DNA from: a virus
Virus record (IMG/VR): IMGVR_UViG_3300001782_000012
Location: 1-35,293 of that record
Strand: one strand, 5' to 3'
Length of the DNA: 35,293 nt
Both the position numbers and the translations under genes were made by a program. This document shows, in pieces, positions 1-35,293 of the stretch. The stretch's first letter is position 1, and each line of letters starts with the position of its first letter. The notes beneath the pieces are model-generated. The model saw nothing but the letters and a program-made list of their open reading frames with translations, had not been told where the DNA came from and did no database searches.

Positions 1-276
1 GACTGCAAGTTGCTTTAATTCTCTTTGCTTGTATTGTTCTTGTCGTGCTTCGACTTCTTTTTTACGCAATTCAAACTCTTCATCCGTTTCGATTCTTCTG
101 CAAATCGCATCAATTTCAACATAAGAGCAATCATAACTTATACCATGCTCTATATTAACATGAGTTGCACCAAGTTTTTCCAGTTCTTCAATATCTTTTT
201 TTAGTTGGCTTATTTCTACACCATAAGTCCAATCGAGCGAATAATTGATTTTAAAATCCTGTTCCTGTTTTTCCAT
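1..276 (-). CDS. Partial small phage protein, C-terminus cut by window edge
   Basis: An open frame of 92 codons starts at the ATG at 276-274 and runs off the left edge without a stop. The visible protein begins MEKQEQDFKINYSLDWTYGV. It is rich in Glu, Lys and Gln and has a likely coiled coil at its end (EEFELRKKEVEARQEQYKQR). The centre reads KLGATHVNIEHGISYDCSYV, a type of sequence I associate with unnamed small proteins of Bacteroidota phages. No enzymatic motif is visible. The AT-rich leader upstream adjoins a structured boundary element (307-435). Function unknown; the open frame and composition make it a likely real gene. Confidence 0.7.
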   Translation of the reverse strand, partial: MEKQEQDFKINYSLDWTYGVEISQLKKDIEELEKLGATHVNIEHGISYDCSYVEIDAICRRIETDEEFELRKKEVEARQEQYKQRELKQLAV

Positions 277-306
277 TTTGATAATTATTTAAATATTTAT
301 AAAATA

Positions 307-435
307 CGTTTGCTAACAAGCGGTCATAAAACAAAGCGGGTTAAGTGATATTCCAAGTGTGTAGCACGTTTCAAACTTTTGCTCGGTCGATAGGTATGCA
401 CTTCGCAATCCGCTTCGTTTCATACCACCATACCG
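307..435. repeat. Structured intergenic element with long inverted repeat
   Basis: The spacer between two minus-strand genes is clearly richer in G and C than its surroundings. AACAAAGCGG near its start faces CCGCTTCGTTT near its end, an inverted repeat with one mismatch spanning about 80 bases. The element is bounded by GCTAACAAG (312-320) and by ACCGTTAT (433-440), which meets the stop codon of the next gene. The shape resembles gene-cassette recombination sites, but no integron integrase is visible, so that reading is inference. Confidence 0.45.
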
Positions 436-630
436 TTATTTTATTAAAGTTATCAATATAACTCCAACAAGCGCAACAATAGCAAGAACCATCATAGTTG
501 TCATTACTCTATTGCTTAGCTTAGATTCAGGGTCAAATAACCTCATAAAGAAATCTGATAGATTTAATGCTGCTATTCTATGAATTAGCCAACACCCAAA
601 AGCTATGAAGTATATTATAATGTTTTTCAT
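436..630 (-). CDS. Small two-helix membrane protein
   Basis: A 64-residue protein with two hydrophobic stretches, about residues 3-22 (IIIYFIAFGCWLIHRIAAL) and 43-63 (MTTMMVLAIVALVGVILITL), separated by a charged loop containing DPESKLSNR. It therefore probably sits in the inner membrane with two crossings. It is the last gene of a three-gene minus-strand run (1128-436), starting 4 bases after the stop of the gene before it. No family recognised. Size and topology would fit a holin or a superinfection-type membrane protein, but it lies outside the lysis cassette and behind its terminator, so I do not assign either role. Confidence 0.65.
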   Translation of the reverse strand: MKNIIIYFIAFGCWLIHRIAALNLSDFFMRLFDPESKLSNRVMTTMMVLAIVALVGVILITLIK

Positions 631-634
631 GATT

Positions 635-781
635 CTAATTTAAAATGGTTGAAAACATGATGTTAATCTGCTCCCTATCGGATGGATCAAAATTGTCTGC
701 ATAATCAATTAACTGACTATACCTTACAATATTCATAACTGCTATGAATTGTTCGCTTTTTTTTACGATTATTGTTTCCAT
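635..781 (-). CDS. Small acidic hypothetical protein
   Basis: A 48-residue open frame with ATG at 781-779 and TAG at 637-635. It starts METIIVKKSEQFIAVMNIVR and ends with a likely amphipathic helix (DPSDREQINIMFSTILN). The leader ACTAAAGAC just before the ATG matches the leaders of other genes in the window, which supports this start. It lies 11 bases after the gene at 1128-793 and 4 bases before the gene at 630-436, so the three probably share the promoter at 1150-1180. No recognisable domain. It is short but well placed and fills the gap exactly. Confidence 0.6.
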   Translation of the reverse strand: METIIVKKSEQFIAVMNIVRYSQLIDYADNFDPSDREQINIMFSTILN

Positions 782-792
782 GTCTTTAGTTT

Positions 793-1128
793 TTAAAGTG
801 ATTTAATAAAATCTATAACTTGCTTTTTTGATTCATTATCAATTACTGATAATTTATAAAAATCATTCTCTTTTATAACATTTATAGCTTTATTTTCAAA
901 TTCATCACATTTAGTATGATTTGATGATCTGAATTCAATCAACATCCATTCTCCATTATTTATTTGTTTCTCAGCTGTAAAATAATAACTTCCTGTTGTT
1001 GATTTATATTCATCATAAACATCATAGCCTAATTCAGTTAGTTTATTAATGCAAAAAATCCAAATTGAATGAGCTGATCTAAATCCTGTCATTACTATTG
1101 TGCCATTATTAGTTTTTTTCGTTTTCAT
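793..1128 (-). CDS. Hypothetical protein, first gene of a small operon
   Basis: A 111-residue mixed alpha/beta protein starting MKTKKTNNGTIVMTGFRSAH. A longer reading from a TTG at 1152 is possible on paper, but that TTG is the end of the -7 promoter box, so the ATG at 1128 preceded by CGATAGAGAT is the right start. The same leader precedes the gene at 22458. The sequence holds an aromatic stretch (TGSYYFTAEKQ, then GEWMLIEFRSS) typical of small beta-sheet proteins. It is followed closely by two more small genes on the same strand. Family unknown. Confidence 0.7.
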   Translation of the reverse strand: MKTKKTNNGTIVMTGFRSAHSIWIFCINKLTELGYDVYDEYKSTTGSYYFTAEKQINNGEWMLIEFRSSNHTKCDEFENKAINVIKENDFYKLSVIDNESKKQVIDFIKSL

Positions 1129-1149
1129 ATCTCTATCGTTTTGTTGATA

Positions 1150-1211
1150 CAAATATAAATCTAATAATTAGATTGAGCAAGAGTAAAGCGTAATTTATAA
1201 TGATTCTAAAT
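1150..1211 (-). promoter_or_regulatory. Promoter with upstream ATTCTAAAT-type element
   Basis: On the minus strand TATATTTG (1157-1150) lies 20 bases after TTG (1180-1178), matching the Bacteroidota promoter. Upstream sit ATTTAGAAT (1211-1203) and ATTATAAAT (1201-1193), the latter exactly 35 bases from the -7 box. The whole stretch is closely similar to the plus-strand promoter at 18521-18582, including the shared core CTAATTATTAGATT. Transcription should start near 1143 and serve the genes from 1128 down to 436. Confidence 0.8.
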
Positions 1212-1241
1212 AAAAAACCCCTCACAGGAGAGATGAGGGGT
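1211..1241 (-). terminator. Intrinsic terminator of the tail and lysis operon
   Basis: ACCCCTCA (1217-1224) and TGAGGGGT (1234-1241) form a perfect 8-bp stem with a 9-base loop. On the minus strand the stem is followed directly by six to seven T residues. It closes the long minus-strand operon that ends with the gene at 1533-1291 and separates it from the promoter at 1150. Confidence 0.88.
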
Positions 1242-1290
1242 AAAACTAAAGATATGAAAACCTAACATTATGAATTGGTGTGTAAATATA

Positions 1291-1533
1291 CTATTTATTT
1301 TTCTTCTTGAATAACTTTGATATTAGTTTCTTTTTAACTTGTTTGTTGTCCTGGTCTACATTGGTAGTACTTGACGTTGAAATGTCGTTATTCTTACCTT
1401 TATTCTTTATTCTTCCGTATTCGTTATTCACAACTGACTCAGGCTTGTCTAATAGCTTTGCATAAGTGAATAATCCTGCAATGAATATAAGAGCTGACCA
1501 TAGGAAAAATCCTATTTGTTTTAAAATATTCAT
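1291..1533 (-). CDS. Membrane-anchored basic protein of the lysis region
   Basis: An 80-residue protein with one N-terminal membrane segment (about residues 7-25, IGFFLWSALIFIAGLFTYAK), a polar Ser/Thr/Asn-rich middle (KNNDISTSSTTNVDQDN) and a strongly basic end (KKKLISKLFKKKNK). Its ATG overlaps the stop of the holin-like gene upstream by 4 bases (ATGA), so translation is probably coupled. It is the last gene before the terminator at 1211-1241. A spanin or holin-accessory role is possible from position and topology, but nothing in the sequence proves it. Confidence 0.65.
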   Translation of the reverse strand: MNILKQIGFFLWSALIFIAGLFTYAKLLDKPESVVNNEYGRIKNKGKNNDISTSSTTNVDQDNKQVKKKLISKLFKKKNK

Positions 1534-1706
1534 TCTGAAAAAGTATTCGTGAGAAATTTACCTAGCACACCAATAGCCAAAGCGATATAGGCTATTAATT
1601 CAACATCCTGACCAATTGCGGCCGCTGTAATAAATGCGCTTGCCCCTAATAATCCATCGCCTATCTTACGCCATTTCTTAGGCGTGGGTAAATAGTAGTT
1701 TTTCAT
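1530..1706 (-). CDS. Holin-like small membrane protein
   Basis: A 58-residue frame from ATG at 1706 to TGA at 1532-1530. It has a basic N-terminus (MKNYYLPTPKKWRKIGDGLL) and two hydrophobic segments, about residues 18-30 (GLLGASAFITAAA) and 36-52 (LIAYIALAIGVLGKF). Its ATG overlaps the endolysin stop codon (ATGA) and its own stop overlaps the next start (ATGA), so it is locked between the endolysin and the basic membrane protein. Short proteins with one or two small-residue-rich helices beside an endolysin are usually holins that release or activate it. That role is inferred from position and shape only. Confidence 0.6.
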   Translation of the reverse strand: MKNYYLPTPKKWRKIGDGLLGASAFITAAAIGQDVELIAYIALAIGVLGKFLTNTFSE

Positions 1707-2170
1707 AGCACGTATTCTTTATAGTTTCTTATAAATTCCTCTTCCGTCCCTTTTCCTAAATGTGTATTGTAATATTTTTTATAGTACTTTGCATAGCCAG
1801 ACAAGTCATTCGGCAATGGCTCCGGCACTCGCCTGTAATGGATACGGGCCATTATTATTGCGAATTTCAAATTATATACTAATAATTCAGGATCGTTTGG
1901 TACAAAATCGTAGCCTAATGCATCATAAACGCGGCAATAAAGATTTTTTTTATGCTTTAAATACTTTTCAAGTATATCCTTAAATGTTGTTGGCTCCATC
2001 TGAAAAACTCCTAAAGCCGGACCATTCTTCAGTTGCTTTAGATAGGTTCCAAAACCGCTTTCCTGTGCCGCTGTACCCATCAGCAGATTAACTGCATCCT
2101 CTGAATATAAGCCGATTTCTTCTAAAGTATCGGCTATTAATTCCCTGAATTGGTGTTTATCGAAGCTCAT
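1703..2170 (-). CDS. Lysozyme or transglycosylase-like endolysin
   Basis: A 155-residue soluble protein. Residues 33-39 read TAAQESG with the likely catalytic Glu37, followed by PALGVFQMEP (51-60), the Glu-Ser plus G-x-FQ arrangement of lysozyme-like and lytic transglycosylase folds. Related phage proteins of this form cut peptidoglycan glycan strands at lysis. No signal peptide is visible, so export would depend on a holin; the holin-like gene overlaps its stop codon. The start at 2170 lies 8 bases after the spanin-like gene. The C-terminal half (NPELLVYNLKFAIIMARIHY, YYKKYYNTHLGKG) looks helical, as expected for the fold. Exact bond specificity cannot be told. Confidence 0.8.
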   Translation of the reverse strand: MSFDKHQFRELIADTLEEIGLYSEDAVNLLMGTAAQESGFGTYLKQLKNGPALGVFQMEPTTFKDILEKYLKHKKNLYCRVYDALGYDFVPNDPELLVYNLKFAIIMARIHYRRVPEPLPNDLSGYAKYYKKYYNTHLGKGTEEEFIRNYKEYVL

Positions 2171-2177
2171 ATGTTAT

Positions 2178-2495
2178 TTATTTTGGCATTCTTTTCAATA
2201 TATCAATTAAATAATTCTCAACCCTAACTTGGCTCTCTTTTATTTCCGTAACGTCATTCTCTATATTATTGGTGACTATTTGAATATTCATTTTAAGATT
2301 ATCTACTCTCATATCGGTGTACTCCTTTGATGTCTTGATTATCTTCTCCTTTTCCTCTTCAAGCTTTTGTTCAGTAACTGATTCAGTATTTTTTTTAATA
2401 GCACTACAAGCCGAATTCATAGTGAGAGAAGCAGCCACGCTGACAAAAGCAGTAAATAAAATTACTTGCCAAGACTCCTTAAGTTTTTCACCCAT
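2178..2495 (-). CDS. Membrane-anchored coiled-coil protein, spanin-like
   Basis: A 105-residue protein with one hydrophobic segment near the N-terminus (about residues 9-27, WQVILFTAFVSVAASLTM) and a long charged helix behind it (EQKLEEEKEKIIKTSKEYTD and onward to the end), ending KRMPK. This is the layout of an inner-membrane spanin that links inner and outer membranes during lysis of Gram-negative cells. Cys30 (MNSAC) lies where a lipobox might be, but the -3 residue is Asn, so lipidation is doubtful. It lies directly before the endolysin gene and overlaps the membrane-protein gene upstream by 34 bases in another frame. The role is inferred from layout. Confidence 0.6.
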   Translation of the reverse strand: MGEKLKESWQVILFTAFVSVAASLTMNSACSAIKKNTESVTEQKLEEEKEKIIKTSKEYTDMRVDNLKMNIQIVTNNIENDVTEIKESQVRVENYLIDILKRMPK

Positions 2496-2842
2496 AGTTT
2501 ACGGTTTCTGAAAATGACAATTGAAGATGTGACCATTATCAAAGCTATAAAAATTAACTCGAAAATCCTAGAATCGGCAATCCGGTACCAATCTTCATAA
2601 CTTTTATTTATACACGATAAATGCAAAATTAACTGGAAAAGCATAGGTATGACAGCAATCAAAAAACTACTTCTACGTATCGATGAATATTCCCTCATAT
2701 ACCCCTCTAGTGATATCGCTATTAAAGATCCCCACAACGAGCAGTAATAAAATACGGACCACCCTAGACTATAGGGCGGCGCGCATTCATTAAATAGGCT
2801 TTGAGCTATCAAAAAATACAATATAGCTAGCCATGTGATCAT
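2462..2842 (-). CDS. Polytopic membrane protein of the lysis region
   Basis: A 126-residue protein with about four hydrophobic stretches: residues 2-15 (ITWLAILYFLIAQS), 27-45 (GWSVFYYCSLWGSLIAISL), 60-76 (FLIAVIPMLFQLILHLS) and 92-111 (IFELIFIALIMVTSSIVIF), then a basic tail. Its start overlaps the stop of the 29-residue gene upstream as TAATG. It overlaps the spanin-like gene by 34 bases. No family recognised. It may be a second holin-type or other membrane protein of the lysis cassette, but it is larger than most class II holins. Confidence 0.6.
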   Translation of the reverse strand: MITWLAILYFLIAQSLFNECAPPYSLGWSVFYYCSLWGSLIAISLEGYMREYSSIRRSSFLIAVIPMLFQLILHLSCINKSYEDWYRIADSRIFELIFIALIMVTSSIVIFRNRKLWVKNLRSLGK

Positions 2843-2931
2843 TACTGTCCTCCTCCTGCTGGAACCTCAGGTACTGCATCGTCCTTAGTTTCCTCATCTT
2901 CTCCATTGTAAAACCGATCAAATTTCTGCAT
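2842..2931 (-). CDS. Very small acidic protein
   Basis: A 29-residue frame from ATG at 2931 to TAA at 2844-2842. The middle is acidic (NGEDEETKDDAVPEVP) and the end is Gly-rich (AGGGQ). Its stop overlaps the start of the following membrane-protein gene (TAATG), the same junction used by the large tail genes, and it fills an otherwise empty gap. The protein is too short for a family call. Being very short it could be a chance frame, but the coupling argues for translation. Confidence 0.45.
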   Translation of the reverse strand: MQKFDRFYNGEDEETKDDAVPEVPAGGGQ

Positions 2932-2970
2932 AACTAAACTTTTAAATTAAACCTATTCAAAGATAGTGAT

Positions 2971-3375
2971 TTATTTCTTATGTTGCCAACAGTAGCCGTT
3001 GACACCTTTCCTCTTGCACCTAGTAATTGATCCTGTCAACGCCTTGCATCTATTCAATATAGATTCATGCTTAGATTCAGGGCCTATTTTCATTCCTTCA
3101 TACTCCCATTTCTCATTTATATTACGATACCAAAATATTAAATCACCTTCTTTAATAGTAAGCATATAGGCCGTATCGTTTACGTATTTGATATAACCAT
3201 AATCATTAAATTCATCCTTAATTATGATTGTACTTTTATTCTCGTAATACGTAAAATTACCTTCTTGAATGATTCTCATTACTATTGAATCATTAGAATC
3301 ATAGCATGTTGTTATTTGCTTATCCTGAGCTATTAAGGATAGAGGAAATATGAGTAATAGTATAATTATCTTCAT
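2971..3375 (-). CDS. Exported protein with C-terminal Cys/His cluster (DUF5763-like)
   Basis: A 134-residue protein beginning with a signal peptide (MKIIILLLIFPLSLIAQ, cleavage likely after LIA or AQ). The middle is beta-rich (TYYENKSTIIIKDEF, LIFWYRNINEKWEYEG). The last 26 residues carry C110, C120, C129 and H132 as RCKALTGSITRCKRKGVNGY followed by CWQH. This matches a short C-x9-C-x8-C-x2-H module that I associate with DUF5763-type proteins of Bacteroidota, probably binding a metal. Its start overlaps the previous stop (ATGA). It sits between the tail fibre genes and the lysis genes. An exported host-like protein here might act in the periplasm or alter the surface; function unknown. Confidence 0.65.
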   Translation of the reverse strand: MKIIILLLIFPLSLIAQDKQITTCYDSNDSIVMRIIQEGNFTYYENKSTIIIKDEFNDYGYIKYVNDTAYMLTIKEGDLIFWYRNINEKWEYEGMKIGPESKHESILNRCKALTGSITRCKRKGVNGYCWQHKK

Positions 3376-3911
3376 TCTACTATCTCTATTATTGGTATTT
3401 CATCCACTAAAGTTGCATCAGTAGAATTATAAATAATCATTAGTTCTTCGCTAGTCAACGAGCATCCAGTACCCGCAGCTGAAAGAAAATATGAATAGCC
3501 TTCTACATCTGTAATTGTATAGTTTTGCAAAACCCATTCTCTCCATGTTTTTATAGAGGCCGGAGTAATTTCATTCCCGCCTTCATCTAAAACAGCAGGA
3601 TTTATTCTATTTGTAATTCCTTCAGGTATTTCATTATCTAAGGCAGAAGTAGCAATTTTGATGAAAGGATTAAAGTATTTGACATCTGAATTATCAAGTG
3701 ACATTATCAATAAAAATTCACCTACAGATAACTCTTTAATTTCAGCATGAATGCAATTATCGCCATTCCATGTTTTCCACCCTCTAGCTATAATATTGAA
3801 AACATAATCTTTTACTGTCATGCCAGGTATTAACTCATAATTAAACATTTCCTGATTAATACCTTTTATCGTATAAGCTTCATTTGCTTTTATTTCAAAT
3901 ATTCCTTTCAT
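3372..3911 (-). CDS. Tail-region hypothetical protein
   Basis: A 179-residue acidic protein (ending DEIPIIEIVE) with no signal peptide or membrane segment. It starts 2 bases after the stop of the LamG fibre gene and overlaps the next gene by 4 bases, so it is made with the tail genes. Segments such as NGDNCIHAEIKELSVGEFLL and IKTWREWVLQNYTITDV look like a compact alpha/beta fold. Position directly after a fibre suggests a fibre chaperone or small tail protein, but no family is recognised. Confidence 0.6.
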   Translation of the reverse strand: MKGIFEIKANEAYTIKGINQEMFNYELIPGMTVKDYVFNIIARGWKTWNGDNCIHAEIKELSVGEFLLIMSLDNSDVKYFNPFIKIATSALDNEIPEGITNRINPAVLDEGGNEITPASIKTWREWVLQNYTITDVEGYSYFLSAAGTGCSLTSEELMIIYNSTDATLVDEIPIIEIVE

Positions 3912-3913
3912 TA

Positions 3914-5842
3914 TTATATATTATTAGTGATTCTCTTTTCTGTTAATAATTGCTTACCTGTTAATGCAGTTGAATGAGTTCTTGTCTGCTTAACCCTATA
4001 TGGTTCAGATATATCATTAAATACAGTATCACCAGATTCTACCCCTGTAAAATCTGAAAACTGTTTTTGTAGCATCGCTCCCGTGCCTAAATCTCTCCAA
4101 AATGAATCTTGAATAGCAGGATAACTATACTGCTCTAATTTACAGCCTGAATCAAGAAATGAATAGCCATCCTGAACTATATCCAAAGGATTACCAACGG
4201 CATCAGACGTGCCGTCAAATTTAGCGGGGATAATATGCCCGACAGGCGCGCCGTTGCTCCCTGTACCAACCGTCCATCCATATTTTTGCAACCAATGGTA
4301 TTCATCCTGCTTCCCTCCATTAGCGGTTGAACCGTTTATTAGAGTTGCATGATTACCATTTCCTGAGATATCATAGTATGTGTGGTTAGCTGCGTCTTTT
4401 ATTGGTTCGCAGAGTGGCCAATGACCTAATGTTTGAACAAAGTTACCTGAGGAATCTAATTCATTTAATTGAAAATTATAACATTTTCCCTCATACGCAC
4501 TTGTACCGTCATCATTATTACCGATTGTCAAATTTGCTGTGCCACCAGTCAACCTTAATCCAGTCGTCATCGTTGTCGTGTCAGAGACTGTTTGTCCGTT
4601 TGCAGTGAAATAAACGTTATTCCCGTATATTTTTAATTCAAAATCCACTTTATCTACAACTCCCACAGTAATAGACATAGATAACGTTTGAATGGATTGT
4701 GATATCACAATACATTGCATTGAGGTGGAATCTGATCTTAATATGCGAAAGTAATTGGCGGAAGATGGCTTATATCGGCTGAAGACTTCCCCTAAAAAAG
4801 TACCATCTATAATACCAGTTAGTTGGATATTTGGTTTCGTAGATATGAATGTTGGACTTATTCTAGATAAGCTACTTGTACCCCCAATAAAACAACTGCT
4901 ATCAACAAATTTAGCTTTTCCAGGTACCTTCCCAACATATTGCAAATCATTCCCAAGTACGTCTTTGAAAGGTGGGAGTTGGATTGATCTATCTTTCGGT
5001 ATAAATACAGGATAAGCACCTGTATTATCTACTGAATACCCCTCATCATTATGCCAGCTCTTAATATCCTGATACTGATGGATTGAGTTGGGGTTAACTT
5101 CTGGAGGTACTGTTACTGCATTGGTTATTGTACCATGATTACCGTTACCTGAAGAGTCATATGCTACTGTTCCTGAGTTTTCATCGCCTTTATACCAACA
5201 AAAAGCACCCGATACATTTTTGAAATTATAAATACTTTCTACCTCGTTATTTGTAATAACCCTTTTAAAAAAATAAAAGTCGAAAAAACCGCCATCAGGT
5301 CTAAATCTATCATCGTTAGAGGTTCCTCCAAACCCAATTCTATCATCAACTAAAGCCTGAAATACGGGAGAGACTATTATAGTTTCTACAAATTTACCAT
5401 CCCTATAAAAATCAACACCAGACGAGTGTATATTTACTACTATATGGTAATACCTATTGTCATCTAGTGTGAAAAAGTTGGATGATGTAACATTAACTCC
5501 TAAACCAAATACACGCAAATTAAGGTTAACTCTTCTTATTTTAAAAGCATTACCATTCCCTATAAATGCCTGTTCTGTGGTAGTATTTGTTTTTTCAAGC
5601 CATGCTGAAAACCCGTATTCAGTTATAGTCTCTGATCCTATATTCTCGATTATTACATAGTTTGTTCCATCTATACCTGTACCTTTATAACATCCTCCAC
5701 GCCGTGGATATCTTGGAGTACCGAAATTAGCAGATAATACATTGCTTCGATCCTCAGTCATTCCGATAGGCAGATTATTTTCGTCATAATCTACGATATT
5801 AAGTACAGATGCAGCCTGTTGATTTAATTTTCCTCTAGCCAT
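3914..5842 (-). CDS. Tail fibre or receptor-binding protein with LamG-type domains
   Basis: A 642-residue protein. Residues about 60-205 form a laminin-G/concanavalin-type beta sandwich (ITEYGFSAWLEK, YYHIVVNIHSSGVDFYRDGK, FFDFYFFKRVITNNEVESIY), followed by the linker DSSGNGNHGTI (229-239). A second beta-sandwich of the same kind spans about 340-500 and is followed by a near copy of the linker (YDISGNGNHATL). Such lectin-like domains bind carbohydrate and are common in fibres and surface proteins of Bacteroidota phages and hosts. The N-terminal 50 residues probably attach to the tail. Its start overlaps the stop of the upstream tail gene as TAATG. The receptor-binding role is inferred from domain type and operon position. 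Confidence 0.75.
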   Translation of the reverse strand: MARGKLNQQAASVLNIVDYDENNLPIGMTEDRSNVLSANFGTPRYPRRGGCYKGTGIDGTNYVIIENIGSETITEYGFSAWLEKTNTTTEQAFIGNGNAFKIRRVNLNLRVFGLGVNVTSSNFFTLDDNRYYHIVVNIHSSGVDFYRDGKFVETIIVSPVFQALVDDRIGFGGTSNDDRFRPDGGFFDFYFFKRVITNNEVESIYNFKNVSGAFCWYKGDENSGTVAYDSSGNGNHGTITNAVTVPPEVNPNSIHQYQDIKSWHNDEGYSVDNTGAYPVFIPKDRSIQLPPFKDVLGNDLQYVGKVPGKAKFVDSSCFIGGTSSLSRISPTFISTKPNIQLTGIIDGTFLGEVFSRYKPSSANYFRILRSDSTSMQCIVISQSIQTLSMSITVGVVDKVDFELKIYGNNVYFTANGQTVSDTTTMTTGLRLTGGTANLTIGNNDDGTSAYEGKCYNFQLNELDSSGNFVQTLGHWPLCEPIKDAANHTYYDISGNGNHATLINGSTANGGKQDEYHWLQKYGWTVGTGSNGAPVGHIIPAKFDGTSDAVGNPLDIVQDGYSFLDSGCKLEQYSYPAIQDSFWRDLGTGAMLQKQFSDFTGVESGDTVFNDISEPYRVKQTRTHSTALTGKQLLTEKRITNNI

Positions 5843-8400
5843 TATTCATCTGGATTTATATCACAACGAATTGTACCAAGATTATTGAATAATTCAAGTA
5901 GATATTTTGAATTTGCTGCAATACCTGTTATTCTGCTTCCTGCTACGAAATTATAATTAGCTCCCCATGAAATCGAAGTTATAGCAGATGCATTTCCACT
6001 ATTATCAATAACTACATATTTTTTTCTACCAACCGTTGTTGAAACATTCGTAGGATTTGCAAATGTAAGTGTTGTTGTGCCATTATTTATCGGCCATTCA
6101 TCAACATCACTTAAAGCCATATCAGGCGATCTACTTGAACCATCCCAAGCTGAAGCCGCATTTAAAGCCCATTCAGGAGAAGCAGATCCTCCGCCAGTAC
6201 CAGGAATATTAATAAAAACAAACCCAACGATATCATCTAAGCTAAAAGCTCCATAACTTCCAGCTGAAATCGGAATAGTGTAATAACTACCTTCGCTTAC
6301 AGAATCGCCTGATAGAAACCCTACCAAATATCTTGATGTTGAAGTTCTGCATTGGGCATAAATCGCGGCTCCTGATTTCAATACGCTAAGAATAGGATAT
6401 AAATCTTTGCCTAAATAATTGACTAGATTCACATATAATTCCGTACCAGTTGCATTACGCCTGAATTTACCGCTTCCAGGATCACCTTTTGTTGTAACAG
6501 TATCAAATTGCCATTGCAATTCTGAACTTGTTTTGATTTCATTATATAATGACTGATCAAAACTATTTATTATTATTCCACATATGTCTAAATCAACAAA
6601 ATCAGTTCCTTTATTTTTTACTGTTACGTTAATAGTCCAGTATCCTGTATTATCTACTATAGATACTACTTCATAGTTTACCCATTTCGTCCTATCACCT
6701 TTATTTTTTAACGCAAATATTGATCCTGTACTTAATTTACTTACAAAATCTTCAATTAACCCATTATCATATTCAGAATCATTAATATATAATGCAGTTA
6801 CTAATGATTGATTAGCATTATTGAATCTTAATTTTCCTGTACCTGGATTTGCTTGAACAGTAGATGATAAATCTATTTGAGATAAAAGAAATGGTAATCC
6901 TTCACCACTTCCATCATCATTTAACCATGCACTGCCATTCCATACCTGTCGCACATCAACAGTTGTATTATGTACTATCATTCCTGCATTAGCAGCAGTT
7001 AATGATAATGCATCTATTTCTGTTTGTGATAACTGAGGCGTTTGAAAAGGATATTTATTATCAACATGCCCAAATGATATACTAGGATTAGCAATTGATT
7101 TGCCAGGTAATGAATCATGACTTACGCCTGTGGCTGGTAAATCAATAGTTGTTTTAGAAGGGCTTACGCCTCCAAATGTAAAATCAATGATTGGATTATC
7201 TCCAACTGTAGCACTTTTTTTTGCTATTAATTCAATAACTAATGTTTTATTAGTCCAATCATTTGTAGGCAATAGACCTGATACAAATTTTTCTAAAGTA
7301 GTCGTACTGCTTATAAATTCTGAATATGATGTTTCAGCTAAAGGAATTGGATTTAAAGTTAATGTTGGTATGTCGTATTCATAATATCTAAATTTTATAG
7401 CTGCTTGTCTATTATATGTTGTTTGAAGTTTTATTTGTGCAGCTGCCAATATCCCCCTTTCAGCTACTAATCCTGATAATGCTTTTGCATCATTAATAAA
7501 AAATCCTACTGATTGATCTGTAATACTTGTAATTGGAGGTGTTGAAAAAATTGCAGCAGGATTATTATAACTTGGATCTTCACTATTGTTTACAAGCTTA
7601 TAATAAGTTCCTTCTATAGTACTTAGTGAAGTAGTAGGATAGAAATATAAAGTCACCAAGGCTTCTGATATTCGGCTATTTTGCCCTTTCCTAAAACCTG
7701 AAGCTCCGTAAATTAATTCAAATCCAGTATCATCTGTTATTATTAATTCATCAAATGTAGTATCTTCACTGACTACTCGAACAGATGAATTTACCCCACT
7801 ACCTTTTATAAATTTGCAAAATTCACCTTTATAATCAGATGTCCAATTTTTAACTGTAACTACTATTTCTGTTCCACTTGCAGGGAAACCTACATATAAA
7901 GCTCCACTTTCTATGCCATTTGTTAAATAAAGATTTGAAGAGAATTCAATTACTCTGTAATATTCCCTATCGTCTGATAATATATAATATCCATCAACTC
8001 CATTAGCTTGAATTACTACCTGAGCATTTACAGTCGCTAAATTTAATACAGATTTACTGCCTATTAATTGACCACCACCTTTAACAGATATATTACAATG
8101 ATTGCTATTTTCTTTTAAAGTAAAGATAAATCTATCCTTATTTCCAGCAACAACAGCAGGTAAGTATATAATTATATCTCCACCTGAAGCATCTACTAAA
8201 TAATGTATGTTTGCAGTTGCCGGGTCTAGATTTGTACTTAATTCAACTATTGCTTTATCCCCTAATTTACCAAGGTCTATTTTTTTATCCTTTTTATCAT
8301 TAGGATCATAGATATTAGTAATGCCTCCATTTGGAACCGCACTTGCTGGTGGTAAACCCTTAGTTGGAATTAAAGTTATTTTATTTGCCGATGTTGCCAT
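5842..8400 (-). CDS. Large tail or baseplate protein with beta-rich domains
   Basis: An 852-residue protein in the chain of tail genes, coupled by TAATG junctions at both ends. The N-terminus (KITLIPTKGLPPASAVPNGG) is a likely attachment region, followed by a beta-rich region with DASGGDIIIYLP and FIFTLKENSNHCNISVKGGG. Around residues 460-495 it carries TAANAGMIVHNTTVDVRQVW then NGSAWLNDDG, a short module frequent in phage fibre proteins. Later parts repeat a receptor-tip-like pattern (STVQANPGTGKLRFN and TTKGDPGSGKFRRN), a probable internal duplication. No enzymatic motif is visible. It is best read as a structural tail-tip or fibre component. Confidence 0.7.
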   Translation of the reverse strand: MATSANKITLIPTKGLPPASAVPNGGITNIYDPNDKKDKKIDLGKLGDKAIVELSTNLDPATANIHYLVDASGGDIIIYLPAVVAGNKDRFIFTLKENSNHCNISVKGGGQLIGSKSVLNLATVNAQVVIQANGVDGYYILSDDREYYRVIEFSSNLYLTNGIESGALYVGFPASGTEIVVTVKNWTSDYKGEFCKFIKGSGVNSSVRVVSEDTTFDELIITDDTGFELIYGASGFRKGQNSRISEALVTLYFYPTTSLSTIEGTYYKLVNNSEDPSYNNPAAIFSTPPITSITDQSVGFFINDAKALSGLVAERGILAAAQIKLQTTYNRQAAIKFRYYEYDIPTLTLNPIPLAETSYSEFISSTTTLEKFVSGLLPTNDWTNKTLVIELIAKKSATVGDNPIIDFTFGGVSPSKTTIDLPATGVSHDSLPGKSIANPSISFGHVDNKYPFQTPQLSQTEIDALSLTAANAGMIVHNTTVDVRQVWNGSAWLNDDGSGEGLPFLLSQIDLSSTVQANPGTGKLRFNNANQSLVTALYINDSEYDNGLIEDFVSKLSTGSIFALKNKGDRTKWVNYEVVSIVDNTGYWTINVTVKNKGTDFVDLDICGIIINSFDQSLYNEIKTSSELQWQFDTVTTKGDPGSGKFRRNATGTELYVNLVNYLGKDLYPILSVLKSGAAIYAQCRTSTSRYLVGFLSGDSVSEGSYYTIPISAGSYGAFSLDDIVGFVFINIPGTGGGSASPEWALNAASAWDGSSRSPDMALSDVDEWPINNGTTTLTFANPTNVSTTVGRKKYVVIDNSGNASAITSISWGANYNFVAGSRITGIAANSKYLLELFNNLGTIRCDINPDE

Positions 8401-10499
8401 TATATTGATATTGATAACGCGTTACCGCTTACTTCTAATGCTCTTCCTGTTGTGCTAATTATACCGCTTGCATCACTGATTTCAATTGGTTCACCGAACT
8501 GATACCATGCAACATAAGTATAAAAAGGATTTCTTTCTGAAAATAAATCTTCGCTTTCTCCTTGTTCTGATAATGTTGCTTTTACTCCATTTATGTACAG
8601 ATTTTTATGAATTGAAGCAATAAATAATTTTTCAACCATATATTGAGGAATTAATGAAGTCTCTAATTGAATCTCCATTATAACAACTCCTTTTAATTGT
8701 TTTTTTGTTCCATCATCACTCACAAAATTCTCACTTTCTCCTCCATTTCGATATTTCACAAATCTAGCCGGAACCCTAAATGTAAATTCTACTCCTGTAG
8801 AATAATCAATTTGTTGTATGTTATCAGGATTTGAATATCTGAATAATACTGTTCTTTCGTGATTTTCGTAATTAAATATCTCTTCGCTTATCCATAGCAC
8901 ATCATCATAGCGTGGATCTGTATCAGTACCATATACATAAACTTTATAAATCCCTTCATCTATCGAAGCGAAATCAATAGTAAATTCATATATGTTATAA
9001 TCTTCTTCATTATATACGGCTTCTGTTATCCCTGCTTCTCCTGGAGTCCCTGTGAAAACTGCATTTATCTGAAGTGCATATCCTTGTATTTCTTCATCAT
9101 AAACAGATTGTTCAATTGTAAATGTTCCATTTAATGAAGTACTTGATAATGTTATAGTTATTCCACTGGCTATATTACCGTCACTCGCCCATTCTGGTAA
9201 AACTCCATTACTCAATGTATAACTACCATTTATATCTGTTGTGCCTGGATCATATGTATTTCCGGTAATATAATATATATTTGTCTTTCCTGTATCACCT
9301 GATTTCAATTGACAATCTCTTTTATCTTTCTGTAAGATGTTTTCTGTTTCAAGACTTACAACAGGAACCTGAACTATATTATTATCACAATCTACAACAT
9401 TAATGGTAATGGTTTCATAAGTTGTTTTTATTTGCGTTATAACATCATCACATTGATTCACTGGCTGTTGATAATTCTGTTTTTCAATATTCCAATAACC
9501 CTGATCAGATATAGGACTATTATCAAAATTTGGTATTTCCCCACACGCTGTAAATTCTGTGCTTTTATAAAATTTTAATGGATTTGCATTTTCAATAATA
9601 AATACCGGGCCGGGCTTATCTACTGTTACACCAATTACCTCAAACGTTGTGCTTTTTTTACATCCATAATTATCTAATACATATGCCGTATAACTACCAG
9701 GTGTCAATCCATAAAACACATTAGATGATTGATATGATATATCATCTAATGAATAAGTAGTAGTCAGGCTATATATAGCAAATGGAATTGTTGTAATTTC
9801 TATATTTATGGTTGCTGTTGCTCCAGTAAATGTTTCAATAACAGTAACTCCATTTATATCATATTTATCAACATTTGGCATTATCAAATCAGCTGTATTG
9901 CCTATTGCTGATTGTATAACTAATATTGCTGTAGGGACAGGATATCTTAAATAATCAAAATATAAATCATCTACTGTATTACATACTTTTTCAATTGGTG
10001 ATATAATATCTATAGGATAATCAGCAGGAATATCATTATCTATTGTAAAATCATATCTTACATTATTACATTTATCAACTCCATCAGCTGTTGTCGGTGT
10101 TATTGATGTTATCTCTAATTCAGCAGCAGGTGGTACTTCAGGTATATCCTCACTTATAATCATCCATGCAGGAGGCGTATATGCAGTGAATTCACAACCA
10201 TATTGAATTGCAGATATTTTTATTTCATCACCTAAGCCTACAACTAATATTTCTATCGGTAGACTTATAACTAAACCTCCAGGCTCATAATCATATCCTA
10301 ATGCTTCAGCTAATCTCTGAGTTACGCCTGTAATGGATTGCAAATAAGTTGTAAATGTTTGCGGGCCAGTTCTAGATAAAGCAGGTAATTCATATATTTG
10401 TTCAAGCGTAGTATTATAAGAAAATCCTTGATCAAAAGATTCAGATCCAGGTGATGGAACTGAAATTATCTTATATGTTCTACTTGCGAAATTTGCCAT
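8400..10499 (-). CDS. Large tail protein carrying an SprB-like repeat
   Basis: A 699-residue protein coupled to both neighbours by TAATG junctions. After an N-terminal domain (1-120) it has Ig-like beta domains. Residues about 240-288 contain SSNVFYGLTPGSYTAYVLDN followed by YGCKK, which is the signature of SprB-type repeats (G-L-x-x-G-x-Y-x-x-x-V-x-D-x-x-G-C) known from large surface adhesins of gliding Bacteroidota. The C-terminal third has a conserved-looking part (WISEEIFNYENHERTVLFRY) with likely structural function at the tail tip. It probably belongs to the baseplate or host-contact apparatus; whether it binds the host directly is unknown. Confidence 0.72.
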   Translation of the reverse strand: MANFASRTYKIISVPSPGSESFDQGFSYNTTLEQIYELPALSRTGPQTFTTYLQSITGVTQRLAEALGYDYEPGGLVISLPIEILVVGLGDEIKISAIQYGCEFTAYTPPAWMIISEDIPEVPPAAELEITSITPTTADGVDKCNNVRYDFTIDNDIPADYPIDIISPIEKVCNTVDDLYFDYLRYPVPTAILVIQSAIGNTADLIMPNVDKYDINGVTVIETFTGATATINIEITTIPFAIYSLTTTYSLDDISYQSSNVFYGLTPGSYTAYVLDNYGCKKSTTFEVIGVTVDKPGPVFIIENANPLKFYKSTEFTACGEIPNFDNSPISDQGYWNIEKQNYQQPVNQCDDVITQIKTTYETITINVVDCDNNIVQVPVVSLETENILQKDKRDCQLKSGDTGKTNIYYITGNTYDPGTTDINGSYTLSNGVLPEWASDGNIASGITITLSSTSLNGTFTIEQSVYDEEIQGYALQINAVFTGTPGEAGITEAVYNEEDYNIYEFTIDFASIDEGIYKVYVYGTDTDPRYDDVLWISEEIFNYENHERTVLFRYSNPDNIQQIDYSTGVEFTFRVPARFVKYRNGGESENFVSDDGTKKQLKGVVIMEIQLETSLIPQYMVEKLFIASIHKNLYINGVKATLSEQGESEDLFSERNPFYTYVAWYQFGEPIEISDASGIISTTGRALEVSGNALSISI

Positions 10500-12622
10500 T
10501 ATCTATTTGCTCTTAATAATGTTACATTTGCCTTCTCTTCATTAATCTTATAGCTTATATCATCAATAAAGCCTAATAGATTATAATTTTTATATACAAA
10601 TTTAAGCATTTTATTTTTGTTGGAATTTATATCATCAAATTGCCAATTTGAAAATGGACATTCTAGTTCAATTAATTCAGCTAAAAATAAAGGATTATAT
10701 AAATCACCTATTAAAACATTATCTTTTTCAATCAATAATTCAGATTCAGTAGTTAATTGAGTTTGCAATTCTGCATTATTAGCACCTTTAACATATATCA
10801 ATGAATCAGCTTGTTTATGAATCAATCCCGATCTGATTATATCACCATGTCTTATTAAATTTCGTTTTGAAGATAGCCTTAAATTAATAACATTTTGAGG
10901 TTCTAAAATATTATTTACAGTTGTAAAATCTTCAGCTCTAACAGCTTCTATTCCAGTTGCACCTAATTTAGCATCAATTATAAAAATATCTTTATCGTAT
11001 CTAGTATCTTCAGTTGCTGACAATGAGAATTGTTTACGCCTAGCAAATTCAATCCCATAATCATCAAATCTATATTTAGAAATCTGATCATATTTTTTGT
11101 CTTTAATTTTCAATGGGGTTGAGAAAGTGAATGTTCCATTAAACGAATCAAGTCCATTTACTTCTTCATATTCATAATCTTTACATCCTATGTTTATTTC
11201 AGTAAATAATAGATCTTCATTATTTTTCCTTGAAACATTTGATATTTCATCGCCTAAATTCAAAATAGATGAAGTATCATAGCCATGTGTATTTTTCTCT
11301 ATTCTTAATCGCGGTTTACCTCCAATAAATTCAATGAATGCAATTATATTAAGAATTGAATTATAAGACTGAAATGCATCTCTTAATGATGTATTAAGCG
11401 GATTTTTCGTAAAATCAAATCCTCTTATCATCTTACCATTAGCAACGCCTAAATAAGCCCATTCCCCATTGCTTGAATATCCTAATTCAGTACGGCCAAA
11501 TAATGTTGAATAAAATGAATCTTGTTCACCTGTATAAATTTCAGCTAATCGACTGAATAATTCGTGAGGCAAAATGAAATCTGTTGTTGTTGTTGGGAAG
11601 TAAGATATAGATTCTATATTATATTCTAGATCATTAAATAATTCAGTTTTTTGATATATTATTAATGATATATCTTTAGTTCTATTTTTTAATAAAAATC
11701 CAACTGCTACAGAATAATTTTCATTAATATTTTCGTCAAAATTAAAATTTATGGATGTTTTTAATGTAATCACAGATAAAACTGCTGATTCAAATTCCCA
11801 TCCGGTAATGCTTTTTTCTGTACGCGATACTTCCTGATATTCTTCGTTATATATTATTAATGTACAATACATATCTACTTCAGAAGGCAATAAACCAGTA
11901 CCAGATGCTCTTATATCTCCAGATATATTTAATTTAAAAGGTTTATTTTCTTCTGATCTCAATAAAATATAATTTTCAATGTCTAAGTTATCAGTTTCTT
12001 TATTTGCGGATGTAACATTTTTAATATCACTATCAGATACATTAGTTTTATTCATTCCAACTATTATAAAATCTTCTGGTAAAGAATAAAAATTTGTAGT
12101 TACCTGAAATGAACTATTCAATTCACTATATAAATAAATAGTTCTGTCATGCAATATGCAAGTCTTTAAATAATCCGTATAATCAGATATAGCTTGCCCA
12201 TCAAATGATTCCGTAGCGTCAAAATTTACTTTTGTGTTATCGCGGGAAAATAATTTTTCTTCATATCCTGAATCAGTGAAATTTAATTTAGCTGTTAATT
12301 CATCAATTTCAATAGATGAGAAATCAGCTTTAAACTCCTGCCCATCTCCAAGTAACTTGAAACTTGATCTCTCTTTATTATCATTACCTACATAAATACG
12401 CATGAATAATTCAGCATCCGGGCCATATTCATCTAATAATTGAATTATTCTTAATTTAATAGCATCTACAAATTCAAATGTATTAGTGAATTTTCTAACT
12501 ATACCCTTATAAGTCTTATTTCGCGTGAAATTAATCTCTATATCAGACCAATTTTTCACCTGATCGGCTCCAAATGTAGCAGTTCCTTTGTTGTCGCGTA
12601 TTTTGAATTTAAATGTTGCCAT
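10499..12622 (-). CDS. Large tail or baseplate protein after the tape measure
   Basis: A 707-residue protein starting MATFKFKIRDNKGTATFGAD. It begins 1 base after the tape-measure stop and its own stop overlaps the next start (TAATG). The N-terminal region (NWSDIEINFTRNKTYKGIVR, KFTNTFEFVDAIKLRIIQLL) and repeated beta segments suggest a distal tail or baseplate hub-like structural protein. In siphophages this slot directly after the tape measure is held by distal tail and tail-associated proteins. No protease or glycosidase motif is evident. The specific role is inferred from order alone. Confidence 0.7.
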   Translation of the reverse strand: MATFKFKIRDNKGTATFGADQVKNWSDIEINFTRNKTYKGIVRKFTNTFEFVDAIKLRIIQLLDEYGPDAELFMRIYVGNDNKERSSFKLLGDGQEFKADFSSIEIDELTAKLNFTDSGYEEKLFSRDNTKVNFDATESFDGQAISDYTDYLKTCILHDRTIYLYSELNSSFQVTTNFYSLPEDFIIVGMNKTNVSDSDIKNVTSANKETDNLDIENYILLRSEENKPFKLNISGDIRASGTGLLPSEVDMYCTLIIYNEEYQEVSRTEKSITGWEFESAVLSVITLKTSINFNFDENINENYSVAVGFLLKNRTKDISLIIYQKTELFNDLEYNIESISYFPTTTTDFILPHELFSRLAEIYTGEQDSFYSTLFGRTELGYSSNGEWAYLGVANGKMIRGFDFTKNPLNTSLRDAFQSYNSILNIIAFIEFIGGKPRLRIEKNTHGYDTSSILNLGDEISNVSRKNNEDLLFTEINIGCKDYEYEEVNGLDSFNGTFTFSTPLKIKDKKYDQISKYRFDDYGIEFARRKQFSLSATEDTRYDKDIFIIDAKLGATGIEAVRAEDFTTVNNILEPQNVINLRLSSKRNLIRHGDIIRSGLIHKQADSLIYVKGANNAELQTQLTTESELLIEKDNVLIGDLYNPLFLAELIELECPFSNWQFDDINSNKNKMLKFVYKNYNLLGFIDDISYKINEEKANVTLLRANR

Positions 12623-12623
12623 A

Positions 12624-15524
12624 TTAATCTCTTAGACTTCTTCTTAAATCAGATGTTCTATAATCAATACTATTCTTTACTGGCCTGTTTTTTCTTAATT
12701 CATCAACCATTCTATTGCTATGCTTTTCAAATGCCTTTGTAACTGCATTAGCAATCATCATATTTTGCACATTATCTGAATGATTAGATACATTATTGAT
12801 AAGCTCCTGCCTTGTCATTTGATCGAGCATTTTTGCAGTTTCAACACCTCCGATAACTTCATCCCCTTTGTATTCATTACCTAAAATAGTTGGTTTAGTG
12901 AATAATTCAGTTACACCATTATGCATTACTAATTCAGGCCGTCTTTCCGCTACCCAACCAAGCCCAGGAAAGTTCTTTGTTCCTTTGTCGAATTTTGGTA
13001 ATGGCTGTGAAGCTATGGCAATAGTCTGAGCTAATCCTGTGGCCGCAGCAAAAGCAATAAACGGTATTGCTGCCGGGAATGGTATTGTCGCAGCAGTCTT
13101 CCCAATAGATAAAGCTGTATTTACAATTGACTGAGTTATTGCAGCCTTTTTATCTGCTTTTGCTTGATCAGTTTTAGCTTTTTTCTCTTTTTCGCGTATT
13201 TGTTTTTGAATTAATTCTCTTTGTTCTTCATCTAAAGTTTCATTTTCCAACCTCTGATTTAGCGCATCTAACTCAGCTTGTGTTTCATTATCTCGCCTTA
13301 TCTGAGCGTTTTGAAATAATTGATCTCCTATTATTTGAGCTGATTCAAATCCTGCCTCTAATGATGCATCATTTATTTCTTTTCTCCGTTGTGCTTCTTC
13401 TAATGCTATCTGTGTTTTTGCTTTTTCAGCATCTTCAAATATTTTTGCAGATGCCTTTACAGCCATATTTATATTATTTTCAGTTGAAATAGCTATTTCA
13501 GCTCTTGTTTTTAAAGGTTCAAATGATGTTTTTTGAACATCAATCAATGCCTTTAATCTTCTTATTTCCTCTTCAATTATCTGTATTTTTGTATTTCTTA
13601 CAGCTATTTCCTGCTCTGTAGTACCTGGTAATTCTTTAGCTTGTTCTAATAATTTCTCTTGTATTTTTATTAAATCTGTTTCTGTTTTTAATAATTCTTC
13701 AACTGATTCTACATTTTCATCTATTATTTCTTTATTATGATTCAATAATGCATTTTGCTGTTCTATTCGGCCTATATATAATTCAGCTATCCTATCAACT
13801 GCTTCAGCCTCACCGCCTGCCTTAATTAATGCTAATGCTAGATTTTCATGTAAATCAATTAATTCTTTCGTTTCTTCATCTAAATTTTTATACGATTCAT
13901 ATACACTATCTAATACTTCTTTTACTGATATTATATTTCCATTACTGTCCTCAATTCTTCCAGTATCAATAAGATAATTTAATAATGCATCATCAGTATC
14001 ATTGAATCCTGTTATTAGTGACCTTGTTAATAATTCAGCTTCTTTACCAAGATTAGCAAATTGATTTATTGTTGCTGTTAAAAATTTTACGCTATTAACA
14101 GAAAATCTACCTAATGCTGTCTCAGAATCATTTATATTTAATACTAATCCCTCCCATGCAGAATTAAGCAATTTCAATTGTCCATCTAATGTATTAAGTT
14201 GTGTTTCTGCAACTTTCTTTGCTGTGCCTCCTGCATTTTGCAGCGCCTCATCAAGTGTTTTGGTCTTTTCTGCATTATCGGCTAAAGCAATAGCTGTTAC
14301 TGCTGATCGTTTACCAAATAATTCATTTGCTGTTGTTAATTTATTTTGAGACGAATTAATTTTATTCAACGCTTCTTCAAGTGTTAATCCTTTAGCAGAT
14401 AGTTCTATGTAAATATTTCTTAATGCAGTTGCTGCCGTGCTAGCATCAATACCCCTATCAGATGCTTGCCCTAATTGAGCTACCACCGTTTCTAATTTAA
14501 TTCCGGCTGCGGCAGCGGCTCCGCCAACAATTGGCAATGCTACATTTAATTTTTCAAAACTTAATGCGCTTTTCTGAGTAGATAAAGTAAGCACATCAGC
14601 TACTTTAGAGCTTTGTTCAGCTCCTAAATTAAAGGCATTTAATGTAGCACCAACTAAAGCGGCTGTTTCACCTGTTTCAGATCCTAATGCTATAGTGGCG
14701 TCTATAATACCCTCAGTACTGGCTATAATCTCTTGTTCTGATTTGCCAAGCCTAGCTAATTCTATTTGTAATTCAGTTACTTGACTTGCACTAAATGCAG
14801 TTGTTGCACCTAATCTTTTAGATTCATCTTGTAAGGCTTTTGTTTCTTTTAAAGTTTTGCCTAAAACACCAGCTAATACGGCATTTTGTTTTTCGTATTG
14901 CTTGCCTATTTCTATTACATTCTTTAACGATCTTACAAATAACTGAACACCTCCAACTATTCCGGCCGCACCTAAAACATTTTTCAATCCTCCAAGTGCT
15001 TTTTGATAATTACCTACGCTTCTCTGATTCTGACCTACAGCCGCATCAATTCTTTTCATTTCAGTATCTAAACGCCTTAAGTCACTTGCAGCTGTTTTGA
15101 ATTGTTTTGATGTCACACCGTACTGAATAGCTAAATCCTTAGCTTTATTCCTTGCTGTTGTCAATTCAGCAGATGCCTTTCTATATGCACCATTTAGATC
15201 ATTAGCTGATTTTTTAACTTTATCTTGGGCAGTTTTCGTCTTTAATAGTTCACGATTTACTTTTTCCTGCTCCCTAGCCCGTAATGATTCTGTCTTTATT
15301 AATTGGCGTTCAGCTTCTTCAACTGCTTTAGTATTCTTTGCAAATGATTCCTGAGCCTTTATTAAGTCGCGAATTGTTTTAATGCTTTCTTTACCTATTG
15401 CTACAGTCTGAGTTTCCTGGTCAACTAATCCTTTTAATACATTAGCATAAGCTTTTGTAGTATCAGTAAGCTGTTTAGTTAGAACATTAAGCTCTTGATA
15501 TATTTTTGTTGCTTGATCAGCCAT
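12624..15524 (-). CDS. Tail tape measure protein, TP901 type
   Basis: A 966-residue protein, the longest in the window. Residues 1-160 are a long coiled coil (KEVEERQL-type charged repeats such as REQEKVNRELLKTKTAQDKV). Residues about 195-480 match the TP901 tape-measure domain, with LGATTAFSASQVTELQIELA, ASTEGIIDATIALGSETGET and VVAQLGQASDRGIDAS. A second coiled coil (about 590-760) leads to a hydrophobic Ala-rich stretch near 770-830 (IVNTALSIGKTAATIPFPAA). The protein sets tail length and helps DNA entry. The length is moderate and fits a tail of roughly 140-150 nm if all residues span it, an estimate from the usual ratio. It overlaps the gene upstream by 8 bases. Confidence 0.92.
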   Translation of the reverse strand: MADQATKIYQELNVLTKQLTDTTKAYANVLKGLVDQETQTVAIGKESIKTIRDLIKAQESFAKNTKAVEEAERQLIKTESLRAREQEKVNRELLKTKTAQDKVKKSANDLNGAYRKASAELTTARNKAKDLAIQYGVTSKQFKTAASDLRRLDTEMKRIDAAVGQNQRSVGNYQKALGGLKNVLGAAGIVGGVQLFVRSLKNVIEIGKQYEKQNAVLAGVLGKTLKETKALQDESKRLGATTAFSASQVTELQIELARLGKSEQEIIASTEGIIDATIALGSETGETAALVGATLNAFNLGAEQSSKVADVLTLSTQKSALSFEKLNVALPIVGGAAAAAGIKLETVVAQLGQASDRGIDASTAATALRNIYIELSAKGLTLEEALNKINSSQNKLTTANELFGKRSAVTAIALADNAEKTKTLDEALQNAGGTAKKVAETQLNTLDGQLKLLNSAWEGLVLNINDSETALGRFSVNSVKFLTATINQFANLGKEAELLTRSLITGFNDTDDALLNYLIDTGRIEDSNGNIISVKEVLDSVYESYKNLDEETKELIDLHENLALALIKAGGEAEAVDRIAELYIGRIEQQNALLNHNKEIIDENVESVEELLKTETDLIKIQEKLLEQAKELPGTTEQEIAVRNTKIQIIEEEIRRLKALIDVQKTSFEPLKTRAEIAISTENNINMAVKASAKIFEDAEKAKTQIALEEAQRRKEINDASLEAGFESAQIIGDQLFQNAQIRRDNETQAELDALNQRLENETLDEEQRELIQKQIREKEKKAKTDQAKADKKAAITQSIVNTALSIGKTAATIPFPAAIPFIAFAAATGLAQTIAIASQPLPKFDKGTKNFPGLGWVAERRPELVMHNGVTELFTKPTILGNEYKGDEVIGGVETAKMLDQMTRQELINNVSNHSDNVQNMMIANAVTKAFEKHSNRMVDELRKNRPVKNSIDYRTSDLRRSLRD

Positions 15525-16155
15525 TTTTCATAGATTTACGAGTAACTTCTTCATTAACTTTGTGCAATTTCTCAATCCATTTACGCATAGTTATTTTGTG
15601 AATATCAATATCTTTTTTTGTGTAATCTTCAATAGATTCTATAGTTTTATAAATACTTACTTCTTCATTATCCTTATTTGTTCCTAATTTTGACATCATT
15701 TCTGAATGCTTTATTGCTATCTTAGTTTGAATATTCATTGATTGCTTCTTGACTCTTACAAGCTCATCAAAGTAATTTTTATTAGGATTCAATCTATAAC
15801 CTTCTTTTGATAATTCATTGATATAATGCTCATTTTTATAATATTCCTCTAATCCAAGCAGAGCAACTAAAGCATGAATTCTCATTAGTTTTTTTTGCAT
15901 ATTAAAAATATATACCTGATCAGTAAATAGATTCTTATTACGTCTGCTTAATTTCAATTCTAACTCTTGTTTTTCAAGCTTCATATCATCCCATACTGAA
16001 GATAGATAAGCAGTATCAATATCAGGCAATTCCTCATAATCTTCCAGCTTAAATAAGTATCTTAAATCACCTGTTGTATCTACTTTATTATAGCAGAATA
16101 GAGTGATAAAATCTATTGATTTATAATGCTTATATTCTATTTTATTACCCGACAT
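15517..16155 (-). CDS. Hypothetical protein in the tail-assembly chaperone position
   Basis: A 212-residue, mostly helical, charged protein (ELPDIDTAYLSSVWDDMKLE, KQELELKLSRRNKNLFTDQV). It lies directly before the tape measure gene and overlaps it by 8 bases, and overlaps the tail completion gene by 11 bases. In siphophages this slot usually holds tail assembly chaperones that coat the tape measure. I see only one continuous frame and no obvious slippery site, so a classical G/GT frameshift is not supported. The role is inferred from position. Confidence 0.6.
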   Translation of the reverse strand: MSGNKIEYKHYKSIDFITLFCYNKVDTTGDLRYLFKLEDYEELPDIDTAYLSSVWDDMKLEKQELELKLSRRNKNLFTDQVYIFNMQKKLMRIHALVALLGLEEYYKNEHYINELSKEGYRLNPNKNYFDELVRVKKQSMNIQTKIAIKHSEMMSKLGTNKDNEEVSIYKTIESIEDYTKKDIDIHKITMRKWIEKLHKVNEEVTRKSMKNG

Positions 16156-16585
16156 ATTTAATAAGTGATTTTGTTATAAAATCTAATACAGGAGGATATA
16201 CATAAGCTTGAAAGACTTCTTCTGAACTTTTTTCAGTTAATCCAAAAATATCAGATGAATATTTATCTGTTAGCTTTCCTGTCTTTGAATCAGTTGCATT
16301 AAATGTCAAATTTTCAGTTGTAACATTAACAAAAAATGACCGCCTAAAAGCTCCTGTATCTTTTAGATTTGGATTCCAGTTAGGCTTATTTTTTCTTCTC
16401 TTATATCCAGGCGAATATTCGGGAACTACAGGTTGACCAGTATTTAATATCCCTTCATCCAATTGCTTTTCATTAGCATCTAGCATTTTTCCTGTAGCTT
16501 TTTTAACAGATATATCCGTAATTCTAGATAAGTTATCTATTATATTATTTGCATGCTTTAAAAGTAATTCAGATGCCAGAGCCAT
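16145..16585 (-). CDS. Tail completion or neck protein, HK97 gp10-like
   Basis: A 146-residue protein with an N-terminal helix (LASELLLKHANNIIDNLSRI), a basic region (YSPGYKRRKNKPNWNP) and NLKDTGAFRRSFFVNV, resembling the 'L-x-D-T-G-x-L-x-x-S' core of HK97 gp10-type tail completion proteins that join tail to head. It is the first gene of the tail operon and follows its own promoter (16603-16626). The other connector genes are 10 kb away (26656-27868), because a block of small genes separates them. The family call is from a short motif, so moderate. Confidence 0.6.
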   Translation of the reverse strand: MALASELLLKHANNIIDNLSRITDISVKKATGKMLDANEKQLDEGILNTGQPVVPEYSPGYKRRKNKPNWNPNLKDTGAFRRSFFVNVTTENLTFNATDSKTGKLTDKYSSDIFGLTEKSSEEVFQAYVYPPVLDFITKSLIKYVG

Positions 16586-16602
16586 AATACTTATCTTTTA
16601 CA

Positions 16603-16626
16603 CAAAGATAGCGAATTATTTAGAAT
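16603..16626 (-). promoter_or_regulatory. Promoter of the tail operon with ATTCTAAAT element
   Basis: On the minus strand TATCTTTG (16610-16603) fits the TAnnTTTG -7 box, and ATTCTAAAT (16626-16618) lies 7 bases upstream of it, inside the usual spacer. A clear TTTG at -33 is missing, which suggests dependence on an activator. Transcription should begin near 16597 and run through the tail and lysis genes to 1211. Confidence 0.75.
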
Positions 16627-16651
16627 GAATTTAAATAGAGATTTTGGACAT

Positions 16652-16675
16652 AAAAAAAGCCCCATAATTGGGACT
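16652..16675 (-). terminator. Intrinsic terminator of the small-gene minus operon
   Basis: AGCCCCA (16658-16664) and TGGGACT (16669-16675) pair as a 7-bp stem with a 4-base loop; on the minus strand the one imperfect pair is a U-G wobble and seven T residues follow. It ends transcription from the genes at 18452-16793 just before the tail promoter. Confidence 0.8.
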
Positions 16676-16751
16676 TATTTTTATGATTAACATTTAATCT
16701 CCAATAAGCTGATTTTAAATATATTACAAAGGCAGTGTTTTATATCCACTA

Positions 16752-16793
16752 GTTAGGTGTAAGCGCAGCCAGCCCACGCTTACACCATTTAAC
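16752..16793. repeat. Hairpin with attC-like ends
   Basis: GGTGTAAGCG (16756-16765) and CGCTTACACC (16777-16786) form a perfect 10-bp stem, flanked by GTTA (16752-16755) and TAAC (16790-16793) with a 3-base bulge on one side. The stop codon of the gene at 17017-16793 overlaps the right flank. The form is that of a gene-cassette recombination site; a transcription role is less likely since there is no T run. Confidence 0.6.
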
Positions 16794-17017
16794 TAAAACT
16801 GGTCGTCAAACATTAGTTCTAAATTGATGGCAAATGCTATAAAGTTACCAGCCAAATCCTCTGGCTTTTCAAGTCCACCACGCTTAGTGATTTTGCCATA
16901 AAAACGCATCCAATTTTCTTCCAAATACTCTAGGTCTGCATCTGTTGCACCTCTTTTTATCATTTCTGCAATGGCAAATTTCTTAGCTTGCTCTGCTCTT
17001 TCTTGAATCTTATCCAT
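16793..17017 (-). CDS. Small helical hypothetical protein
   Basis: A 74-residue protein, largely helical, acidic at its end (LEKPEDLAGNFIAFAINLEL, MFDDQF). The N-terminus (MDKIQERAEQAKKFAIAEMI) is a likely amphipathic helix. It starts 12 bases after the stop of the preceding small gene, following a boundary sequence GTTGGCGCTTAAATTAAATT, and its TAG stop overlaps the attC-like hairpin. No family recognised. It belongs to a run of four unrelated small genes (17767-16793). Confidence 0.65.
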   Translation of the reverse strand: MDKIQERAEQAKKFAIAEMIKRGATDADLEYLEENWMRFYGKITKRGGLEKPEDLAGNFIAFAINLELMFDDQF

Positions 17018-17028
17018 TCTAATTTAAT

Positions 17029-17217
17029 TTAAGCGCCAACACCTAACAAAGTATATAATTTATAGGCAGTTAGCAGGTTTATAATAAAATTTAATTCTCG
17101 TTTCAAAGTATGTAGGTAATTCAAAGTTAGTGGTTCGTTATGCCTACAAAATCTATTTAATTTAAATAGATCATCTCTTAGTTTATCTTCATCGTAAAAA
17201 TCAAAATTCAATTTCAT
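17029..17217 (-). CDS. Small helical hypothetical protein
   Basis: A 62-residue helical protein (DEDKLRDDLFKLNRFCRHNE, then LNYLHTLKRELNFIINLLTA). The last residues (GVGA) are encoded by the boundary sequence GTTGGCGCTTAA, so the cassette edge appears to supply the C-terminus and stop. It stands between two other small genes with no shared operon signals beyond direction. No function can be given. Confidence 0.6.
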   Translation of the reverse strand: MKLNFDFYDEDKLRDDLFKLNRFCRHNEPLTLNYLHTLKRELNFIINLLTAYKLYTLLGVGA

Positions 17218-17265
17218 ATCTATTTATTTAAGTTAATAACTATATACATAAAGCATTGAAACTCT

Positions 17266-17445
17266 TCATGTATTTTTGTTATTAATTGCTGAACTTATCA
17301 GCTCTTCTTGTCGCTCCCTTCCATCAAAGCTATTATGTATAACTATCATATTTCCTTCCACATGTTCAACATTTGGCTTACATTTGCAAGTGATCGATTC
17401 TTCGTGTGGTTCAATGTCATTTATAGGTAATATGTGCTGTGTCAT
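17266..17445 (-). CDS. Small hypothetical protein
   Basis: A 59-residue protein beginning MTQHILPINDIEPHEESITC and carrying a Cys pair (CKCKP). A longer frame from a TTG at 17472 would run through a perfect 10-bp hairpin (17459-17500), so the ATG at 17445, preceded by an A-rich leader, is taken as the start. The C-terminus is polar (DGRERQEELISSAINNKNT). No family recognised. Confidence 0.6.
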   Translation of the reverse strand: MTQHILPINDIEPHEESITCKCKPNVEHVEGNMIVIHNSFDGRERQEELISSAINNKNT

Positions 17446-17458
17446 GATTTTAATAATA

Positions 17459-17500
17459 ACAGCAACTAACAAGGCATAATACTACATAGCTAGTTGCTGT
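17459..17500. repeat. Boundary hairpin upstream of a small gene
   Basis: ACAGCAACTA (17459-17468) and TAGTTGCTGT (17491-17500) are perfect inverted repeats around a 22-base loop. The hairpin lies 13 bases upstream of the minus-strand start at 17445 and has no T run. Similar hairpins precede the small genes at 20820 and 24497. Confidence 0.65.
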
Positions 17501-17548
17501 AAGGTTCAACATTATAGTAATTTGGTCAAAATTAAATATGCCAACGCT

Positions 17549-17767
17549 CTATTCTAAAGTTTTAACGTTTCCATTAAAGTCTTTCAAAATCACACTACCA
17601 TCATCACAAAAGGCTAAATATTCATTTTTTATGGTTTTTACAATGGTCTTATCTAAATCAACTCTAATTTGTTCAAATCTAAATTTTAACCAGTTAAACT
17701 TCCTTATGTAATTCTCAACAATTACACCGCCCATTTTTAATTCTTTTTCTACTGTGTACTTTTCCAT
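17549..17767 (-). CDS. Small hypothetical protein
   Basis: A 72-residue protein with a mixed alpha/beta look (VIVENYIRKFNWLKFRFEQI, then LAFCDDGSVILKDFNGNVKT). The end, DDGSVILKDFNGNVKTLE, reads like beta strands of a small repeat fold. It is followed by GTTGGCATATTTAATTTT, similar to the boundary beside 17029, and preceded by an imperfect hairpin (TTGA...TCAA, about 17810-17840). No function can be given. Confidence 0.6.
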   Translation of the reverse strand: MEKYTVEKELKMGGVIVENYIRKFNWLKFRFEQIRVDLDKTIVKTIKNEYLAFCDDGSVILKDFNGNVKTLE

Positions 17768-17855
17768 CGCTTCTATTTAATTTTTAGTTAGTATATCTAT
17801 TATCTTTTGTGTCAATTGATCGCTACGTAGCATATGCTCAACTGTTATACATTAT

Positions 17856-18452
17856 TTAAAGATTAAGCCCAAATTCAATAAATTCATTAATTGATTCATT
17901 CATTTTATTATCATCTTTTATGATATATTCTGAATCTGTTATATTAATCAGTCCTAGCACATCAGTAGCGCGGCCATTTAAGCCATAATTGTATTCATTA
18001 TTATGCACTTTAATAGTACAATAAACAACATCATCATTCATGCAATAGATGTCTAATTTGCTTACAGTAAAAGGCCATTGAGCGAAATTTTTACTATAAA
18101 TCCTTTTCTTCTTGATTATTTTTTCATCATATCCTTTGTTGAAAAATGATGAATTATAACATCTCTCTATTTCTTTATCTGACATCAAATTAATCAAGTT
18201 GAAATTCTCAGTTTCAGCTTCATTCATTATGTAATTAAATAATACAAGTCGTTTTTTATTTGTTCCACTATTAGGTTTTTTTGCCCATAATCTTATCGTT
18301 TCATTCCTTAGATATAATTCTTTTTTGGCTTGCTTAAATGATCTTCTATTTTCATTTAATTGATTAAATAATAGCTTTATCCATAAGCCAACTAATTTAA
18401 AATACTGCCCTGATAATTGAAATAATGCTTTAATTTTAGTTCCCATATTCAT
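17856..18452 (-). CDS. DUF2511/YebY-like domain protein
   Basis: A 198-residue protein. Residues 1-95 are basic and helical, with a hydrophobic stretch at 17-31 (YFKLVGLWIKLLFN) that may touch the membrane. Residues 122-165 read NFAQWPFTVSKLDIYC ... VVYCTIKVHNNEYNYGLNG, which follows the pattern W-P-(F/L)-T-V, a Cys, then Y-x-L-N-G of DUF2511 (YebY) proteins. Those are usually small secreted proteins of unknown role, so an internal copy with a helical extension is unusual. It is transcribed from the promoter at 18474-18501, divergent from the 18629 operon. The family call comes from pattern memory, not a search. Confidence 0.6.
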   Translation of the reverse strand: MNMGTKIKALFQLSGQYFKLVGLWIKLLFNQLNENRRSFKQAKKELYLRNETIRLWAKKPNSGTNKKRLVLFNYIMNEAETENFNLINLMSDKEIERCYNSSFFNKGYDEKIIKKKRIYSKNFAQWPFTVSKLDIYCMNDDVVYCTIKVHNNEYNYGLNGRATDVLGLINITDSEYIIKDDNKMNESINEFIEFGLNL

Positions 18453-18473
18453 TTATTTTTTATTAATATACGG

Positions 18474-18501
18474 CAAATCTAAAACAAAAATCATTTAGAA
18501 T
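18474..18501 (-). promoter_or_regulatory. Minus-strand promoter with ATTCTAAAT 11 bases from -7
   Basis: TAGATTTG (18481-18474 on the minus strand) is a -7 box. ATTCTAAAT (18501-18493) lies 11 bases upstream, where the -33 element would be. The same 11-base spacing occurs at 20661 and 32215. It should drive the gene at 18452 and perhaps those downstream to the terminator at 16652. Confidence 0.7.
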
Positions 18502-18520
18502 GAATTTAAATAATGGCTTT

Positions 18521-18539
18521 ATTTAGAAATATTCTAAAT
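18521..18539. promoter_or_regulatory. Palindromic operator candidate
   Basis: ATTTAGAA-ATA-TTCTAAAT is a perfect 8-bp inverted repeat with a 3-base centre, in the divergent region between genes at 18452 and 18629. Its right half lies 35 bases upstream of the plus-strand -7 box. Half sites recur at most promoters of the window, so this looks like the full binding site of a dimeric phage regulator. Confidence 0.65.
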
Positions 18540-18551
18540 TAGCGTTTTTGC

Positions 18552-18582
18552 TTGCGCGTTCTAATTATTAGATTTATATTTG
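18552..18582 (+). promoter_or_regulatory. Bacteroidota-type promoter
   Basis: TTG (18552-18554), 20 bases, then TATATTTG (18575-18582). The core CTAATTATTAGATT before the -7 box is identical in the minus-strand promoter at 1150. Transcription begins near 18588 and the leader ends in ACTAAAGAAC before the ATG at 18629. Confidence 0.85.
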
Positions 18583-18628
18583 TGCCAACGAATGAGGATA
18601 ACCTCACTAACAATTAAAACTAAAGAAC

Positions 18629-18832
18629 ATGAAAACTTACAAATTAAAAGAATTAGACATTTATATAGCAAATGTCTTTTCTAAAACAGATGCTGTATTT
18701 GTTGCCAGGCTTAATTCAATTGGAGTAACTGAAGATGACATTGAAGAAACAGATTTAAATGTCAATGAGCTTCATGTTATTTCAAAGGTTTTTAGAAGCT
18801 ATTCTGCTTTAGAGCCTTTTTTAGAAAAGTGA
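18629..18832 (+). CDS. Small acidic hypothetical protein
   Basis: A 67-residue protein starting MKTYKLKELDIYIANVFSKT and rich in Asp and Glu (GVTEDDIEETDLNVNELHV). Its start is fixed by the conserved leader ACTAAAGAAC directly before the ATG and by the promoter 47 bases upstream. It is the first gene after the divergent control region, so it is probably made early. No family recognised; an acidic DNA mimic or regulator is possible but not supported by a motif. Confidence 0.65.
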   Translation: MKTYKLKELDIYIANVFSKTDAVFVARLNSIGVTEDDIEETDLNVNELHVISKVFRSYSALEPFLEK

Positions 18833-18908
18833 TTAATTAAAAAATGTGTGTGTTATGCCTGCACTTTAAAAACAGCACAATAGTTTATTAACACTAAAAG
18901 TAATTAAT

Positions 18909-19178
18909 ATGAGCATAAATGATTATAAACATGATCAGTCAAGTACTTCACAAAGTGTTAGCATCCGTTTGTTTTATTGGTTTTCCCCAAAATATAGTAA
19001 ATGGAAATTACTTGAAGTATATTATTTTAATACCAGTTGGTATACTGTACAAGTTAGGCAAAATGTGAATACTGGATATAAGCAGTTTAAATGCAAAAAG
19101 TTTATTGGTTCTCATTATGGACACAGTGCAAAAAATTTGTCAGTTGAAGGAATTGAGGCAATTTTAAACGGTTGCTAA
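18909..19178 (+). CDS. Small aromatic-rich hypothetical protein
   Basis: An 89-residue basic protein with a beta-rich centre (VSIRLFYWFSPKYSKWKLLE, VYYFNTSWYTVQVRQNVNTG). Its last codon and stop (TGC TAA) lie within the boundary motif GTTGCTAACAAA (19171-19182), exactly as at the end of the gene at 32404. It lies in the same direction as its neighbours after a 76-base gap. Function unknown. Confidence 0.65.
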   Translation: MSINDYKHDQSSTSQSVSIRLFYWFSPKYSKWKLLEVYYFNTSWYTVQVRQNVNTGYKQFKCKKFIGSHYGHSAKNLSVEGIEAILNGC

Positions 19179-19226
19179 CAAATATGTATAATTACCTAAA
19201 TAATTAACTAAAATTAAATCAAAATC

Positions 19227-19646
19227 ATGTACGAAGCAAAAGTAAAGTACACCACTATCGACCAAGAAAGCGGTAAAGAGAAGAAATTTAATGTTGCATT
19301 TATTGTCGATGCAATGAGTTATACTGAATGTGAATCAAGATTGATAAAAGAATTAACTAAGTTCACTTATAATTATATCATTAGTCCAATTAAATTATCA
19401 AATTATACCGATCTTTTTCTTGGAAATGATGGAGACAAATATTATCGCGCTAAGCTGCAATTTATTTCAGTTGATGAATCAGCCGGGAAAGAGAAGAAGG
19501 TTAGTAATAACGTGCTTATCGTTGCTGATAGCCTGGAACAAGCAAAGGAATATTTGAATGTAGAGATTAGTAAAATGGTAGTTGATTGTGATGTCACTTC
19601 TATTTCTGAGACTAATATTATGGATGTGTTTTTGTATCAGAAATAA
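19227..19646 (+). CDS. DUF4494 family protein
   Basis: A 139-residue protein made of two similar halves: AKVKYTTIDQESGKEKKFNV with AFIVDAMSYTECESRLIKEL, and AKLQFISVDESAGKEKKVSN with NVLIVADSLEQAKEYL, ending in TSISETNIMDVFLYQK. The pattern, the length and the ending 'I-x-E-T-x-I-M-D-V-F' match DUF4494, which is found across Bacteroidota chromosomes and their phages. The role of the family is unknown; it is probably cytoplasmic. The start is the ATG 48 bases after the boundary motif at 19176. The gene is followed at once by the promoter of the structured RNA, which begins in its last codons. Confidence 0.85.
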   Translation: MYEAKVKYTTIDQESGKEKKFNVAFIVDAMSYTECESRLIKELTKFTYNYIISPIKLSNYTDLFLGNDGDKYYRAKLQFISVDESAGKEKKVSNNVLIVADSLEQAKEYLNVEISKMVVDCDVTSISETNIMDVFLYQK

Positions 19647-19660
19647 TTTTACTATATTTG
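19631..19660 (+). promoter_or_regulatory. Promoter of the structured RNA
   Basis: TTTG (19631-19634), 18 bases, then TATATTTG (19653-19660). It overlaps the end of the DUF4494 gene. Transcription should start about 5-7 bases after the box, near 19666. No ATTCTAAAT element is nearby, unlike most promoters here. Confidence 0.75.
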
Positions 19661-19665
19661 CACAT

Positions 19666-19810
19666 GACTTTGTGGCGAAGTCTTTAAACGCGGATTATGA
19701 CAAAAGAAATTAAAAATACTTCATATTTAAGCTGTAAATGTTCAGCTATTCATGATTCGCGTTTAAAATGTACAACCTCATCCGAATGCCACTGGATGAG
19801 GTTATTTTTT
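19666..19810 (+). ncRNA. Candidate structured small RNA of about 145 nt
   Basis: Between a promoter (19653) and a terminator (19774-19810) lies a compact fold. GACTT (19666-19670) and AAGTC (19678-19682) make a 5-prime hairpin. TTTAAACGCGGATTATGA (19683-19700) pairs along all 18 positions with TCATGATTCGCGTTTAAA (19750-19767), using two G-U wobbles that work only in the plus-strand RNA. Inside is a third hairpin, AGCTG (19730-19734) with CAGCT (19743-19747). The ATG at 19697 is buried in the long stem, and the frame from it (Cys-rich, crossing the terminator) does not look like a normal protein. It could be a free small RNA or a leader controlling the small gene at 19829 and those beyond. No known RNA family recognised. 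Confidence 0.6.
19774..19810 (+). terminator. Terminator of the structured RNA
   Basis: AACCTCATCC (19774-19783) and GGATGAGGTT (19794-19803) form a perfect 10-bp stem with a 10-base loop, followed by A and six T residues (19805-19810). It is the strongest plus-strand terminator in the block. Confidence 0.88.
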
Positions 19811-19828
19811 GTACATAGCAGTTCAAAA

Positions 19829-19960
19829 ATGGCTACTGCGGAAAGTGATTGCATCGACTTTAAAACAAAAAGCATCCAGTCTATTTATTACGAAATCCCA
19901 CGAAAGAGAGCAATGTCCGGCCTGACAACTCTTGACCGTCTGCACAATTTTTTAGGATAG
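19829..19960 (+). CDS. Small hypothetical protein after the structured RNA
   Basis: A 43-residue frame from ATG at 19829 to TAG at 19960: MATAESDCIDFKTKSIQSIY, YEIPRKRAMSGLTTLDRLHN, FLG. Base composition is richer in G and C than the neighbouring genes, hinting at a different origin. The frame is open further upstream to 19697 but that part covers the RNA stem and the terminator, so the shorter start is preferred. It has no promoter of its own that I can see and might be expressed only by read-through of the terminator. It may also be non-coding. Confidence 0.35.
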   Translation: MATAESDCIDFKTKSIQSIYYEIPRKRAMSGLTTLDRLHNFLG

Positions 19961-20092
19961 TGGGAATACTGATCAGGCAGTAGTAATATTAATGGGCTTT
20001 GTTATAATATCTGTATATTATTTCAAAATGGCTACATGGTAGTAGTGCAGGAAGAAATGGTTATGTAATAATGTTAAACTAAATAAAAAGCT

Positions 20093-20425
20093 ATGTCACA
20101 AACAGCATCAGGTAAAATGAGAAAAGAAAAATGGTATAACAAAAACATCTTTCCATTAGTACCAGTTTTAGAATTGAAAAGTGCAAATGAGCATAATACA
20201 AGCGGATTTGTATTTAGATGGTTATTTATAACAATATGGACTTTAGATAATGTCCAGTTTGAGATTGCATTTGTAATGGATACTCATTGGGGAATTGGCT
20301 TTATTGGCCTTATTCCTTATTTAAGATGGGTTATATCTATTCCATGCCCTGAAAAGATAGGAATATGGTTTGATAATAAAACATCAAGATATAGATTTAT
20401 CAAAAAACTAAATAAAAAGCTATGA
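20093..20425 (+). CDS. Hypothetical membrane-associated protein
   Basis: A 110-residue protein with a hydrophobic, Trp-rich middle (FVFRWLFITIWTLDNVQFEI, WGIGFIGLIPYLRWVISIPC) and a basic end (RYRFIKKLNKKL). One or two segments may lie in the membrane. The gene at 20422 overlaps its stop by 4 bases (ATGA), so they form a pair. The 130-base gap before it (19961-20092) has no clear promoter. Family unknown, although proteins of this look are common among small genes of Bacteroidota phages. Confidence 0.65.
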   Translation: MSQTASGKMRKEKWYNKNIFPLVPVLELKSANEHNTSGFVFRWLFITIWTLDNVQFEIAFVMDTHWGIGFIGLIPYLRWVISIPCPEKIGIWFDNKTSRYRFIKKLNKKL

Positions 20426-20646
20426 AACCAAAAGAAAAAGCAGAAGAATTATTGAATAAATATTTTAATGCAGTAGAGCATAGACATACTAGCAGAAAAT
20501 TAGCTAAAAAACTATCATTAATAATAGTAGACGAAATAATAAAAGATTTTAAAGGTTATATAGTAAAGCATTATTTGACTTTAGAATCTGCAATTGATTT
20601 GTGTGAATATTGGAAACAAGTGAAAATAGAATTAAATAATCTATAG
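20422..20646 (+). CDS. Small helical hypothetical protein
   Basis: A 74-residue helical protein starting MKPKEKAEELLNKYFNAVEH and ending EYWKQVKIELNNL. A similar pattern (K-E-K-A-x-E-L ... I-I-V-D-E-I-I ... Y-W-x-x-V-K-x-E-I) recurs in small unnamed proteins of Bacteroidota phages, as far as I can recall. It overlaps the preceding gene by ATGA and is probably co-translated. A role in protein binding is all that can be guessed. Confidence 0.7.
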   Translation: MKPKEKAEELLNKYFNAVEHRHTSRKLAKKLSLIIVDEIIKDFKGYIVKHYLTLESAIDLCEYWKQVKIELNNL

Positions 20647-20660
20647 CCTAATTTATATTT

Positions 20661-20688
20661 ATTCTAAATACTTTAATGAGTATATTTG
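20661..20688 (+). promoter_or_regulatory. Promoter with ATTCTAAAT 11 bases from -7
   Basis: ATTCTAAAT (20661-20669), 11 bases, then TATATTTG (20681-20688). The leader then holds AACGG, CCGTT and AACGG in series (about 20694-20723), which allow alternative pairing, and a possible 13-codon reading frame from the ATG at 20709 (MSRLTEFDLKNKY). It should drive the genes at 20820-21490. Confidence 0.75.
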
Positions 20689-20760
20689 TGGGGTAACGGA
20701 AAAGTATATGAGCCGTTTAACGGAATTTGATTTAAAAAACAAATATTAATAATAACACAA

Positions 20761-20803
20761 ACACCTGATTATATGCACTTAAAATGGCTTATATACGGTG
20801 TTG
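20761..20803. repeat. Boundary hairpin upstream of a small gene
   Basis: AACACC (20761-20766) pairs with GGTGTT (20798-20803), and inner AT-rich arms extend the stem imperfectly. It lies 16 bases before the ATG at 20820 and has no T run, like the hairpins at 17459 and 24434. Confidence 0.55.
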
Positions 20804-20819
20804 TAAATCTGTAAAAATT

Positions 20820-21008
20820 ATGACACAAAAGACACAGACTTTATTTATTTACCCGAATGGTGATATAGCTAAAAGAGTTGATGATTTTCTTTACCAACCA
20901 ATTAATAAGGTAATAATAATTGAGGATAAAGAATGGGATATAAAACGGCAATATGATGAATTTGATTGCGAAGGTTGGTTGGTAAGGAAAATATACCTGA
21001 CGCAATAA
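20820..21008 (+). CDS. Small hypothetical protein
   Basis: A 62-residue acidic protein, MTQKTQTLFIYPNGDIAKRV, with IEDKEWDIKRQYDEFDCEGW. An earlier ATG at 20784 would place the first 12 codons inside the boundary hairpin, so the ATG after the A-rich leader is preferred. It is followed 12 bases later by the boundary motif ACAACGAATCTGTATAATTA. No family recognised. Confidence 0.6.
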   Translation: MTQKTQTLFIYPNGDIAKRVDDFLYQPINKVIIIEDKEWDIKRQYDEFDCEGWLVRKIYLTQ

Positions 21009-21056
21009 TTTTTATTGTTTACAACGAATCTGTATAATTAATAAAAATCATAAATC

Positions 21057-21302
21057 ATGGTATATCAACACTTAACCAAATCAGAGATTGCGCAAATACG
21101 CAATATAATAGGTTCAAATCCTCATAAAGCACTTGATATATTGCGCGATTGCGCAGAGATTTCAGGATTAACATCTAAAGCTGAATATTCAAAAGTTATG
21201 TGTATTTCATTAAGAACAGTCCAGGATGGATGCAAGAAAGAAAGTATAATTTCTTTAGATATAAATGGCGATAAATTCCCATGCGTAAATTGTAATTTAT
21301 GA
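21057..21302 (+). CDS. Helix-turn-helix DNA-binding protein
   Basis: An 81-residue protein. The first 35 residues are helical (MVYQHLTKSEIAQIRNIIGS). Residues about 36-70 read GLTSKAEYSKVMCISLRTVQ then DGCKKESIISLDINGDKF, the pattern 'S-K-x-E-Y-x-x-x-x-x-x-S-x-R-T-V-Q' of MerR or excisionase-like helix-turn-helix proteins in Bacteroidota and their phages. A Cys pair (CVNC) ends it. It probably binds phage DNA and regulates nearby genes. It overlaps the next gene by ATGA. Confidence 0.65.
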   Translation: MVYQHLTKSEIAQIRNIIGSNPHKALDILRDCAEISGLTSKAEYSKVMCISLRTVQDGCKKESIISLDINGDKFPCVNCNL

Positions 21303-21490
21303 CACACTTCATAAGAACTAAAAGATTAAAACTATACCCTCATCATTACGAGTCAGAAAAAGAATATCACATTGGTGATTGGTTGTGTTTTAAAGAGTGG
21401 AAATATGGAGAAATGATGAGCGGATGTTTTTCATTCCAGGTTAAAGAGAAGGATAAAATAGGGGATAAATTTAGATATTGGTTAGAATAG
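21299..21490 (+). CDS. Small hypothetical protein
   Basis: A 63-residue protein with a beta-rich, aromatic sequence (HIGDWLCFKEWKYGEMMSGC, FSFQVKEKDKIGDKFRYWLE). It overlaps the DNA-binding protein gene by 4 bases and ends 10 bases before the terminator at 21500, so it closes this plus-strand operon. The small beta-barrel look is similar to the proteins at 21715 and 22458. Function unknown. Confidence 0.62.
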   Translation: MTHFIRTKRLKLYPHHYESEKEYHIGDWLCFKEWKYGEMMSGCFSFQVKEKDKIGDKFRYWLE

Positions 21491-21499
21491 ATAAAAATT

Positions 21500-21525
21500 A
21501 AGGCTACTATTAAGTAGCCTTTTTT
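21500..21525. terminator. Bidirectional terminator
   Basis: AAGGCTACT (21500-21508) and AGTAGCCTT (21513-21521) form a 9-bp stem with a 4-base loop and T runs on both sides (plus 21520-21525; on the minus strand the run after the stem is TAATTTTTA). It separates the convergent genes ending at 21490 and 21527. Confidence 0.88.
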
Positions 21526-21526
21526 A

Positions 21527-21715
21527 TTAATCAATTATTTTACATTTATCAAACTGTATCATATCCTGACCATACGAAGCGTTAACCCAATAGCAACTAT
21601 AAGCGCGATCTATTACGCTTACTTCAGCTTGGAATGTCTTTCCGGCCAATCTATCATCTGCATAATCTTTATCAAAAGACCACTCTATCAAATCACCTAC
21701 TTTTGCTGTTTTCAT
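21527..21715 (-). CDS. Small SH3-like hypothetical protein
   Basis: A 62-residue beta-rich protein starting MKTAKVGDLIEWSFDKDYAD, with AGKTFQAEVSVIDR and ASYGQDMIQFDKCKIID. The layout 'K-V-G-D-x-I-x-W ... A-x-V ... I-x-F-x-K-C-x-I-I' resembles small SH3-type barrels common in phages. It follows a -7 box only 4 bases from the ATG, so its mRNA may have almost no leader. Function unknown. Confidence 0.65.
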   Translation of the reverse strand: MKTAKVGDLIEWSFDKDYADDRLAGKTFQAEVSVIDRAYSCYWVNASYGQDMIQFDKCKIID

Positions 21716-21719
21716 TTTA

Positions 21720-21727
21720 CAAATATA
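21720..21727 (-). promoter_or_regulatory. Promoter box next to the start codon
   Basis: TATATTTG (21727-21720 on the minus strand) is followed by only four bases before the ATG at 21715. With the usual spacing, transcription would begin at or within a few bases of the start codon, giving a leaderless or near-leaderless mRNA. The -33 region falls in the terminator stem and lacks TTTG, so activity is uncertain. Confidence 0.5.
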
Positions 21728-21728
21728 T

Positions 21729-21756
21729 TAAAAATAGCCCCAGTATTGAGGCTATT
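21729..21756 (-). terminator. Minus-strand terminator
   Basis: AATAGCC (21733-21739) and GGCTATT (21750-21756) form a 7-bp stem with a 10-base loop; on the minus strand it runs into five T residues. It ends the operon 22458-21768. Confidence 0.75.
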
Positions 21757-21767
21757 AAATTATCTTA

Positions 21768-21986
21768 TTAAAATTCTTCATCTCTCAAACCCATATCTCT
21801 TAATATTTCATTCTGGGTTCTTTTTCTATGCTTAAATCCGCATATAGGACATTTATAAACTGTTTTCTCTTTGGAGTAATGAGTCTTCTTCTTATGCTTT
21901 TCCATTGTCATTTCTGTATGGCAAATAGGGCATAAAGATTCATCATTTACTTGATTTTCGAAATCTTCTTGGGTAAGATTTTTCAT
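21768..21986 (-). CDS. Small zinc-ribbon protein
   Basis: A 72-residue protein with two C-x-x-C knuckles, CPIC at residues 19-22 (SLCPICHTEMTMEKH) and CPIC at 46-49 (VYKCPICGFKHRKRT), typical of a zinc ribbon. The second knuckle is followed by a basic patch, so nucleic-acid binding is possible. It begins 2 bases after the stop of the gene upstream and ends before the terminator at 21729, as the last gene of a three-gene operon. Confidence 0.7.
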   Translation of the reverse strand: MKNLTQEDFENQVNDESLCPICHTEMTMEKHKKKTHYSKEKTVYKCPICGFKHRKRTQNEILRDMGLRDEEF

Positions 21987-21988
21987 AT

Positions 21989-22240
21989 CTATTCGTTTTC
22001 TTGTTTTAATAATTCATCGGCAATTATATAAGCTCTATGGACAAATCCTTGCATAATACCTTTGTCATCATAGTATCCAGAATGTGCCAATATTCCTTGC
22101 ATAGCCGCGCAAGCCGCATAAAATCTTTTGCTCATGCCTTGAGTGTTATGTTTAAGAGCATCTGATGCATATTGTCCATCAACTGGGAAAGCTGGTCCAC
22201 CATTATTTTTACTCATATCATTTAGTTTTAAAGTAGCCAT
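21989..22240 (-). CDS. Small phage protein of the GGPAFP type
   Basis: An 83-residue protein with NNGGPAFPVDGQYASDALKH, GMSKRFYAACAAMQGILAH and AYIIADELLKQ. This order (G-G-P-A-F-P, then G-M-S/T-x-R-x-Y-x-A-x-A-A-M-Q-G, then A-Y-x-x-A-D) marks a widespread unnamed phage protein family. Two starts are possible: ATG at 22240, coupled as TAATG to the gene upstream, or ATG at 22216, preceded by AACTAAATGAT, which resembles the other leaders. The family usually begins close to GGPAFP, which fits the second. Function unknown. Confidence 0.75.
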   Translation of the reverse strand: MATLKLNDMSKNNGGPAFPVDGQYASDALKHNTQGMSKRFYAACAAMQGILAHSGYYDDKGIMQGFVHRAYIIADELLKQENE

Positions 22241-22458
22241 TACATTATGGCTACTAGTCTATTTTTAAAAAGTTTTCTCTCTCCAATATAATCACTACGC
22301 AATACCTTTTCTTTAATAGTGATTGTTTTTGCTGTTTCTTTTACTATCTCTAATACTTCTGAAACGCTTCCGAAATTCCACATTAATCTGGTACCAACTT
22401 TGATATTTGATGCTGGTTGAGCTGGAACTTTACCTACTGATTGTAATTGAATAGTCAT
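22240..22458 (-). CDS. Small SH3-like hypothetical protein
   Basis: A 72-residue beta-rich protein (NIKVGTRLMWNFGSVSEVLE, KTITIKEKVLRSDYIGERKL) with the 'V-G-x-R-L-x-W-N-x-G' opening of small SH3-like barrels. The leader CGATAGAGAT before its ATG is the same as that of the gene at 1128. It is the first gene of the operon driven by the promoter at 22481-22512, divergent from Rha. Confidence 0.65.
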   Translation of the reverse strand: MTIQLQSVGKVPAQPASNIKVGTRLMWNFGSVSEVLEIVKETAKTITIKEKVLRSDYIGERKLFKNRLVAIM

Positions 22459-22480
22459 ATCTCTATCGTTTTTGTTTATG

Positions 22481-22512
22481 CAAATATAAAGCGAATAAAA
22501 TTAATGAGCAAA
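22481..22512 (-). promoter_or_regulatory. Minus-strand promoter, divergent from rha promoter
   Basis: TTTG (22512-22509), 20 bases, TATATTTG (22488-22481) on the minus strand, a full Bacteroidota consensus. It drives genes from 22458 to 21768. No ATTCTAAAT element is present. Confidence 0.85.
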
Positions 22513-22538
22513 TAAAATGATGTTTTTTAATATTATTT

Positions 22539-22568
22539 TTTGACTTTGATATTTTAATGCTATATTTG
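22539..22568 (+). promoter_or_regulatory. Promoter of the Rha-type gene
   Basis: TTTG (22539-22542), 18 bases, TATATTTG (22561-22568), with the ATG 24 bases further on. It is back to back with the promoter at 22481, leaving only 26 bases between the two -33 elements, so one regulator could act on both. Confidence 0.8.
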
Positions 22569-22591
22569 CACCAATATTAAAAGTAGTTTTT

Positions 22592-23314
22592 ATGAAGACA
22601 GATTTGGTACATGTTTTAAAGAAAGAAGTATTTACTGATTCAATTGTGATTTCTGAATTATTAGACGTTCCTCATAAAGTTCTAATAAATACCATAGAAA
22701 GAATAATTGAAAGAACAGAAAAAAACAATGGCACGACCAAGCCATTGAAATTTCCTCAAAAATTCATTGAAACAACATACACTAATAAGATGAATAGGTC
22801 TTATAAAATGTATGAATTAAATGAACAAGCTTATATGAAGTTGGCAATGCATCTGAAAGGATATGATAATGCAGAAAGAGTGCAAGATAGCATTATCGAA
22901 GCATTTTCAATGATGAAAGAAGCATTATTAAATCATCAAAATGCAAGTTGGTTGAATGCACGAAATGAATGCAAGGCAATCAGAAGTGCTGAAACGGATA
23001 TTATAAAAAAGTTTGTTGATTATGCCACATGCCAGGGTAGTAAATCAGCTAACATGTATTATATGAATATAACTAAAATGACAAATAAAGCATTAGAGTT
23101 ATTAATACAAGTTAAAGAAGGTAGTCCATTGCGTGATTTAGCTAATATTATGGAACTTGGGTATATTCAAATGTTAGAATATAGGGCTACGCAAGCAATT
23201 GAACATGGAATGAATCAAAAATTACCTTACAAATTTATTTATAACTATGCAAAAGAAGAAGTAAATAAACTTGCCGATAGTCTTAATTTTAATAAAAAAT
23301 CATTAAACTCATGA
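22592..23314 (+). CDS. Rha family phage regulatory protein
   Basis: A 240-residue protein. Residues about 10-110 match the Rha domain: VFTDSIVISELLDVPHKVLI, later TYTNKMNRSYKMYELNEQAY and MHLKGYDNAERVQDSIIEAF, with the winged-helix start and the 'Y-x-L-x-x-x-A-x-x-x-L' core followed by a helix. Rha proteins are phage regulators known from lambdoid phages, where overproduction interferes with growth in hosts lacking IHF. The C-terminal half is helical and unnamed (about 120-240). Expression is from a strong promoter at 22539. It overlaps the next gene by ATGA. Its presence hints at, but does not prove, a temperate life cycle. Confidence 0.85.
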   Translation: MKTDLVHVLKKEVFTDSIVISELLDVPHKVLINTIERIIERTEKNNGTTKPLKFPQKFIETTYTNKMNRSYKMYELNEQAYMKLAMHLKGYDNAERVQDSIIEAFSMMKEALLNHQNASWLNARNECKAIRSAETDIIKKFVDYATCQGSKSANMYYMNITKMTNKALELLIQVKEGSPLRDLANIMELGYIQMLEYRATQAIEHGMNQKLPYKFIYNYAKEEVNKLADSLNFNKKSLNS

Positions 23315-23553
23315 AAGAAGTAATTAGATATAGGTGTGACCATTGTAATGAAGTTTTTGCAAATAAGAGTTACACTTTAAAACATGAAGAAATATGTTAT
23401 TGGAATCCTAAAACTAAAAGTTGTATTAATTGTGAAAACTTTATTCCAGAATCACAAAGTTCTGGATACATTAGGATATGCACAAAAGGTATTAACTTAA
23501 CTAAGAAATTAAAAAGTGCTTGTATTAAGCATAAAGAAAATGAAGAACAATAA
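23311..23553 (+). CDS. Small zinc-finger protein
   Basis: An 80-residue protein. Residues 9-29 read CDHCNEVFANKSYTLKHEEI then C, a C2H2/C2HC-type zinc finger with the usual F at position 16. A second Cys cluster follows (CINCENF, CTKG, CIKH), likely another metal site. It is coupled to Rha by ATGA and is therefore probably made with it. DNA or RNA binding is likely from the finger, though target and role are unknown. Confidence 0.68.
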   Translation: MKEVIRYRCDHCNEVFANKSYTLKHEEICYWNPKTKSCINCENFIPESQSSGYIRICTKGINLTKKLKSACIKHKENEEQ

Positions 23554-23594
23554 ATGTCAACAGTATTTATCTAACAAGTATAATAAATAGAATC

Positions 23595-23646
23595 ATTCTA
23601 AACTACAAATTCATGCAACTTTAATTATTAGATTTCGTTATATTTG
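23595..23646 (+). promoter_or_regulatory. Promoter with ATTCTAAAC 35 bases from -7
   Basis: ATTCTAAAC (23595-23603), 35 bases, TATATTTG (23639-23646). The shared core TTAATTATTAGATTT (23621-23635) links it to the promoters at 1150 and 18552. A good TTTG at -33 is missing. The leader ends in ACTAAAGAG before the ATG at 23667. Confidence 0.72.
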
Positions 23647-23666
23647 TGAAACTAAAAACTAAAGAG

Positions 23667-23897
23667 ATGAAAATTTACAAGATTACTTTGAAGATTACAG
23701 ATGAGAATGGTGTTAGATTCTCTCATGTGTATGTTAAGAATAATGATACTATAGCCGCTATATATGCTGCTAAATTGAAGTTGTGTAATAACAGATTAGG
23801 GCTTAAATCTGATAACAAGATTACTGATCTTAGTAAGGCGTTGAATAAGCTGCCTGGTGTTAAGGTTGAATTGAATAAGGTTGAGTGTTATAAATAA
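23667..23897 (+). CDS. Small basic hypothetical protein
   Basis: A 76-residue basic protein (MKIYKITLKITDENGVRFSH, VYVKNNDTIAAIYAAKLKLC) with two beta strands followed by helices. A GTG at 23646 would lengthen it by 7 residues but lies in the promoter box, so the ATG at 23667 is taken. No family recognised. It has its own promoter and is followed by a 105-base AT-rich gap with no clear signal. Confidence 0.65.
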   Translation: MKIYKITLKITDENGVRFSHVYVKNNDTIAAIYAAKLKLCNNRLGLKSDNKITDLSKALNKLPGVKVELNKVECYK

Positions 23898-24002
23898 TGT
23901 ATAGTTGTATAAAATGTGATTACAATTATGCAAAAAAATTAATTTGAAATACAGACTAATAAAAAAATATTGATTTATTTTTAATATATAAAACAAGATA
24001 TT

Positions 24003-24422
24003 ATGAATGAGAAAATATTAGCATTTAGAGAAAAAGAAAAAGAAAAACAAGCTGAATGGGATAGAAGAAGAAGAATGGATGAATTAGAGTATGAAAGAAA
24101 AAAAGATTCATTTGAGAAATTCAAAAGAAACAACCTAAGAAATGCAACTGTTAAAGATTATGAAATCTGGCTAAAGGAATGGTTAGTTGAAAATGATATA
24201 ACTCATTATTACAATTATAATTATCCAAGCAATAATTATATTGCAATTAGAAATTTTGTTTTAGATGTAGGATATTATGGTTCACAAAGTTTTAATATTA
24301 TAGTGCCTAAAGGTATTAGTTACGAGATAAAAGAGCTAGGACATTGCAATATATATGATATGAATGATATAAGTTGCATTGGACATTGGGTGCCTGCATA
24401 TGATAATGTAAATGTTGAGTAG
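24003..24422 (+). CDS. Hypothetical protein with N-terminal coiled coil
   Basis: A 139-residue protein. Residues 1-50 are a strongly charged helix (MNEKILAFREKEKEKQAEWD, RRRRMDELEYERKKDSFEKF), the rest a compact domain (NYNYPSNNYIAIRNFVLDVG, ISYEIKELGHCNIYDMNDIS). The stop TAG is followed at once by a TAACGG-type boundary and the hairpin at 24434. Function unknown. Confidence 0.65.
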   Translation: MNEKILAFREKEKEKQAEWDRRRRMDELEYERKKDSFEKFKRNNLRNATVKDYEIWLKEWLVENDITHYYNYNYPSNNYIAIRNFVLDVGYYGSQSFNIIVPKGISYEIKELGHCNIYDMNDISCIGHWVPAYDNVNVE

Positions 24423-24433
24423 TATAAATAACG

Positions 24434-24457
24434 GTCGGCAATATGAAAAGTGCCGAC
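24434..24457. repeat. Boundary hairpin GTCGGCA...TGCCGAC
   Basis: GTCGGCA (24434-24440) and TGCCGAC (24451-24457) form a perfect 7-bp stem with a 10-base loop in otherwise AT-rich DNA. TAACG flanks it on both sides (24429-24433 and 24459-24463). It lies 39 bases before the ATG at 24497 and has no T run. Confidence 0.65.
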
Positions 24458-24496
24458 TATAACGAACTGAATTATCAATTTAAACCAAATAATAAT

Positions 24497-24730
24497 ATGA
24501 AACACAAATTTTCAATAACCAACAAACTAAGGCATTTTTTATATTGCTTGTTATGTTGCGTTAAATTTATAGCAGGTTGGATAATGTGGGTAATAATATT
24601 TCTGTTATCACTATTATTTTCGTTAATAACATGGAATTGGAAAGAAACAATTGGACTTGATATGGAAAATGCAATAACAGAAATATGTGGTAAAAGTACA
24701 TGGAATTGCATGATGCTTAATGCAACATAA
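24497..24730 (+). CDS. Small membrane protein
   Basis: A 77-residue protein with a long hydrophobic stretch (about residues 14-48, CLLCCVKFIAGWIMWVIIFL then LSLLFSLITW), enough for one or two membrane crossings, and a Cys/Met-rich end (ITEICGKSTWNCMMLNAT). An ATG at 24443 would start inside the boundary hairpin, so the ATG after the A-rich leader is preferred. No family recognised. Confidence 0.6.
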   Translation: MKHKFSITNKLRHFLYCLLCCVKFIAGWIMWVIIFLLSLLFSLITWNWKETIGLDMENAITEICGKSTWNCMMLNAT

Positions 24731-24735
24731 CAAAA

Positions 24736-24765
24736 ATATATGCCGCGTTTCAATGCGGTATATAT
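24736..24765. repeat. Hairpin after the membrane protein gene
   Basis: ATATATGCCGC (24736-24746) pairs with GCGGTATATAT (24755-24765) over 11 positions with one G-U wobble and an 8-base loop. It follows the stop TAAC of the gene at 24730. No T run follows, so it is either a weak terminator or another gene-boundary hairpin. Confidence 0.55.
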
Positions 24766-24816
24766 CTAATTATTTGTTAATTTTAAATCTAACAATTAAA
24801 TTGAAAACGTTGAGAT

Positions 24817-24867
24817 ATGAACAGCCTAAACAAAGTCATCAAAAAGCACAATTCTAAGGCATGGTAG
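24817..24867 (+). CDS. Possible 16-residue leader peptide
   Basis: A short frame, MNSLNKVIKKHNSKAW, whose end overlaps the start of the next small gene (ATG at 24861) in another frame. Such an overlap can couple translation. It is basic, which is unusual for chance frames here, but the size makes it uncertain. Confidence 0.25.
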   Translation: MNSLNKVIKKHNSKAW

Positions 24868-25004
24868 AGTTTAATGATACAACTAATGAATATCATTGCT
24901 CCTCATTTCCTGATTCATTACCGGCCCATATTGTTGATTATATAGAATGTCATTATGATGTTATAGGTAAGGATAGATTTAGTGTAACTTTTAAAGATAA
25001 ATGA
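24861..25004 (+). CDS. Very small acidic hypothetical protein
   Basis: A 47-residue frame from ATG at 24861 to TGA at 25004 (MVEFNDTTNEYHCSSFPDSL, PAHIVDYIECHYDVIGKDRF, SVTFKDK). The next gene begins 1 base after its stop. It has two Cys and several Asp/Glu residues. No family recognised. Tight packing with the next two tiny genes supports a real operon. Confidence 0.5.
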   Translation: MVEFNDTTNEYHCSSFPDSLPAHIVDYIECHYDVIGKDRFSVTFKDK

Positions 25005-25005
25005 T

Positions 25006-25167
25006 ATGAATAAATCACTTCAAATGGCCTATTACAATGGCCTATGCAAAATAAATTATATCCTAGCTAAATCTAAAGAGGGTAGGAGTATTATAATGAA
25101 TCAAGCCGTGTATATGGCTAGTAGTTTTTCTAAATTGTTTTATAAGAATCATGTTAAATATAATTGA
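25006..25167 (+). CDS. Very small hypothetical protein
   Basis: A 53-residue basic frame from ATG at 25006 to TGA at 25167 (MNKSLQMAYYNGLCKINYIL, AKSKEGRSIIMNQAVYMASS, FSKLFYKNHVKYN). Its first part resembles the start of the next tiny protein (compare YYNGLCK and YYGLYNK), so the two may be diverged copies. It packs tightly between its neighbours. Function unknown. Confidence 0.5.
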   Translation: MNKSLQMAYYNGLCKINYILAKSKEGRSIIMNQAVYMASSFSKLFYKNHVKYN

Positions 25168-25173
25168 TTAAAT

Positions 25174-25320
25174 ATGAACGTAGATAAATTAAATTCATTT
25201 AAATGCTTTTACTATGGATTATACAATAAGGATTTTAAATCACTAAGATTTATTTGCTGGAATACATTAATATCATTTTTGGCACTAATAGCTATGATTT
25301 TATTGGTTTTAAATGGATAA
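25174..25320 (+). CDS. Very small membrane protein
   Basis: A 48-residue frame from ATG at 25174 to TAA at 25320. Residues about 28-46 are hydrophobic (CWNTLISFLALIAMILLVLN), giving a single C-terminal membrane anchor. The following gene starts inside it (8-base overlap at 25313), so translation is likely coupled. Function unknown. Confidence 0.5.
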   Translation: MNVDKLNSFKCFYYGLYNKDFKSLRFICWNTLISFLALIAMILLVLNG

Positions 25321-25543
25321 GAAAATAGATGCACTCAGAAAAGTATTAAATATTGGAGCAGCTGCTTTTGAAATACAACATGCAGTAAGTATGTCATTTG
25401 GATACTCAGGGCCTAAAAGCTATATTCATAATCTTTATTTAGTAGCAAAAGAAGAAATAAATAAAGAACATCCAGATTTAAATAAAATAGATGTATTATT
25501 TGCAATGATACATGATGAATTTGATATAAAAAAAGGGGGCTAA
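25313..25543 (+). CDS. Small helical hypothetical protein
   Basis: A 76-residue helical protein (MDKKIDALRKVLNIGAAAFE, later YIHNLYLVAKEEINKEHPDL). Its stop lies in the loop of the terminator at 25533 and overlaps the stop of the convergent gene at 25540. It ends the plus-strand block. No family recognised. Confidence 0.65.
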   Translation: MDKKIDALRKVLNIGAAAFEIQHAVSMSFGYSGPKSYIHNLYLVAKEEINKEHPDLNKIDVLFAMIHDEFDIKKGG

Positions 25544-25553
25544 TTACCCCCTT
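25533..25553. terminator. Bidirectional terminator shared by convergent genes
   Basis: AAGGGGG (25533-25539) and CCCCCTT (25547-25553) form a 7-bp stem with a 7-base loop. On the minus strand it is followed by seven T residues, so it strongly ends the capsid operon; on the plus side the tract is TTCTTCTTT, weaker. The stop codons of both genes lie in the stem and loop. Confidence 0.85.
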
Positions 25554-25740
25554 CTTCTTTCTTATCCTTCGGCTTGTGCTTTAAATAGATTTTGTAATCT
25601 TCTTTTAAAACAATTTGTCTGTCTTTTACTTGCATTCCCTTCCAAGGTTTCAAGCGTCCAAAAAATTCAATAAACTGCTTTTCTGTAAACTCTAAACCTT
25701 CAATATTAACTTTTTTACCGCTTAATTCAATTAGCTTCAT
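25540..25740 (-). CDS. Small basic protein after the major tail protein
   Basis: A 66-residue basic protein (MKLIELSGKKVNIEGLEFTE, KQFIEFFGRLKPWKGMQVKD) ending KPKDKKEEGGN. It starts overlapping the major tail protein stop (TAATG) and is the last gene before the terminator. In siphophages the gene after the major tail protein is often a tail assembly chaperone, which would be a fair guess, but there is no frameshift partner and no family match. Confidence 0.6.
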   Translation of the reverse strand: MKLIELSGKKVNIEGLEFTEKQFIEFFGRLKPWKGMQVKDRQIVLKEDYKIYLKHKPKDKKEEGGN

Positions 25741-26654
25741 TACGATAGAATTACAGTTGCTGCCTCTAATGATTCGAATCCTTTTAAAGTCATGACATTG
25801 GATGGCACAAAATTAAACGTGTAAGTTCCAGCTGCGAGAGGAGTTCCAAAAGCAAATGTATATGTACCATCACTATTATCAGTAATAGTCGTTGGAGTTT
25901 GTTCAACACCAGCCGCATTTTTTACAGTCCAATCCTCTCCTGGTGTTTCGCTTGCTCCAGGAACGGCAGTGCCAGTTCTATAAGCTTCTGCTTTAATTAT
26001 CACTTCTGATAATGTTGGAGTTCCTTCTTCGCCTAACAAAACATATTCAAGTCCATTAAATTGACTTGGAGAAAAAGATAATCCAGATACCACAGATGGG
26101 CTATCATACCATGTTTTTGGATCTCCTAATTCCATTACAATTTTACATTTCATCGCCTCCCCGCCTTTAACAGGAGCATACTTCTCAACTGTAAAATTTT
26201 CAAGATTTACACTAGCAAAATGCTCTACATCGCTAACTTGCTTTGATATACCTTGAATGAATTCATTGTCATCAACAAATATAACAGAGCATGGTTTATT
26301 AGAGTGAGATACAAGCTGCTTGAATCCGTATCTAGTAACCTCAACCATAGCTGTATAGATTGTCTTTCCATCTCTGATAAAGACCCTTGATACTGCTCCC
26401 TCGTCATATTGTGCTTCTTCATTTTCATTGTCAACATCCATCACACCTCCAATTGGATATAACCTTGCTGCTGGCAATTCTTGAAGTTGTTCAATCCATT
26501 TCGACTCTACCTTTGCATCTGCATAGGGAATCGACCAATTTACAGGGGCTAATATTGGTTTTACAATTAATCCAAAATCCCTGCAAAAATTCTGAGTACC
26601 TGTGTTTTGCTTACTGCCTCCGCATAATACCGCATTATCATTTGTGTATGCCAT
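25740..26654 (-). CDS. Major tail protein with C-terminal Ig-like domain
   Basis: A 304-residue protein. Residues 1-210 form the tail-tube part (GGVMDVDNENEEAQYDEGAV, NLENFTVEKYAPVKGGEAMK, CKIVMELGDPKTWYDSP). Residues about 215-304 are an Ig-like decoration (TITDNSDGTYTFAFGTPLAA, GTYTFNFVPSNVMTLKGF). The size, the operon place after connector genes and the added C-terminal Ig-like domain fit siphophage tail tube proteins. It begins 1 base after the upstream stop and couples to the next gene by TAATG. Confidence 0.72.
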   Translation of the reverse strand: MAYTNDNAVLCGGSKQNTGTQNFCRDFGLIVKPILAPVNWSIPYADAKVESKWIEQLQELPAARLYPIGGVMDVDNENEEAQYDEGAVSRVFIRDGKTIYTAMVEVTRYGFKQLVSHSNKPCSVIFVDDNEFIQGISKQVSDVEHFASVNLENFTVEKYAPVKGGEAMKCKIVMELGDPKTWYDSPSVVSGLSFSPSQFNGLEYVLLGEEGTPTLSEVIIKAEAYRTGTAVPGASETPGEDWTVKNAAGVEQTPTTITDNSDGTYTFAFGTPLAAGTYTFNFVPSNVMTLKGFESLEAATVILS

Positions 26655-26655
26655 T

Positions 26656-27351
26656 TTATTTACAATTTAATTCTTTTACAAGTAAATTATTAATATTAAT
26701 TTCTATAGCATCAATATAATCATCTTGAAGATTAGATTGTCCCTCTTGACTACCCCAATATAATCTATCAATTTTTGTATATGCAATGTCCTTTTTTCTT
26801 AAAATTGAAAACTTCATACTTAAATGCATTTCATTAATAAAATCATACAATAATGGATATAATATATTTCTAAAATTTCTATCATACCTATCATCTGCTT
26901 TTATTTCTGGCATTGTCAAATTAGCAATAATAAACGTTGGACTAATAGATGCATAATTTTTCTCATCAGGATTAATAGCCTCTTCAAAATCTTGGAATAA
27001 AGCTATCAATGGATATTTCTGATAACTATAAATTCCTTTATTCTTTTTGTTAAGCCTATTAACGATTTCAATAGGATGTCCATGCATATAATATGGTGCT
27101 TTAGCTTGCCATGTATTACCAGAGAAATCTAATCCAGTATCAGCATCAATTTCGAATTGAGTAGAAGTAGGGGAAACAACAAGATAATCAATATCATTTA
27201 TTGAAATAACATCATCTTCTTTTAAATTATTATCTGAAATAAGTGTATATCTTCCGCTTACTTCACTTGATGAAGTAATTAATGCGGTTTCTCTCATTTC
27301 ATTAACAATATCTCTAAAGATATCTACTATAACAATGTCTTTAGATTCCAT
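26656..27351 (-). CDS. Head-tail connector or tail terminator protein
   Basis: A 231-residue protein in the slot between the adaptor and the major tail protein. The first half is beta-rich (SGRYTLISDNNLKEDDVISI, NDIDYLVVSPTSTQFEIDAD), the second contains FRNILYPLLYDFINEMHLSM and ends in helices. It overlaps the gene before it by 11 bases. Position suggests a head-closure or tail-terminator role; no exact family match is claimed. Confidence 0.6.
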   Translation of the reverse strand: MESKDIVIVDIFRDIVNEMRETALITSSSEVSGRYTLISDNNLKEDDVISINDIDYLVVSPTSTQFEIDADTGLDFSGNTWQAKAPYYMHGHPIEIVNRLNKKNKGIYSYQKYPLIALFQDFEEAINPDEKNYASISPTFIIANLTMPEIKADDRYDRNFRNILYPLLYDFINEMHLSMKFSILRKKDIAYTKIDRLYWGSQEGQSNLQDDYIDAIEININNLLVKELNCK

Positions 27352-27868
27352 AGACGTTAATTATTTCAGTTAGAGTATCAAGAGGTTCATAATTTGAATA
27401 ATCAGATTCATTTGCCTTTAAGAATTTTTCTAATATATCATTATGCTTAACCATGCTATTCCAGTTATCAACAAGTATTCTTCTTGGATCTATTCTTGTT
27501 GAATTCTCAGAATTGCTAGTAACTGCACCTATACCTGTAAACGATGTATTATTATTTCTAACAAACCAATACATTATATAATAGGCAATTGGTGAATCTT
27601 TGATAATATTATTAAATCCTGACCATTTGTATTTAATATCTTCATATTCAAATTCTGCACCATCTCTTAATTTAGTCCATTTTTCAGCTGGAGTAGGTAA
27701 ACTTATTCCAGTTTCAAAATCATTTTTCAAATCAACTCCTAAGACATTATTAAGATAATCATGTTCATAAAGCGATATATGATCATTTAAATCTTGCAAA
27801 ACTTCATCTTTAAGATTTGGTATTGCTGTTATTCGCTTCTGAAAATATGTCTTATCTATTAATGCCAT
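27341..27868 (-). CDS. Head-tail adaptor protein, possibly DUF6712-like
   Basis: A 175-residue mostly helical protein (MALIDKTYFQKRITAIPNLK, AYYIMYWFVRNNNTSFTGIG, RRILVDNWNSMVKHNDILEK). Its order after the capsid gene and helical nature fit the gp6-like adaptor that attaches to the portal. Similar proteins in Bacteroidota phages are placed in DUF6712 as far as I recall. It starts 6 bases after the small gene upstream. Confidence 0.62.
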   Translation of the reverse strand: MALIDKTYFQKRITAIPNLKDEVLQDLNDHISLYEHDYLNNVLGVDLKNDFETGISLPTPAEKWTKLRDGAEFEYEDIKYKWSGFNNIIKDSPIAYYIMYWFVRNNNTSFTGIGAVTSNSENSTRIDPRRILVDNWNSMVKHNDILEKFLKANESDYSNYEPLDTLTEIINVYGI

Positions 27869-27874
27869 TGCTTG

Positions 27875-28072
27875 TTAATTTTTTGGTTTTGGACCTCTTT
27901 TCTTTGGTTCGTCACTTTTAGAATCATCTTTCACTTGCGTAATAATTTCAGTATTCATTTCAGAACTTTTCCTGTTTTCAACTAATTCTATGCTATTACG
28001 CTTCATGTATAATGATTCCTTTTTTAAGAACGCCTTAATCTTTTTATCGTCACCTTTTAATATTACTTTCAT
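27875..28072 (-). CDS. Small basic protein after the capsid gene
   Basis: A 65-residue, strongly charged protein ending in KKRGPKPKN, an AT-hook-like motif. The N-terminus MKVILKGDDKKIKAFLKKES looks like a short alpha/beta unit. It lies behind the hairpin at 28088, so it may be made at a lower level than the capsid. A DNA-binding or head-related role is possible from the basic tail, with no proof. Confidence 0.6.
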   Translation of the reverse strand: MKVILKGDDKKIKAFLKKESLYMKRNSIELVENRKSSEMNTEIITQVKDDSKSDEPKKRGPKPKN

Positions 28073-28087
28073 ATTAATTTAATTAAA

Positions 28088-28106
28088 GGGGGAGATGATC
28101 TCCCCC
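28088..28106 (-). terminator. Partial terminator after the capsid gene
   Basis: GGGGGAGA (28088-28095) and TCTCCCCC (28099-28106) form an 8-bp stem with a 3-base loop, followed on the minus strand by TTTAATT, a short T tract. It lies 5 bases after the capsid stop (28112). It would lower transcription of the downstream genes relative to the capsid, or protect the capsid mRNA end. Confidence 0.6.
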
Positions 28107-28111
28107 AGTTA

Positions 28112-29659
28112 TTATTCAGGTGTTTCCAATTGCGTTTTAGCAGAACTAAATCTATCATAGATATACCACTTAGGATTATATTTTACTAAGTGAATTTCCT
28201 CATCTGCCAATACAACAACTGAATTAGTCTTATTAGTTGTCACATCTTCCAAGAACTGAATAGACATTGTTGTATAGTCTTTAATTTCAATATTCTTAGC
28301 AGAGAAATCACCAATCAAGAACCATCCAGCAGGAATTACAGGAATTGATATAATTGGAATACCATCCATGTTTAAACGTCCGGCAGCATCACGAGAAACA
28401 CCAACATAATGAAGATCATTACCTTTTAGTGTTCCAATTCGTCTTGTAGTTTGTGGATTAACAAAAATTGCATTTGCATTATAAAGACCGGCCTCTAAAA
28501 TTGAAGCTGCTGCGCTTAATACATCAAATTCCTGCGCTCCATCAACTGACTGATACCAATACGAGGTACCTGTTCCTGTCCATGCCGATGTGTCTGCTTC
28601 AGCTACATATGTGAGGTTGATTACAACTTTAGTTTCATCAATCAATAATATATCTTCATGAGTTGCGTTATAACTGGTTTCTGTAGCATCTGCAATAGTT
28701 AATTTATCACCAGATAATAATCCATGAGGTACAGCAAATGTAATTAATGCTTTTGTGCCTCCATCATAAGATGCCACACTTGTAATATCAGTTGCTACAT
28801 AAGCACTAGGCGTCAAATCAAAAGCTCGAGCATCAGTGATAATACCATTTAGATTAGTTCCAGAACCATCACCATGAAGAATTTGGACATCTTCTTTAAA
28901 CATTAAAGCATCTGGGACCTGGGCTACTACGTGATCAATAATTGAGCGAGAACGGCCTCTGAAATAACGCTTTGATACATTCATTGAAACACCAAGTCGC
29001 ACAACAGAAGAAGTTTGCTCTAAAGATTTAAATGATACATCAGTTACTTCTTCGTTTTCAGTTAACATCTGAGTCCCAAGAGTATAAATGTCATTATAAT
29101 CCTTTACCTCAGGATATGTGATTTTCGTTTCATCAGTTGAACTTGTTGCCAAATAATCACGCATATGAGGTTGCATTCGCGGAATATCACGAATATTATC
29201 AACAGGCTCAGTTACAAAGATAGTGCCTGTATGATCAGAAGCTAATCCTGTAACTTTTGCAGCATCCATTTTAGGCGTTGCTCCCTTCATATCTGTATTA
29301 GCCCATGAATTGAATTCATCGCTATTCATAGCTTTTTCCATCAAATAGGAAAACTGCTGCTTTCTAGTCAACTTGTCAAAATCTTTCTTTTCTTTTTCCG
29401 TCATGTCAATATTCGACTCCTTCAATTTCTTTACTTCGATGCCTAGATTTTTCAATTCATCAAGTAATTCTGCATGTTTTTCATGAATCTGAGTCTTCAC
29501 TGTTTCCTCAATATTCAAATCTTTTAATTGATTTTGAATATCATTTTTGAATGACTCATATTCTTCTTTAGACATATTGCCTTTCTGAGCCGCTTCAATT
29601 TTTTCGTCGAAATGTCGTTTTACTTCTTCAACAATTTCATTTACTGTTTTATCAGCCAT
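28112..29659 (-). CDS. Major capsid protein, HK97 fold, with inserted domain
   Basis: A 515-residue protein. Residues 1-110 are a charged coiled coil (KEEYESFKNDIQNQLKDLNI), the scaffold-like delta domain removed at maturation in HK97-type heads. The coat part begins near 125; ILHGDGSGTNLNGI (260-273) is the typical HK97-coat signature. Residues about 290-365 are not normal coat sequence: VPHGLLSGDKLTIADATETS with YNATHEDILLIDETKVVINL and a Trp-Thr-Gly end (AWTGTG) resemble a small beta-sandwich domain used as a decoration in phage proteins. After that the coat resumes (QEFDVLSAAASILEAGLYNA). It begins 1 base after the protease stop. Confidence 0.9.
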   Translation of the reverse strand: MADKTVNEIVEEVKRHFDEKIEAAQKGNMSKEEYESFKNDIQNQLKDLNIEETVKTQIHEKHAELLDELKNLGIEVKKLKESNIDMTEKEKKDFDKLTRKQQFSYLMEKAMNSDEFNSWANTDMKGATPKMDAAKVTGLASDHTGTIFVTEPVDNIRDIPRMQPHMRDYLATSSTDETKITYPEVKDYNDIYTLGTQMLTENEEVTDVSFKSLEQTSSVVRLGVSMNVSKRYFRGRSRSIIDHVVAQVPDALMFKEDVQILHGDGSGTNLNGIITDARAFDLTPSAYVATDITSVASYDGGTKALITFAVPHGLLSGDKLTIADATETSYNATHEDILLIDETKVVINLTYVAEADTSAWTGTGTSYWYQSVDGAQEFDVLSAAASILEAGLYNANAIFVNPQTTRRIGTLKGNDLHYVGVSRDAAGRLNMDGIPIISIPVIPAGWFLIGDFSAKNIEIKDYTTMSIQFLEDVTTNKTNSVVVLADEEIHLVKYNPKWYIYDRFSSAKTQLETPE

Positions 29660-29660
29660 T

Positions 29661-30518
29661 TTAATCTGTTTTTAATTTGTTTAATACTTCAATTATTATT
29701 TCATTTGCCTTTTCTTCAGTGGATTTCTCCGGCTGATTTTCATCAGTGGATTTCTCCGGCTGTTCTTTGGCTGTTTCTTCTGTTATTAATCCAGTAGTAT
29801 TATTACTTCCAAATAATACTAAACTACTTTCAAATTTATTCTTTGCTTGTTTTATAGGCCAGAAATATAAAATTTCATCTTCAAAATCTTCTTTATTGGC
29901 TATTTCATTAATGTATTTATCGTAATTAGATTTGAATTGCTTATCTTCTTCTTTATTACTATTGGCAGCAAACATCATATCAACATATTGCATTCTAACA
30001 CTTGCTTCGATAGCATCGCCGCTATCTAGCCATTCTTTAGCTGCCTTATTGATTATTTTATCCTTGCGAATCTTATATATTAATGCTTCAGTATCTCCTT
30101 CATATGGCTTTCCTAATAATGCAAATGGAATATTAGCCGTAAACATTTCAATGTATTCGCGTTTAGCAATAGTTTTATCTAATTCAAGTTTATGATCAGC
30201 GACTAAATAGACTTTACCCTGTTGTTCTTTAACTGTTTTATTCCAAATACCATTAAGATGTAAATCTTTATGGGAATCTAATATTTTTGTGGTATTAACA
30301 GCTATGTAATAATAATCTGAATCAATGGCTAAATTTTTAATTGAATCAGATAATTTCAATGGATCTATTGGTTTTGCAGTCAAGGATGAACCTTTTTCGC
30401 ATGATTTATAAATCTGCTCTTTCTTCCTTGTTATAATTTCTTTATGAACAGACCTTAAAGCGTCAAACAACGCTTCTTTTGTCTCAAAATCCTTATTTAA
30501 TTCACTACAATGTATCAT
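29661..30518 (-). CDS. Prohead protease, HK97 type
   Basis: A 285-residue protein. KVYLVADHKLELDK carries the likely catalytic His109, and DAIEASVRMQYV the likely Ser173, in the order and spacing (about 65 residues) of U35-type prohead proteases. These cut the capsid delta domain and mature the head. The C-terminal 45 residues (from about 240) form an acidic tail with a 9-residue repeat, QPEKSTDEN and QPEKSTEEK, encoded by a DNA repeat of 27 bases. It overlaps the small gene upstream by ATGA and lies directly before the capsid, the usual order. Confidence 0.82.
   Translation of the reverse strand: MIHCSELNKDFETKEALFDALRSVHKEIITRKKEQIYKSCEKGSSLTAKPIDPLKLSDSIKNLAIDSDYYYIAVNTTKILDSHKDLHLNGIWNKTVKEQQGKVYLVADHKLELDKTIAKREYIEMFTANIPFALLGKPYEGDTEALIYKIRKDKIINKAAKEWLDSGDAIEASVRMQYVDMMFAANSNKEEDKQFKSNYDKYINEIANKEDFEDEILYFWPIKQAKNKFESSLVLFGSNNTTGLITEETAKEQPEKSTDENQPEKSTEEKANEIIIEVLNKLKTD
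29716..29762. repeat. Direct repeat inside the protease gene
   Basis: TCAGTGGATTTCTCCGGCTG occurs at 29716-29735 and again at 29743-29762, a 27-base period with identical 20-base units. It encodes the QPEKST repeats of the acidic tail and could expand or contract by slippage. Confidence 0.9.
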
Positions 30519-30712
30519 TTCAATATATCTTTATTCAAGTTCATTTTAGATATGTTAATTTGTTTAGCATTGCTAATTTTATTATCACTCCATTGTTGAT
30601 TACAAATAGCTATAGCCTGATCTTGCGATGATCCTTCATCAATAATAAAAGAAATGCATCTATTCATGAAATCTTCCCTTGATTCTCCGTTATTTGGTGT
30701 TGGTATTGGCAT
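30515..30712 (-). CDS. Small conserved protein before the protease
   Basis: A 65-residue protein with the conserved opening MPIPTPNNGESREDFMNRCI and a later Cys-x-x-Q-W (AICNQQW). The pattern P-x-P-x-x-x-E-S-x-x-x-F-x-x-R-C ... A-x-C-x-x-x-W is found in many phages either as a separate small protein or joined to the prohead protease. Here it is separate, overlaps the protease start (ATGA) and has its own promoter inside the end of the portal gene. Its role in head maturation is unknown. Confidence 0.78.
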   Translation of the reverse strand: MPIPTPNNGESREDFMNRCISFIIDEGSSQDQAIAICNQQWSDNKISNAKQINISKMNLNKDILK

Positions 30713-30728
30713 AACTTATTGTTTTATA

Positions 30729-30760
30729 CAAATGTATATATTATTTAGAATTATTCCAAA
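30729..30760 (-). promoter_or_regulatory. Promoter of the protease-capsid operon
   Basis: On the minus strand: TTTG (30760-30757), 20 bases, TACATTTG (30736-30729). ATTCTAAAT (30751-30743) lies in the spacer, 6 bases from the -7 box, exactly as in the portal promoter. The first base of the motif meets the portal stop codon. It allows capsid genes to be expressed apart from the portal. Confidence 0.88.
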
Positions 30761-32136
30761 TTAGATGATTTATTCATATTAATTCCCAATGCAGATAATT
30801 GTTCAGGAGTCAAATCCCATATTCTATTATCGCCTATTTGCTTATCATCTGGCAATCCAATAGCATTAAGCCATGTATTATATGTAATTGCACCTCTATT
30901 AAATGCCTCCATCATTGATTTATTTATTAGGCTATTGGCTGAAGCTTGCTCTCTCTTATCTTCTTGTAATACGGATATGTGCGACCAATCAGGCACATAT
31001 TCCCATCCATAATTACGTAATTTAAGCCAATCATTCAAATCATTAATAAAATCATTAAATTCAGGGATAATTGCATTCTGATATGTTCTTTTTTCTGCTT
31101 GTTCCTGATTTTCAAATGTTGATCCAGTCAAATTATATCTGACTACATCATGTGCTATTTTATAAGCATTCGCAATACTCATTGCATCAGTTGCAATTGT
31201 TTCAAATATCCCAAGTTTTCTTATATCTTGATCTACTGTTGTTACATTTACAACCCCTTCGGCTATTAATGCCTGCTTTTGATTATCTTTAAGACCATAT
31301 TCATCAAATGCCGCCTGTATGTTTTTCTTTTCAGTTGGGCCAATCGGAACTACTCCTGCATCATCTTTTCCAGCAGTAACTATAAATCTGGCACCCATAT
31401 TATTTAATACATTATTTTCGCCCTCATATGCCAATGAAATATTACTAAGTGGCCTATTTAAAGCCTCGACCCTAGACCTTCCAAATACAATATCTTCTTG
31501 CCTATCAATTGATATATTGACATCTTTTCTATGCAATATTTCTTCAGGTTTCCATTTTGTATTAGTTCCTAATCCATTTAACCCCCAAACCCATTCCTTA
31601 ATTATATCATTTGTATTAGTTGCACTGAAATATTTCCCTGTTAATACTGCACTCATATATTGAGGCCACACATTCCACATTGTTCCAACCGTAGTAATAT
31701 CAAATCTTTCAAGAGGCGAATTACCGTAAATAAATGCATTTCCAAATAGCCATTTAGTAACTAGATAATTAGTTAAAAATTCCCATCTGCTGAACAATGG
31801 ATTTGGATGATCAAATAAATCGAAAGATTTTGTTATTATATTATTACTTTTAAGGGATTGATTCAGTAAAACATTATCGCGCGTTATAATTTCGCCTGTT
31901 TTAATATTTTTGAGATTGACTTTCCCATTAGCTAGGTAATTAGCTCCTGTTGTTATGACAGAATATAATACAGGATTTGTATTAAATATCTTTGCAATCT
32001 CCAACATGGTAGTAGTATTAATCCATATTGGCTGATTTGTATTTATTGTAAATATACGTCTAATTGCATTTGTCTGAGTACCTTGAAAAGGTATTGCTTT
32101 ACTAGCATTATTTTTCTTAAACGGATTCCAAACCAT
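30751..32136 (-). CDS. Portal protein, HK97 type
   Basis: A 461-residue protein matching the phage portal family (PF04860 type). Recognisable parts are the N-terminal MVWNPFKKNNAS, ITTGANYLANGKVNLKNIKT, the stretch NPLFSRWEFLTNYLVTKWLF with GNAFIY, and near the end the helical crown region (SANSLINKSMMEAFNRGAIT then WLNAIGLP). Twelve copies form the ring through which DNA enters and leaves and to which terminase and adaptor bind. It has its own promoter (32157-32188) and is followed by the protease-capsid promoter. Confidence 0.9.
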   Translation of the reverse strand: MVWNPFKKNNASKAIPFQGTQTNAIRRIFTINTNQPIWINTTTMLEIAKIFNTNPVLYSVITTGANYLANGKVNLKNIKTGEIITRDNVLLNQSLKSNNIITKSFDLFDHPNPLFSRWEFLTNYLVTKWLFGNAFIYGNSPLERFDITTVGTMWNVWPQYMSAVLTGKYFSATNTNDIIKEWVWGLNGLGTNTKWKPEEILHRKDVNISIDRQEDIVFGRSRVEALNRPLSNISLAYEGENNVLNNMGARFIVTAGKDDAGVVPIGPTEKKNIQAAFDEYGLKDNQKQALIAEGVVNVTTVDQDIRKLGIFETIATDAMSIANAYKIAHDVVRYNLTGSTFENQEQAEKRTYQNAIIPEFNDFINDLNDWLKLRNYGWEYVPDWSHISVLQEDKREQASANSLINKSMMEAFNRGAITYNTWLNAIGLPDDKQIGDNRIWDLTPEQLSALGINMNKSSNLE

Positions 32137-32156
32137 TTTATAAAAATATATTTTCC

Positions 32157-32188
32157 CAAAAGTAGTAATTATTTAGAATAAATACAAA
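32157..32188 (-). promoter_or_regulatory. Portal promoter with ATTCTAAAT in the spacer
   Basis: On the minus strand: TTTG (32188-32185), 20 bases, TACTTTTG (32164-32157). ATTCTAAAT (32179-32171) lies 6 bases from the -7 box, the same geometry as at 30729. It is back to back with the plus-strand promoter at 32215. Confidence 0.87.
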
Positions 32189-32214
32189 TAAGGCAGTTTT
32201 ATTAATTTATATTG

Positions 32215-32242
32215 ATTCTTAATAGTATATTTAGTTACTTTG
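32215..32242 (+). promoter_or_regulatory. Plus-strand promoter with ATTCTTAAT 11 bases from -7
   Basis: ATTCTTAAT (32215-32223, one mismatch to the common element), 11 bases, TTACTTTG (32235-32242), a near-consensus -7 box. It has the same geometry as the promoters at 18474 and 20661 and should drive the island 32258-33343. Confidence 0.58.
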
Positions 32243-32257
32243 GAAAAAATAAAGATA

Positions 32258-32404
32258 ATGGACGATATAGATTTAAGACGAGAATTTGAAAAGGAAACAG
32301 GCAAAAAAGCGGTAGTGATAAACCAATATACTTACCCAACAGAACAATACGAAGAACGCAAAAGATTAGCACCAAGTGTAAAAGATATTTTAAATCGTTG
32401 CTAA
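32258..32404 (+). CDS. Very small hypothetical protein
   Basis: A 48-residue frame from ATG at 32258 to TAA at 32404 (MDDIDLRREFEKETGKKAVV, INQYTYPTEQYEERKRLAPS, VKDILNRC). Charged, with helical ends. Similar short proteins (F-E-x-E-T-G-x-x-A) occur in phage genomes without assigned role. Its last codon and stop (TGC TAA) lie in the boundary motif CGTTGCTAACAAA, as at 19178. Confidence 0.6.
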   Translation: MDDIDLRREFEKETGKKAVVINQYTYPTEQYEERKRLAPSVKDILNRC

Positions 32405-32464
32405 CAAACATTATTTATCTGGCTGAAAAAATTTGTTTATAATGACGGCAAAATTTAATTAATT

Positions 32465-32713
32465 ATGGGACTTGAGCAAAAACTATTTGAACATAAGACA
32501 GATTTTTATCGCATTTTCAACGAAGCGATTAAAAAAGACGGTGATTTTATTACCGCAGGAGGTAAATGTAGCCACGATGATTTAATTAAATCACATTTGA
32601 GAGCGTGGGTTGGTAGTAGAATATATGGCGGTAGCGCATCAATGGTATTTTATGCCGAAGATAATGAAGCGATAAAACTCATAGATAAGTTAGCGAAAGA
32701 GTATTTCTCTTAA
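32465..32713 (+). CDS. Small hypothetical protein
   Basis: An 82-residue protein, MGLEQKLFEHKTDFYRIFNE, with SHDDLIKSHLRAWVGSRIYG and ending in a helix. It begins 57 bases after the boundary motif. The next gene starts on its last base (TAATG), so they are coupled. No family recognised. Confidence 0.62.
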   Translation: MGLEQKLFEHKTDFYRIFNEAIKKDGDFITAGGKCSHDDLIKSHLRAWVGSRIYGGSASMVFYAEDNEAIKLIDKLAKEYFS

Positions 32714-32922
32714 TGACATTGAAATATTTAGTTTCTTTGAGAAAATTTATAGATATGGCAAAATTTACACCTACAAGTCTAACATTTGCACGTTATCAAA
32801 TGTGCATGGAATCATACAAGAACTGCATTAAAGTTTTAGATTATGAAACTGGCGCAATGTGGTTAAGTGAAGCATTATATTTATTGAATATCATAATAAT
32901 AAGAATTCAAAATGTGCTCTAA
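32713..32922 (+). CDS. Small helical hypothetical protein
   Basis: A 69-residue helical protein (MTLKYLVSLRKFIDMAKFTP, YQMCMESYKNCIKVLDYETG, LSEALYLLNIIIIRIQNVL). The hydrophobic end may be a membrane-bound or packing helix. It is coupled to the gene upstream by TAATG. The gap after it (32923-33010) contains the boundary motif TAACAAATGTATGTAATTAA. Confidence 0.6.
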   Translation: MTLKYLVSLRKFIDMAKFTPTSLTFARYQMCMESYKNCIKVLDYETGAMWLSEALYLLNIIIIRIQNVL

Positions 32923-33010
32923 AGTCACGATGTGCTTACAAAAGGCTACTGAACTTTTGATTTATAAAATCACATCTAACAAATGTATGTAATTAATAAA
33001 ATAAATAGAT

Positions 33011-33343
33011 ATGAAAGGAAAATATTTAATAACGACTGATAATTGGTTTTTGGCTCCAGATGGCAAACAGTATAAAGCAATTTGGGGCGATGTTGAAATT
33101 ATTGAAGATTATTTTCTTGGTGTTAAAACAAATAGAAATTCAAGTAATTGGTTTGCTAAAATTTCAGGAAATACTTTACATGTAATTATAGCAGGATGTC
33201 AAATCCACTATGCTATTCAATGCAATAACAAACCACATGATGATTTTACTGAAGATTGGAGTAGTGATTATAAAGATATTTTATTAGCAAATAAAGTTCC
33301 AGGTATTTACATTAGGCCAAGCATGATATATATTCCTGATTGA
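33011..33343 (+). CDS. Hypothetical phage protein
   Basis: A 110-residue protein starting MKGKYLITTDNWFLAPDGKQ and containing GVKTNRNSSNWFAKISGNTL and IAGCQIHYAIQCNNKPHDDF. I associate this pattern with an unnamed family widespread in Bacteroidota phages. The beta-rich sequence suggests a small globular fold. It ends 30 bases before the bidirectional terminator and closes the island. Confidence 0.7.
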   Translation: MKGKYLITTDNWFLAPDGKQYKAIWGDVEIIEDYFLGVKTNRNSSNWFAKISGNTLHVIIAGCQIHYAIQCNNKPHDDFTEDWSSDYKDILLANKVPGIYIRPSMIYIPD

Positions 33344-33373
33344 GATTAATTATTGTTTACTACGATTAAAAAT

Positions 33374-33400
33374 AGAGAGTTTTTTATAGCTCTCTTTTTT
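33374..33400. terminator. Bidirectional terminator
   Basis: AGAGAG (33374-33379) and CTCTCT (33390-33395) form a 6-bp stem with a 10-base loop. Six T residues follow on the plus strand (33395-33400) and TTTTTAAT on the minus strand. It ends both the plus-strand island and the terminase operon. Confidence 0.8.
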
Positions 33401-33458
33401 AATTAATTAGTCTAATATCATCAGGCAATAGACACAAAATATTTATTTAACATTTTGA

Positions 33459-34913
33459 TTATTCAGAATCGAATAAATAATAGAATCTATTTCGTAATAT
33501 TTTAGACAATCCTGCTATTGAATCAGGCGCATCATCATGCTTTACTTTGCCAGTCTTTAAATATCCAGTTAATTCTTTCATGAATTTACCATATTCAGAT
33601 AATGAATCATATTCTTTTTTGAAATATATATTATTCATTATCCAGCCAGATTGCGCCCATATCCGTTCTGTCTTTTTCGTTGTGTTACGAATCCCAGAAA
33701 TTGAAATATCTGGTAATCTTTTTCTTAAATTTCCAACAAATAAACTACCTTCTTTATTATTTTCAACGAATAAATAATCAATTTTCAACTCCTTACATTT
33801 AGCCACTATCTGATCTTCTGTAATTGTAAGATTTTCTTTTGTAAATATTACATCTATTAGAAAACATTTTTCATTTATAATCTTTACTATTGGCATAGAT
33901 AACGAATCTTCCCCATCATCGGCAGTATCTACATATGCGAATGTAGGTACATCTTCTATTTGGTCATTTAATTTTTCAAATCTTTTTATCTCAGATTCTG
34001 GAAACATCAAGCCTTCTAATGGCTGTGGATTCTGCATGTATTGAGTCTGAAATACATGAGATGTTTCAGGACTCTTTTCAAGCTTCTTTATTTCCTCCAT
34101 TGGCATTTTCCAAGGCCACAAGCTTTCTCCATCTTTTATAATTGGATAAATCATAAATCTTGCTTTTGGATCTCCTGCATAAAGTTTCATGAAATAAGCT
34201 TGTGCATCTTCCGTACCTGCTCTTTGTTGTATATTGATTATTGGAGTATCAGCACTATTCTTCCGGCTTAATACTGTATTACTTATTACTCTTGTTACTT
34301 TGGTGTTATTGGCAGTTAGATTTTCAGCATCATCTGTTTTATTAATATCATCCATTACGATACAACCTTCAAAATCTCTCAGATAATTTTCTAATTCTTC
34401 ATTGTGCTCTATCATTTGCCCAGCTCCAAAACCTGTTATCTGACCAAATATAGTCGCCGTTTTTAAGCCCCCTCCTTTATTTGTTCTCCATAGATTTTTT
34501 GCTGATTGGTCTTTTTTTAGCTCAATCCCATACATGCGCTTGAAATATGGATGTGACACTATATCTCTTATTCGCGTTGATGTTTCAGATCTTAATTCAT
34601 CAGATGCTGTAATATATAACCAATTTGAAGATGGGTTTTTACTTATTCCCCTGGCTATGAAATTAACCGCTGCAAGTTCTGTTTTTGACATCCTTGGGGC
34701 AATTGATATGCCCAAAAAAGATAATGTATAATTAGATACATCATCTAGATTGTTACACATGTCTTCATGGTGCCAGTTAACAATAAACTTAGTACCTCTT
34801 AAAATTCTATACCAAAATCGAGTGAAATATAATAGTGAGTTATCGCATCTGTATTTTGCGATAGCCAATTCTTCATCAGTTAAATTATCAAAATCTCCAT
34901 TAAATAGACTCAT
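33459..34913 (-). CDS. Terminase large subunit
   Basis: A 484-residue packaging motor protein. The ATP-binding loop at residues 72-78 is APRMSKT, an altered Walker A without the usual glycine pair; Walker B is CIVMDD (184-189). The nuclease domain shows Asp329 (FAYVDTADDGED), Glu384 (LFVENNKEG) and the Asp cluster HDDAPDSIAG (459-468), the usual acidic residues for two metal ions. The enzyme pumps DNA into the procapsid through the portal and cuts it. Length is typical. It overlaps the small subunit gene by 14 bases. Confidence 0.9.
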   Translation of the reverse strand: MSLFNGDFDNLTDEELAIAKYRCDNSLLYFTRFWYRILRGTKFIVNWHHEDMCNNLDDVSNYTLSFLGISIAPRMSKTELAAVNFIARGISKNPSSNWLYITASDELRSETSTRIRDIVSHPYFKRMYGIELKKDQSAKNLWRTNKGGGLKTATIFGQITGFGAGQMIEHNEELENYLRDFEGCIVMDDINKTDDAENLTANNTKVTRVISNTVLSRKNSADTPIINIQQRAGTEDAQAYFMKLYAGDPKARFMIYPIIKDGESLWPWKMPMEEIKKLEKSPETSHVFQTQYMQNPQPLEGLMFPESEIKRFEKLNDQIEDVPTFAYVDTADDGEDSLSMPIVKIINEKCFLIDVIFTKENLTITEDQIVAKCKELKIDYLFVENNKEGSLFVGNLRKRLPDISISGIRNTTKKTERIWAQSGWIMNNIYFKKEYDSLSEYGKFMKELTGYLKTGKVKHDDAPDSIAGLSKILRNRFYYLFDSE

Positions 34914-35293
34914 CTAATTTTTTATCTATTGCCTTTGCTGTTTTATCATCAATTACCAATGCTCTCATACTTCCATCACTACTTTGATGATCTAATGTTG
35001 TTTTATCGCCAAACATTTTAGGATAATATTTAGCTGCTTTCCATTTATATGTTTGAATTATTACATTTGCAACAGATGGTTCTATTTCACCATTTCTAAC
35101 TTCTTTTATTGTTTGATCTATTTTATAATCTACATCTTCTGCCTTATCTTGGATAGCATTTACATAAAGGTTAAGTAATTCTTCATTTTCACGTTTCCAT
35201 TTACACCATGTAGGGAAAGATGGATATTTTTCATTTGATTCTAATGCTGTTTTTATATTCATTCCATTTTGCACTAATTGGCAAACTTCTTCG
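34900..35293 (-). CDS. Terminase small subunit, N-terminus beyond the window
   Basis: At least 131 codons up to the right edge. The frame is open through 35293 without a stop, and the residues before the first available GTG (EEVCQLVQNG) fit the family, so the real start lies outside the window. The helix-turn-helix start with SFPTWCKWKRENEELLNLYV matches the Sf6-type small terminase (T-x-x-x-W-x-x-x-x-x-E-x-x-x-x-Y). The stretch IIQTYKWKAAKYYPKMFGDK is the oligomerising core seen in this family. It binds packaging sites and delivers DNA to the large subunit. Confidence 0.82.
   Translation of the reverse strand, partial: EEVCQLVQNGMNIKTALESNEKYPSFPTWCKWKRENEELLNLYVNAIQDKAEDVDYKIDQTIKEVRNGEIEPSVANVIIQTYKWKAAKYYPKMFGDKTTLDHQSSDGSMRALVIDDKTAKAIDKKLDESI

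Follow-up and report, generated by a model that had tools for sequence, protein, structure and literature searches.

A candidate 145-nt structured RNA gene, with a predicted promoter and terminator of its own, in a phage of Bacteroidota

The DNA analysed here is a virus record of 35,293 bases (the whole of which we call the window) carrying a siphophage-like set of structural genes on its minus strand. The virus is one of Bacteroidota bacteria. Its terminase shares 47% identity with the terminase of Tenacibaculum phage JQ, and its gene order (terminase, portal, capsid, tail proteins) matches that of the same phage. The run of structural genes is interrupted by a segment of about 9 kb (16600-25700) with small genes on both strands, flanked by a tail-tube-like gene (25740-26654, minus strand) and the next tail gene (16145-16585, minus strand); phage JQ has no such segment at that place. 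The segment includes a gene for a DUF4494 protein, a Rha-like regulator (22592-23314) and the candidate RNA unit that is the subject of this report. A second contig, 3300027893_000028 (12,305 bases), encodes identical terminase and portal proteins and seems to end at base 35293 of the window; this shared end may mark either a repeat or the physical end of the genome.

The upstream neighbour of the RNA unit is the DUF4494 gene (PF14902, Pfam 8.9e-36; 19227-19646, plus strand), whose 3' end overlaps a predicted promoter (19631-19660, plus strand) recognised as a sequence match composed of TTTG (19631-19634), 18 intervening nucleotides and TATATTTG (19653-19660). The unit itself starts 20 nt past the DUF4494 stop codon (19646) with a 7-bp hairpin, GACTTTG-TGG-CGAAGTC (19666-19682), predicted by folding and located at the likely transcript start. 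This is followed by a continuous 18-bp helix with two G-U pairs on the plus strand, whose 5' arm TTTAAACGCGGATTATGA (19683-19700) holds an ATG (19697-19699) and whose 3' arm is TCATGATTCGCGTTTAAA (19750-19767). According to the pair probabilities, the A/U-rich loop of 49 nt enclosed by the helix (19701-19749) is mostly unpaired and forms the largest unpaired stretch of the RNA, with an inner 5-bp hairpin, AGCTG...CAGCT, at about 19730-19747. An intrinsic terminator (19774-19810) closes the unit, with a 10-bp stem and 8-nt loop (19774-19803) and an ATTTTTT tail whose T6 lies at 19805-19810; it is the strongest terminator within 17-23 kb. The 277 nt that follow are unstructured (z +0.8), hence the unit ends at 19810. 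All parts of the 145-nt unit described in an earlier note on this DNA (promoter, 5' hairpin, 18-position stem, inner hairpin, 10-bp terminator and six T) are thus present in the sequence and its fold.

The structure is real and well above chance. Folding of 19661-19815, as the earlier note had proposed, gave -52.1 kcal/mol compared with -26.0 +/- 3.3 in shuffled sequences (z -7.95, none of 200 as good), and among 1406 segments of 150 nt taken from both strands the candidate is the top fold outlier, with a z of about -7.9 against -5.0 for the next. Dinucleotide-shuffling the window 60 times (one strand) never produced an uninterrupted 18-bp helix with at most two G-U pairs. The same region folds more weakly on the minus strand (-41.0, z -4.1). 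The acting strand had been said to be fixed by the two imperfect positions of the stem; both are indeed G-U pairs on the plus strand, but for two transitions this is expected about 1 in 4 times by chance and is weak evidence of strand, for which the promoter, the T-tract and the fold energy are better arguments.

The promoter consensus that we used, TTTG / TAnnTTTG, is that of Bacteroides sigma-ABfr, a class described for Bacteroides (PMC7366714). Its strict form, TTTG-N17..21-TANNTTTG, occurs 7 times in the window where 2.3 occurrences are expected; taken alone it is weak evidence for a promoter, with about two chance matches per 35 kb. The extended -7 element TATATTTGCA occurs three times in the window, each time heading a plausible transcription unit, including copies at 22561 (plus strand), upstream of the Rha-like gene at 22592, and at 22488 (minus strand), upstream of a gene at 22240-22458. 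The promoter copy of the RNA unit is common to the Rha-like antirepressor gene (repeat D6).

Neither of the reading frames in and just after the unit is gene-like. Under a codon model trained on 23 genes of the window, the frame that runs across the RNA (19697-19828) scores -0.21 bits per codon, which bears out the doubt already expressed about it, and the frame proposed as a small downstream gene (19829-19957) scores -0.23 bits per codon and resembles off-frame DNA; for 44-codon pieces, the 5th percentile in frame is +0.05 and the 95th percentile off frame is +0.14. The promoter match, the fold, the terminator and the absence of a coding signal are all seen directly in the sequence. The locus presents three features expected of an autonomous intergenic sRNA: a promoter of its own, as the sequence match TTTG-N18-TATATTTG, an intrinsic terminator, and non-coding composition, with both frames below the in-frame 5th percentile.

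The shape had been put forward as that of no known RNA family, and a search of Rfam 15 at gathering and relaxed thresholds agrees, returning no family match for the unit. Sub-threshold matches such as SSRC34_2 and SNORD96, which have a long closing stem in common with the candidate, reached at most about 17 bits (E about 2) against gathering scores of 43-48 and were set aside as chance. Searches with blastn against GenBank phages and PLSDB plasmids found nothing real, and exact-pattern scans of contigs from IMG/VR and GTDB for the stem, the paired arms and the 5' hairpin found no homologue above chance: when folded, the stem matches in viral contigs had no partner arm, the match to the 5'-hairpin pattern had no match to a single-sequence covariance model of the unit (R1), and 12 matches in genome contigs, covered by the R1 search only, gave nothing above chance. 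R1 scores the copy in the window at 192 bits; it detected nothing above chance in 396 Bacteroidota genomes and 398 genomes of one order (about 790 in all), nothing in 79 viral records with a related terminase, and no matching unit downstream at five further DUF4494-neighbour loci (L002-L006). Its sub-threshold matches lie in coding DNA or in a host 3' UTR, are as frequent as expected in so many genomes, and were dismissed as chance. One rejected match (L039; 36 nt at 89%, covering the terminator, with E 2.5e-6 in 1 of the 396 genomes) is antisense within a coding gene and has a broken hairpin. Nor was a counterpart, with a long stem beside a terminator or an extreme fold, found in some 600 kb of DNA from related phages, and no relatives were found for the downstream ORF at 20093. 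The candidate thus has no detectable homologues, which is not proof of uniqueness: relatives that have diverged strongly can escape both a model built on one sequence and a coarse first look.

The 18-bp helix is not the only long stem in this part of the genome. Counting uninterrupted helices of at least 15 bp with no more than three G-U pairs and a loop of 20-100, the plus strand of 17.0-25.7 kb holds 6 where 0.15 are expected, and further long helices were found in related phages. Most of these long stems have YAACG on the 5' side, TGTTR on the 3' side, an inner helix that often begins with TATG, and a loop whose length varies. In several there is a spacer without pairing and one additional unpaired base, and the majority are found no more than a few tens of bases from the stop codon of an ORF. 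Because these shared boxes, the spacer, the extra base and the position relative to the ORF stop are hallmarks of attC, we read most of the other long stems, in the window and in related phages, as integron attC-like recombination sites. Side-by-side comparison of stems places such sites in the window at 311-441 (minus strand), 20691-20806 (plus) and 24426-24556 (plus), and a covariance model built from 15 sites (R2) adds 17234-17284 (minus, 23 bits) and 24725-24775 (plus, 19 bits); this model also found others in relatives and misses its own long-loop members. The sites in the window are mostly found just after small ORFs, as in gene cassettes, and no integrase gene was seen in the window. 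Similar sites are present in the related phage contigs L133, L134, L135, L154 and L171 and in Tenacibaculum phage JQ (L048); L171, a terminase-related viral contig, has four of them within 1.5 kb (2828-4301), resembling a small cassette array borne by a phage. The idea that long helices generally sequester start codons in this phage was dropped, since most of the helices proved attC-like. Two plus-strand helices do not look like attC: one of 20 bp with a loop of 69 (20884-20903/20973-20992) inside the ORF 20784-21008, and one of 16 bp with a loop of 67 (23347-23362/23430-23445) inside the ORF 23311-23553. In the related phage contig L132, a 20-bp inverted repeat at about 3930-4008 has arms with TAACTTTG promoter-like boxes facing apart, possibly a divergent promoter with a symmetrical operator.

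Several explanations of the unit at 19666-19810 have to be weighed. It may belong to the DUF4494 operon as its structured 3' UTR and terminator, with the long stem and the terminator protecting the 3' end of the mRNA and any small RNA arising only as a 3' UTR-derived by-product; the short distance to the DUF4494 stop and the fact that this terminator is the first downstream on the plus strand are consistent with this, whereas the good Bacteroidota promoter, which precedes the 5' hairpin by exactly the right distance, is not, and a terminator needs far less than an 18-bp helix and a 5' hairpin. We consider this explanation unlikely, if the most serious competitor; the main difference from an autonomous sRNA is whether there is a primary 5' end at about 19666. 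Rather improbable, in our estimate, is a cis-acting leader that attenuates or otherwise regulates transcription into 20093 and later genes. The order of promoter, structured domain and terminator is leader-like, and no strict-pattern promoter match lies between the terminator and 20093, but no antiterminator pairing is found: the best alternative upstream partner of the terminator's 5' strand reaches -3.1 kcal/mol, the fold is unchanged when the terminator is left out, and the 18-bp helix is too stable for an easy switch. The next credible gene (20093) starts 283 nt past the terminator. With neither an alternative pairing for the terminator nor a gene closely downstream, an attenuator is less likely, and the more specific suggestion of an attenuating leader for a small gene at 19829 is not supported, given this lack of an alternative pairing and the non-coding score of that frame.

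Explanations at the level of DNA or of protein binding fare worse. The near-perfect inverted arms of the helix could be the binding site, in DNA or in RNA, of a regulator from the phage or its host, and serve as a decoy or operator pair; an arm recurs elsewhere in the window only as a match with three mismatches (627-644, minus strand), and the better folding of one strand would be needless for a DNA operator, so that we give this little credence. Slighter still is the chance that the stem is a degenerate attC-like site, even with so many such hairpins just after ORFs in the window and its relatives, and even though the stem itself lies 37 nt past an ORF stop and contains AAAC...GTTT. Under the box criteria applied (R'' RYYYAAC, at least YAAC; R' GTTRRRY, at least GTTR), its boxes are AAAC/GTTT (TTTAAAC / GTTTAAA) and not YAAC/GTTR; its 18 pairs are continuous, without an unpaired central spacer between R and L helices and without an extrahelical base; and the promoter, the 5' hairpin and the terminator would be left unexplained. 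The attC-like model, which also drops its own long-loop members, gives the stem 3.5 bits. Judged by the absent spacer, extrahelical base and YAAC/GTTR boxes, the stem is not an attC site.

The reading that we prefer, and to which we assign about an even chance, is that this Bacteroidota phage carries an autonomous gene for a non-coding RNA of about 145 nt whose loop probably acts in trans. That the unit is an RNA gene of no known family is plausible, though unproven, and is supported by the strong fold, the promoter, the terminator, the non-coding frame and the lack of an Rfam match. We infer its transcription, stability and action in trans as follows. Transcription by host RNA polymerase, driven by the promoter that lies within the DUF4494 gene at its 3' end, would begin at about 19666 and stop at 19810, yielding an RNA of roughly 145 nt. 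The 5' hairpin, the 18-bp helix and the terminator hairpin would give this RNA stable ends and present the 49-nt A/U-rich, mostly single-stranded loop; the loop, in turn, would most likely act in trans, by pairing with a phage or host mRNA, in the manner of Bacteroides intergenic sRNAs, or by binding a host RNA-binding protein. When the loop was compared with 50 translation start regions of the phage, no significant target emerged (best -21.1 kcal/mol, equalled by 6% of shuffled loops), and the target may therefore be in the host. A bolder version, which we offer as speculation and think improbable, is a new RNA family of Bacteroidota viruses, in which a highly folded 145-nt RNA with the promoter type of the phage's Rha-like antirepressor acts on host RNA metabolism or the lysis-lysogeny switch without an Hfq-type chaperone.

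Among known systems, the candidate invites comparison with the intergenic sRNAs of Bacteroides. In B. thetaiotaomicron, high-confidence intergenic sRNAs are marked by a transcription start site and an intrinsic terminator, and one of them, GibS, is 145 nt long and pairs with translation initiation regions (PMC7366714). The candidate has in common with these RNAs a TTTG/TAnnTTTG-class promoter of its own, an intrinsic terminator, a length of about 145 nt, low G+C and an exposed A/U-rich stretch, which by analogy with GibS could be the part that pairs with a target; in contrast to GibS, which is largely unstructured with a 5' seed, it is phage-borne and strongly folded (the sequences were compared through Rfam and BLAST only). 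It resembles the trans-acting phage sRNAs PreS of lambda, VpdS of VP882 and ipeX in being a small RNA encoded by a phage; no sequence relation to these three was found. Phage sRNAs of this kind act in Enterobacteria, Vibrio and other hosts, and a number of them depend on Hfq (PMC12197685). Sites of the attC type in phages have already been published, recombination-active ones included, in Polaribacter phage P12002L (PMC9892861), and resemble the stems described here as long imperfect inverted repeats just after ORFs, whereas the element at 19683-19767 is without their boxes, spacer and extrahelical base and comes with a promoter and a terminator. On present evidence the candidate is only an orphan of a known kind, the phage intergenic sRNA: a good candidate regulatory RNA and not a categorically new system. 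Phage regulatory RNAs have been described mainly from Proteobacteria, and a review of them names no example from Bacteroidota (PMC12197685). Since Bacteroides has no obvious Hfq or ProQ homologue, as noted in the B. thetaiotaomicron study (PMC7366714), a well-delimited phage RNA gene such as the one proposed here would be a test case for phage RNAs in this phylum.
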